Below, piece by piece: positions 1 through 64,000 of a stretch of DNA of 64,000 bases (positions are counted from its first letter, which is position 1; each line of letters starts with the position of its first letter). The position numbers were made by a program, and so were the translations under genes. The notes under the pieces were generated by a model that was not told where the DNA came from, did no database searches, and was given only the letters and a program-made list of their open reading frames with translations. Source of the stretch: Rhizophagus irregularis (taxonomy: Eukaryota; Glomeromycota; Glomeromycetes; Glomerales; Glomeraceae); NCBI RefSeq assembly GCF_026210795.1, contig NC_089435.1:1550001-1614000 (forward strand), in the 5' to 3' direction.

Positions 1-1532
1 GAATATAATAAATTTTCTACTGGAAGATTATTTGCGGTTCATGCCGCAATTGCCGCATATTCGTGATTAAGAAATTTAATAAAGTTATAAGAGAAATCAA
101 TTGATTCAACTCTGTTATTATTAATAATATCTTTATTATAGTTTCGGGTGAAACTATTTTTTCAAAATCTGAAATATTTCGCCGAAAGTATCTGAAACTT
201 CTGAACCCAAATTAAACCAAAATTATAAAAATCTAACTTTATAAACTATAAATCGGTAATTCTACAATTTGCTGTATATTTGATTGATGACTCAACTGGG
301 TATTATATTAAAAAATTACTCATCTATATACTCTGTGCAAAGGTCACACGTATGTTCGTCCGGTGTACAATATATGAGGTTAAATACAATTACTCACATC
401 GGTCATATGAATAAAATGTTACTCACGCGAAAAAAAATCAAAAAAATTGCTTTCTTATGGTGAGTTTCGTCATGAGTAAATGATTACATAATTTAAATAA
501 TATAAATATATCTCAATATCTTTATTCTTTTCTTTAGGTTTTCTTTATTTTCTTTTTTTTTTAGGTCTATCTTCTAGGTCTTCTCTTTATCACCTTTTAG
601 GCCCTTTTTCTTTACGTCTTCCCTCAGGTACTTGTATGTGGGTTGGGAGTGTGGGTTTGTGTGTAGGTGGTGTGTGTATATTTGTGTATTTCCTCGCTCT
701 TTCCCTTCTGTCGCTTTCTCTTTCCCTTTCTGGATCTTGCAATGATTAAAAAACAAATCCAATTTTTGTTACATTCGGTTATTTGACATTTGGATTATTG
801 CAAGACGAAATTGCCAAATGATTATGGACGATATTTTGATCAAAAAACTCCCAGCCTCCGAGATTAAAAAATGATCAGGTTATTCCAAACACTGTAAAAG
901 TATTCAATCATTTTGTACTTGGATTGTTTAAATCAAATTAAATAAAATGGTCACTAAAACAAAACATAATAAAATTTCTAATATTTATCTTAATTTATAT
1001 GATTTGATCATTAATTTTGATTGTTATAATTTTTATGCCATGGATATTTGCAATTTGGATTGGCCTCGTGTAATCAAGTCAAAATTTTTTTATCCTGTAC
1101 TTTGACTTGAATTCTGGTTTAAGTGATCGTTCTCACTCTATTAACTCATGTCTCTTCATATAATTAAAAACAAAGCTTACAATTACTATGGCCATATAAA
1201 TTTTACTTGTACATAAATGTTTCAGCTATATATATTCAATATAAAAAAAATATTATACCAAATCAAAAAATTGTTTACATACAATTGAAAATAGGATATG
1301 TCTATTACCTATACTGTGGCGCAGTAGTCACGTGAAAATCTAGGTGATCGCAACTTGGAAAACGGTAACCGTTAAAGTCTGTCGCGTTTATTTACTCACG
1401 AAAAATAGCAAATTCAGTGTTACAAAAAAAAAGGAATATGATTGAAAGGGTTTTAGAAAATAATTGTTTAAATTTGAATGTTAAAAATTTCTTCAACGTG
1501 CTAATCCTAAGAATGTTATTATGGAAAACTTT
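1..1532. other. Intergenic, no gene seen
   Basis: AT-rich sequence without a convincing coding region. A pyrimidine-rich stretch lies at about 520-730, and its antisense open frame is low-complexity and not gene-like. A CACGTG hexamer occurs at 1329. Confidence 0.6.
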
Positions 1533-1663
1533 GTCCGGAGCGAAGCGAAGGACAATATATGTCTACGCACTATGAAAAAAAAAAATCGATTACGTGAATT
1601 TCTCTGTCCGCCACGTGATCGTCGCCCAATGAAATTGACAAATTTTAGTTTTTCGCTCCGGGT
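1533..1663. repeat. Dispersed short inverted-repeat element, copy 1
   Basis: The segment opens with GTCCGGAGCGAAGCGAAGGA and closes with CGCTCCGGGT, an imperfect terminal inverted repeat. It contains CTGTCC and CACGTGAT in the middle. A diverged copy with the same order of motifs lies at 31692-31794. The islands are much more GC-rich than the surroundings. It is probably a small non-autonomous element; I could not define a target duplication. Confidence 0.5.
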
Positions 1664-1751
1664 TCCCGTTTCCTAGTTTAGTTATGTTTATATGAAATCA
1701 ATTAATAAATTAATAAAGTGAACAAACCGATTTATAACTTATAACTTATGT

Positions 1752-1866
1752 AATATTTGTTGCTGACCTAGCAAAGTCTTTTAAATAAAACTTGTTGTCA
1801 CCTGATCACCACGTTGAGGTGCAGCAAGGGGTGAAGGGAAACGAAAGGGAAAGGGGAAAACGAGTA
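1752..1866 (-). repeat. Inverted copy of the repeat at 5756-6042
   Basis: Read on the minus strand, this matches 5950-6042: a purine-rich tract, then CACCTGATCACCACGTTGAG, then a motif ending in TTTGTTGCTGAC. The two copies point towards each other and enclose about 3.9 kb. They may be the ends of one foldback element or two independent insertions. Confidence 0.65.
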
Positions 1867-1886
1867 AGAAATAACAAATAATACTA

Positions 1887-2153
1887 TCAATTATAATATT
1901 TTCTATTCTTAGTAAATGTATATTTATCCCCACACACATGATACCTTATAGAATCCTTACTATAAAACGCCGCACCACAATACCTTAGGTTATTACAAAA
2001 ATAACTCTTCCCATTTGAGACTCCAAAACTAGCCCTCCATTCTATATCCTCTATGATCTGCCCATATGTAGGTGGTGGTGCATCTGGTACACCCTCACCG
2101 TCATTATTAGCATTACCTATAATTAACAAATATTCATAAGTGTCTGCAGCCAC
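1887..2153 (-). CDS. Hypothetical 88-residue open frame
   Basis: The frame runs from the ATG at 2153 to a stop at 1887. It has a relatively balanced composition for this genome, a PPPTYGQ segment and a C-terminal part with spaced Cys and His (FCNNLRYC, YHVC). That arrangement only loosely recalls a zinc finger. The DNA around 2030-2370 is more GC-rich than its neighbours, which could mean a foreign or coding remnant. No family recognised. It may be a chance frame. Confidence 0.2.
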   Translation of the reverse strand: MAADTYEYLLIIGNANNDGEGVPDAPPPTYGQIIEDIEWRASFGVSNGKSYFCNNLRYCGAAFYSKDSIRYHVCGDKYTFTKNRKYYN

Positions 2154-3074
2154 CAGTATACATACGTCATCATTGAGAGTTCACCAAACCTATACAACTG
2201 GAGTGGCAAACTATCAACCTGACCATAACAGTTTACTATCCGGAAGACTTTCGGCTGTAACCTTGGATGCACCAAGCATGTCTCATGCGAGGCGTGAACC
2301 CTGCAGTGCGCACCTACTCATACGTCCGTCCGGCAAACTAGTTAATTTATACGTACCGCATAATGCCCGATAAGCTAGACCTCTATTATAAATAGCTATC
2401 AGATTATTTTTGGAATGTCATTTAGACGATTTCTTATGTCGTGGCATTTGGGTGAAGTTGGATTTTGTATAATAAAAATTTATTTCGTAAAATTTTTCGT
2501 ATCATAAAAATTTATTTCATAAAATTTTTTCGTATTAAAAAAAAATTATTTGGATATTTAAGGCCTTTTTATATATTTTTTGTTGTACAAACTTTTTATA
2601 AATAAATACACGAAAACGCGAAAAATAATCAGTTTTTCGCGTCTATTAAATAAAATTAACTCAGATAGTCTAGTCTCACGGGTTTACACATGAAAACGCC
2701 AAAAAAATCTTTAATACACATGAAAACGTGACTCATTATCTGTTATGATTATATTGATAAATATTATGTAATTCATAGTAAACATAAAGTATACAAACTA
2801 TTTGAATTATCATGTGTGTTGAGTACAGCAAACTTCCGATATAATGATATGTCAGGTCCCATATGAAGATCAAATTATTAATAATTTAATATCAATTGCG
2901 CCAAACAAGACCATATAATATTATAGAAGAGTATATAAAAAGTAAGGATTAATCGAAATATAGTTGATCATGATTAACTCGAGTCAAATATATATCATCA
3001 GAGAAAATTTTCATCCTTTTCCATTCGTGCTTCTCCCCATATAGTACTTAACTCACTCATAATATAAGTCTCTT
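2154..3074. other. Intergenic
   Basis: AT-rich spacer. At 2450-2760 short near-repeats occur (for example AAAATTTATTTC twice). The open frame at 2140-2373 on the plus strand has no recognisable content. Confidence 0.5.
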
Positions 3075-4031
3075 ATGATTACACTGAATTACCGCCGTTT
3101 TCAAAATGATAACATTGATGGAACTTTTGGTATCGATATTGACAAAATTAAGTCAGTAAAAGAACTGAAAAAAATCATCAAGCTTTATTTAGATGAGAAC
3201 AACCTTTTACTTCAAAAAGCACTTCTCTTGATAAATACAAATATTATCAAATATGGAATTATCAAAGGATCGTATTCATATTTCCCTGTATATATCTGGT
3301 AAGAATTGGATGATATTTTTATATCGCTATTTATTTACTTATGCTTAATATATATATTTTATTTTATAAAGTTGAGGGAGAAATTGCACATAAATTAAGC
3401 GAAATTGAATCGGGAGATAAAATTATTCAGGTTTTGTATTCAACATTCTCTTAGATATTCATAATATTTTTTATATTTTCTTATATTTTTTAACTTATCA
3501 TTATTATTTTTGGTTGCGTACAAAACAGGGTGTTTGATTATAGGAGACAAATAGGAGATAAAGCATAAAGGCAAGGAAATATGATGCAGTGTTTAAAACC
3601 ATCAACAATAAATTACATTTAGTTTATGTTGATCATGCGTGTATATCCTTTGCTGAGTTTATTCGAAAAGTGACAGATTATACAAAACCGGTACCAGATA
3701 TTCGAAATTGAAAATTAATTATGTATCTTGGAAAGATTTTTGTGAAAAGGTAATATTTATAGAATCTGTAATGTCCATCAAGAATGCCCTACAATCTATT
3801 CTAAATGATCTGAACGTGCGAGATATTTTCTTTGGTATCGAATCTCCACGTCAAAAAACGGTGAGTAACACTCCGGCAATGAAATTACAAGTGATCGGAG
3901 ATTCAGATCATTTATATTGTATGGAGAACATTTACAGAAATAATTCCAAGAAATCTCTCTCCACGGAGTATATAGTTACACCAGCTATTATTTTTCATGT
4001 AATCCGTAAGGGTGTGATTCCATGGATTTAG
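3075..4031 (+). pseudogene. Relic of a Crinkler-header-like gene
   Basis: The first open piece (3075-3302) starts MITLNYRRFQ and has FGIDIDKIKSVKELKKIIK. This resembles the ubiquitin-like header of CRN (Crinkler) proteins, in which a short beta strand is followed by an IDID..S..LK..IK helix. A second open stretch at 3562-3711 and a third at 3708-4031 lie in different frames, with stops between them. I see no splice sites that join all three well. The header likeness is from memory of the family and moderate; the downstream parts are unassigned. Broken, probably non-functional. Confidence 0.4.
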
Positions 4032-5755
4032 AGATGCATTGTTTTGTCAAGAGTATATGGAAAGAATTGAAAAATATATACCAAATATCGAGTGAAATGA
4101 TCGTCGGGTAAAATAAAGATTATCGGTGAGACGATTTCGGCAAAATAAATGCGTCCCATATGAATGAAAAAACTGTCCAACTAAGAAGTTTCAAATTGAT
4201 GAAAAGTTTAAGTGTTATTAAATATTTTTATTATTATTGGTTTATTATAACGTTTAAAATTTATAATTTTAACCATATTTTTAACGCTTAATAAATGAGT
4301 TTTTTTAAGTATATGGTATTCAGAAAATATAGAAAATATATAAAAGATTTTTACTTTCAAAACTATTTGTGTATTTGTGAGTATAACAGAATTTTTGAAT
4401 AAAATAAAAAATAACCAGAAAATCAAAAGCTGAAATGGCTCTACAGTCTACATTAACATGTTTTTATAATGGAAATAGTGACTATTTTTAATTCCGATCA
4501 CATAAGATGGTGATGACACAGGTATATTTTTATTTCTGAGTGGTGACGACACGGGTAAAAATCTAACCAAATAATTAGCTATCACGTGATATTTTGCCAA
4601 TCTTTTTGAGAACGTATTAAAGGTTTCTATCATTAAAAGAAGTTTATTCTATGATCTTGTATTAATTACACATTTTTTCTTGTATTTTGTCACGATCGTC
4701 ATCAATTTCAACCATTTTGAAAACGATGGACGCCGGACAGGTATGGAGTGCACTCAGTGCCGTAATTATTTAACTCATAAAAGGAATTTTTTGCGAAAGT
4801 TTAAATGCGACTTGAGTAAATATTAAATCATAAACAAAGTCAATAAGTAAATATTTCTTTTTTATCCTAATGATGTCATATATCCAATATGGCTATATTA
4901 ATTGCATACCAAGTTGCAGATTAGGCAACTATAATTTTCTATTTTATAAATTTTCCTAATTAGAGCTTCAATCATGTCAAACTATGGAAAATCGTCTCCT
5001 TTTTTTTCTTTATAACCACAGATCCATAATCGAAACCGTAGATTTTCATTCAGATTTTCAGTTTAATCTGAAACATGGGTTATTGAATTAGTGTGATCAG
5101 GTGATTTTTTATTCAATTACAGTATAACGAAAAAACCGAAAATAACCAAAAATAACCAAAACCCCATACAAATTATATTCAAAAAGTTATTCCAAATAAT
5201 TAATGGTCAATTATTTTGTGTTCTGGTCACTTTTTAATACAGTAACCACTAATGTAATAATAAGAATTACATGAAAATAAGTTGGAAATCGATTATAGCC
5301 ATAGTTTATTCGTAATTTGCAAACCAATGTTTAATTATGAGAATAATGAGATAGTATTTGGTCGCGGGTGCATAAAAAGCGTGCTTAAATATTTCAAAAA
5401 CTACAATTGAAAAAAAAAGTGAAGAAATCTTGAGGAAATGAAAAAAAAATTAGTAACTTCTCATAAACATACATTGTTATTAGTTCTCTTCAACGTCTTT
5501 ACATTTATTAAAAAAACAACTGAACATTTTCAATATTATAGTATATTAGAAAATTATTATCTATTAGGCTTAATTATAAATAAGGGTAGGGAAAATTCTA
5601 GAAACAAACGTAATTTAAGTGATCATGTGGACATATAAACTCGCCACTGTATCACGTTCAAAATATTTTTTTGCTGTTCGTTTCGTATTTTCGCTAGCAG
5701 TATATAACTTGGTGGTTTCGATTCCTACGATTTCTATAATCGATTTCTACCTCTC
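4032..5755. other. Intergenic
   Basis: No convincing gene. The short open frames at 4208-4633 and 5438-5638 are AT-rich and featureless. A CACGTG hexamer lies at 4583. Confidence 0.5.
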
Positions 5756-6042
5756 GTTCTCCCTTCCCTTTCCCTTCCCTTTCGTTCTCCCCTTCCCTTT
5801 CGTATTCCCCTTTCCCTTTCGTTCTCCCTTTCCCTTTCGTATTCCCCTTTCCCTTTCGTTCTCCCTCCTAGCCTCCCTTCCCCTTTCGTTCTTCCATTTC
5901 CCTTTCGTTCTCCCCTTCCCTTTCTCATTCCTTTTCCTTTCGTTTCCCTTTCCCCCTGATCAATGTTGCTGCACCTCAACGTGGTGATCAGGTGGCAACA
6001 AGTTTTTAAAAAGACTTGGCTAAGTCAGCAACAAATACTTAA
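5756..6042 (+). repeat. Polypyrimidine minisatellite plus inverted-repeat end
   Basis: At 5756-5958 the plus strand is almost pure pyrimidine, built from variants of CCCTTTCGTTCTCC. It is followed by GCTGCACCTCAACGTGGTGA and a tail ending GTCAGCAACAAATACTT. The last 90 bases match 1752-1866 in inverted orientation. Long open frames on both strands here are artefacts of the simple repeat. Confidence 0.75.
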
Positions 6043-7517
6043 ACTAAAAAAAAATATAATACAACTATTAAGAAAATTCAAGTGTCCCTCAATCGTTCTT
6101 TTTTTTTATAATAGAAAAGGATCTCAAGTGGGTCTCGCATAATTTGCTGATGTTACTATGATAAGTACACTTCGATATTTTTTTTTTGTCGATAGAAATG
6201 AAATGTTGAAAATATTGAAGAATGCCGGTTATCATCTTTCTAAAAGGTCATCATTTTTGGAATCTACTGCTAGTAGTCGACATCAACAAACGAAAATTCT
6301 TTTCGTTAAAAGAAATTCAAAATATATTAATAATCATTATTACTAAAAGCGACTGATTATAATTATATTTTATTTTCAGCAATCTATATTTATAATAGTA
6401 AAATATTTATTCGCGTTAAATAGTCATTAAAATAGTTTATAGGGTTTATAGGCTATTGACTTAATGTTATAATTTAAGTGAAATTGCATTGACTTTACTT
6501 TTTCATAATGATAAAAAGTGAGATATTTTAACAAAAAATCTGTACGATGGTTTCATTCCGAAAAGTTGAATAGCTTGATGAAAATTGTTTTTTAGCCGGA
6601 ACCCTATTTTTTATTCTATAAAATTATAATGTTATGTATTGCGCTTTTTCTCTAGTCAATAAAATTAATTCCACACTTTAAAAAAAATTTATTCTATTTG
6701 CTTATGGTATTTCTTAAATTTGTAGTAGTGTCTTCATTTTTCTCTAAGTTAATTTAATGATAATAGCTAGCATAATTCGATTTTATGTAATTATGAAATT
6801 AAGAGGTATAGTACTAAATGATAAACGCATGTGATATTAATTCTAGACGAACGAATCGAATAGAATAAAATTACTCGTTCGTTATTGAATACATAGACGG
6901 CGGGACATTAGAAAAACATTTAAGAACCAATGTTAGAACTTTAATCAAATGGGAAATTCAATTAAAAGTACGGAAAGAATAAGAAAAAAAATAAAATAAA
7001 AACGGTATACTATAATAAAAGAATTGCTACAATAAGAAGTTTTACATTGTTAATAATTATGAAGATATTATTAAATAAAGGAATGTTATGAGAAAAATAG
7101 TGAATAAGAGACATATAAAATTTGAACCATCCATAGATTATCTGAATTTTCAATTTTCGTTATTATAATAATAAAGTATTTAAAAAATTATTTCGGGAAA
7201 ATTATTTAACAATTAATTCGTAATATACCTTATTTCATAATAGTTGAACCAATTAGATAGGAAAAAAAAAAAATAAAACTAGCCAGTACAGTTTATGACT
7301 CACGATTGCATCTTTTATATATTATTTGCATCATGATCAGACATTCATCATACGATATTTTTTTTATAATCACCCATGGCATGACTAATATTGAGTTGAT
7401 TGTTAAATAAAAAATTAATAAAAATCTTTGCGTAAATAATTATACACAAACTACGCCATAATCATAAATTTATAAATAAATAAGGACGAATTTCTCGTCC
7501 CCCCATTTTAAAAAAAA
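6043..7517. other. Intergenic
   Basis: AT-rich spacer. A 62-codon open frame at 6158-6346 has no recognisable features. Nothing else is supported. Confidence 0.5.
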
Positions 7518-8978
7518 ATGATGTTGCAACTCAACGTAGATATACTTTTCCTAATATTTGAAGAATTAAAAAATGACATGAAATCCTTCTATTCATATCT
7601 TTTAGTTAACAAAACTTGGTGTATAATGACGGTACCAATATTATGGAGAGATCCTAATATAATTTCTTTATCTGACGAAGCAAAAAGTAAACTATTTGAT
7701 GTAATATTTTTACATTTATCAAAAAAATCAAGAGATATCTTGAAGAACTGTGGGATTAACAACCTTTTCACATAGACATATCAACATCCTTTATTCAACT
7801 ATATTAGTTTCTGGAAACATTTAGATCTACGTTTTATAGAAGGTCTAATGTTTCAAGGAAATATAAAAGAGTCTAACATTTTTATTATAAAAAATGAGAT
7901 AATGAAATTGTTTATTAATGAAAATACAAGAATTATTCATCTTTATATATCACGAAATTTTAATTACAAAGTACATAGTATTCCAGGAGCTGAACATTGC
8001 CTTTCAGGACTTGAATCCTTTAGTTGTCGTAGCTGTGTTGATCAAAGTATATTAGAAGGATTATCCAGTATATGTAAATCAATTAAAAGACTCAAATTTT
8101 TTGTTGATTCTTCTAACGTTAATATTAATTTTGGGATAATTAAATTAATTGAAGCCCAGAAAAATTTAAATGAAGTCTATTTATTCAATTATTCGGTAAC
8201 TAAATCATTTGAAGGATTAATTGAAAAATCCTTAATTAAACATGCAGATACTATCCAATATTTGAATATTAGATCGGCGCCTGTTACGAAATTTCTTTCA
8301 TACCTTGTAAATTTATCAAGTTTAGAAATTGAATTCATGGATCCATGGAATAATCTAAATAATTTTGAGAATTTTTCGGTACCTAATTTAAAAATTCTAA
8401 GAACAAAACATGTTCCATTTAATATTTTAGTAAGTTTAATTGAAAATACAAAAGGTCATCTTACCGAAATTAATACATTTTATAATTTTAATTATGAAAT
8501 TGTTAATACTGAATCAATTATTCAAGCAATTTATAAAAATTGCCTAAATTTAAAATATCTTTTATTCTCATCAAATAATTCTAATTCAATAATTCCAGAA
8601 TTTGAAACTTTATTAATTAAATGTCAATTTTTAAATGAATTAATTCTTCTTATACACGATCATAATGATTATGCATTTAGTTGGGATAAATTATTTATAA
8701 TATTGGCTAAATCGTCACCAATCAGTTTATTAAGGTTCAAATTTTATTCCATTAGTATGTTTAATTTGAAAAACATAGCATTATTTTTTTATAATTGGAA
8801 AAATAGGAACCCTATGACATTAGGAATATGTAACAATAACTCTTATTTTAATAAGAGGAGTAAAAACAAACCTTTGGAAGATTTATGTGAAAAATATAAA
8901 TTAAAAGGAATAATTAAAAAATACATCATTGAATATTCTAAATTAGTAGATTATAAAGATTTTACGGCATTTAATTAA
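7518..8978 (+). pseudogene. F-box/LRR-type gene with one in-frame stop
   Basis: The ATG at 7518 opens a frame whose first 50 residues fit the N-terminal F-box helices of the large fungal F-box/LRR family (LNVDILFLIFEEL, then SYLLVNKTWC..VPILWRDP). The rest shows the Leu/Asn/Ile-rich irregular repeats of that family (LSGLESFSCRSC, YLNIRSAPVT, YLVNLSSLEIE). A TAG at 7773-7775 interrupts the frame after NNLFT. The reading then continues in the same frame through TYQHPLFNYISFWKHLDLRF to the stop at 8976-8978. Without the stop the product would be about 485 residues, a usual length. F-box proteins of this kind act as substrate receptors of SCF ubiquitin ligases. Either a very recent pseudogene, a readthrough gene or an assembly error. 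No intron is needed. Confidence 0.8.
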
Positions 8979-10130
8979 ATCATAGAAAGTCGAAAGCGTT
9001 CTATATAAACAAGTCTTTATATATTAATTGATATTTATATTTGTTAATAAAAAGAAATTATTTTTTGCGGCAAATTTGGTTGTAACTTGTAAGACATAGT
9101 AATGTCCTTTATTTCGAATAAAAATGATTCATTAATAAATTCTCTTAATATTTATCAAGAAAAATTTTTATAGATACTAACGCGTCATGATAATATAATA
9201 CATTTTTAAATAATTTTATGATTGTTGAATGTAGTTTAATTTCTCTACTAATATCTTATCCATTGCCAATTACAATTATTAATTTAAATTAATAGAGATC
9301 TTGAAATAATTAATAATTGCAAAATATATACAATTTATATTTTGTAAGTTTGTATAATAAAAAGAATACAAAAAGGAAAAAAGAAATTTAATAATTTAAT
9401 ACATGACAAAAAAACATTTGTTTTTTTAAACCTAATCTTAACAAAAAATAAAATGGAATGCAGTGAAATAAAACGAAATGAAATAAATGAAATAAAATAA
9501 ATGAATTAAATAAGTCATTACTTGAGAGTCATGCACTAGAAAATAAAAGAACGATGCCAAAACGTGGCAAGGGTTATTAATAATACAATATGTTGGGAAA
9601 TAAATTAAACTTGAAATAAAAAACTTTTGAATTCTTTTATATTAAAAATTACAATTATAATTGAAATTATTTAAATTATTTGTATAACTGATAAATTCTA
9701 TTGCCTTTTTATTATATAATTTTTATCAAAATAAAGAAAAAATTGCGATTTTACCAACGTCAATTATGTAACTTGCAAATCAATCCGGATACTATTTTTT
9801 CTGGGAGACGCTAGGGTTGTTAAATCGTAATTTAAATCATGTACTAAGATTATGAATGGGAAATGATTTTTCCAAGGGGTTAGGATAATGAAATTTTATG
9901 CAAATCTGCGGCAATCTCCAACAAGAAAAAAAAATTAGAAAGTAGAAACATATATCAATATATTTTCCTTTTTTTGGTAATGAGGCGACTGAGGCGTCAA
10001 ATACTACGCCTAAAGGTTACAAATTTATGTGTGCACAACATGAAGTTTGATCAACAATTTGCATTTTATTAATTTATTACGGTTTGAATGAACGAACTTA
10101 AAATAATTCTTTCTTTTCCCTTAATTTATT
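8979..10130. other. Intergenic, upstream of kinase gene
   Basis: AT-rich spacer with simple AAATGAAATAAA-type runs at 9470-9510. It presumably holds the kinase promoter; no specific element identified. Confidence 0.5.
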
Positions 10131-12448
10131 ATGTCCACTCTTCGATATGAATTAGTTAATGCAACATATCATAGGGCAATTTTTTTGACTGATACTAGTA
10201 TTTACAATGATATACACAAACAATTTGAATTTCAAAAACAAACAGTCCTTGCTGATAAAATTCTTACAAATGATGAAAAAATTTATGGAATAAGAAAATT
10301 AACTAAAACTTATGATCGAAATAAAGTTATTTTAAATTCAGGAACAAGAAGAATTTGTGAAAATTGTAACCAAGAATGTTTAGCCACATTATATTGTGAA
10401 TATTGTGTCCGAAATTATTTAAAAGAAAATTTTTCAAACTGGACATCTGGGAATGATGATATTGACAATTTAATACAGAAATGTCAAATGGAATCACTTA
10501 ATCCACAAAGGATAGTTGAATGGATTCCATATAACAATTTGAAAAATATTAATTATTTAACAAAAGGTGGATTCTCTGAAATCTATACAGCGGGTTGGAT
10601 TAACGGATATTATGAAGAATGGGATTCTGAAAAAAAAACAATTAAAAGAGTTAAAAGACTTGGAATACAAAACTTTGTAGGATATGTAGCACTTAAAAAA
10701 TTAGAAAATGTTGAAAGTGCAAATCAAAGTTGGTTTGAAGAGGTTTGTATAATTTTATTTGAAATTTATTTATAAAATCCTGTTTTTTTGTATTAACAAT
10801 AGCATTGTTGTCATTTAGGCTAAATCACATTTAACTATAAGTAATAAATGGTCAGGTGTTGCTCGATGTTTTGGTTTAACACAAAATCCATCAAATGGAT
10901 ATTATATGCTTGTAATGTGTAAAATGAATATAGATTTAAGAAAATATTTACAACAAAATCATAATCAACTTACATGGAAAGATAGAATGAAAATTATTAA
11001 TGAAATAACTCTTGCGCTTTATTATATTCATAAAGAGAAAGCAATTCATAGAGATTTGCATTCTGGAAATATATTGTATTCACAATTTAATGATAAGTGG
11101 TATATTAGTGATCTTGGATTTTGTGGACCTGCTGATAAATCTTCAACAAGTATATATGGAAATCTTCCTTACATAGCACCCGAAGTTATTGTTGGAAGAG
11201 AATATACTTTTGCATCTGATATTTATAGTATTGCAATTCTTATGTGGGAAATTTCATCTGGACAAACACCATTTATAAATTATGAACATGAAAATGATAT
11301 TGTAATGAATATTATTAACGGTATAAGGGCAAAAATAGTGCCAGGAACTCCATTAGAATATAAAAATTTAATGAAAGAATGTTGGGATGCTGATCCATTA
11401 AAAAGACCTGACGCTGATGCACTTGAATCCAAAATAAACCGAATTAATTTATATTATCAAAATATGTCAGATGAAGTATTCAAATCAGAAATGGATAATT
11501 TAGAAATGAATAAAGTAGAAGAAAATTATACAAGTAGCAGGTTATTTACAAGTAAAATTCACAACTTTGGAAATCTACCTGAACCAAGAAATGCAACAGA
11601 AGGTATAAGCGTATAATATTTATTAATGAATGTATTTATTTTAAAATACATTATTATTAATGTTATCTCTTATTATAATAGAAGAACAAGAAGGTATAAC
11701 CATATAAATAATAATTTCTACTATTTTATTTGGTTACTAAAATAATTCACTTTATTTTGCTACTAATAGCGTTTCATAGTAAATTGTATGATTTTAACAT
11801 TCCTAACAATAGTAAGTATTTATTAATATTACGGCATTAAATTACCATATAATAATGTTTAATTTAATAATTGTCATTTATTTCAGTTAACGATTTTAAT
11901 AAATCAAATAAGCAGAATAGTAGTAACAAATCATCAAAAATAGTTACCATTTTTAGAGGTAATGAATCTTAATTATTGCCAAATCAAGATTGAATTTTAT
12001 AATTTTTATATTAAATCAATATCATAAATTTTAGATAGTAATAAAAAATTATCTAAATTATTTAAAAAGTTGCAAATAAATTCAAATGGTAAGAATAGTA
12101 ATAAATTACTAACAAATTAAACTCATTATTATATCAATTTCATTTATTTATTAAACGCGACTTTTATTTAAATTTAGATGATGAAAAAGAAATAACTCAA
12201 CAACGAATAAAAGGGAAAAATATTAATGTTGATGGTAGGTGAAAATTTTACGTAATAACAAATAATCCTTATACTATTTTAAGTATGTTTATTTTCTTAT
12301 AGATGATGACGAAATATATAATAATCCAAATTTTCATTCAAAAGAACAAGATGAACTGGAAATTCCCGATGGTAAGTTCTTAAATAAATAAGGTTTCTTT
12401 TTAAAGCAACTTAATTAATTTAATTTTTTATCTTTAGATGGATTTTAA
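10131..12448 (+). CDS. TKL-like protein kinase with zinc-type N-terminus and microexon tail
   Basis: Nine exons are predicted: 10131-10742, 10819-11602, 11682-11693, 11770-11811, 11887-11958, 12035-12088, 12178-12234, 12303-12371 and 12438-12448, about 570 residues. The N-terminus has a Cys cluster (CENCNQECLATLYCEYC), then SGNDDIDNLIQ. The kinase domain follows: glycine loop LTKGGFSEIYTA, lysine in VALKKLE, catalytic loop IHRDLHSGN, DLG in place of DFG, and IAPEV. All key residues are present. The first intron is phase 0. Every later intron is phase 1 with GT-AG ends, so each tail exon (12, 42, 72, 54, 57, 69 nt) is a multiple of three. The last exons encode an acidic tail (DDDEIYNNPNFH). 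Role inferred: cytosolic signalling kinase of the family expanded in these fungi. The tail exon model is inferred from splice sites and from its paralogue at 31964. Confidence 0.88.
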
Positions 12449-13273
12449 ATTGACTTTATAAATCAAAACCAAAACCAATATTATATTATATTCCAAATTG
12501 TTATCATTTATTTATACTTTATTTTAAGTTATTTAAACACTAAGATTAGAGTAGTTAAAATGTTTTACAAGATTCTTAGTTTGTAATTTAAATAATTATA
12601 TAATAAAGTTATTAAAATTATTAAATGTATAAATTATCAATAAAAAATTTATAATAAAATTTTTTAACCTTTACAATAATTATTCGAATTTAGGCGAAAA
12701 TAATAATATTATGAAAATAAATTTTACATTATTGAATAATATTTAATCTTTTGTTCAATCTCCGTCAGATGAATTTTGTCGTTATTTATTCTTATCTAAC
12801 TTTATATCTTATATATAAAAAAAATGACAGATCGAGCATAAGGTCCAGATAATAATATCTAAAACAGCAACATTTCAATTTTCCATATGATGAACTTATT
12901 TCAACTATTAATAAGATTTTTAGAATTTTAATCTAATGTGTTTGGAAAATATACTATATTTTATTGTTTAAAACATTATAATAATTATTTATAGAAAATT
13001 TTAATCAAAATTAATCATTTATCTTTTTGGCTTAAATGGTATGGTTTGAATGTAAATTTCTGGCTGAATCAGGGATTTTGTAAAGTAAACAAGTTAGTAT
13101 TCTAAGCTTGATAAAGATTAAGTAGAAAAGGTCATATCTAAGTAAAGTGATTAATTAATTTTATAAAGTTTAATACATTTCAATCAATTTATATAAATAT
13201 GGCGAATACGATAATAAAACAAATAATAAACAATAAAAAGAAAAAAATAATATCCAATATTGCAAAATTGGTT
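12449..13273. other. Intergenic between convergent genes
   Basis: AT-rich spacer separating the kinase (plus strand) from the BTB gene (minus strand). No gene seen. Confidence 0.6.
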
Positions 13274-14764
13274 TTAATTTAGAATTTGAAATACTTCATA
13301 TTCTTCCACATAAAAATCATCATCATTTTCTCTGATTTTCTTTTCGTAATCATAATTATAACAATTACCAAAGTCTCCAGATAAAACAAGATCGTCACCA
13401 AATCTTGGACCACTAGCATTATAGTTAAATATAGCACAATTTTCATCTCTCACGCGACTTAAAATATAACTTTCAATATCATCACTGCTCATAAAAGAAA
13501 ATATAAAACTATCGTTAGTAGTGCCAAAATTACCATCGTTATTAGATTCCCATTCAATTGGATTATACCCCCCAAGAATTTCAGTACTATCTTTCACTTT
13601 AACAATTGTTATAGTATTAGACTGATTGTCACAGATTTCATGAAATTTTTCAACCGTAAATCCATCACGAGATCCACGCAGTAACAAATTGAATTTGTAC
13701 GCAGTTTTTATCTCATCCGTAATTTTTATTCTATCGATCCATTTCGAGATTAATTCAGCATGTTGAGTTGTAATGATTTTGGAATCAATATTATTTTTCT
13801 TAGTAGTCATACGAGATTTTGATTGTTTAATTGATTGGTTGTTAGAATCCAAAAAATATTTTAATAAATCTTTATATAATTCTTTTGGTAAAACTTTTTT
13901 ATAAGGTAATATTTCTTTTGAAAATTCATCAGAAGTTAAATTATAGAATCTAATAAATGGAATACACTTATGTAAACTATTTTTCAAAGTATTAAAATCT
14001 TCTTTTGAAAAATTTGCAGGATCTGAAGAAAGTTCTGGATTTTGAGCAAGTCCCCATTTAAGCACATGTTTCCATATTTGAATTTCTTCCATTTGAAAAT
14101 TATCACTTTGAATAATTGTGATCAAAAGTTTTTCTGGAATTAAAGCAAAATTTAGAGATTTGAATATCTTATCTGGCTCTTCGGAGGTTAAATTAGTACA
14201 AAAATTTTGAAGTTCCAAGAAAGAATCGTTCTCAAAGCATGTTTGATATATCAAATTAAAATTTTGTTCCATCCAATTTGCCTTAGTTTTAATTAAGAAG
14301 GATTGTATATAAGTGATCAATTCTTGAAGACCAAGTTCACTTCCGGCAATCAAGATTTTAATTATATCCGAAGTATCATACTCCTCCAAGGAAATTCTTC
14401 CACTATAAATATATCTAAAAATAAAAAAGCGTAAACTTAAGTATGTTGTTATACAGTATATTCATTTTTGTAATTTTAATTTAATTCTTTTTTCTTCTTA
14501 ATTATACCTTAAGATTATTTGAAAAATTTCAGGTAAAATATTTGGTAATTTTATATGAACCAAAGCCCCATCATTATTCTTTTTATTTGTTGATAACATT
14601 CTTCGTAGATACGTGGAACGATAATGTAAGATAACCATATGAGCACGAAATATCTTTATATAAGGATCATTACCAACTTCAATAGTAACATCATAATATT
14701 CTTCATCATTTAAAATTTCAAGTAAATTCTGAAATAATTTTGGTAAAAGATTATTATCATCCAT
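13274..14764 (-). CDS. BTB-BACK-TLDc domain protein
   Basis: Two exons: 14764-14508 and 14414-13274, joined by a 93-bp GT-AG intron (phase 2), giving 465 residues. Residues about 10-115 are a BTB fold (YYDVTIEVG, FRAHMVILHYRSTYLRRML, then across the junction IILRYIYSG). A BACK-like helical region follows (IWKHVLKWG). The C-terminal 170 residues are a TLDc domain (LLLRGSRDGFT..FH..CDN, GGYNPIEWES, DSFIFSF, DLVLSGDF, YEVFQ). Proteins of this architecture are thought to be adaptors, possibly for Cullin-3 ligases. This is a very large family in glomeromycotan fungi. The gene looks intact, and the start is the first ATG before the BTB fold. Confidence 0.9.
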
Positions 14765-15298
14765 AATTTATAAATTTTAAAAAAGAAATAAAAAGAAATA
14801 AAAGAAAATGATCGACAATTTTGTCGGTTAAACCCTATATATACTTTAAATTGCCGCTGCAGTTTGTTGATCCGAGACTCCTATCATGACATGGTTATAT
14901 TGTAACATTTTATCGGGACAAAAATTTTTAGTATAGGTTTTCTTCAAACTAGCTAAAATAATGGATTAAATAATGGAATTCTTGAAAGACTCTATAAAGT
15001 AGAGTTTAATAGGAGTGAAGGACTAGACGGTTTTATGATAAAGTAGATCCATAATGGTGTATTTAGCCGAAAAAGGCTCGAGCGTAGATCGTCGTGGATT
15101 CCAGGGGATTTTCTGCGATTAAACCGGGTCCGGATGATCGGCCATCAGGAATTCGGCTCCGTTTTTCGGTTATAGCAAAATTGCTGCGCCTCAAAATTTC
15201 ATAAATTATCTTGCGTGAAATTATAATAATTAGTTATTTTCTCCTGTCTAATTACTGTGATACAAATATACCTCTTTTTTTTCTCTTCGCTCAACAAT
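14765..15298. other. Intergenic
   Basis: Spacer containing a GC-richer patch at about 15070-15190 (CCGGGTCCGGATGATCGGCC), possibly part of a repeat. No gene seen. Confidence 0.5.
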
Positions 15299-16919
15299 AT
15301 GTCATGTTCAAAAATATTTTCAGGAGATTTACCTGAAATAACATAATATTAAAAATATTTTAAGAATGATTTTTCAACTTTATATTCATGTATTTTAATC
15401 AACAGATTTTGGTGTCGTCTAACGATTCCATTATTATGGGAAATCCATTTATAATTTCTACTGGAAATTATAAATTTATTGAAATATACTTGAATAATTT
15501 AAATAGTGATTTAAAGTCAAAATTAAAAGAATATAAAATTAATTATAATTTATTACCATCAAAAACAATTTTCAATTATCATAATTTTATAAAATCTTTG
15601 GATACGCGAAAGATTAAATCTTCTACTGTTAAGTGGACTAATAATATTATTAGAACTTTAAAACTTGATCTTTTTAATGATATAGATTTAAAAACTGATT
15701 TTATTGGATTGATTCAAACGTCACTATTTAAAATGTTTATTGAAAATGAAGTAATTATACATACTTTAAGCATTGAGATCTCAAATTATGATTTCTATCA
15801 AAATGAAATGTTTGAAATAATTTTACAAAATCAAAATTTCATCCACAATATTGGAAATTTAAAACTTTATATTGATGATACTTTTGATTATTCATATTTC
15901 GATAATTATAAGGATATATATATATTAAAGATAATTTATTACAAATAATTAATACACATCAAAATCTTAAAAAAAATTGTATTAGCTCACAATCATTTTC
16001 CTTTATTTCAATCATTATTGTTATCAAAAGTTGGTAATTGTTCAAATACTTTAAATACGACCATACTATATGAAGTCAATTTTAATGATATGATCGATTT
16101 AAACAAAATATTTGAACAATTAAATGTTTTGAAATCTGTTCATATCATTTATTGTATTTCTTTAAATAGTAGTTTTATTCATCAAATTTTTAATTTAGCT
16201 AAACCATTTAAATTAAAATCTTTATTTATAGATGAGAAATCACAAATTGATGAATCATTAAAATTATTATTGCAAAAATTTGGTGGTTATTTAGAAAATA
16301 TTGGATGCAAATATTCTCATAGTATTATCAGAACAACAAATACTAAAATTATTATTGCAAAAATTTGGTGTTTATTTAGAAAATATTGGATGCAAATATT
16401 CTCATAGTATTATCAGAACAACAAATACTTAATAACATTATAATACAGTATATTGTAAGAATACCAAATTTCTTGAGTTATATGAATTTAAAGAACATCA
16501 TAAACATTATCTTTCCATTGATTTAATTGAAAACATAAAACAAAATCTTAATTATCTTTCTATTAATGCAAATTCAATTATATTAAGAAATTTAGGTCAA
16601 GCTCTTCCTTTTAAATTAAAATATTTAAGTTTAAATCTTATCAATAATTTAATTGATCTAGAAATATTTTTAAAAAATTCTCAAAATACCTTAATTGAAA
16701 ATTATTAATTAAAGGAGATAGTATGATGGCTACTATTTTATCTTGTATAAAGGAATTTATAATGAAAAGGAAGAGGGTCAAAATATTTGGCTATTATGAA
16801 TTTTAAAAGTAAAGATTTTATTTTCTTTAAAGAATGAAGTAAAAGAATTTGAATTGTATAATATTAAAATTCGATATTATGATATTAGAGTTCATGAATT
16901 TATTAAAGAAATGGATTAA
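15299..16919 (+). pseudogene. Decayed F-box/LRR-type gene
   Basis: The ATG at 15299 starts MSCSKIFSGDLPEI, the typical N-terminus of this F-box family. Two stops follow almost at once, then the frame resumes with TLYSCILINRFWCRLTIPLL. A frameshift near 15437 leads into the long open piece ending at 15948 (NYKFIEIYLNNLNS, KIFNYHNFIKSL-like content). Another shift near 15975 gives the piece ending at 16407, which is broken by an 85-bp tandem duplication. The last recognisable part (VHEFIKEMD-like end) stops at 16917-16919. At least two nonsense changes and three frameshifts: a clear pseudogene. Confidence 0.8.
16259..16428 (+). repeat. 85-bp tandem duplication in the F-box pseudogene
   Basis: 16259-16343 is repeated at 16344-16428 with a single visible difference (TGGTGGTTA against TGGTGTTTA). 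The unit length is not a multiple of three, so the duplication itself shifts the frame. Confidence 0.9.
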
Positions 16920-17614
16920 TCTGGATCAACTAGAATGTAGTCATGCAAAAACTTTTTCAATTTTAAAATATTGAGCTAACTTAGGAATATTTTTTGAGTA
17001 TAAATAAAAAAATTATTATGGCAACATTAGTACTTAGTTCAGTTGATAGCTGACGTGCGTCAAACGTAGTTTGATGCCTGACGTGTCACATAACATTAAG
17101 GCAGAATAAATATTGAATTTTCAGTATTATAAATTTTTATAATTAACCATTCTTTTCTTCTATTTATAGGATGCCAGGGCTGCTCGAATAATTAGATAGT
17201 CTGAACTTTCAGTTAGCTTCAGGTAAATAATAGAGAATTATTCAGTTTTTTTTTATTCAAGAAATATACTAATGTTTATTTTCTTTTTTTGGAACCCTTA
17301 ATTCTTATTGTTTGAAAATTTTACCATATTTTTAACAGCTATGATGTTCTTAAATTCCTAATGATAGTTCTAACACCAATTAACAATATTTATTTGCAAT
17401 TGAAAATTAAATTTATTTATACAATATTTTAAAGCAAACTGAATTTACAAATTTATAATATTAAATAATACTTAATTAAAATTATATAAATTCGTCTGAA
17501 TTTTAAATAAAAATCTATACAAAACAAGAGTTTATTATTCATAGGGAACTGTGAAATTTATAATAAGAAATAGTATTTTGTTTATTTTTGTTTTCAAAAT
17601 ACAGTAGTTAGAAC

Positions 17615-17967
17615 TAGAGGTCTGCATTGACCACTATTTTACAACCCGGCCCAGCCCGCACTTGGAAATTAATATCAAGTGCCCGGTCCGGCCCGGCCCG
17701 GACTGGACTGGACTGGACCCGGACTTTTATTGTATCATATTGTTGTAAAAACACAAAAATCGGCCAACTTAATTTTGGCCAGTTTAATTTCGGCCGGAAT
17801 TAAGACGATTTTGGCCAGAATTACGAAAATCCGGGTTTAACGAAAATTTATGTTCCGGCCTGGACCCGACCCGGGTGAATTTTAAGGAAAGTTTGCCGAC
17901 CCAAACCCAGATCCGGGTCCGGGCGGGTTAGGGTTTCCAGGTTCAGGGTCCCATTAGTAGACCTCTA
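17615..17967. mobile_element. hAT-like MITE, GC-rich CCCGG type
   Basis: A 353-bp element flanked by the exact 8-bp duplication GTTAGAAC (17607-17614 and 17968-17975). Ends are TAGAGGTCTGC and GTAGACCTCTA. The interior has CCCGGCCCGG and GACTGGACTGG runs and is strikingly GC-rich for this genome. No coding capacity. The 8-bp duplication and TAGAGGTCT-type ends point to the hAT superfamily. Confidence 0.85.
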
Positions 17968-18524
17968 GTTAGAACTGTTCTGTCAGTCATTTTATATATA
18001 AAATGGTGGCTATAAGTTGTACTAAGTTAGCTGTCAATTTTAGATTTGACATGAACATTGCAACTTAGAGCATTTAAGTTTATACTTTAGTGTATATATT
18101 ATTATGAAAATTTTTATGGTTTCAAAATGATTACAAGCAATTATAAGCAATTTATAGGCTTTATTATAGAATTATAAAAATTATTATTAGTTTGTAATTT
18201 TTGTATTTTCTTTTTTTATTATTTTGTACAAGTTCTTAGTAAATTTACAAACAATTTATTCTAATTGAAATTTTCGATTTTTTATAATTTTTTAGGAAAC
18301 CATTCATTTATTAGTAATTTGTATTTATATTATATTCAAAAATCGCGCATATTTGTTAAATATCAATTTTTATATTAACAATCTGCCATTATTTATGAAT
18401 TCAAAGAATGAATTTTTACCTAAATTAGAAATCTTTGAGTTTAATGAAATTTTAATTACTTTAATGTCATCAACTTTTGATGTATATAAAAGTTCAAATT
18501 TTACACATTAGATTAGTTTTGTAT

Positions 18525-19051
18525 CCCTATAAAAAGTATTTATATTTAAAATATAATTAAAAACTTTTTAAAATATATTTAAATTATACTTAAAATATAT
18601 TTAATTTAAAAATTGTGAAATACTTATAATATACTTAAAATGTATTTAAAATTATCTTAAAATATATTTCTAATATATTTAATTTTTGCCAAAATACTTA
18701 AAATATACTTAAATTATACTTAAGTCAAAATTTAAGTATATTATAGATATATTTTTTACATACTTAAAATATACTTATAATATATTCTATAATATATTTT
18801 AAGTATATTTTAAATACATAAAAAATATACTTATAATAGTCTTATAATATACTTAAATTTTAATTTAAATATAATTTAAATATATTTTAAGTATATGGGC
18901 AAAAATTAAATATATTAGACATATGTTTTAAGATAATTTTAAGTATATTTTAGATATATTAAAAATATATTTTAAGTATTTTGCAATTTTTAAATTAAGT
19001 ATATTTTAAATATATTTTAAATATATTTTAAGTATAATACTTTTTATAGGG
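18525..19051. mobile_element. Foldback MITE made of AAGTATATTT repeats
   Basis: Ends are CCCTATAAAAAGTAT and ATACTTTTTATAGGG. Nearly the whole 527 bp is a long inverted repeat built of AAATATACTT/AAGTATATTT units, with the turn near 18720-18745. The flanks share TAT (or TA), so a TA-targeting superfamily is possible. No coding capacity. Confidence 0.75.
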
Positions 19052-19376
19052 TATATTTATACTTTTAATAAATTATATTTCATAATTGGATAAGTTACAA
19101 AAGAAAAAGATTTATTTAAATTACAAACTAAAGAACTTATAAAATATTTACTATTCTGGCCTTAGTGTTTAAATAATTCTAAATAAAATAAAAAAATAAA
19201 TATACATATTTGGATAAAGGAATTATTCAAATTGCAAACTAAGAAACTTGTAAACATTTAACTGCTCTAGCCTTAGTGTTTAAATAAATCTAAAAAAAAT
19301 GAAACAAAAAACAATTTGCATATCAAATGTAGCTTTAAACAATATAAAATTTTTTACAAAAAGTACAAATAATTAC

Positions 19377-22300
19377 TTAGTTTTCATCTGTTTCAATATC
19401 TAGATAATTAATTAAATAAAATTAATTACAAATAAACAATTTGCAAATTACTTTGTTTTGTGTAATATAATACATACCTAATGAATTAATATCATTACTA
19501 ATTCTACAATTGTCCAAACATTCACTTTCAAGATATTTATTCAATTTTTTACTAGTAAAATCAAGTACACGACTTGTATAACATGCTTGTGGATGAGATT
19601 CTGTAACAAGGTTGTTATTCCCAATTGGTGTATTTATAAATTCCATAACATACCTTTTTAATTCTTTACTAATATCTTCAATTTCCTTTTCATAAGGAAG
19701 AATAATCCACTCTTCAATAATATTTAAAACTTCTTTAGAAGATGGCCTTTTTAATGGATCTTCATCCCAACATTTTTTCATCAAATCTACATAACATTGT
19801 GGAGTATTTTTAATGATTTTAGGACGTCCACCTCTACAAATACTTAAACTAAGTTGAAAATCATGTGCTTCATCATTAAATGGTGGCACTCCAGATGTAA
19901 ATTCCCACATAATCATAGAAAAACTATAAATATCACTAGCTGGAGTAAAATGCTTGCCTCTTAAAATTTCAGGTGCCATAAATGGTATAACACCATAAAT
20001 TTCATATTTTTTCAAAAATGATTTTATAGGTTGACATAATCCTAAATCACTAATATAGACTTTAACATTTTCATAGTTTTCACTTTCTTCATTTTTTTCA
20101 CTTTCCTTATTTTCTTCACTTTCATTTTCCTTATTTTCTCCATTTTCTTCATCTTTATGATTTAAAATGTTGCCATCATGAAAATCACAATGAATAAGCT
20201 TTTGTTTATGTATCTCATTAAGCCCAGAAATAATTCTATGTAACATATGTAATTTTTGCTTCCAATCATTTTTGATTATTTTTGTCAAATTTCCTCTAAA
20301 ATTACCTTTGTTTGCATAATCCATTACTACCATATAACGCAAAGTATCTGGGGATCTTGTAAATCCATAAAAATTAATAATATCATATGAATTTAAACAT
20401 CTTTCATGATTTTTCCACTAGTAAAACATAATAATAATATATTAGTATAAATAAATTATAATTTAGTAAAGTTAAAAAAGAAGAAATAAATAATATATTA
20501 TCATACTTCATTTAAAAATTGGTTTGAATTTTCATTTAAATTATTGTGACATTTGAGAACTACTTCTTTATTTCCATTATTGTTTAACCAAGTAGCTTTG
20601 TATATAATGCTAAATCCTCCTTTATCAAGATATACAATATTTTTAAACTCATTATAAGGAATCCATTTTAAATTTTTTTCAAGAATAAATTTGTCTATAT
20701 TTTCATCTCCACATCTCCTAAATCTATAAATTTAAATAATTAGTAAAATTATATTAAAGTTTATATAGTTTATATTAAAATTTACACTAAAATTTAAAAT
20801 TAGAATTAACACTTACCCTAAAATTTAAATAAGAATTTAATATAATATAAATCTTAGTTTTTGTACTAAAATACATATATAATAAACTATAATTTACAAC
20901 TTACCGACTAAAGTAACAGATATTTTTTTAAAATAAGAATTCAGTTGATTAAAACTATAACTGAAATTTAACATTACTATATAACTTATAACTTACTTGC
21001 TATATTAATAAATAATGTTTTAAATAAAAATTTAGTTTAAAATTATATAAAAATATTATATAAACATGTAATAGTAAAATTAAATAAATAACTTACTCTC
21101 TATATTATTAAATAATTATTTTTAAAAAGGAAATTAAGTTAGTCTGAATTATAAGAAATATCATATAAATATATAAGTAATAAAATAAATAACTTACTCT
21201 CTATATTATTAAATAATTTTTTTCAAACAAAAAATTTTAGTTAGTCTGAAAATATTTTATAATAATCAAATTAAATAAATAACTTACTCTCTATATTATT
21301 AAATAATTTTTTTAAACAAAAAATTTAGTTAGTCTGAAAATATTATATAATAATCAAATTAAATAAATAACTTACTCTCTATATTATTAAATAATTTTTT
21401 TTAAATAAGGAATTTAGTTAGTTTAAATTATAAGAAAATATAATATAAATACGTAATAATAAAATTAAACAAATGACTTACTTCCTGTATTATTAATATT
21501 TTTTTTTTTTTTTTAAACAAGGAATTTATTAGTTTAAATTATATGCCATTATTATATAAATATATAACAATAAAATTAAATAAATAACTCACTCCCTATA
21601 TTATTAAATAATTTTTTGAATGAAAAAGTAAATTAGTTTAGATTGTATGAAAATTTACGTAAATATATATAATAATAGAATTAGTTAAATAACTTATTAC
21701 TTCCTATAACTTACCACCTATATTATTAAATAATTTTAATAAAAAATTTAGTTAGTTAAATTATATGTAATAGTTATGCAGCCTAATTATTTAATAAACT
21801 GCAAGCATAATGATACAGTTATTGAAAGGGGAGTAACACCCTGTAGGGCGTATCTAATAACTGTAACATATTGTATAAATATGTAATAGAACTAAATAAA
21901 TAACTTACAAACTATATTAATAAATAATGTTTTATATAAAGAACGTTAGTTTAAATTATATACAGTAAAATATTTTGTAAATATATAATAATATAAATAA
22001 ATAACTTACGCCCTATATAATTAAATATTTTTTTTTAATTATTTTAATTAGCAATTTACTTAGTATAAATTATATGTAAAATTATATAAAAATAACTTGC
22101 ATGCTATATTATTAAATAAATTTTTAAGTAAGAAAATTATATGTAAATATTATATAAATATGTAAAGTAATAGAATATAATAAATAACTTACAAGCTATA
22201 TTATATTATTAAATATATTTTTGTTTAAATAAAGAATTTAATTAGTTTAAATTATATTTAAATATTTAAATAAATATGCAATAACGAAATTAAATAGTAA

Positions 22301-25300
22301 ATAACTTACTTCCTATATTATCAAATAATTTTTAGGTAAAGAAATTATTTAGTTTAAATCATATGAAATATTATAGAAGTATAATTAAATAAATAACATA
22401 CCCCCTATATCATTAAATAAAGAATGTAAGTATTATGTAAATAGGTAATAATAAAATCGAATAAATAACTTACATGCTATATTATTAAAATAAAGGATTT
22501 AGGTTAATTATATATAAATTATATAAATATTATAAATGTATAATAATAAATTAAATAAATAACTTACTCCCTATATTAATAAGTAATAAAGAATTTAGTT
22601 ATTTTATTTTATATAAATATTATGTAAATATGTAATAATAGAATCAAACAAATAACTTACAAGCTATATTATTAAATATTTTTTTTTTTTAAGAATAAAG
22701 AATTTAGTTAGTTTAAATTATATATATATAAATATGTAATAATAGAACTAAATAAATAACTTACGAACTATGTTATAAATAATTTTTTAAATAAAGAATA
22801 TTTTAGTTTATATCATATATAATAATTGAATGAAATAACAACTTCAATTACCCCCTATATTATTAAGCAGTATTTTTAAATAAAGAATTTAGTTAATTTA
22901 AATTTTATGCAAATATTATATCAATATATAATAATAGAAATAAATAAAAACTTACAAACTATATTGTTAAATAATTTTTAAATAAAGGAATTTAGTTACT
23001 GATTTAAATTATATATAAATATTGTATCATAAAATTAAATCAATAATTTACCTACTATGTAATTAAATAATTTTTACAAAAGAAATTTAGTTAATTTAAA
23101 TTATGTGTAAAATAATATAAATGAAAAACTTATAACTTACATTCTAAAATAAATTGCCAAATAATTTTAAATAAAGAATTTAGTTAATTAAATTATGTAT
23201 ATATTATATAAATATGTAATAATAGAGTTAAATAGATAACTTACCCCCTATACAATTGAATAATATTATTTTAAATAAAGAATATAAATATTATATAAAT
23301 ATGTAATAAACTAATAATAGAATTAAATAAATACTTACAAACTATGATATTGTTAAAAAAATTTAATTAGTTTAAATTATACAGTAAATACTAGTGTATA
23401 AATATGTAATAATAATGATAGAATTAAACAATACTTACAAACTATATTATTAAGGAATTTTTCAAAAAATTTAGTTAGCTTATCATGTTATATATAAATA
23501 TTATATATTAGGATAAAATAACAACTTACAAGCTATATTATTATTTTTAAATAAAGAATTGAATCAGTTTAAATTAAATGTAAAAATTATATAAATAGTA
23601 AATAACTTACCCACTATATCATTAATAATATTTTAAAAGAAGAATATGAGTATTATATAGAGATATAGTAATAGAATCAAATAAATAGCTTACTTACTAT
23701 ATTATTAAATAATTTTTTAAATAAAGAATTTAGTTAGTTTGATTATGTATAAATATTTAATAATATAAATAAATAAATAACTTACAGGCTATATTATTAA
23801 ATAATTTGGTTTAAATAAAAAATATGTTAGTTTCAAACTTTAAATTATGTATAAATATATATATAATATACATATAATATGTTATTACTTACCCACTATA
23901 TTATTGAATAATATTTTAAAGAGTTTAATTAAATTATATAAAAATTGTAAATTTGTAATCACCATAAATATAAATAAATAACTTACAAACTATAATTTTT
24001 TAATAAAATATTTAGTTAGTTTAAATTTATATAAGCATCATACAAATATGCAATAATAAAATTAAATAAATAACTTACTTCCTATATTTTGAATGATTTT
24101 TGAAAAAAAGAATTTTGTTTAAATTATATGTAAATGTTTGGTATTAGGACATTTCACTAAAAGCCATTTTGTCAAAAAATAGTCTCTAGCCTGAGTTTTT
24201 CATAGCATAATATTAATTATTGACCCTATTTTTTGGTGAAACATCCTGGAAATAGCTTTTGACAAAATATCCCATAACCATAAATGTTATATAAATAATA
24301 ATAAATTTAATTATTAACCTACCCACTATATTATTATAAATAATTATAATAATTTTTTAAAGATTTCAGTTTAAATTATATGCAAATATTATGTAAATAC
24401 ATAAATTATAAAATTAAATAAATAACTTACAAACTGTATTATTAAATAATTTTTTCAATTAAAATATTAATTAGTTAAATTATATTTAAATATATATTAA
24501 ATAATTAAATTATAGTAACTTACCAACTAAGAGTTTAAATAAATAATATAATTAATTAAATTATATGCAAATACTATTATATAATAATAGAATTAAATAA
24601 TTTGACTTACCCACTATATTATTATTAAATAGTTTTTTATAGTTAATATAAATTGTATATAAATATATATTAATAGAATCAAATATATAACTTACATGCT
24701 ATATATTAAATAAAAAATAATTGAGTTAATATAAATTATAAAATTATATATAAATAATTAGAATATAATGCAATAATAAAGTTAAATAACTTACATACTG
24801 TATTATTAAATAATTTTTTAAATAAAGAATTTAATTAGTTTCAATTATATATAAATATTATACAAATATAATAATAGAATTAAATAGGCACTTACAAACT
24901 ACATAATTAAAGAATTAATTAGTTTAGATTGTATATAAATATTATATAAATATGTAAATATTAACTTACAAGCTATTATTAAATAATTTTTAAATAAAAT
25001 ATTTAGTATAATTATATGTAAATATTATATAAATAATAGAATTAAATAAATATCTTACAAACTATATTATTAAATAATTGTTTATAAAAATAAAAATTTA
25101 GTTAGTTTAAATTATAAATAAATATATAATAATATAATTGAATAATAACTTACTCCCTATATTATTAACCAATTTTAAATGTAGTTAATTTAAATTATAT
25201 GTAAATATCATGCAAGTTTATAATGACAGAATTAAATAAATTACTTACAAACTATATTTTAACCAATTTTTTAGACAAAGAATTTAGTTAATTTGAACAT

Positions 25301-28300
25301 GATATAAATAAATAATAGAATTAAATAAATGACTTACATGCTATTATAAAATAATTTTTAAATGAAGATTTTAATTAGTTTTAATTATATTTATCATATA
25401 AAAATGTAATAATATAATTAATAAGTAAATGATTTACTTTCTATAATTTTTAAATAAAAAAATTTAATTAGTATTATAAATATGTAATAATAGAATTAAT
25501 AGAATTAAATAAATGACTTACTTTCTATATTATTACATAATTTTAAATAAAGAATTTAATTAGTTTTAAATAATAAATAAATATATAATAACAGGATTAA
25601 ATAAATAACTTGTAAGTTATAACTTACCAGCTAAAATAAATTATAAAATAATTTTTTAAATAAAAATTTGGTTAATTTAAATTATATGTAAATATTATAT
25701 AAACATATAATAATAGAATTAAATAACTTACGAACTATATTATTTTATAAATAAAGAATTTAGTTAATCAAATTATATATAAAATTATTAATAGAATTAA
25801 ATAAATAACTTACAAACTATATTATTATGTAATTTTTTAAATAAGTACTTAGTTAAATTGCATGCAAATAATATAATAATAGAATTAAATAAATAATTTA
25901 TAACTAACCACCTAAAAGATAAAAAACTTAGTTAAGTCAAATTATATATGTGAGTATATAATAATAGAATTAAATAAATAACTTACAAGCTATATTATTA
26001 AATAATTTTTTAAATAAGGAATTAAATTAGTTTAAATTATATAAATATATAATAGGATTGAATAATAACTTACAAGCTATATTATTAAATAAAAAATTTA
26101 TTTAGTATAAGTTATATGTAAATATGATGTAAGTAATGAAATTAAATGACTTACAAGCTATATTAGTAAATAGTTTTTTAAATAAAAAATTCAGTTGATT
26201 CAAATTATATGTAAAAATTATATAATAGTAGAATTAAATAAATAACTTACCCTCTATATTATAAATAAGTTTAAATAAAAAATTTAGTTAACTTAAATAT
26301 GTGAATATAATTATAGTACTAGTAAATATTAAAATATTAACTTACTTTCTATATTATTAGTTAATTTCCAATAAAGAATTTAATTAGTTTAAATTATACA
26401 TAAATATTATATAAATATATAATGATAAATAATTAACTCACTCCCTATATTGTTAAGTAGTAAAAAATTTAGTTAGTTTAAAATATATGCAAATATTATA
26501 CAAATATGTAATACCAGAATTAAACCAATAACTTACAATCTATATTATTTAATTTTTAAACAATGATTCAATTAGTTTAAATCATATGTAAATATGTAAT
26601 AGTAATAGAATTAAATAATAACTTACAAACTATTATATTATTAAATAATTTTTTAATTAAGAATTTAATTAGTTTAGATTGAATTTGTAATATATGTAAT
26701 AATAGAATTAAAAAAAAATAATTTACCTCCTATATTATTAAATAATTTTTTAAATAAAAAATTTAGTTAGTTTGAATGAGTAATAGTACAAATATATAAA
26801 ATAACTTACTCCCTATATTATTGAAAAATTTAGTTAATTTGAATTATATAAATATTATATAATAATATTATTATATAAATTAATAATAGAACCAAATAAC
26901 TTACTTTCTATATTATTGAATAAAAAATTTAATTAATTTATATTATATATACTTATATTATGAAAACAATAAATAACTTATAACTTACTGACTAAAAGAA
27001 ATTACCAAATAATTTTTTTAATAAAGAGAATTTAGTTAGTTTAAATAATAACATATAAGTATTATATAAATATGTAATAATAGAATTATTCAAACAACTT
27101 ACCCCCTATATTATTAAATAATTTTAAAATAAAGTTAATAAATATTATATAATAAATATGTAATAGTAAAATTAAATAAATAACTTACGAGCTATCATAT
27201 TATCAAACAATTTTTTGAATTTAATTAGTTTAAATTAAATATAAATATGTAATAATAGGATTAAATAAATAACTTACAATCTATATTATTATTATTAAAT
27301 AATTTTTAAGTAAATAATTTAATTATATTAATATTATATGTAAAAATGTAATAATAATATTAAATAACTTACAATCTATATTATTAGTAATTGTTTAAGT
27401 AAAGAATTTAGTTAATTTAAATTCGATGTAAATATTATGTAATATATAATATTATGATAAATAAATAACTTATAACTTACCAGCTAAAAAATTTCAAATA
27501 AAGAATACTCAATTTAGTTAATGTACATGTAAGTATTATATAAATATATAATAATAGACTTAAATCGATAACTTACAATCTATATTATTAAACGAATTTA
27601 ATTAGTTTAAATTATATATAAATAATATTGACTATGTAATATTAGAATTAAATAAAATGTTAACTTACGAGCTATATTATTAAATAATTTTTAATTTTTA
27701 AGCAAAGAATTTAGTTAATGTAATTATATGTGAACATAATAAAAGTATATAATAAAAGAATTAAATAAAGCAATTTCCATTTATACACGGGATGTTCAAG
27801 CAAAAAGGGGACGTCTAAAGCGGAGCAGTTTTGGCCGGCATTACGGCATTAAGGAATTTACTATGATCACGTGATTCTACTCCGCTTTAGACGCCCCCAA
27901 AAAAAGTACGTAAATTTTTATGCCGATCACTTAATGTTGGCTGAAAAAAATAAAAAATTTTTTGTTAAATAAGTCTAAAAATGATATATTTTCAGAGATA
28001 CACTTACCGTCCATTTTTTTAAAGTTATATTTATTTTTGTTATACTGACACGTGATATGTGCTTGAAGTACCCGTGTATATTAAAATTTTCTTAAATAAA
28101 TATCTTACGAACTATATTATTAAATGATTTTTAAAATAAAAACTTAGTTAGTTTAAATTATATGTGAATATTATAATGTATAATAAATAAATGACTTACT
28201 TTCTATGTTATTAATAAATGATTTTTAAGCAAACAATTTAGTTAGTTTAAATACATGCAAATATTATATAATTATATAACAATTAAATAAATTACCCCCT

Positions 28301-29216
28301 ATATTATTATAATTATTTTAAATAAAAATTTCAGTTAACTTAAATTTATAAGTATTATATAAATATGTAATGGAAAATAACTTACTCTCTGCATTGTTAA
28401 GGAATTTTTTAAATAAAGAATTTAATTAGTCTAAATTATATATAAATATTATATAAATATGTAATAATAGATTAAATAAATAATTTACCGCCTATATTAA
28501 TAGATAATTTTAAATAATAAATTTAATTAGTTTAGATTATATAAAATATCATGAAATAAATTAGCTCATACTTACGAACTAAAATAAATCATCAATAATT
28601 TATTAAGAAAAGTATTTTAGTTAGTTAATTTATATTACCGTATATGCAAATGCATGTAATAATAGAATTTAATAAATAACTTAGAACTTACCGACTAAAA
28701 AAAATTGCCAAATAATTTTTTAAAATAAAGAATTTATTTTTGTTTAAATTACTGTACATAAGTAAGATAACATACGACTTACACCCTGTAATATTATTAA
28801 TTGTTAATTAGTTAAATATAAATATAATACAGATATATACTATAAATAAATAATATATATCTTACAATCTAATAATTTAAATAAAGAATTTATAATCAGC
28901 GTTAGTCGAGTTTTGTAAATTATCAAACAATAAATATAATATTATTAAGTAATGTAACTTGCCATCTGGAATATAATTAATTATTAAGTAGTTATTTAAA
29001 CAAAGAACTTCAGTTAGTTATTTGAAAATAATGTGAAATAAAGTACTAAAAGTTTAACTTACTAACTATAGTATTGTCGATCATTAAATGAATTATTTAG
29101 TTATATAGAATATGAAAAAATAAGTAATTTCATTATTATTCAATTTTAAGATAATCTATTGACTTACGAGCCAAATATTTAATGTGCCTTTTATCTTTAT
29201 CATCACTGTCAGCCAT
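19377..29216 (-). CDS. Kinase gene assembled from about 82 one- to three-nucleotide microexons
   Basis: Predicted exons: 29216-29168 (49 nt, MADSDDKDKRHIKYLA plus one base), 81 exons of exactly 3 nt, one of 1 nt (20817), then 20723-20507, 20417-19478 and 19399-19377. The total is 1473 nt, or 490 residues. The joined frame is open. Residues 56-73 read ISFLSLVVLGILALMAFF, a credible membrane helix, preceded and followed by Trp. A Trp-rich stretch and GRKKKKT follow, then the kinase. Kinase motifs: DENIDKFI and WIPYNEF lead-in, YLDKGGFSIIYKA loop, VVLKC lysine, IHCDFHDGN catalytic loop (Cys replaces the usual Arg of HRD), a Glu/Asn-rich insert, DLG and MAPE. The tail ends DIETDEN after a phase-1 intron. 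The 3' exons are firm. The microexon part is inferred from splice signals, phase and openness, with no transcript evidence. If the array is not spliced this way, only the exons below 20724 remain. Confidence 0.7.
20817..22854 (-). other. Microexons 62-82 of the array
   Basis: In order: 22852 GGG; 22765 TTC; 22661 CTT; 22568 GGA; 22474 CAT; 22402 GGG; 22310 GAA; 22193 CTT; 22101 CAT (GC donor); 22010 GGC; 21909 TTT; 21715 GTG; 21593 GGA; 21482 GAA; 21376 AGA; 21288 AGA; 21198 AGA; 21097 AGA; 20997 CAA; 20905 TCG; 20817 G. They add residues 78-98: Trp-rich, then GRKKKKT. The four AGA units sit in the least diverged part of the array (recent duplications). The last exon is a single G between TTTTAG and GTAAGT. 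A weaker one-base site exists at 20786. Confidence 0.75.
21780..21870. mobile_element. Small hairpin insertion in an array intron
   Basis: A roughly 80-bp segment with GATACAGTTATT and AATAACTGTA in inverted orientation and a GC-richer core (GGGGAGTAACACCCTGTAGG). It accounts for the 191-bp intron between triplets 21909 and 21715. Exact ends unclear. Confidence 0.45.
22956..24972 (-). other. Microexons 41-61, encoding the membrane helix
   Basis: In order: 24970 CTT; 24896 TTT; 24795 TAT; 24696 CAT; 24611 TGG; 24524 TTG; 24431 TTT; 24323 TGG; 24079 GAA; 23987 TTT; 23893 TGG; 23786 CCT; 23694 TAA; 23611 TGG; 23530 CTT; 23439 TTT; 23339 TTT; 23245 GGG; 23141 AAT; 23052 TAG; 22956 TTT. They add residues 57-77. 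The TAA and TAG triplets would be stops if read as codons. In phase 1 they are split into harmless TTA-ATG and TTA-GTT. Confidence 0.75.
24147..24274. mobile_element. MITE inside an array intron
   Basis: Imperfect terminal inverted repeats: the left end is GGACATTTCACTAAAAGCCA, and the right end read in reverse starts GGGATATTTTGTCAAAAGC. It lies between triplets 24323 and 24079 and explains the doubled spacing there. The flanks suggest a TA target. Confidence 0.6.
25059..26729 (-). other. Microexons 22-40 of the array
   Basis: In order: 26727 GAG; 26627 TTT; 26537 ATT; 26442 GGA; 26346 AAA; 26251 AGG; 26155 CTT; 26074 CTT; 25987 CTT; 25909 GTG; 25814 TTT; 25732 TTC; 25628 CTG; 25522 AAA; 25438 AAA; 25338 CAT; 25249 TTT; 25154 GGA; 25059 TTT. 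They add residues 38-56: a basic part, then the start of the hydrophobic helix. At 26251 the acceptor reads TAGAG, so a shift to the second AG would shorten the exon to one base and break the frame. Confidence 0.75.
26810..29065 (-). other. Microexons 1-21 of the array
   Basis: In transcript order, given as lowest plus-strand coordinate and minus-strand triplet: 29063 TTA; 28963 ATG (GC donor); 28866 ATT; 28783 GGT; 28692 TCG; 28576 TTC; 28489 GCG; 28386 AGA; 28296 GGG; 28200 AAA; 28109 TTC; 27669 CTC; 27577 ATT; 27481 CTG; 27373 ATT; 27278 ATT; 27189 CTC; 27103 GGG; 26989 TCA; 26905 AAA; 26810 GGA. Each codon takes its first base from the preceding exon. They add residues 17-37, mostly polar and charged. 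Between 28109 and 27671 a transposable insertion lengthens the intron, and a possible decayed unit sits at 27770-27780. Confidence 0.75.
27782..28080. mobile_element. MITE (nested inverted repeat) inside an array intron
   Basis: Ends are TATACACGGGATGTTCAAGC and GCTTGAAGTACCCGTGTATA, with a probable TA target. A second inverted repeat is nested inside: GGGGACGTCTAAAGCGGAGC at 27816 and its reverse complement near 27870-27895, around a CACGTG at 27868. The inner part belongs to the same family as 34281-34693. Confidence 0.75.
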
Positions 29217-30470
29217 TACTATATAATTATATCAAATGAAAAAGATAATGTATATATATATATTTTTTTTTTATTTACGTGGGTATATATTTATGCAAAA
29301 ATGCATTATGTCGATCAAAAGATGCATACAATGAGCATTTGCAATAAGATCACGTGACTAAACATGGACGTGTTGATTGGAGAGATCACGTTGTTTATAT
29401 TTATCTCATCGACTGAGTTTTTTTGAATGATATGATGCCTATTCGTCACAACCTATAAGTGTATGCAAATTGTTAAACTTTGCATGCCCTAAAAATATAA
29501 CTTCTAAACTTAATTTAGCAAGTTTGCTTAGGTGATGAAGTTAGTTTTAAATTTTATTTTTGACTTATTTGGTTTTTTCGTTAAAACCATATTAAAATGA
29601 TCAGCAAAGACGATATTATTAGTTTTCTATACTTGTTTAATAATCAAAACCAAACCAAACTTTAGAGCAGTTAATAATACATCCAGTTTAGGATTATAAA
29701 GCTTTATTTTTATATTTTAAAGGAAAATTTTAATTTAATTTTCCTGAAAAGTGCTACACTACAAGAATCTGATGATACACATTCGGACATTTTCACACAA
29801 ACGACACTAGAAAGAAATTATAAATTGTTTAGTAAAGAAAGAATTTCTAAAAAGAAAGGCACTTTAGAATTTTCTTTTTAAAAATTAAGCCACTTAAAAA
29901 TATTTGAAACAGAGTTGATTATAAAAAAGTCCACCTGATTATGGGCTATATATCTTTCTTGTATTGTTAGTATCTTTCTGAAAAACATTATCGTGTAGTT
30001 AGCCGCGAAACATAACTGCATTATTTCTGGTTGGTTGATCATCTGCACCTAGTTTAATCGCAAAAATTTAAACATTTATAATACGGCAAAAAAAAATTTA
30101 AGGTTCACCCCATTTTTATTCAGTTAATTTTGTCATTTTGCCAAGAGTTCTTTTAGGTTGAATAGATTAAGGGACTTCGGGTTAGAGAATGTCAAAACGC
30201 CAACATATCCTAGTTTAAAATAAAATGTATCACAGGATTAAAAAACCATTGATTCAAAAGTATTTTTTGTTAAATAGCGTAAAAGTTTTCTTAATTGCTT
30301 GCATATTATTAGATCACTATTCAAATACTAGATTTCGCATTTTATGTACTATTTTAATCATTTTAATTATTTTAGTCTTTAAATGAAGTTTCTCTTTTAA
30401 TTTTTTGAATAAATGTATGAATATGTAATAATCAATTAAAACTCGATGATAATTATGGAAATGAATTATA
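29217..30470. other. Intergenic, upstream of the microexon kinase
   Basis: Immediately upstream of the ATG on the minus strand are TATATAG-type AT runs, a possible promoter. CACGTG at 29351. At about 29440-29720 lies a diverged relative of the 34281-34693 repeat (GCAAGTTT.CTTAG and TTTTTGACTTATTTGG motifs). No gene seen. Confidence 0.45.
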
Positions 30471-31085
30471 TTACAATATATACTTATGACTCGTGTTCGA
30501 TTTAATAATTGTTATGAAAAGATCCTGCGGTAAATGTCCTATAATATTATTAATCGAAGGTTGATGAGATTTTAGATCAAACTGTCTTTCATGACGCAGC
30601 AAAATTTTGAGACCTAGAAATCCTACTGTTGATGTAAATTTCTCTAGTATTTCACAAATAAGCATATTTCATTTAAACCTTAAACTCAATAATCAATATA
30701 TGTTACTTTGAATTTGCTTTCATTTATTTTATGTATTACATAAAAATAAAATTCACCCTTTGCACAAAAATATTATCATATATTTATTCGTATGCTTATT
30801 TATTGACCTCATTTGAAGCACTGATATCTCGCGAAATACTTTTGCAGGTGTACATATTCTTACGTTTGAAGAATCAAAATCTCGTCCAACCATAGGAAAA
30901 TAGCATATATCTACGCGTAATTTATCATCATTCCATGTTTCCTTTCATCATATTTGGATCAATAATATGGTTACTTTCAAAATATTCAATTGCTAATTTT
31001 GGTTCCTGAATATTTGGATGAAATCAAAGTAATTTATAAATAATATCTCGAATTAGTTTTGGTGCCATTGCATCAACTTGTTCTT
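30471..31085 (-). pseudogene. Coding-like remnant, family unknown
   Basis: On the minus strand, 31085-30950 reads as an open stretch (KEQVDAMAPKLIRDIIYKL, then EPKLAIEYFESNHIIDPN) with one in-frame TGA. A further open frame lies at 30665-30471 (64 residues). Codon use is gene-like, but the pieces are broken and I do not recognise the family. Confidence 0.3.
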
Positions 31086-31691
31086 TTCTATTAATATCGT
31101 TGATTTCACATTGAAAAAACCAATTTTTTTTACTAATTGTAAAAATTTAATTAGATCGTTAATTCAGTCAAGGCTAAATTCAGTCTTCATTAAGATTCAC
31201 ATGACTGCACTAAAAATTGATATGACTGAACTCAGAAAGATCGTTGGACCAGACTCCGCAAAGATATACTCATAACAAAAGATGTTATAATTGTCTGTTT
31301 GCGTAAAATGGATTATGTAGTTCTTGCCTTTTTTGGATAATTCCGGTCAAATTTATGTTACCTTTTTATATACTGTTTGACATTATCTTAGTTCTGGCCC
31401 TGAAGAAATGCGTACAATCCATTAAATGATAGGCTAGAGCAAACATGGAACATTATACAACATTACACAACATGATATTTATCCTTTTTAGATCTGGTTC
31501 TGCAATACAGTTACTTATAGTTAACTAAATATAGATGCAAAAACCATTTGATATAATATTAATTGTTATTTCTCAAATATAATTTTCATAACTAAGGAAA
31601 ATCACCTCATAAATTTTTATTTGAAATATGAAATAAAAATTTATACTTTTTCAAAATAAAATGTGATGCGCTTTTATAATACAGTATATTA
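31086..31691. other. Intergenic
   Basis: No gene supported. A 65-codon frame at 31078-31275 has no recognisable features. Confidence 0.45.
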
Positions 31692-31794
31692 GTCCGAAGT
31701 GTAACGAAGGACTATATGCTATTCGTATCAGTTTCACAAATGTCCTGTTGTCTGTCCAGCACGTGATGATGTGCAATGATTACTGCGCTTCGGA
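31692..31794. repeat. Dispersed short inverted-repeat element, copy 2
   Basis: Perfect 8-bp ends GTCCGAAG and CTTCGGAC. It has the same internal order as 1533-1663, including CTGTCC and CACGTGAT (31760). It lies about 170 bp upstream of the second kinase start. Confidence 0.5.
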
Positions 31795-31963
31795 CTTTTC
31801 CGTTTCGCTTGGGTAGTACATTTTTTGATTTTACAGTATGTAACGTTCATTAGGTTATACGACTAACTTGATAAGTCAAGGGCTATGATGTTATGACTTC
31901 CGATTTTTTTCCTTTTGTTTTCTTTCTTTTTTTTTTGTTTCAAGATCTTAATAAGGTTCAAGC

Positions 31964-34089
31964 ATGACTGATATTCGTAAAGCTAATGCTGCAATTAAAA
32001 GAGCATATACCTTAATAGATTTTAGTATTTACAATGATGTACATAAACAATATGAATTTAAAAGACAAGCAATTCTTGTTGATGATTCACTTATAGAAAA
32101 TGAAAAATCTGAAGCAATAAGAATTTTGACTGCAAATTATGATGAAAGCAAAATTATTTATAATGAAGGAATAAAAAGAATTTGTAAAAATTGTAACAAA
32201 GAATGTTTGGCCACATTATATTGTGAATATTGCGTTCGAAATTATTTAATAGCAAATTTTTCAAATTGGACATCTGGAAATGATAATATTGATAATTTAA
32301 TACAAGATAGTCAGATGAAAGCAATAAGCCCAAATCTAATACCAGAATGGATCCCATACAATAATCTTCAAAATATTGAATATCTAACAAAAGGTGGATG
32401 CTCTGAAATTTATATAGCAGAATGGGTTAATGGAAGTTATGATGAATGGGATTTTAAAGAACAACGATTAAAAAGATATGGTGAACATTTAGTAGTACTT
32501 AAAAGACTAGAAAATATCGAAAATGCAAATCAAAGTTGGTTTGAAGAGGTTTGTAATATAGAAATATTTTAAAAAGTAATAACTGAACTTTGTGCCTAAA
32601 ATTTTAATATAATTTTTGTAGGCTAAATCACATTTAACTATAAGCAATAGATGTCCAGAAATTGTACAATGCTATGGATTAACACAAGATCCATCAAATG
32701 GAAGTTATATGCTTGTAATGAATAAGACAGATACAGATTTAAGAAAATATTTACAACAAAATCATAATCAACTTGCATGGAAGGAAAGAATTCAAATTGT
32801 TGCTGATATAATTCTAGCACTTTTACGAGTTCATAATGAGAATGCAATTCATAGAGATTTGCACTCCGGGAATATATTATTCATGGTATTTGATAGTAGA
32901 TCTTTTATTAGTGATCTTGGATTTTGTGGACCTGCAAATAAACCGTTAAAAAGTATATATGGAAATCTTCCTTATATAGCGCCTGAGGTTATTATTGGAA
33001 AAGAACAGACTTTTAAATCTGATATTTATAGTATTGCAATGCTTATGTGGGAAATTTCATCTGGACGACCACCATTTATTAATTATGAACATAATTACGA
33101 TCTTGCTATGAATATTGTTAATGGTATAAGACCAAAAATTATACCAGGAACTCCTTTAGAATATAAAGATTTAATGATACAATGTTGGGATGCTGATCCA
33201 TCAAAAAGGCCTGATATTATAACACTTCGCAGTAAAATAAGAGAAATCAATTATTTTTATCAGAGTAAATCAAACCAGTCAGAAGAAAATAATGTAAGTA
33301 GCCTGGAAAATTATACAAGTACAAGCAAGCTTTATCAATTTGGAACTTTTCCTGAACCAAGAAATGCAACAGAAGGTAATATCCCAGTTTTTACATTTTG
33401 GTCAATTATTTGAAGAGTATTGTTATTAATAATATTATTTTAATTAAAATAATAGAAGAACTAGAAGGTAATAAATTATTTTAAATTTTCTTAATTTAAA
33501 TGATTGTGATAATTAATTATTTTTTGAACTCTTAGCATTTTACAGTAAACCTTTTAACTCCTATATTCCTGATAACAGTAAGTATTTTAGATTAATATTA
33601 AATCTATTAACTTATTTAATTTGATACTGTTAGTTGATGATTTTGATAAATTAAATAATGATCAGAATAGAACATCAAGGATGAATAGTATATTTAAAGC
33701 TAATTTGTTCAATATAAATTTTATTAACTTTAAGAAGTAGTCAAATCAATAAGTAATAATGTTTATTAAATTATTTAGTAAATAGTAATAGATTATTCAA
33801 AATATTTAAAAAGAATTTTCAAGATGGTATATTATAGAGAAGAAATAATGCAACAACAAAGAAAGAATATTTATATTAATAGATTATTTAATGTCATTTT
33901 AATGATTGTTTTTATTCATTAATTCTAATTTATTATAATGTAGATGAGGATGAAGTATACAATAATCCTAACCTTCATTCAGAAGATCAAGATAAATTGG
34001 AAATCTCTGATAGTAAGGGAATTTATTTTATACTAATGTTGAAACTTTAAATAGCTATTAACCTTATTTTTTTAATGTATTTAGATTAA
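31964..34089 (+). CDS. TKL-like protein kinase, paralogue of 10131-12448
   Basis: The first two exons (31964-32548 and 32622-33375) have the same junctions as the paralogue. N-terminal Cys cluster CKNCNKECLATLYCEYC, kinase loop LTKGGCSEIYIA, lysine in VVLKRLE, IHRDLHSGN, DLG and IAPEV are all present. Tail exons 33456-33467 (12 nt), 33536-33577 (42 nt), 33944-34012 (69 nt) and 34085-34089 match the paralogue's sizes and phase 1. The middle of the tail has decayed. The 72-nt exon equivalent (from 33634) lacks its GT donor. The 54-nt equivalent survives as 33781-33828 (48 nt). The intron before the 57-nt equivalent has shrunk to 11 bp and leaves a stop. Because all tail exons are frame-neutral, skipping those pieces still gives an open frame. 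Kinase domain looks active. Confidence 0.85.
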
Positions 34090-34280
34090 GGTTGGTCACT
34101 GTAAGTAATATATTACGGCATTTTGGATTACAACTTGTATTACTACCTAATTTTCAGATTATGACTCAAAATTACAAAATTGCCGTATTAAAGTTGTAAT
34201 TATTCTTAATTTCAGCCAAGTCCATAATGCCGGGTCAATTTTTTCGCATTATATCACGTGACATTACACTAGTTTCCATA

Positions 34281-34693
34281 AAAGGGGTCATCTAAAGCCA
34301 GGTTCGATCATGTAACTTGTAAAATTTTATTTTTACAAATAAACTTATTTACCAATATATAAAACTTTTAAGTTACATATAGTATGTGTATTTTAGCCCG
34401 CTTTGCAAGTTTACTTAGTGCGCAACATGGGTTTTAAACACCGTTTTTGACTTATTTGAATTTTTCATTTTCATCATCTATTTTTAGATATGATCGGCAA
34501 AGATTATTCATTTATATGTAAAGTCAAAACCAGTGTTTAAAATACGCTTTCATTCACTAAGTAAACTTGTAAAGCAGGTCAAAATACACTTATTATATAA
34601 CTTTCATACTTACATTAATCCTAGTTCATAAAAAAATGGCTTATTTATAAAATGTCAAGTCACATGATCGAACCTGACTTTAGACGGCCCCCA
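34281..34693. repeat. Inverted-repeat element, GTCTAAAGC family
   Basis: The left arm GGGGTCATCTAAAGCCAGGT is matched by an inverted right arm ending GACTTTAGACGGCCCCC. A second inner inverted repeat (TGCAAGTTTACTTAGTG and its reverse complement) surrounds TTTTTGACTTATTTG. A related arm recurs at 34757-34790 next to a CACGTG (34785), and another member sits at 27816-27895. Confidence 0.65.
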
Positions 34694-34810
34694 TAAAAGG
34701 CAATTTTGTATTCCAATGAAATCTGGAATGAGTTATATAAGTTATACTAATTTCCAAAAAAGGGCATCTAAAGCCGTGTGCAATCACGTGATCCATCTGA
34801 TTTTCTGGGT

Positions 34811-35186
34811 TAGAGATGGCAACGGTCACGGTCATTAACCGGTTATGACCGGTCATGACCATGACCGATATCGGTCGGTCAAAGACCTCTGACCGACCAT
34901 TTGACCGACCATTTGACTGACCGTTTAACTGATCCTGAAAATGTTTGCGAAATGTAATTTAATAAAAAAATATTTCGCAAACATTTTTTTAATTATTTTA
35001 ATAGAAAACGTTGCGAAAATGTTTTTTATTAAGTATTTCAAACGTTTTTTATTAAATTACGTTTTGCAAACATTTTCAGGATCGGTTAAACGGTCGGTTA
35101 ACTGGTCAGTCAAACCGGTCGGTCAAAGGTTCTTGACCGGTTATGACCGATTGATGACTGACCATGACCGACCGTTGCCATCCCTA
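34811..35186. mobile_element. hAT-like MITE, GACCGGTC type
   Basis: A 376-bp element with the exact 8-bp duplication TTCTGGGT (34803-34810 and 35187-35194). Ends are TAGAGATGGCAACGGTC and GACCGACCGTTGCCATCCC followed by TA. Subterminal regions are runs of GACCG(A/G) and GGTC. The core carries an inverted repeat around ATTTCGCAAACATTTTTT. Confidence 0.9.
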
Positions 35187-35657
35187 TTCTGGGTGCTACA
35201 GTATCAGATGGAACGTGATATTTGTATTACTTGTAAATATACGCCTCTTTCATCTCTTTTTTTAAGGGGGAGTATACCATGTAGATCATTTTCATAATAA
35301 ACTATTTGGAACGATCATTACAAGGTAATACAAGATAAACGTGACTATGAAAAAAAAATCAAAATACGCCAAACCGCTTTCATATTTTTTGTGTAAACTC
35401 TCCAGAATTCACGCTTCACATACCATAAAATAAAGTCAACATTATTTTACTAAATAATATTTTGACATATATATAAAGTTTTTAGCGAACTGCCAATTTT
35501 CAAGTAAGAGCTGCCAATTTTCTAGTTTGTTCTAAGTAACCTTTATTAAAACTTTTATATCTTTGTTTAAACGACTTGTAAAAAGTGTTTTTATATTTGT
35601 TTAAAGCAAAAAACTTGATATTATGCTAACTTCTGAGTTTTTAAATTTTTTTAGAAC

Positions 35658-38600
35658 ATGTCATGGTTTGAGGTACTAAGAAAGACTAATGAAAAATATA
35701 TTAGTATTCAACGTACTGATAGAACGTGGCTTGTACGAGATGATACGAAATCACTTCAGATATTATCTTGTCACCACCACACTATATCCAAAAAAAATAA
35801 TGCATATCAACTTTGCGCCATCACATCAATGAAACCTGATCCTGGGCAAAAAAAATGTTGGATCCCCCTTGTTCCTGGCTATTGCATTATGTCTAAAGTT
35901 GGATTGCATTTTATGCGACTTTCCATTACCGAAAATAACAATAATTTACAATTTGAATGGATTGATTATGGTAATGATAGTACATTTATGGGAAATCCAG
36001 TTGCTAGTGGAGTAGATAGTGAATTTTTTCAATCTTTACGGAAATATGCTGAAACGCAAAGTGTTATTAAAGGCAAAATATCAATTCCAAATGTTCTTGG
36101 ATTAAACATTTATGAAAATGCAATATATCTTCGTAGTATAATTTCTCATTTACATGATGGAATCTTTTTATCATTAAAAGAAGCCTATAAAGCTAGTACC
36201 AAAATGAATAAATTTGTAAAATCCTTGAATAAACGTGCTCTTGAATTGGATGAAGAATTTTCTAATGGTAATGATCGTCCTAATAAAAAAGTCAAAAGTG
36301 GGTTGATCTTTTCGCCTTTTGGACACAAACTTACGCCTCAACAAAGTCAAGTACTTGTATTTAATTTTCACTCTATTCAAAGCAAATTTTATCAGGCTAA
36401 TAAACGTTTGAAGCGGGCACAGAGTAACATTGAAAAATTGAAAACATTGCCACCCCCATCTTGTAAACAAAAAGAAATTGAAGCACAAAAAAAATTGATT
36501 GATGAAAAAATTAAGCAATTAAAGGATGAGGAAAACCTTGGCAGTAGCATTATTTGCAGTACTGATTCATTTCTCTCTTTGATTTTGACACAGCAATGCT
36601 CTTGTGGAAACAATGATATTTTACAGAAAAAATGCAAAATATCTTCGGGTGGATTATCAGTTAAAGTAGTAATTAAATGTAAAAAATGCAAAGAAACTTT
36701 ATCTTTTCAAAATGAACCTCAAGATATGAATTATACAAAAGCATTTGCTGCTGCTACATTATGTGGTGGATTGAATCGTCAAGAATTTCAAAATTCAATG
36801 TTAACTCTTGGTATTACCAAATTACCTAGTAAGGCCATTTATCATAGATATCAAAAATCAATAAGCGAAGATATTGAAAATATTGCTTTAGAAAATGCTA
36901 AAAAAGCATTATATGCGTCAATTGAGGATGCTAAAAAAAATGGAAAAAATGCTTTAACAATTGGATTCGATGCATCATGGTCACATGTACGCAATGCAGC
37001 ACAAGCTAGTGGTGAATTCATATATCATGGAATTCCTGAAGGAAGATATTATTTTACTTTATTTAATTACATTTATTTAATAATTTAATTGACATTCTTA
37101 TTATATCCTACTAATAGGATATACTCGCAAACCAGTTGTTGGATTTTTTGTTGTAGAAAAAAGTCATGTTAAAAAAGATAAAAATGGAAACAAAACAATA
37201 ATGCATCAAGGAAACCATGAAGCTAGTTCTAAACAAATGGAACATGCAGTGCTTATTGGAATATTGGAGAAAGTGGTTCCTGTTTTAGAAGAAACTGGTA
37301 TGCTTTTAGATATTGTAGTAGATGGAGATTTTGATAGTAATAAAACTTTGCATGGAGTAAAATGTGTAAATCAAATATTTTCCGATCTTAAGCATTTAAC
37401 ATGCAATATCCGAAAAAAATTAAATGGTAATTATAATTAATTTATTATGCATATATTTCAAAAATAATTAATTTTACTTTTTTATAATAGCTAAAAAATG
37501 GGAGCACTATTCTCGTTATGAAGACGTAATATTACAATATTATAAAAAATGTATATTTGCTGTAGCTGCCCGAAAAGCATCTAATAATGAAGATTAACCA
37601 CCTACGACTGAATTGGTAAAACATTTGCAAATACATGGATTAACCAAACATTTATGTGATGATCATTCGGAATGTTGGCCAGAGGTATGTTGGATGACAC
37701 AAAATCCCGAATTAGTCCTTTCTGAACCAAATCTCTTGAATTGTACATCTGAAGAATGAGAAAAATTTTCTGCAATGCTTGGAGAAATTTTTCAATTAAA
37801 TATTGGACAAAGTCTTATAACAGATGCTAGGACATCTCAAAATGAAGCATTCAATAGACAAAAATTAAGTTTTGTTTCAAAATTAATCGATTATTGGAAA
37901 ACATATTCTGTACGATATACATGCTGCCCAAATTATTTTGGGATGCCATAATTATAATTTGGGATGCCATAATTCATTCGGTTTATATATAATTTACTAT
38001 GTAAAGTGCCAAAATAATTTGGGATGCCATAATTGAATTTGGGATTTTACTTATAATTACGGCAGTCCAAAATAATTTGGGTGGCATGTATACTGTACGA
38101 TATGCTTTAGCAGTTATTCATAATAATTCAGGCCTATTATTAATGTTACAAAATATACGTGCACAAAAGGGACTAACTGTATTTTCTGAAATTGATATAC
38201 TAAATATTGAGCATATTTCTGGTGGGCGTGAATCACAAAGGCAAAGAAATCAACAAGATCTACAAATAAAAAGTGCGGCTAAAGTAGCAAAAATTGCACA
38301 ACAGAAAAAAAATTTGGATACGTTTGACTTTGATCAGGTACGTATATAATTGAATTGACATTATTTCTAGTAGATTTAGAAGTTTAATAATAATATTTTT
38401 TTTAGAGTTTAGTTCCATATGGACAAAAAACACGTATTGCATTAGAATCTAAAACATTTTGTTCTTCTTTTACGGGTCTAATTTGTGAGTTACTTGACAT
38501 TTCAAACAAATGTATCAGTTGTCAATCTTTTCCTAAAGAGTTCCCTAATGGCTATTGCAAGATATGTAATTTTTGGAATTATTTGGGATTTACTCAAAGA

Positions 38601-40579
38601 ATACCCGAAATTAATGTTCAAATGGCAAATAATGAGCCAAATCAGCTATTAATTTCTAATAAAATTCCTGAATTGAATCAAATACTAAAACAAGTGTTTG
38701 GATTTTCAAGTTTTCGTGAAGGACAATATGAAGCTATATGCTCATTCTTAGGAGATAAAGATACTTTAGTTATATTGCGAACTGGAGGTGGTAAAACTTT
38801 ATGTTTTGCAATGGCTGTGCTTGCTTCTTCTCGTTTAACTGTTGTTTTTACTCCCTTAAAAGCATTAATTGACGATCATGTGGTAATATACATTTGATTT
38901 ATAACTTTTATTTTTGGTATTTACCAATATCTTCTATTCACAGAATAATCTTGTTCATATGGGAATTCCTGCTGCAGGACTTTATACATCTACAGGACAA
39001 TCTTTTGAATATTAGGAGCGCGTTTTTTCTGAACTATCTTTAGGAATTTTACCTATTTTATTTATAACACCAGAGAAATTGGAAAAAAATAGATCATTTT
39101 ATCGGCTACTTCAAAAAATATATAGAACACAAGGGATTCAATTCGTCATTGACGAAGCTCATTGTATACTTGATTATAATAATTTTAGGTAAGTCTGTAA
39201 GTTTTTTAGAAAATACTTATTGTTAGACAAAAAAAAAAAATAATATAATTTGAATATTAGGGATTCTTGGACACATTTAGGGAATCTTAAAAGAAATTTT
39301 CCAATGTCTCCAATCATGTTATTGACTGCTACGTGCACATCATCTGACGTTGAAGATATGTGACAAAATTTGAATATTTTGCCAGATAATTTTACTATAA
39401 TTCGTGGTTTATCATTAGCACGGCAAGAAATTGAAATTCAAATAGTAGCAAAATCTTCACGACAAAACTTATATTCTAGGATTCAAAATAATTTAGTTGG
39501 ATTAACTGGAAGATGCATTATTTATTGTTCAGGACCAAATTCTTGCCAAGAAATATTTAACAATTTGCATGGAAATCTTACATTTTCTCTTGGCTTGTAC
39601 CATGGTGAATTGGATGGAGAGCAACGTAAAATAGCAATCAAAAATTGGCAAATGGGTAAGATTCAAATTATGATAGCAACAAATAGTTTTGGTATGGGGA
39701 TCAATGCACCAGACGTATATCTAATAATTCATACAACTATACCTTTATCAATGAGTATGTATGCTTTTAATGCTTTTTGTATAATACATATATATTTATT
39801 TTATTTCTTTAATTTAGCAAATTTTATACAAGAAATCGGAAGAGCAGGGCGTGATGGAACGCCTTCAAAAAGTATTATATTTTATTCAAGAAATGATATA
39901 CGGACTTTGTTTTTAATAATTACACGAAAAGAAGAAAGGTATAAATATTATTTTCTATATATGTATGTAATTAATTTTATAAAATCTGACAATGTATTAG
40001 TTTACCACAAGAAAATGATGTAGAAAAAAGAGTAAGGCATTACGAAGGCCAGCAAAAATTTTTACAAATAGCACATTTTTGCGAAACAAAATATATTTGT
40101 CGACATTCATTGATTGCACAACATCTTTCGTGGTCAGATAATATTTCAAATAAAACATGCGGAGTATGTGATAATTGTATATCAAGTTTAGGTGATAAGC
40201 CTGTATGGAATGATTTTTCAGCTGATGTAATTAGGTTGTTAAAAATTGCAAAAGAAATTTTGATCTCTGGAAAAATACATGAAATGATATCGTTAGATAT
40301 TGCAGCAGTTTTTTGTAAATTAAAAAGAGCAAATGAATTGGGACTTTCAGAATTACCAGTTTATAATGAGCCTTTTGAACGTAAATTGAAAATAAAGATA
40401 ATACATTATTTGTCATAGACGAACTTTGCGCTAAAGGCTTTTTGGTTTTGAACTTTCAACTTCGAAAAACAGCAGCCTTAACTGGAAACTTTTCCTTCAA
40501 GTCAGTAATTATTGGACTAGGAGATAATGCCGAGGAAGAAGCAAAACACATTACATGGAAATATTGTTTTAAACAATAA
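35658..40579 (+). pseudogene. Transposase-RecQ helicase fusion gene, inactivated
   Basis: The N-terminal part has a Cys motif pair (CSCGNNDIL.KKC, CKKC) and a DDE-type core: Asp in GFDASWSHVRNAA, Asp in VVDGDFDSN, and likely Glu in SQNEAFNRQ. After a phase-0 intron (38338-38405) the same frame continues into a zinc-type CISCQSF..GYCKICNFW and a RecQ helicase: FSSFREGQ, TGGGKT Walker A, IDEAHC, TATCTSSD, YHGELDG, NSFGMGI and QEIGRAGRDG, then a RecQ-type CGVCDNC. Further introns: 37427-37490, 38883-38943, 39189-39260, 39755-39817 and 39939-40000. Damage: TAA at 37595, TGA at 37757, TAG at 39013, TGA at 39361, a lost donor near 37040, a MITE at 37916 and a frameshift near 40400. The helicase part is likely to have served transposition; that is inference. 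Confidence 0.85.
37916..38092. mobile_element. 177-bp MITE inside the transposase exon
   Basis: Exact 8-bp duplication CTGTACGA (37908-37915 and 38093-38100). Ends are TATACATGCTGCCCAAATT and AATTTGGGTGGCATGTATA. Several copies of TTTGGGATGCCATAATT lie inside. Removing it rejoins the transposase frame. Confidence 0.88.
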
Positions 40580-41284
40580 AAAAAAAAAACTTGTATAATT
40601 TTGTAAATTTTATTTTATTGCAAAGTGTATAATTTTATAAATTTTACGAATTTTATTTGTTTGAATCAGTCACATGATTTGTATGTCGATCATTTTCAAT
40701 TAGCCATTGCCATTAGTAAAAAATGATCTACACAGTATACTCCTCCCTTAAAAATTTATTTCTTTTATTTCTTCTGAATAATGAACGTATTTATAATAAA
40801 AGAATTTTTGTAAATAAAATAATAACCAAATTTTAAAGTTTATTAGTATAATAAATTTGATATAAGACTTTTTTTTAATAAAATAAACATTATTTTTTTG
40901 TTTTTTTTTAAAAAAAACTGTTACCTTTTTTTAAATAGAAAGAGTTTTTTTCTTTTTAAATAGAAAGAACCTTCTTCTCTTTTTTACAAAATGCCTACAC
41001 TATGAATATAAACCTGTCTACTTCTACAATGTCTACAACTTCATCCACTTTAACCGCTAATCAAAAACGTGCTCTTCTTTTTAACATCAATGAACCAATT
41101 TGATAATAATTGGTGGCCTCTTGTTTCAAATATATGGACTGGGTTTAGTTACAGAAACAATGTTAATGGTAACTCATGGAAATCATTTACCTGCTGTTTT
41201 ACCAAGCATAATCAATCAAGTTCATGAAAAGAGGAATTCCACTTGAAAAACATTGAAAAACGAAAACTAGGCTACCTGAATTAT

Positions 41285-41580
41285 AGGACCCCGGATATCT
41301 CCAAAACAGGTCATAAGTCACACTTTCGGCAGATTGGCCCATTTTTCAGGGCTCAAAAAATCGTTTTTTGTAAATATCTCGGCATCCAGTGGTCCAATTT
41401 TGATGAACTTTTTTTTAAATTGTAGAGCTAAATGAGGGCTACAAAATAAAAAAATGTTCATTAAAATTGAATTACTGGATGCTGAGATATTTACAAAAAA
41501 CGACTTTTTGAGTTTCAGCAAAAAGGGGTGTTTTTGGCCAAAAGTCCATTATGACCTTTATATTAGATATCCAGGGTCCT
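41285..41580 (+). mobile_element. 296-bp foldback MITE, copy A
   Basis: Target duplication TGAATTAT (41277-41284 and 41581-41588). Ends are AGGACCCCGGATATCT and AGATATCCAGGGTCCT. The two halves are near-complementary: GGCATCCAGTGGTCCAATTTT against AATTGAATTACTGGATGC. The element is therefore close to a full palindrome. Confidence 0.88.
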
Positions 41581-42357
41581 TGAATTATGCTTTGCTAAAA
41601 TCAAAGTTTCCCAGTTTATTTCAGAACAGAAAGTACGAGTTGAAAAATATAATGACTCACCTGATCATATACATTTATTGGATGAAAATGAAAAACTTAA
41701 ACGCTCACAAGTTGTTCAAACTTTAGTTAAACAAGAAGCTCTGAAAAACTATCAATCACCAGCAATAGTTAGTGCAGTAAAGGAATTTGCAACAGAAAAA
41801 TTGGGTTTAAATGAAAGTGTAAAAGAACTGAGACGTAAAGAAGTTACAAATATCAAGTCTAAAGTTCATGGGTCACTTGATATACATCTTATTGGTAACC
41901 TTAATAGAGAATTAGATATTCAAGAGATGATTATTTTTTTAAAAAAACAAGGATACCTAGTTGAACGTTATGAAGTTATTCACAAACCTACCAGTGGTTT
42001 TATTTTTATACATCCAAATCAAATTAATAATCTTAGACAATATGGATAGTTAACTCTCATTGATTCCACTTACAAAACTAATAGATATGATTTTTGTTTA
42101 TTTACCTTACATATTCGTAATACATATGGGTGTTGGAATGTGGGAGCGCATTTTTTTGTGAGTAATGAGGATTGAGATACTGTCTCAAAAGCTTTAAAGA
42201 TAATTTGAAAGTTTAGAAATCATTGGAAACCTAGATATTTTCTTGCAGATCAAAGTTATGTGAAGGCAAATAGTATTAAAATAGCTTTTCCAGGTCTTAA
42301 ATATGGCGAACAAGAGTGTGATTTTATTTTCTGCACTGTATATGTTATGCAAACATG

Positions 42358-42653
42358 AGGACCCCGGATATCTAATATAAAGGTCATAATGGACTTTTGG
42401 CCAAAAATACCCCTTTTTGCTGAAACTCAAAAAATCGTTTTTTGTAAATATCTCAGCATCCAGTAATTCAATTTTAATGAACATTTTTTTATTTTGTAGC
42501 CCTCATTTAGCTCTACAATTTAAAAAAAAGTTCATCAAAATGGACCACTGGATGCCGAGATATTTACAAAAAACGATTTTTTGAGCCCCTGAAAAATGGG
42601 CCAATCTGCCGAAAGTGTGACTTATGACCTGTTTTGGAGATATCCGGGGTCCT
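42358..42653 (-). mobile_element. 296-bp foldback MITE, copy B (inverted)
   Basis: Same family and length as 41285-41580 but in opposite orientation. Target duplication CAAACATG (42350-42357 and 42654-42661). Very high identity between the copies indicates recent activity. Confidence 0.88.
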
Positions 42654-43212
42654 CAAACATGGATGAGTAAAATATATGATTCAAAAACTTGGCAAAAAAA
42701 TGATTCATGCTATGCATAAGATAACTAAGGTCAGTTGTGAAAGCATTATTCAACAAGCAATTGAGTAATGTCCAGTTCCAACTATTAAGCAATATATCAA
42801 AAGAAATTTTATAAAAAACACACATCAGTGGGCTCTTTGGACTCAGCAACATTCCCCTTTACTCTTACAAGTGACTACAACAAATCCTTTGGAATCATAT
42901 CATAGTGAATTAAAAAATCTATCTCTCCAAAATATGGTTTAATTGGTATGAGTTTTTATTTATACTTTTTATTAAGGTGCATGCCATAAAATTATTGCTC
43001 TTGATGAGAAAAAACACTCAGATTCAGAATATGTCTCTTTTGAATTTTGTACCAAAAATATTTCTGCAATTGGTGTTGATCATGTTATTCTTCATGAAAT
43101 TTATAAGTTCCCATTTCCTGTTCAACAAATGCTTGTCAATGAATTTAATGCTGTTCAAGGAAGAATAAAAAAAGGAAAACCAACTCCAGGTCTTATATCA
43201 CTTAATTGTAAT

Positions 43213-43702
43213 TAGGGATGATCACGGTTCACTAACCGATGACTCGAACCTGAGCCAGATTATAGGCGGTTCAGTTCAGTTCAGTTCAGTTCGCGAGTGA
43301 ACCGGGTGAACCATCGACTCAATTAATTTTTTATAGCATTTTAGATCATCTAATTAAATATAGTCAAAATTTAATATTGCTTACCAAAGCTAATTTTAGA
43401 TTTCCAAAACTAAAACCACTTGGCTGAAACTCTGGTCGAAACTTCTGAAACTGGCTGAAATTATCTGTAAATCACGTGACATGCTATTTTGGAATGTTTG
43501 TGTAACACATTTTTCAGTTTTTTGCAAGAAACAAAATTTCCTTTTTTTGAAATTAGTGTAATGTCACGTGATATTAGTTAACTCTGGCCGGAATTACAGA
43601 ATTTAGCCGTAAGTCGATGGTTCACTCGGTTCACTCACGAACCGAACCGAGCCGAACCGCCTATGAACCGAACCGGTTCAGTTCGAACCATGAGCATCCC
43701 TA
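43213..43702. mobile_element. hAT-like MITE, GTTCA type
   Basis: A 490-bp element with 8-bp duplication ATTGTAAT (43205-43212 and 43703-43710). Ends are TAGGGATGATCACGGTTC and GAACCATGAGCATCCCTA. It has subterminal GTTCAGTTCAGTTC and GAACCGAACCG runs and two CACGTG hexamers (43473, 43565). It sits inside the SWIM finger codons of the MULE relic. Confidence 0.9.
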
Positions 43703-43790
43703 ATTGTAATTGCTTATTTTTTCGTCAGTTTTTATTACCTTGTTGGCATATCTTTCACAAACATGTATATGGTGTTTTGGAACAATTTCT

Positions 43791-44925
43791 GGACACAGTA
43801 TCTGGGCATTTACTGGACAATTATTTAGACAAATTTTCCAGACAATTTTTGGACAATTTCTGGACACTTATTTTTATAGGGTGTAACACCTTGTAACTCC
43901 TTGCTTTTTCAAAGATTATTAAAAAATTTTTTATTATAATAATTTATCCATGAGCAAATACTTATTATTGTCAAAACTGTTAGATGCTCTTGCAGAATTT
44001 ATTTTGAAGAAAATAATGAAAAGAATTCAGAGTTTAAGGTAATTAATTTTAATAGGAAAATTAGAAAATTCATTAACAACCTAATATAGTGATCATGAGA
44101 AAAAATCCATCTTCAATAGGCAAATTTTGCTATATAACTCTAGGAATTTAAGAATCACATAATAATCTTGATCTATTTATCAATAATTCACTATCAGCCT
44201 ATTAGTTACAAAATTGAAAGGCTAAACTTGTTTAAATGTTTTGACATTTATTATTAAAAGCTTGTACTTAAACAGTGTTAAAACTTACATAGTTTTATGA
44301 ATTTATACTATACTAGTTTTAATATTGCTTTATATTTCTTTTGCAATAAAATTATAACTGTTAATTTATTTTTCTATTCCAGATCTTTATAATTAAAAAC
44401 TAAAACTAAATGTATTTTTTCAATAGATTAGTAATCATATAACTAAATTTTTGACTTTGATTGGTCAAATAGTTATGTCAAAATTTAGATGTTTAGACAA
44501 CTGTCAAAATTTTTAGGCTTTAGGTGGTTTTAATTTAGATTTTTAATACTACTAGCCAAATATAGCTTTACCAAGTAACTATATATTAACCTATTTGTTT
44601 ACAATAAATATAGTTTATCAATTTTAACTAAAATGGAAATAGAAATAAAGCTGTTTTAAAGGATGGCATCGATGATGCAAATTCAATAAATGAATTTTAT
44701 GCTTATATTTTAAGAATCCATAGTCTATGCAATATAATTAACATACTATAATAAAGGACGGTCAGATAAAAAATTGTGTTACCTTAAAAATGTATTTTTT
44801 CATATTGTTTACCGAATTGCTGGGTCATTTTGTGTAATAATGATTTCCTTTTTCAAAGAAAAATCTTTTTTTATGGCGATTTGTATCACTTAAACGACCA
44901 GCCATTTTTATATTATTATATATTA
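43791..44925. other. Intergenic
   Basis: A short run of TGGACAATTT-type repeats at 43790-43870 ends the MULE region. The rest is AT-rich without a recognisable gene, up to the LINE target site. Confidence 0.5.
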
Positions 44926-45042
44926 TATATTATATATATTAAGCTACAGATTCTTCCTGCTACAGCGTAAAAACATATAAGTAAAAAATATAGGAAAGAG
45001 AAATTCAAAAAATACATTGTATTTTACACTTTATCTACCATT

Positions 45043-47115
45043 ATGTCTACCTCACAGTCAACGGGTATGACACGTATGACTCGTAGTGTGACTCGTAAAG
45101 GAACGCTACAGCCAGGAGAACAAGTTATTGATATTTCTACAGGGTCAACTTCAACTGCCTTTCAGGATATTGACCCCTTTAAAAAGCCATATAATCCCCC
45201 ACCGGCTACTAATAAAGATGATGAAGGGTTTGAAACAGTTCAATCAAAAAATAAAAAAGCAAAAAAAGAGGATACTGTGACACAAAAACAAAAAGAAGTC
45301 ATGAAGGAGGTCGTCCAAGCAACATTGGGAAGAAAACAGTCTCAACAGAGCGAAACTGCGGCTGCAAATGAGTCACGTGACAATAATCATCCCATTCAGC
45401 CGAATTTAACCAAAAATATCACCCCAATGGATCTTGACCAAAACAATGACGATCATAATGCAGGAGATGAAACCAATGAAATTCCTGATGATGAAGATGA
45501 TATTATTGATATAGCAATTATGGCTGAAAAGCCACAATTTAAAGTTTATTTTGATTTGGCACAAATTCCTGGAAAAAGCCATATTGGAAAAGTAAACCTC
45601 GTGAAAAAACTGCTTGCTCAACATCATATTGCATGTTTTCCAGGTAGAATTGATGCCAAGAATATTGAAATAGATGGAACTATCCAAAAACAGCATTATT
45701 ATGTTTTTAAATGTGCTAATGAAACAGCATTTGAGAAAATTTTACGTGAACCCATTCCAACTAAAATTAAAATTAAACAACAAGATGGTAAAATTGTGGA
45801 ACAAGATTTGAATGTTACGTTTAACAAAATAGAAAAAAAAGAAATTCCGGCTGAAACTCAACAGAATATTGATGAACACATGATTTTTGTAAACAAGATT
45901 CCTGCAGAATTGAGGAATTATCAGATTAAAGGTGTTTTTGGTACATATGGAAATATAGTAAACTTCAAAACTTTTATGAGAGGGCAGTATCAAAATGCTA
46001 TTATCACATTTGATGACAAATCCGCAGTCCAACCATTTTACTATACTTGGGGCATCTTTATTAACCAACATTTGGTTAGGGTTAGACCCAAAGTTATGTC
46101 AGAAGATAAACTACATGAAAGAACAGCATATTACATTAAACTTGCAGGTTTACCACTAAATACATCAGCATTTGATTTAAGAGGATTTATGGAACGGTAT
46201 AATGTTAAATATCTTGACATTCCAAGAAATTCTCGCTTTAATTATCCATTACGCTATTGTTTTGTTTATTTTCAGAACGAAGAAGATTTTCAAATCGCAA
46301 CCAAACAAGCATTCTGTTTTAAAGAACACCAATTATATTGGACTGATGTAGATATGAAAACTTGCCACAGGTGTGGCAGTCCTGAACATCTTGCTATGCA
46401 CTGTGATCATGAAGACAATCGTCCAAGATACAAAAACAGAAAAGAAGTACTTAAAGGTTTTAGACAAGCTAGACAAGAAAGAAATAAAAAATATGGAAGC
46501 TATGCACAAGCAGCTCAACAAGGACGTAATAGAAGACAAAGTTTTAATTCACGAAGACCTTGGAATAGAGCGAATTTATCACATGATAATAAATCACATG
46601 ACCAAAATAATGTATTTTCTATTGACAAACCAAAACACCAGAGGCAAATGTCGATGACTAAGAATACAATTCAGGATCGTAATGTAGCCTTTACCATTAC
46701 TAAAGCAATGGAAAAATTAGACCAACTTTGTAAGAATTTTACAGTTTTACAAAATGAACAACGTTCAATTAGTAATGAACTTAAAAGTATTAAAGTTAAA
46801 CAAAATACCAAAGATACAACTAAACCAAATACAACAGTTAATAAAGCAGTGGGATCTAGTACTAAAGGAGTTACCAGAAATAATAACAAACGCATTCTCT
46901 TAGAAGAATCTTCAGATGATTCAACTCATGAATTATCAGACCTTGAAGAACGCTTTAAACAATCTGAACAAAAATCTCAAAATATGGCTACTGAACTTAC
47001 AGATCTCAAAGGTACTATGCAAAAATTATTACAATTATTCCAATCATCAAATGATAATCATAATGTTGAGGGGGACAACACTTATGATGAAGAAATTATT
47101 GATATTAGTCAATAA
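45043..47115 (+). CDS. LINE ORF1, RNA-binding gag-like protein
   Basis: 690 residues. An acidic, low-complexity N-terminus is followed by two RRM-like segments: one near residue 279 (MIFVNKIPAELRNYQIKGVF) and one near 366 (YIKLAGLPLNTSAFDLRGF). A CCHC zinc knuckle, CHRCGSPEHLAMHC, lies at about residue 440. A basic region and a C-terminal coiled-coil-like stretch (LSDLEERFKQSEQKSQ) follow. Presumed to bind LINE RNA and form the ribonucleoprotein. It stops 25 bases before ORF2. Confidence 0.9.
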   Translation: MSTSQSTGMTRMTRSVTRKGTLQPGEQVIDISTGSTSTAFQDIDPFKKPYNPPPATNKDDEGFETVQSKNKKAKKEDTVTQKQKEVMKEVVQATLGRKQSQQSETAAANESRDNNHPIQPNLTKNITPMDLDQNNDDHNAGDETNEIPDDEDDIIDIAIMAEKPQFKVYFDLAQIPGKSHIGKVNLVKKLLAQHHIACFPGRIDAKNIEIDGTIQKQHYYVFKCANETAFEKILREPIPTKIKIKQQDGKIVEQDLNVTFNKIEKKEIPAETQQNIDEHMIFVNKIPAELRNYQIKGVFGTYGNIVNFKTFMRGQYQNAIITFDDKSAVQPFYYTWGIFINQHLVRVRPKVMSEDKLHERTAYYIKLAGLPLNTSAFDLRGFMERYNVKYLDIPRNSRFNYPLRYCFVYFQNEEDFQIATKQAFCFKEHQLYWTDVDMKTCHRCGSPEHLAMHCDHEDNRPRYKNRKEVLKGFRQARQERNKKYGSYAQAAQQGRNRRQSFNSRRPWNRANLSHDNKSHDQNNVFSIDKPKHQRQMSMTKNTIQDRNVAFTITKAMEKLDQLCKNFTVLQNEQRSISNELKSIKVKQNTKDTTKPNTTVNKAVGSSTKGVTRNNNKRILLEESSDDSTHELSDLEERFKQSEQKSQNMATELTDLKGTMQKLLQLFQSSNDNHNVEGDNTYDEEIIDISQ

Positions 47116-47140
47116 TTTCATATATTTTTCATTTTAATTT

Positions 47141-50100
47141 ATGATGAACAATACTAATAATAATACTCAAACACATTCATTTAATAATAATTCAAATTCC
47201 CCTCTACACAATAGAAAAAATAATTCATCTTTTAACAAATTACCTGATGTTCTAAAAATAGCCACAATTAATATTAAACACCTAACTACGATTAAAAAAG
47301 AAGATATTATAGATTTAATTAAATTTAAAAATATTCAAATTTTAGGGGTTTCAGAAACATGGTTATCACACAAACAGTCAACATTTCAATTCTTGTCAGA
47401 TCGGCAACAATATACCACCTTTTTCAACAATGAACATTACAATCAAAAAGGTAAAGGTGTAGGTTTAATAGTTAAGAAAAATATAGCACAATATATTTAC
47501 AGAAATGGTAGTTACAATGGACGAATAATTTTTATTGATTTTATGTTTAAACATAATAAAAAATTAAGAATTATTCAATATTATGGTGTAGTTAATGCAA
47601 AAGCTTCAACAGAAAAGAAAGAAGAATCAAAAAAGACAATAAATGAACTTTTCAAATTAATGAGAGAAGCATTATCAACTCAACATGAATTAATAGTGAT
47701 GGGTGATTTTAATCAAAAATATGAAAAATATAGTGAAAACAAAACAAAATCTACGAGAAACAAATATTGGAATAATATATTTTATGATTTAGAAGAAAAA
47801 TTTAACCTATACGATCCACATAGAATAATGTATGATATAACACCATCCAATCCAATATATACTTGGACTAATGGTGTTAATTATAGTCGTATTGATTATA
47901 TTTGGATTACAGAAAATCTTATGATGAATTATGAAGATACTATGTTTACTGATATCAGTCAAGACTTTCGTACAGATCATAAAATGCTTTCATTTTCTTT
48001 ATGGACGGAAGAATTATGCAGTACTCATTTGGTTTTCAATCATAAACAAGAAAAAATTAAAAAGATAATTTATAAATATGATGAAATGAATAATGAAAAA
48101 TGGGAAGAATATCAAAACATACAAAAAGATTATCTATCAAATACAATAAATGAACAATTCAATTTTGATGATATTGAAAAACATTGGGATGTTATTAAAA
48201 AGGGTATTTATAAAAGTAATGAAATTATAAAAAAGGAAAAGAAAAAAATTAATATAAAAAATAGAAACCCTAACCAACAAACAGAATCATATCAAGGACG
48301 TCAATTCTTGATTAATTTAAGAAGACAAATAAAAAAGAAACATGGACGAAAATATTTAAAAGACCATTGGAATACAATAGGAGGTCAACTTAACAAATAT
48401 AGTTCAAATAAAATAGAGTTCATGTGGGAACCACCAAATGATCAAAATTATCAACGTTTATTAGATAAGATAGAAATTTTATATAATATATATACAGATA
48501 GTTACAAAAAAGAATTAGAAATTTTAAAAGAAAATAAAATTGAAGATGCAATTAATAAACGTTGTGCAGATTTATACAATAATCAAAAAAGAATGATAGA
48601 TAATATAATTGATCGTGAAGTCAAAACAATAATTTTAGATAGAGTTTTGATTGAAAAACCAGGAGAACAAATTAATCTTATTACCGATCCAAAAGAAATA
48701 AAAAAAGAAGTTAATTTACATTTTCAAAAAGTTGCTGGAACAACTAATAGACCTAAAGAAATACCAGAACAATGGCATAATCAATATGCTCCTTTAAATC
48801 ATGTGGATAATAATATATATAAACATTTAATGGATGATATAACTGAAGATGAATGGAATAATCATATTCAAACCTTACCCAATGGTAAGGCATGTGGTCC
48901 AACTTCAATCTCTTATGAAATGTTAAAACACTCATCATTAGAAATGAAAAAAGAATTACTTTCTTTAACAAACAATATTTTAAAACAAGGAAAACTACCA
49001 TCTGATTATAAATTAGCAAACATTTATCCTATATCAAAACCTAAGCCCTGGGGTTGTAAACTCATTAACACCCGTCCAATAACCTTGTTAGAAACTTCCA
49101 GGAAGCTCATGGTATCCATTTTGAATGAAAGACTCGCCAAGATATTAAAAGAAAATAATGTATTAAAAGGAAATCAATTTGCAGGCTTACCAGGAAATTC
49201 AACCTTTGAGCCTATACGTATCATTAATGAACTTATACAAGATGCCAATGAAAATAATAAAGATCTCTGGTTTCTTGCTCTTGATATGAGTAAAGCATAC
49301 GATAGAGTGAATATTTGTATGCTTGAGAAAGCTTTACAAAGAATCAAAGTACCACACAACTTTATCCATATAATAAAAGAATTATTCTTGGGATGTAAAA
49401 ACCAAGTATTTACTGCAGCAGGAATGACAGATCCATATGATGTTCAAGTAGGAATAGTACAAGGTGAGATAATTTCTCCCCTACTTTGGTGTATTTACTA
49501 TGATCCTCTCCTCTGTGAAATTAAAGAAAGAAACTTGGGATATAAATTGAAAACAAAACAAATACTTAATATTTATGAAAGAGAAGAAAAAGAAATCATA
49601 ATTAGATTTCCAGGAATGGCATATATGGACGATACAAATTTTGTAACAAATGATCAGAAACAATTAGAAGAAATCTTAAATATTGCAGATGAATTCTATG
49701 ATTTGAATGATATACAAATAAATAAGGAAAAGTCAGAATTGTTATTAAAAAGTTCAAATCATGATTATGGAAAACAAATTAATATACATTTTGGCTGTCA
49801 AGATATTAAGATACGTCCAACTTCTAAACAAGATTCAATTCGTATTTTAGGGGTCTGGTTTAATGCTTTTAATAAAAGATCATTTGTTTTAAACCAAGTT
49901 AAAACTGAAATTCGTAATGTTTGTAATGTCATGGCAAAAAAAAGAATAACAGATAAGCACATCAAATATATATTCAATCATGTCATTATACCAAGAATAG
50001 AATATAGATCACAAGTTACAATTTTTACAGATAAAGAAACAAACCAAATGATGGTACCAATAAGGAGATTATTTAAAAATAAATTGAAGTTTTCTAAATC

Positions 50101-52603
50101 TGCTCCAAATACTATTCTAGAAAGCAACTTAATATATAACTTACGCTCTATTCATGATAATCAAGTTCAAGCAAAAATTACCAATTTTTTTATACAAATT
50201 AATGATATAGGAATACTTGGTGAAATTATGAACTTACGTTTAATAGATTTACAAAATCAACTTTGGAGTCATGAGAATCCTGTTATACATATCCCCTTTA
50301 AATTAGAAAAAAATATTAAAAAATTAAAAAAATTAAAAAATAATTTTATATTGAATAATCTTTTATTAATGGAAAAAAATAATATTTCAATTAAAAAAGA
50401 TAATATTCAAATAGAAAAAAATAAAAAAATAATAGGAGAAGGAAAAACTATTGCAGAAATTGTAGGAGAAACTATATTTTTTAAGCATAGAAAATTTTTA
50501 CGTTCATTAAATTTATTATATATAGATCAAGTTCTTGATATGGATGGAAAAACATTATTAACCTGGTGCCAACTTTATTCAAGAAAATTTATACAAAACA
50601 CAGTATCAGGAAATCAACATATCCAACCAGCAATTTATAATATAATTAAAGAAATTATATGTGAAGAAAATTCTCTTTCTTTAAAATCACAATTTATTCA
50701 ACAACCTGTTACATCACATCTTAAAGGATTTAATTTAATGCCAATTATTTTTCCAAATATTGAACAATATCAAATAGTGATGTATAAAGAAGGTTCTTCA
50801 TTAGCCTTTGGAAGATTTTTAAATATTAATGAAGTTAATCAACAGATAAAAATACAACATTTAGTTAGAAAATCAGACGTTAATGAAAAAAATTTAATAT
50901 TAGAGTTTTGTAAAGGTTGTAATAGAGGAATATTTTCATCATCATTGTCGAAACCCATATGTTATTTATCTATTTCTTCACATAATGTATTTTTTATTCG
51001 ACATAATTCTTTAAAGAGAAATTCATTTAAAGAAGGTTTTAAATTATTGGGAAATCAATTTCAAGAACTTAACAAAGTATTAGAATTACATTTACATTTC
51101 CAACTCCATCCACATTTATATATACCTCCTGATATTCGTCATCATGAATATATGTGTTTATATAAATTTAATATTATAGATAATTATATTGATTTATCAA
51201 TTGACAAACCTCACTTATATTATATCAAACAAAAATTAGAAACTTATGTTGAACGAGAATTCCATTGTTATACAGATGGTTCAGTTAAAGATTTAGGTAA
51301 ACCTTCTGTAAGTTTAGTTTATGGAACAACATTTTACACACCACAAAAACAATTTATAGATCAATTTTATTCAAGTGGAGAAAATAATATTTCGGTAGTA
51401 AAGTCTGAATTATTACCACTTTTAATCAGCCTAATAGTAATGCCGAAACAATCAACAGTTCATATTTTTACAGATAATGATCAAAATTTTTCAACATTCC
51501 ATAAATTACAGTCAAAAAATTTTAAAATAACACCAAGACAATATTTTAAAATGATAAATAATGGAATCCTTTGGCAAATAATAATGGAAATAATAGAAAT
51601 TTTATCTTTAAATATAACCTTATTTAAAGTACAAGCACATGCCGAAGATATATATAATAATTTTGTTGATCAACAGGTAGCACGTATTCATGATGAGGTA
51701 GATCTACATAGTATTAACATAAGAAACCAACCACTTCAGCTAATACGATATATCCCTAGTTGGAATAATGTTATTATTGAAAAACCATTAAGAAAATTTT
51801 TAAGATTAACAACAAATGTCACCAATTTAGAAAAATTCCTAAATCTTAATAGGAATGCGAAATACCGACAACTGGATATAGATATTAAAAATACTTTTTC
51901 TCTTTTAAAAGGAGAAGAAGGATCTTTATATACTACATTTGCTGAAAATAAAATAAGACGAAGGAAAATACAGTTAATGATAGAAGAACTTCCCTGTATT
52001 CACCAAATCCAAAAAAGTCTGAACAGCCTTTATAAGGATAGATTATGTCCAATATGTGAGAATGAGGAAGAAGACTTTAATCATATATGGTTGTGTGTAG
52101 ACCGATCATTAGATATGTTAACTTTAGTATCATCAACTAAAACAGCATTGAAAGAATCTATATTATCTCATATAGATAACAATGAAACGCATATAGATAA
52201 TCAAGAAATTAATGATCTGGATATTTGGGATATAAATATAGATAATAACAAATTTACATTTATAGACTTAATAAAAGGCTTTATCCCAAAAAATTTGTCA
52301 CATTTTATAGATCGTTTCAGCAAACAAAAGAAATTAACATCAAAAATTTTATACCAATTTAGAATGAAAATGGGACATCATATTTTCCATGAATATTGGT
52401 TGAAACGTTGTCAAGAAATGGAGAAAAAAGACAAAGATTTAGGAATTAATAAAAATCTAAAGAAAAGGCATTATGGTGTTGATTGTTTATATAGATTAAG
52501 ACAACAGTCAACAATTAATAAATATGAAGATTTAATAGGAATTAGGAACAATATATATTATGGTAGTGATATATTAGGATACTACGATAGTTGTACTCCT
52601 TAA
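47141..52603 (+). CDS. LINE ORF2: endonuclease, reverse transcriptase, RNase H
   Basis: 1820 residues, uninterrupted. The APE-type endonuclease includes SETWL (about 76), MGDFNQ (about 187), SRIDYIWI (about 249) and TDHKM (about 278). Reverse transcriptase blocks: NGKACGPTSISYEML, LDMSKAYDRVN (about 713), GIVQGEIISPLLW and YMDD (about 828). RNase H: YTDGS (about 1376), SELLPL and FTDNDQ. A CCHC-like CPICENEEEDFNHIWLC lies near 1635. All catalytic motifs are intact. It would nick DNA and copy the element RNA by target-primed reverse transcription. Confidence 0.95.
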   Translation: MMNNTNNNTQTHSFNNNSNSPLHNRKNNSSFNKLPDVLKIATINIKHLTTIKKEDIIDLIKFKNIQILGVSETWLSHKQSTFQFLSDRQQYTTFFNNEHYNQKGKGVGLIVKKNIAQYIYRNGSYNGRIIFIDFMFKHNKKLRIIQYYGVVNAKASTEKKEESKKTINELFKLMREALSTQHELIVMGDFNQKYEKYSENKTKSTRNKYWNNIFYDLEEKFNLYDPHRIMYDITPSNPIYTWTNGVNYSRIDYIWITENLMMNYEDTMFTDISQDFRTDHKMLSFSLWTEELCSTHLVFNHKQEKIKKIIYKYDEMNNEKWEEYQNIQKDYLSNTINEQFNFDDIEKHWDVIKKGIYKSNEIIKKEKKKINIKNRNPNQQTESYQGRQFLINLRRQIKKKHGRKYLKDHWNTIGGQLNKYSSNKIEFMWEPPNDQNYQRLLDKIEILYNIYTDSYKKELEILKENKIEDAINKRCADLYNNQKRMIDNIIDREVKTIILDRVLIEKPGEQINLITDPKEIKKEVNLHFQKVAGTTNRPKEIPEQWHNQYAPLNHVDNNIYKHLMDDITEDEWNNHIQTLPNGKACGPTSISYEMLKHSSLEMKKELLSLTNNILKQGKLPSDYKLANIYPISKPKPWGCKLINTRPITLLETSRKLMVSILNERLAKILKENNVLKGNQFAGLPGNSTFEPIRIINELIQDANENNKDLWFLALDMSKAYDRVNICMLEKALQRIKVPHNFIHIIKELFLGCKNQVFTAAGMTDPYDVQVGIVQGEIISPLLWCIYYDPLLCEIKERNLGYKLKTKQILNIYEREEKEIIIRFPGMAYMDDTNFVTNDQKQLEEILNIADEFYDLNDIQINKEKSELLLKSSNHDYGKQINIHFGCQDIKIRPTSKQDSIRILGVWFNAFNKRSFVLNQVKTEIRNVCNVMAKKRITDKHIKYIFNHVIIPRIEYRSQVTIFTDKETNQMMVPIRRLFKNKLKFSKSAPNTILESNLIYNLRSIHDNQVQAKITNFFIQINDIGILGEIMNLRLIDLQNQLWSHENPVIHIPFKLEKNIKKLKKLKNNFILNNLLLMEKNNISIKKDNIQIEKNKKIIGEGKTIAEIVGETIFFKHRKFLRSLNLLYIDQVLDMDGKTLLTWCQLYSRKFIQNTVSGNQHIQPAIYNIIKEIICEENSLSLKSQFIQQPVTSHLKGFNLMPIIFPNIEQYQIVMYKEGSSLAFGRFLNINEVNQQIKIQHLVRKSDVNEKNLILEFCKGCNRGIFSSSLSKPICYLSISSHNVFFIRHNSLKRNSFKEGFKLLGNQFQELNKVLELHLHFQLHPHLYIPPDIRHHEYMCLYKFNIIDNYIDLSIDKPHLYYIKQKLETYVEREFHCYTDGSVKDLGKPSVSLVYGTTFYTPQKQFIDQFYSSGENNISVVKSELLPLLISLIVMPKQSTVHIFTDNDQNFSTFHKLQSKNFKITPRQYFKMINNGILWQIIMEIIEILSLNITLFKVQAHAEDIYNNFVDQQVARIHDEVDLHSINIRNQPLQLIRYIPSWNNVIIEKPLRKFLRLTTNVTNLEKFLNLNRNAKYRQLDIDIKNTFSLLKGEEGSLYTTFAENKIRRRKIQLMIEELPCIHQIQKSLNSLYKDRLCPICENEEEDFNHIWLCVDRSLDMLTLVSSTKTALKESILSHIDNNETHIDNQEINDLDIWDINIDNNKFTFIDLIKGFIPKNLSHFIDRFSKQKKLTSKILYQFRMKMGHHIFHEYWLKRCQEMEKKDKDLGINKNLKKRHYGVDCLYRLRQQSTINKYEDLIGIRNNIYYGSDILGYYDSCTP

Positions 52604-52879
52604 AATAGTATTGTTACAGAATTTATTGTATTTTATTAATTTATTTTATTTGGTGCCTTTCAATTACAGTACTATTTAAGGTGGGTCTGGCCTTTTTTCT
52701 GCGAGAAAACTGGATGGATTTGAGGGTGTAGCTAGTGATTCAACTCACGTTTGCTTATCCTGATTGCATGCCCTTTGTCGTAGATCTTAGTGTAGCTAAT
52801 TTCTATTAATTTTGTAGTATTGTAATTTTTATTTTTATTTGTATTTTATATCTTATTTAATAAAGTTAACGTTGTGTAC

Positions 52880-52917
<38 letters not shown>

Positions 52918-52930
52918 TTATATATATTAA

Positions 52931-53861
52931 CAAGTTAACATTAAACATGGCAGGGAGCTATAGTCATAGTATAATTAGAACTGTAATAATTCTGACTTTT
53001 TTTTTAATTAAGTTGGTTTATACTACCATACAGTATCATAATTATGATAAATAGTTTTTAAGATTTAAAGAGAATTTCTAAATTTTAACTGGTGGAAAAA
53101 TTACTGGTAGATCATGTGATTGTGTATTAAATATTCATGTGATTTATTATGATGATGCAATTTCATTTGGCTCGCTTCGCTCGCCGGGCTTTTCTAGCCA
53201 AACCATAACTTTCACTTTATTTGCAAAATTTTTGATTATATTTAACATATCTATAAAAAAAAATGAGAAATTACTCTTAACTAGCTATTAACATAATTTT
53301 TTTCTCATTTGGTAAAGGATGATCATTTTCGGTTTATTTTACTTGTTAATCATTTTTGGCTTAGTTATTTCACTTGTTAATCATTTTAAGGTTAATTATC
53401 TTGATTGTTTATTTTTTGGTTTAAAAATAAAAAAATATATATATCAGAATATGTGATTAACTTTAAATAACAATACAGAAAGATTGTTTATTACTTGATA
53501 AAGCATTTATTTAATATTTACTATCATCATTTTTGGAATTACGGCTCTGGAAAAAAATTTTTCACGATTATATTGTAATAAAACAATTCTACTATCCGAT
53601 TGCTGATCATTTTTAGTTCTGGAAAATTATGATAACTGAATATCATAATAATAAGACAATGATAATGAAATTTTACCATTTAGTTGTTGTTTATTGTTTT
53701 GTTTCAAAATAAAAAATTACTTGATATAACATTTATTTAATTTTATCATCCAATTGTTGAGAAAAAAAATTTTATGATAACATTATAATAAAACAACAAT
53801 TTTATTATCTGATTGTTAATCATTTTTAGAATTACTACCCTGAAAAAATTTTCATGATAGC
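52931..53861. other. Intergenic
   Basis: AT-rich spacer with a GC-rich palindromic island GGCTCGCTTCGCTCGCCGGG at about 53170. No gene seen. Confidence 0.5.
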
Positions 53862-53869
53862 ATTATAAC

Positions 53870-54584
53870 TAAAGTTGCCTGCCAAAACTCTACAGGCTAT
53901 TGTCGAAATGTTGAAACTAAAACCTGTAGAAATGCCGAAATGCCGAAATAGTTTTGACATGTCAAAATTGTCGAAACCTAAAAATATTACGTTTCACGTA
54001 ATAACTCGGCATCCAATGATCGTAGAAAGATGCACCATAGCTCGTTGGAATCGTCTCATAACGACGGGTCGAATGGTGGCTAGATCGTCTTTATACGATC
54101 ACTGGATGCCGAGATATTGAGCGAAACGTCAAAAATCAGCATTTTGTATTTTGCGATACTGCGCCATTTGACGTTTCACTTAATAACTCGGCGTCCAATG
54201 ATCATAGAAAGATGCACCATAGCTCGCTGGAATCGTCTCATAACAACGAGTCGAATGGTGGTTAAATCATCTTTTTACGATCATTGGATGCCGAGATAAT
54301 AGATGAAACGTCAAACGGCGCAGTAGCGCAAAATACAAAATGCCGATTTTTGATGTTTCGCTTAATATCTCGGCATCCAGTGATCGTAGAAAGACGATTT
54401 AACCAACATTCGACTCGTCGTTATGAGACGATTCCAACGAGCTATGGTGCATCTTTCTACGATCATTGGACGCCGAGTTATTACGTGAAATGTAATATTT
54501 TTAGGTTTCGACAATTTTGACATGTCAAAATAGTTTTGACAATTTTGACATGCTAAAACTCCCTTATTTCGGCAGGCAACTTTA
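53870..54584. mobile_element. 715-bp compound foldback MITE
   Basis: Target duplication ATTATAAC (53862-53869 and 54585-54592). Ends are TAAAGTTGCCTGCC and GGCAGGCAACTTTA. Inside are three copies of an approximately 120-bp module (CTCGGCATCCAATGATCGTA... to ...GATCACTGGATGCCGAGAT). They start near 54005, 54187 and, inverted, 54365-54482. Four short open frames across it are products of the repeat. Confidence 0.85.
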
Positions 54585-54592
54585 ATTATAAC

Positions 54593-55089
54593 GATAATGT
54601 AATGACGACGATAATGAAAATTTACCATTTGATTATTGTTTATTTTTTTGTTTAAAATAAAAAAAAAATGTATCTATATTTAAATAAGTAATAATACAAA
54701 CAAATTGTTTATTTACATAATATTAAAATTTGTCATCCGGTTGTTGATCATTTTTGGCTAACAAAAAAATTATTCAGTTTTCACATGATTTGCTAAAAAT
54801 TTTATCCCATAATTATTAAGCAAGAAAGATCATTCTATATAAGTGCAATATCACCCTATGGGTGGGTGGGTGGCGCGTCACGTTATTGTTATGACTTGAA
54901 ATGATTGACATGTCATGATAGGTTAACGTTAACTTAACGTTAACATAAGATTAGTTTTTGAGTGATTTCCATTTTAAGATGCTGATCCCCCATCTTTGGT
55001 ATTGATTTGCTGATTATATAAATACATTTCAAATCAAGCTTTTCTATTTTAGTACGATCGGCAACCAACAAATCTTTTAGTGTTTTAAT
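54593..55089. other. Intergenic between MITE and truncated LINE
   Basis: AT-rich sequence with GGGTGGGTGGGTGG at about 54860 and TAACGTTAACTTAACGTTAA at about 54922. No gene. Confidence 0.5.
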
Positions 55090-57067
55090 AATATTTTCAT
55101 CATCATTGTCGAAACCCATATGTTATTTATCTATTTCTTCACATAATGTATTTTTTATTCGACATAATTCTTTAAAGAGAAATTCATTTAAAGAAGGTTT
55201 TAAATTATTGGGAAATCAATTTCAAGAACTTAACAAAGTATTAGAATTACATTTACATTTCCAACTCCATCCACATTTATATATACCTCCTGATATTCAT
55301 CATCATGAATATATGTGTTTATATAAATTTAATATTATAGATAATTATATTGATTTATCAATTGACAAACCTCACTTATATTATATCAAACAAAAATTAG
55401 AAACTTATGTTGAACGAGAATTCCATTGTTATACAGATGGTTCAGTTAAAGATTTAGGTAAACCTTCTGTAAGTTTAGTTTATGGAACAACATTTTACAC
55501 ACCACAAAAACAATTTATAGATCAATTTTATTCAAGTGGAGAAAATAATATTTCGGTAGTAAAGTCTGAATTATTACCACTTTTAATCAGCCTAATAGTA
55601 ATGCCGAAACAATCAACAGTTCATATTTTTACAGATAATGATCAAAATTTTTCAACATTCCATAAATTACAGTCAAAAAATTTTAAAATAACACCAAGAC
55701 AATATTTTAAAATGATAAATAATGGAATCCTTTGGCAAATAATAATGGAAATAATAGAAATTTTATCTTTAAATATAACCTTATTTAAAGTACAAGCACA
55801 TGCCGAAGATATATATAATAATTTTGTTGATCAACAGGTAGCACGTATTCATGATGAGGTAGATCTACATAGTATTAACATAAGAAATCAACCACTTCAG
55901 CTAATACGATATATCCCTAGTTGGAATAATGTTATTATTGAAAAACCATTAAGAAAATTTTTAAGATTAACAACAAATGTCACCAATTTAGAAAAATTCC
56001 TAAATCTTAATAGGAATGCGAAATACCGACAACTGGATATAGATATTAAAAATACTTTTTCTCTTTTAAAAGGAGAAGAAGGATCTTTATATACTACATT
56101 TGCTGAAAATAAAATAAGACGAAGGAAAATACAGTTAATGATAGAAGAACTTCCCTGTATTCACCAAATCCAAAAAAGTCTGAACAGCCTTTATAAGGAT
56201 AGATTATGTCCAATATGTGAGAATGAGGAAGAAGACTTTAATCATATATGGTTGTGTGTAGACCGATCATTAGATATGTTAACTTTAGTATCGTCAACTA
56301 AAACAGCATTGAAAGAATCTATATTATCTCATATAGATAACAATGAAACACATATAGATAATCTAGAAATTAATGATCTGGATATTTGGGATATAAATAT
56401 AGATAATAACAAATTTACATTTATAGACTTAATAAAAGGCTTTATCCCAAAAAATTTGTCACATTTTATAGATCGTTTCAGCAAACAAAAGAAATTAACA
56501 TCAAAAATTTTATACCAATTTAGAATGAAAATGGGTCATCATATTTTCCATGAATATTGGTTGAAATGTTGTCAAGAAATGGAGAAAAAAGACAAAGATT
56601 TAGGAATTAATAAAAATCTAAAGAAAAGGCATTTTGGTGTTGATTGTTTATATAGATTAAGACAACAGTCAACAATTAATAAATATGAAGATTTAATAGG
56701 AATTAGGAACAATATATATTATGGTAGTGATATATTAGGATACTACGATAGTTGTACTCCTTAAAATAGTATTGTTACAGAATTTATTGTATTTTATTAA
56801 TTTATTTTATTTGGTGCCTTTCAATTACAGTACTATTTAAGGTGAGTCTGGCCTTTTTTCTGCGAGAAAACTGGATGGATTTGAGGGTGTAGCTAGTGAT
56901 TCAACTCACGTTTGCTTATCCTGATTGCATGCCCTTTGTCGTAGATCTTAGTGTAGCTAATTTCTATTAATTTTGTAGTATTGTAATTTTTATTTTTATT
57001 TGTATTTTATATCTTATTTAATAAAGTTAACGTTGTGTACATCTTAAAAAAAAAAAAAAAAAAAAAA
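55090..57067 (+). mobile_element. 5'-truncated LINE copy
   Basis: Matches 50929-52913 of the full-length LINE almost exactly, from within the region before RNase H to the poly(A). Only a handful of differences are visible. The same 17 bases that form the target duplication of the first copy follow its poly(A) (57068-57084). The 5' junction at 55090 has no matching duplication. Confidence 0.92.
55106..56764 (+). pseudogene. C-terminal fragment of LINE ORF2
   Basis: An open frame of about 552 codons with the RNase H (YTDGS, FTDNDQ) and the CPICENEEEDFNHIWLC finger. Endonuclease and reverse transcriptase are missing, so it cannot move by itself. Amino-acid differences from the full copy are few (for example Arg to His near 55298, Gln to Leu near 56364, Tyr to Phe near 56634). 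There is no true ATG at its 5' end. Confidence 0.9.
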
Positions 57068-57084
57068 TATATTATATATATTAA

Positions 57085-57769
57085 TTATATATATATATAT
57101 ATATTATTGTTTTGTTTTATTATTTATAATTATAAATATGTTTTCTATTTATATTTCTATATTGTTTTATATATTGTTTTATATTTATAACTAGGTGTAA
57201 CCCGTCGCGCTGCGCCGGGGATAAAACTTCTTAGTATTTTGATAATAAATATTTACAATATGGTAAGGTTAGACTAATAAATTTATATAATTTATATAAT
57301 TTACATATTTAATTCTATTTCATCATTTTTAGGTCCTTTAGTTCTTCCAGTAAGGTTCAGTTGTTTTTCACTTTACATTTCGTTTTTTACTCATTTTTTT
57401 ATTTTTTATTTTGTTTCTGTTTCATATTTCGTTTTTCACTAATTTAATTTGTTTTTTTTCAGATATTTTAGTTCTTTCAGTTCTACAATCAATAAAGGTA
57501 TTTTTTTTATTTTTTTTTATTTTTTTTTATTTCGTTTTTATCTTATATTTTATTTCTTACTAACTTCATTTTTTGTTTACTTTATGGTTTATTTTTTACT
57601 TTGTTTCCTCATGATCACTTTTTATTTTTGTCTCTCATCATTTTTACTTTATACTACTTCTCATTATTTGTCTCCCATTATTTTCTATTACATCTTCATT
57701 TTCCATTATTTCATTTTCTCTCCTATTTACTTCCCATCATTTCTTTTGTCTCTCAATCACTTCTTTTCA
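57085..57769. other. Intergenic, pyrimidine-rich
   Basis: TA-repeat, then a GC-rich GTAACCCGTCGCGCTGCGCC at about 57197, then T-rich sequence with TTTCGTTTTT-type runs grading into the minisatellite. No gene. Confidence 0.5.
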
Positions 57770-58400
57770 TTTCCATTACTTCTTTTCGTCTCTCATCACT
57801 CCTTTTTATCTTTCATCATTCCTCTTTGTCTTCCATCACTTCTTTTCGTCTCCCATCACTCCTTTTTGTCTCCCATTACTTCTTTTGTCTTCTATCACTT
57901 TTTTTCGTCACCCATCACTTCTTTTCGTCACCCATCACTCCTCTTCGTCCCTCATCACTCCATTTTGTCTCTAATCACTCCTTTTTGTCTCCCATTACTC
58001 CTCTTCGTCATCCATCACTCCTTTCCATCACCCATCACTCCTCTTCGTCCCTCATCACTCCTTTTCGTCTTCCATCACTTCTTTTCGTCTCCCATCACTT
58101 CTTTTCGTCACCCATCACTCCTCTTCGTCCCTCATCACTCCATTTTGTCTCTAATCACTCCTTTTTGTCTCCCATTACTCCTCTTCGTCATCCATCACTC
58201 CTTTCCATCACCCATCATCCTCTTCGTCTCCCATCACTCCTTTTCGTCTTCCATCACTTCTTTTCGTCACCCATCACTCCTCTTCGTCTCTTATCACTCC
58301 TTTCCACTCCTCTTCGTCTACAATCACTCCTTTTCGTCTCCCATAACCCCTCTTCATCTTCCCATCACTCTTTTTTATCATCCATCATGTCCTATTTTTC
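57770..58400 (+). repeat. 20-bp minisatellite with 180-bp higher-order period
   Basis: About 31 units of a 20-bp consensus, CCATCACTCCTTTTCGTCTC and variants, almost pure pyrimidine on the plus strand. Segments around 57921-58020 and 58101-58200 are nearly identical, exactly 180 bp apart, i.e. nine units amplified together. Long open frames of 343 and 375 codons here arise because a 20-bp period can lack stops; not counted as genes. Confidence 0.9.
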
Positions 58401-59267
58401 CTTTTTGTTTCCTATCACTTCTCATTACTCTTTTTTACTCCCTTTCTTCTTCTATTACTTTCCATTACTCCATTGTTATTTCATTTTTTTTATTAGCATC
58501 TTTCTCCTTGATCATTGTCATTTACTTATCTTTTTTATTTATTGTTATTGTTTTTTTTATTGTATCACTTCATTAAAAATAAATACAGTGATTTTTTTCT
58601 TTAAAATCGAAAATGTGGGACTTAAATTTTAAAAAATTTCATTTAATAAGATTATTTTGAATAAATATGTTTGCAAAAAAAATTTTTTAAGAAATATCTT
58701 CGCAATAAAATTTTGTTTAACCGATCAAAAATTAGCTAAGTTAAAAAAATCTATACGTTTGCCGATCAAATAAATGGCCTTAACTTTTAAGTTTAAATCA
58801 GGCACTGAATCATGCTACACAATTCAAGATTATTTATACAGACTTAATCTAAACGTTAGAAGATCGACATGTATTTTTTTATAGAAGATGATTCGGGGCA
58901 AAAATTTCCCCTTGCGAACAAAGGTTGTTTAAATATGTTTTTTACTTTAGGGTTAAATAATAATAAATAATATAATTAAATAACAATAGAAAAATAATAA
59001 ATATTACTTCTGACTAATGATAAAAATTACCAAGAATACTGCGGATGGTTCGGTAGATCAGTATTGTTTACTGCTGACAAGTTTTTTTTTTTTAAAAAAA
59101 AAACTAATCATTTTTATTTTAGTATGATTGTACAAATAAAAAAAATATATTCGAAATAATTTCTCAACATTTAATTCCAGTTAATTAATTAAAATAAAAT
59201 AACTGTTTATAAAAATTTCCATTTAGTCTTTTTAAATTAATCTTTGGACAAAATTTTTATTATAATT
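58401..59267. other. Intergenic
   Basis: AT-rich spacer. No gene or clear repeat besides homopolymer runs. Confidence 0.5.
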
Positions 59268-59400
59268 CTTTAGAAACGAAAGATTCAAAATGATCAGCAA
59301 CCTTACTGCGGAATATTTTTTATTATTGATCGAACTAACTAAATAAAATAAATTCTGCGCATAATCTATTCCATATTTATTTATTTGATTGATTATTAAT
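59268..59400 (+). repeat. Direct repeat, left copy
   Basis: Shares the order AAGATTCAAAA, GCAACCTT.CTGCGG, TTTTTTATTATTGAT.GAAC and CTGCGC.TAATCTATTCCA with 63749-63895, same orientation. The copies bracket the Tc1-like element. Confidence 0.75.
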
Positions 59401-59854
59401 GTATTTTTTAGTTAGATTTGTTTGGCTAAATTCTTTTTTACTGAGAATAAACAATTTTTTATTTACAATTTTTTTTTTTGCTTTTTGCTGACATTTTTTT
59501 TTTACCGAGATTTTTTTTTTTAATAACAATTCCTTTTTTGGTTTATCGCCGTTTTCGAATTACTGTGATCGGCAATTTTTTAATTTTAATAAAAAAAATT
59601 GATTTCCAGAATTTCAAAAAAAAATTGATCACGTTATACATATAAAATTGTGTAAATTTGATCTACGTAGTGTTAAGCCATTATTGTATCACATTCGTTG
59701 TATTTTTTTGCTATTCGCTTCGTGTTTTTACAAGTAACTTAGAGACCGATTTTAACTGATTCCTAATCGGCTCCAACCCTTCTATCCGATTTCAAAATAT
59801 TTACAGACAAAAACCATAATAAATATATTTTTTTTTTGCTAAAAGACCTCAAAC

Positions 59855-60943
59855 ATGCCTCAAGAATTTAGCGAAGATTTATGCTGGCGTATTATTTATC
59901 TTCACATTGATAGATTTTCTACTGCAGATATTGCTAATACATTATACGTGAGTAAGGGTTTTGTAAATAAGATAATAAGGAGATATAACCGTTGGGCATG
60001 TGTTAAAAATCCTTTCAAAGGTATTCCTGGTCGTAGAAAACTATTTAGTAGAGCAGATATGGCTGTACTTAGAAATCTTGTAGCAGAAAAAGCAGACTGG
60101 TATTTGGACGAATTAGTATATGAAATGGAGTGTCTAACTGGAAAAAGAGCATCTATTGCAGCTCTTTGGCGTTCACTTCAATACATGGGAATTACTCGAA
60201 AAAAAGTAAGTAATTTATTTATATTATGAATTTTTGAAATAAATATTTATTTTTTATTCAATACAGTTACATAAGGCAGCACTGGAAAGAAATGATATTA
60301 TACGTGCACATTATTTAGGTGTTATTGGTGAACATTACACCCCAAACCAGTTGATTTTCCTTGATGAAAGTGCTAAAGATGAGAGGAGTCTATCAAGATT
60401 ATATGGATATTCTCCTCGCAATATACGCGCACATAAAAAAGTTGTGTTTGTACGAGGAAAAAGATATACAATTTTACCTGCTCTTACATTAGAAGGATTT
60501 GTTGCTGTTGATATATTTGAAGGAGCATGTGATAGAAAAAGATTTGTTGATTTTGTTCTTGATCAAGTGGTAAATAATAATTATACAAGTTTATTTATTT
60601 ATTTATTTTATATTCTAATTGATAAATTTATCTTTAGGTACCAATAATGAACCCATATCCAGATAATAATAGTGTAATTATTATGGATAATGCAAAAATA
60701 CACCATGACGATGAATTAATAGCACTATTAAGAGGATTAGGATGCCATGTTGTTTTTCTTCCACCATATTCACCTGATTTCAATCCTATCGAAACTGCAT
60801 TTTCAACTATCAAATCATGGATCAGGCGTAATCGTGATTTTATGGAAGCTTATAATGATCCTATACATGCATTATTAGTTGCATGTAGTCAAATAACGTC
60901 TCAAATGGCACAAGCATTTTTTGAAGCATCAATTTATATTTGA
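59855..60943 (+). CDS. Tc1/mariner-type DD34E transposase
   Basis: Three exons: 59855-60205, 60267-60569 and 60638-60943, with phase-0 GT-AG introns of 61 and 68 bp, giving 319 residues. The N-terminal helix-turn-helix (FSTADIANTLYVSKGFVNKI) and winged region (IPGRRKLFSRADM) would bind the terminal repeats. Catalytic residues are Asp in FLDESAKDE, Asp in IIMDNAKIH and Glu in PDFNPIETAFSTIK, with 34 residues between the last two. No disabling change seen, so it may be active. Confidence 0.93.
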
Positions 60944-61070
60944 TAATCAATTTAGAATAAAAAAAATAGAAATATAACCAATTTAGAATAATAAAATAAA
61001 AAACTGGAACAAGAATTTATATTTGAAATATTATCTTTATTATATTATATGATAATCAAAATACATTAGG

Positions 61071-62840
61071 TCAATATTGTTGCGCTGCTTGTTTAATATT
61101 TTTTTGCCATCCAATTTTCACCACGCCTAACTTTTGCAATTGCTCATCTGTTAAATCTTTTATAGCATTAACTGTAATTTCTTCTTCAAGAAATGCATCT
61201 TCAAATTTAGCATATATATTATTACAATTATATTTCAGGTCTAAGTTATTAAGAAACTCACCAATTGATGGTAATTTGCTTGATGAAGGTAATTCCAAAT
61301 GAGTATTTGTCGGATTTTGATAAACTTGACTTGGTAATTGAATAAAAATAGGAGTAGGCGTATTGGATGTTTGACTATTTTGCATTTGCGTTGCAGAATT
61401 ATTTTTATTGATAAATACACTTGATTTCATATCAAATACTGGATAAGATGGAGGAATATCATAGGTTGTTCCTTTGTTTATCTAAACAAAATTAATAATT
61501 AGTAGGTATCATTTTTCATTTGAATTTATAAAAAAGCATACTTTACATACAATTTCACGAGCCCAAAGTTGTAATCTAGAAGGATTAAGCTGCAAATGCC
61601 GACCATCTTGAATAAAACATGGAGTAGAATGTAAATCACATTTATACATTTCAACCAAATCAGCAATGACTTCAGATCTTCTTTTCTCCTCTTTTGATAA
61701 ATCATCTTCTCTTAGTGAACGAGATTTCTTTTTCTTTTTGGTTTGTATTTCAATTTCTTCAGAAGATGATCTAATATTATCATCAGAATGCTAAAAAATT
61801 ATAAATGTTAAATATTTTTGCCTATTATCTCGCATTATACATAAAATACTTTACCTTTTTATGTTTCCTATTTTTTTTTCTGTCACGTTATTCTTCACAA
61901 TTACTACCACTATCACTGACATTTTTTTCCCAGTTAATGTTACCTTTTGATATTCACTAATAAATTCCTGAAAATCCAATTTATCTTCAAGTGTATTTGA
62001 TGGTCCACGTGCATTTACAGCTTTATACGAAATAGTATAACTGTATTTTGATTTTGTTTCTTTTTCTAGAATTTTTTTAGTTGCTAAATTTATTTTTTCT
62101 GTAAAATTTTTATAACTAGCAGGCCGAATAGTTAGAGTTTTTGCTGTAGGGATTTTTATATTATTATTTTTTACAACTAATTGTATTTTTATTTCCTCAA
62201 TAATATCAACTTCTTCATATTTTTTATTGTCATTATCACTTTCTTCATCATAATCTCCATTATCATCGTCTTCTTCATAGTTTTCATCATTAACATCACT
62301 ATCTTTGTCATAATAATCATCATCTTTATTATTAAAATCTTTATCATCGTCTCCTTCATCTTCTATTTCATTATCATTGTCTTTTTCGTTTTCTTTCTTA
62401 TTATTATAACTTCCCACTTTTCTTTTACTATTTTCTGTTGGCAAATCATCTATTGAAATGATTTCTTCATTGTTTATCTGAGCTTTCCTATTGCTTTTTT
62501 TGTTACTTTTTAGTTGAGATTTTTTATCACTAGTTTTTAATCGTTGAAGTTTACTATTACAAGCACTGCAAGTAGTATAGGAAAAGTTTTTTTCAAAATT
62601 ATTATTGTAACCAAATTTAGTATTTATATCTAGTAAAAAATTATTGAGTTTTGGAAAAATTTGGTTTGTAGTATAAGCACGTTGATATATTTGTTGTCCA
62701 TGCAGTGGTTTTTTAACTCTTGATATTTTATCTTTCTGACACTTGCACGGATTTTCTTGTGGAAGTTTGAAACAACGCAAACACTTTTGACATATATAAC
62801 AAATACCGGGAAGGTAATTGCAAGTTAAATTTTCCGCCAT
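61071..62840 (-). CDS. Transposon-borne Cys-rich protein with C-terminal SAM domain
   Basis: Exons 62840-61855, 61790-61542 and 61481-61071 are predicted. The N-terminus has a Cys cluster (CYICQKCLRCFKLP..CKC) and CSAC. A very acidic Asp/Glu/Asn stretch lies in the middle. The second exon is basic (QTKKKKKSRSLRED). The last exon ends in a SAM fold (SIGEFLNNLDLKY, LTDEQLQKLGVVKIGWQ). Exon 1 as read ends in phase 2, but exon 2 is open in phase 0. A one-base slip near 61885-61895 is therefore needed to join them: a frameshift, sequence error or unrecognised splice. Function unknown; within a Tc1-like element it could be a DNA- or protein-binding partner of the transposase. Confidence 0.75.
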
Positions 62841-63101
62841 TTAAATAACTCCAAACGCGAAAAATTACTTCAACTTCTTTTTCGCGTAAGTATTATATAA
62901 TCTATTTACTAATTACTATATTAAGTAAATGACCAGTTTTATAAAAAATTGACCAATAATTATTTAGAAAATTTTACAAGGAATATTTGCATGTGTTTTG
63001 GCTTATTTTTAGGTTGTTTTCGGTTATTTTCGGTGTTTTCAGTATTTTTTAATTATAAATGATCGACATCACCTGATCACAGTAATTCGAAAACGGCGAT
63101 A

Positions 63102-63748
63102 ATATTTTTCTTAGATTTATTTTTAATAATTTTTTTTTAGATTTTTTTGGTTAAATTTTTTTATCAACAATAAAGCATTTTTTTATTATCAATTTTTTTT
63201 TTTCTTAACATTTTTTTTCGCTGACATTTTTTTTTAATAACTAAATTTCTTTTTAAGGTAATTTTTTTTACTTAGATTTATTTTTTAAGTTAATAAGCTT
63301 TTTCTGTTAGATTATTTTTTTTCGGTTAGATCTATTTTACCAAAAATAAACTATTTTTTAATTTTTTTTTTTTGCTTTTTTGGCTTACATTTTTTATTTT
63401 TTTGATTTCTTTTTCGGGTTTAATTGTTTTTTTTTTTTTTAAATAATTTTTTTTTGTTGGATTTTTTTGATTAGACTTTTTTTACCAAGAATCTTTTTTA
63501 CCAAGAATTTTTTTTAATAATAATTTCCTTTTTTTGGTTTATTTTACCGAGAATCTTACAAGATATACTTTTTTTCTGATAATAAATAAACAAATGAGAT
63601 CTTTTTTTTTTAAATAAATAAAATTATGACATGTTAATTTTTTTGTTTTTTAGTAATTTTTTTATTTTTTAATAATATAGATTTAAATAAAATATAATAA
63701 CCAATGATTTTTTTATTTTTAAATTAAATCTTCAGGTTGCATCTTTGG
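63102..63748. other. T-rich spacer
   Basis: Long T runs with recurring TTTTTTTTGGTTA and TTTACCAAGAATC motifs, similar to 59400-59540. No gene. Confidence 0.5.
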
Positions 63749-63895
63749 TTTTGAAACGGAAGATTCAAAAGGAGCAACCTTGCTGCGGGTGATAGTATAT
63801 TTTTTATTATTGATTGAACTAACTAAATAAAATAAATCCTGCGCCTAATCTATTCCATATTTTTATCAGATAGAGCTATTTATTTGATTGATAAA
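63749..63895 (+). repeat. Direct repeat, right copy
   Basis: Same motifs and orientation as 59268-59400, with small insertions (for example CAGATAGAGC near 63870). The repeat may be the end of a larger element that the Tc1-like transposon entered, or a local duplication. Confidence 0.75.
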
Positions 63896-64000
63896 TTATG
63901 GCGCGCCAATGTGGACAGATTGGTATTTTATTAATACCAACTCCTGCTATTTAAATAATACTAGCTCTTGTATTTTAAAATTACTGATTTTGCCTAAAAT

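Follow-up and report, generated by a model that had tools for sequence, protein, structure and literature searches.

The kinase gene in the 64,000-nt stretch of DNA analysed here (the window; source, Rhizophagus irregularis DAOM197198, a root-symbiotic fungus and obligate plant symbiont) raises the question of whether a protein segment can be encoded one codon-sized exon at a time. Between its ATG exon and its kinase exons lie 81 three-nucleotide segments that could be exons or parts of one intronic repeat. Our reading is that the N-terminal segment of the kinase is very probably encoded by 81 consecutive single-codon exons, all predicted to be included in the main mRNA. The features of the gene are as follows.

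29168..29216, minus strand: exon 1 (ATG...GCTC, 49 nt), which leaves phase 1
20905..29065, minus strand: array of 81 three-nucleotide exons; a frame-blind chain finder gives the same 81
28489..29065, minus strand: array units 1 to 7, which with exon 1 give L-N-D-W-F-V-R
Minus strand, first bases of triplets 1 to 27: 29065, 28965, 28868, 28785, 28694, 28578, 28491, 28388, 28298, 28202, 28111, 27671, 27579, 27483, 27375, 27280, 27191, 27105, 26991, 26907, 26812, 26729, 26629, 26539, 26444, 26348, 26253
Minus strand, first bases of triplets 28 to 54: 26157, 26076, 25989, 25911, 25816, 25734, 25630, 25524, 25440, 25340, 25251, 25156, 25061, 24972, 24898, 24797, 24698, 24613, 24526, 24433, 24325, 24081, 23989, 23895, 23788, 23696, 23613
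Minus strand, first bases of triplets 55 to 81: 23532, 23441, 23341, 23247, 23143, 23054, 22958, 22854, 22767, 22663, 22570, 22476, 22404, 22312, 22195, 22103, 22012, 21911, 21717, 21595, 21484, 21378, 21290, 21200, 21099, 20999, 20907
27672..28108, minus strand: array intron of 437 nt, enlarged by a palindrome-like insert (by eye)
24082..24322, minus strand: array intron of 241 nt, apparently enlarged by insertion
21718..21908, minus strand: array intron of 191 nt, apparently enlarged by insertion
20817..20817, minus strand: 1-nt exon (G), taking phase 1 to phase 2 ahead of the kinase exon
20507..20723, minus strand: kinase exon 1, entered in phase 2 (A TTT AGG AGA ...)
19478..20417, minus strand: kinase exon 2
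19377..19399, minus strand: last exon, containing the stop codon

This anatomy can be observed directly. The model has 86 exons, 81 of them of 3 nt, which join into a 1,473-nt open reading frame that runs as a single open frame to the stop. The first-pass annotation had proposed these 86 exons with 81 minus-strand triplets, and we reproduced every coordinate exactly; the 1-nt exon that its exon count implied was found at 20817 and is kept in paralogues. The median array intron measures 91.5 nt. Where the window gene has exon 1, its paralogues have an ATG exon, a second exon (exon 2), and a first triplet (mostly CTC), and exon 1 is apparently a fusion of these three. The predicted joined sequence of the end of exon 1 and the first 12 triplets is GCACATTAAATATTTGGCTCTTAATGATTGGTTCGTTCGCGAGAGGGAAATTCCTC, and that of the last 9 triplets, the 1-nt exon, and the kinase exon is GTGGGAGAAAGAAGAAGAAGACAATCGGATTTAGGAGATGTGGAGATG.

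The window array is not a chance pattern. Its donors are GTAAGT in 64 of 81 units, and its acceptors are ATAG in 64 of 81. Across the family, GTAAGT occurs at 647 of 782 array donors, compared to none of 35 other introns (picked by pattern) of the same genes. When 22 stretches were scored for splice signals at a threshold of 8, 790 sites were found versus 3 in the reversed-sequence control, the score having been trained on strict sites from the very same 22 stretches. It had also been claimed that each intervening segment contains a donor, a CTAAC branch site, and an acceptor, but the branch site claim holds only in part, CTAAC or CTAAT occurring in 44 of the 80 window introns and in 498 of the 715 family introns shorter than about 130 nt. 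The units form a tandem repeat whose introns are near-copies of one another. This is what would be expected if the array were one intronic minisatellite, with triplets that are leftovers or serve as ratchet points for recursive splicing and with an mRNA that joins exon 1 or 2 to the kinase and lacks them. However, among 707 good array donors, the acceptor lies at a distance of exactly 3 nt in 680 (the remainder at 6 nt [3], 4 nt [2], or 46 nt [2] or with no acceptor [20]), and high G+C content is confined to the triplets (36.4%, versus 9.4% in intron interiors).

The reading frame argues more directly for exons. By eye, exon 1, exon 2, the triplets, the 1-nt exon, and the phase-2 kinase exon are mutually in frame, and this frame logic recurs in simple pattern matches: 11 of the 12 matches to exon 1 leave phase 1, and 8 of the 10 to exon 2 have a length that is a multiple of 3, the exceptions being evident mis-picks by the pattern. 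The kinase is out of frame unless 3n+1 nucleotides separate exon 2 from the kinase exon, which also speaks against a minisatellite that is simply spliced out. Of the 80 array introns in the window gene, 79 would introduce an in-frame stop if retained.

Stop codons are avoided only where neighbouring triplets are joined in forward order. Over 20 genes and 789 triplets, none of the 769 codons formed at adjacent phase-1 junctions is a stop, whereas reversal of the triplet order gives 37 stops in 769, skipping of two units 36 in 729, and reading of the adjacent junctions in phase 2 125 in 769; the frequency at nine other offsets is 4.1 to 5.7%. The 20 arrays are kin, and their junctions are not independent. 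This count merges L030 and L031 (one gene, with 4 shared units) and includes L039, whereas in the chain-finder and shuffle analyses L030 and L031 stand as separate arrays. Shuffling the triplet order of the window gene gave a mean of 6.1 stops, with 1 in 5,000 shuffles stop-free. Multiplied across 20 arrays, P(0 stops) from per-gene shuffles comes to about 10^-19; frequencies of zero were entered as 1/4000, three arrays were uninformative (P = 1), one gene was entered as two overlapping stretches, and L039 was left out. The hydrophobic 19-mer predicted from the window array is matched in 0.14% of 5,000 triplet-order shuffles, which also favours the joined reading. The chain finder uses splice signals only and is blind to frame, although its settings were chosen in the knowledge that weak donors occur. 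Earlier triplet callers missed weak-donor units and produced apparent stops in the window array, L023, L024, and L030; a refined caller preceding the chain finder left 2, in L024 and L030, and L024 was then examined by eye. Because stop avoidance at neighbour junctions is otherwise hard to explain, adjacent triplets are probably joined in the mRNA, and the earlier proposal that they are read as joined exons is supported at the sequence level.

The same junctions bear on whether the triplets might be used combinatorially, with subsets skipped to give single-residue isoforms as in the micro-exon genes of flatworms. Skipping any triplet keeps the frame, and 718 of 749 one-skip junctions are stop-free. 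The other 31 (4.1%) are about as frequent as stops at the remaining offsets (4.2 to 5.7%), so that there is no clear sign of selection for tolerance of skipping, while full inclusion is perfectly protected from stops. We consider combinatorial use improbable; inclusion of every triplet remains the preferred reading. The wobble signature of a conserved protein was not found in the triplets: in 1,521 similar unit pairs, mismatch was 0.46, 0.415, and 0.544 at triplet bases 1 to 3, the lowest value falling on the middle base, which is the third position of the codon.

Array architecture is conserved among paralogues. It appears to be present in at least 20 signalling genes and, by pattern counts, probably in about a hundred. 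Genome-wide, a strict three-unit pattern matched 2,903 times versus 20 in the control, an adjacent-pair pattern 1,188 times versus 0, and a pattern for the 1-nt exon plus TTTGG 107 times versus 8; strict sites were in excess by about 4,000. The window gene is thus one of a family, which goes beyond the single-gene claim made for it earlier. Among the 20 genes, arrays range from 11 to 81 consecutive triplets, and kinase exons lie downstream in 19 (the search query was in the wrong reading frame, but its matches still mark kinase exons). The shortest belongs to a gene on contig C18, in which 11 triplets and the 1-nt exon total 34 nt. An LNDWF-like motif, (L)[NED][ND]W[FYWL], lies near the array start in 16 of 20 genes, which is not expected of minisatellite leftovers. 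Each of the 20 arrays is followed by a match to the 1-nt exon (A, G, or C), no more than about 100 nt away in 18 of them; at five loci a second, weaker match (T) comes after the first, and using both would break the frame. At least one predicted array gene is outside the kinase family: an AIG1-like GTPase gene with 69 triplets, the introns of which are unrelated to those of the kinase arrays. It is weak as a stop test, with 0 stops of 69 at +1 and 0 to 2 at seven other offsets.

Both public protein models examined omit the array. The annotated product of the window gene (P0001; Pfam PF07714, PK_Tyr_Ser-Thr, 126.4 bits versus a cut-off of 23.1) has its start ATG within the last array intron and thus begins below most of the array. 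P0002, the annotated near-relative of a short-array gene, joins exon 2 almost directly to the kinase, with only a stretch that fits a 7-nt exon between them. Both are compatible with a spliced-out minisatellite, but in view of the absence of stops, the fixed 3-nt spacing, the base composition, the conserved residues, and the frame requirement, we regard that explanation as very improbable. The internal start of P0001 would also fit an array that is a decaying relic, the genes being dead or the array untranscribed and the kinase made from an internal ATG. Decay would, however, gather stops at the junctions, and the 1-nt exon would not be expected to persist across paralogues. The public model itself is also doubtful: OCT59_027144 (NCBI) cuts an extra intron within kinase exon 2, and the stretch that it removes stays coding in the annotated paralogue P0002. 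A relic is scarcely credible on this evidence, and constitutive, stepwise splicing of the single-codon exons is probably the better description.

P0002 was also considered as proof of array inclusion and was rejected, since its extra D-G-K fits a 7-nt exon, ATGGTAA, located where the third triplet lies. Protein-database searches returned no protein in which consecutive residues match those encoded by an array. In the genome, a contiguous (retrocopied) version of the window array peptide was not found past exon 1, and none of three other array peptides was found in a search run without a positive control. The joined-motif pattern occurred in the genome at the control level (2 versus 3). These negative results count against the single-codon-exon reading, as does the lack of a wobble signature in the triplets.

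We infer that the transcript is spliced triplet by triplet, by intron definition and one intron after another. Each unit would comprise a look-alike intron of about 90 nt together with one phase-1 triplet of coding bases, such that each codon would straddle an intron and every residue would draw on two neighbouring exons. Within a unit, acceptor and donor sit 3 nt apart and could hardly be bound simultaneously; if the upstream intron were removed first, the next donor would be presented with a normal long 5' exon. The near-perfect GTAAGT donors may offset the absent exon sequence. Arrays would grow and shuffle through duplication of intron-plus-codon units and blocks of units, and gain or loss of a unit would be frame-safe because each carries exactly one codon.

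A further, tentative possibility is that the arrays serve as a diversification system with one codon per cassette, in which look-alike introns are the substrate for recombination. Recombination could add, delete, and reshuffle single codons without breaking the frame, and since each codon would straddle an intron, each swap would alter two residues. Where the farther introns of two units differ by <6% (174 pairs), the triplets differ at 9 to 28% of positions depending on the divergence class, compared to 0.5 to 1.9% in the near upstream flank and 4 to 9% in the near downstream flank. We give this reading lower weight because a single gene supplies 123 of the 174 pairs and because the excess of triplet over near-flank differences is only about two-fold in more diverged pairs. 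An estimate that put triplet change at 15 to 20 times the intron rate was rejected, as the gapped intron alignments had ignored gaps and the near-flank control gave a smaller figure. If the diversification reading is true, fast-evolving N-terminal segments would occur in about a hundred kinases, as well as in at least one AIG1-like GTPase gene.

Confirmation by RNA would establish genes with a protein built one codon-sized exon at a time and some thousands of such exons within this single genome. The arrays would be a hard test for the idea that exon recognition needs size or exonic signals, as nearly all splicing information could then reside in the intron, and a natural system for studying the order of intron removal. 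They would also offer an obligate plant symbiont a way of turning a minisatellite into a variable protein segment whose frame is safe. Database entries for many R. irregularis kinases would then have an incorrect N-terminus, the two examined among them.

Among the matches listed in searches of the PMC full-text literature, no such arrays are described. The nearest counterparts are the micro-exon genes of flatworms (Schistosoma, Hymenolepis, and Echinococcus), which share with the Rhizophagus arrays their runs of exons divisible by three. Passages of PMC7653826 describe consecutive runs of such exons that are hard to align and annotate, and excerpts of PMC10526429 give exon lengths of 3 to 81 bp. 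As worded in those passages of PMC7653826, the structural definition calls for at least seven exons, of which the window gene has 86, and its exon-size part applies to 81 of the 86, in one run of 81, as counted on a sequence model and not on transcripts. The window gene fits this structural definition and can therefore be classed as an extreme variant of a micro-exon gene. In contrast to the flatworm genes, the array exons are nearly all exactly 3 nt in runs of up to 81, the introns are short (about 90 nt) repeated copies, and the genes encode kinases and a GTPase of a fungus. Exon skipping as in schistosomes has no clear sign of selection in the Rhizophagus arrays (31 of 749 one-skip junctions with stops).

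The Tetrahymena LRR arrays, according to excerpts of PMC6564038, are tandem 90-bp exons of constant length and phase that expanded by duplication. Exon length and intron phase are likewise constant in the window array (3 nt, phase 1), but it is a kinase gene with 3-nt exons in phase 1 rather than an array of 90-bp LRR exons in phase 2. In Tetrahymena the exon is the repeated protein module, whereas in Rhizophagus it is the intron that repeats, each exon supplying a single variable codon; array DNA is therefore far more repetitive than the protein.

Individual tiny exons have precedents. A 1-nt exon is needed for the frame in Arabidopsis APC11 (passages of PMC4674806) and in Fusarium CYP621A (abstract of PMC12940212), but these are single gene types, whereas the position of the Rhizophagus 1-nt exon is kept in 20 genes, with about a hundred pattern matches, and adjoins an array of 3-nt exons. 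In the case described for Drosophila homothorax (PMC7392893) there is a single 3-bp exon; the exon size is shared, but Rhizophagus has 11 to 81 in a row. The Rhizophagus units keep three coding bases between acceptor and donor, under frame selection. This distinguishes them from recursive splicing through zero-length exons, in which an intron is removed stepwise via juxtaposed acceptor and donor sites. Recursive splicing is also mentioned in passages of PMC4674806.

The window occupies positions 1,550,001-1,614,000 of contig C7. The exons that the first-pass annotation had proposed for the minus-strand kinase gene at 19377..29216 were joined and yielded 86 exons and 1,473 nt in a single open frame of 490 codons plus a stop. 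Its triplets (3-nt exons) were likewise recovered by a chain finder that was trained on strict sites of the array loci and scores acceptor, donor, and spacing only, with the frame unused; it returned 81 triplets in the window, with none missing and none extra. The triplets are unbroken across three array introns (minus strand) that were apparently enlarged by insertions. These introns and the other features located in the window were as follows.

20817, minus strand, 1-nt exon of the kinase gene
21718-21908, minus strand, enlarged array intron
24082-24322, minus strand, enlarged array intron
27672-28108, minus strand, enlarged array intron
45043-52603, long open reading frame
55106-56764, long open reading frame, by eye resembling the reverse transcriptase of a LINE-like element

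At least one of the three insertions looks palindrome-like by eye, and the two long open reading frames are accompanied by a truncated near-identical copy downstream. Two more kinase-like genes were picked by eye from open reading frames on the plus strand (10131-11616 and 31964-33413); a scan of that strand of the window for clusters of triplet units (look-alike introns of about 90 nt, each with its triplet) found none. The window array encodes ISFLSLVVLGILALMAFFW, with a mean hydropathy of 2.49 that 0.14% of shuffles reach, and RKKKK downstream of it, from which we infer a putative membrane anchor. None of the 17 other arrays scored reached a hydropathy of 1.

Twenty array stretches were fetched, then two more (one inside the window), and then a short one. 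L018 and L019 come from a different gene and were left out of the kinase set, which comprises 20 genes including that of the window, with 11 to 81 triplets each and 789 in total. These are related paralogues from one species, taken nonrandomly as the first-listed pattern sites, most of them on contigs C1 to C3. By eye, a recurring order was seen: an ATG exon, an exon with a length that is a multiple of 3, the array of 3-nt exons, a 1-nt exon, and the kinase exon. The short ATG exon leaves phase 1 (e.g., ATGGCTCTTAGTAATGATAAAG), and the kinase exon is entered in phase 2. Simple patterns matched exon 1 leaving phase 1 in 11 of 12 cases and exon 2 with a multiple-of-3 length in 8 of 10, the exceptions being pattern mis-picks, as is at least one agreeing match (L022); no such exon was matched at the remaining arrays. 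Kinase exons lie downstream of all arrays except L021 (19/20). The motif [ND]W[FYWL], each residue of which is built from two exons, occurs near the array start in 16 of the 20 genes, although the search was loose and the L035 match is DWY only. By eye, L036 seems to carry an exon of ordinary size, very roughly 57 nt long, in the interval that separates its last called triplet from the 1-nt exon (about 5150-4950, minus strand).

Sixteen genes have A as the 1-nt exon, three have G, and one has C; the matches in L021 and L036 are less sure (379 and 339 nt past the last called triplet), and the first match was taken where there were two. The second match, a T, lies 22 to 33 nt further on in L028, L029, L031, L032, and L034. 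Genome-wide, TTTAG-N-GTAAGT-N60-90-TTTGG gave 107 matches, compared to 8 in the control, and the 1-nt exon is probably conserved across some 100 kinase genes.

The public model of the window gene, OCT59_027144 (391 amino acids), starts with MLNFSYSFNQ, a stretch read from within the last array intron, and leaves out the array except for its end. It also cuts a stretch of the exon at 19478-20417 as an intron, the homologous residues of which are kept in the annotated paralogue P0002; this extra intron is probably wrong. P0002 is the annotated protein nearest to the short-array gene on contig C18 (98% over residues 122 to 421), and it passes from exon 2 to the kinase via three residues consistent with an exon of 7 nt. 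Gene finders may produce such models when 3-nt exons cannot be placed. However, a model such as P0002 is also expected if the array is a single intron, with exon 1 or 2 joined to the kinase exons without triplets.

Inclusion of the triplets was examined through phase-1 junction codons, in which the final base of a triplet is followed by the first two bases of the triplet after it. No stop was found among 769 adjacent junctions in the 20 genes, compared to 37 of 769 with the triplet order reversed and 125 of 769 in phase 2. At offsets of +2, +3, +4, +5, and +6, there were 31/749, 36/729, 37/709, 35/689, and 38/669 stops, respectively. When the triplets of the window array were shuffled 5,000 times, stops averaged 6.1 per shuffle, and one shuffle had none. 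The test is often weak for a single gene (P > 0.05 in 14 of 20 arrays, three being stop-free in any order), and its force lies in the sum over genes and in the window array. Earlier rounds of triplet calling left apparent stops; the last two spanned gaps between called triplets, and the L024 gap contains a visible unit with a weak donor. We know of no DNA-level constraint that would link bases some 90 bp from each other in a single direction, whereas translation would tie neighboring triplets in this way. Since stops are not depleted at +2, skipping of units does not appear to be selected to be harmless, and therefore inclusion of every unit is likely the rule.

The triplet ranks among the most variable parts of the unit: its three bases have entropies of 1.86, 1.46, and 1.98 bits, compared to 0 to 0.4 across the donor hexamer and up to 1.74 in individual columns of the intron. 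The G+C content is 36.4% in triplets versus 9.4% in intron interiors. The donor is GTAAGT in 647 of 782 array units; among 35 pattern-selected introns from elsewhere in these genes, none has it. The base preceding the array donor is nearly random, and thus recognition must lean on the intron. Because acceptor and donor are 3 nt apart, the introns would be removed one after another, in an order that we infer. By eye, L024 mixes two unit subtypes at about 3420-6600, TAATATAG-NNN-GTAAGT and AAATATTTTAG-AAG or ATG-GTAAAT.

Tandem repeats with periods of about 90 were detected in the arrays (TRF), and blocks recur at a lag of 15 in L030 and lags of 6, 13, and 19 in L035. Unit pairs were compared within genes. 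Nearly identical introns mostly carry identical triplets (84% at <2% flank divergence). The 15 nt adjoining the triplet were then held out as a control. At farther-intron divergences of 0 to 2, 2 to 4, and 4 to 6% (n = 53, 49, and 72 pairs, of which L035 supplies 29, 42, and 52), mismatch was 9.4, 19.0, and 27.8% in triplets, 0.5, 1.7, and 1.9% near upstream, and 3.8, 9.3, and 5.2% near downstream. At ≥6%, triplets differ by 53 to 62% and near flanks by 19 to 25%. Triplets thus diverge faster than their surroundings, with an excess whose size depends on which flank is used and on a single gene. Candidate explanations are diversifying selection, intron homogenization while the residues are kept distinct, and simple relaxation of constraint.

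Splice-signal sites at a threshold of 8 numbered 790 in 22 stretches, versus 3 in reversed sequence. Over the whole genome (146,748,485 bases, 32 contigs), the pair pattern gave 1,188 matches versus 0 in the control, the three-unit pattern gave 2,903 versus 20, and AGNNNGTAAGT gave 9,493 versus 5,234 when the pattern was reversed, which leaves an excess of some 4,000. A second family is represented by an AIG1-like gene.

C1:1723678-1731437 (L018 3678 to L019 1937), plus strand, 69 triplets with unrelated introns (...AAATTACCAG-NNN-GTRAGTAT...)

This array is open in phase 2 (0 stops), unlike the kinase arrays, which are open in phase 1; over 70 listed triplets (the 70th is unlikely to be a unit), phases 0 and 1 contain 3 and 6 stops. 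As a stop test, the array is weak. It reads MDERLWEELEESLKGLLPPTIPPPPPLPGRLPLGTKIPSPPPLPGRLP..., a proline-rich segment, and by eye runs in frame into a coiled coil and an AIG1 domain (GTPase). The start codon itself would be split by an intron. One unit (L018 at about 9559, C1 at about 1729559) apparently lacks an acceptor AG, with CAAACC for CAGACC; its skipping preserves the frame.

Full-text searches of PMC listed no description of such arrays. The window gene falls under the structural definition of micro-exon genes in PMC7653826. It resembles the Tetrahymena LRR genes (PMC6564038) in being a tandem exon array. What is new is the combination of a one-codon exon, runs of up to 81, repeated introns as a tandem unit, and a conserved 1-nt exon, together with the presence of about 100 such genes in one genome, as judged by pattern counts.
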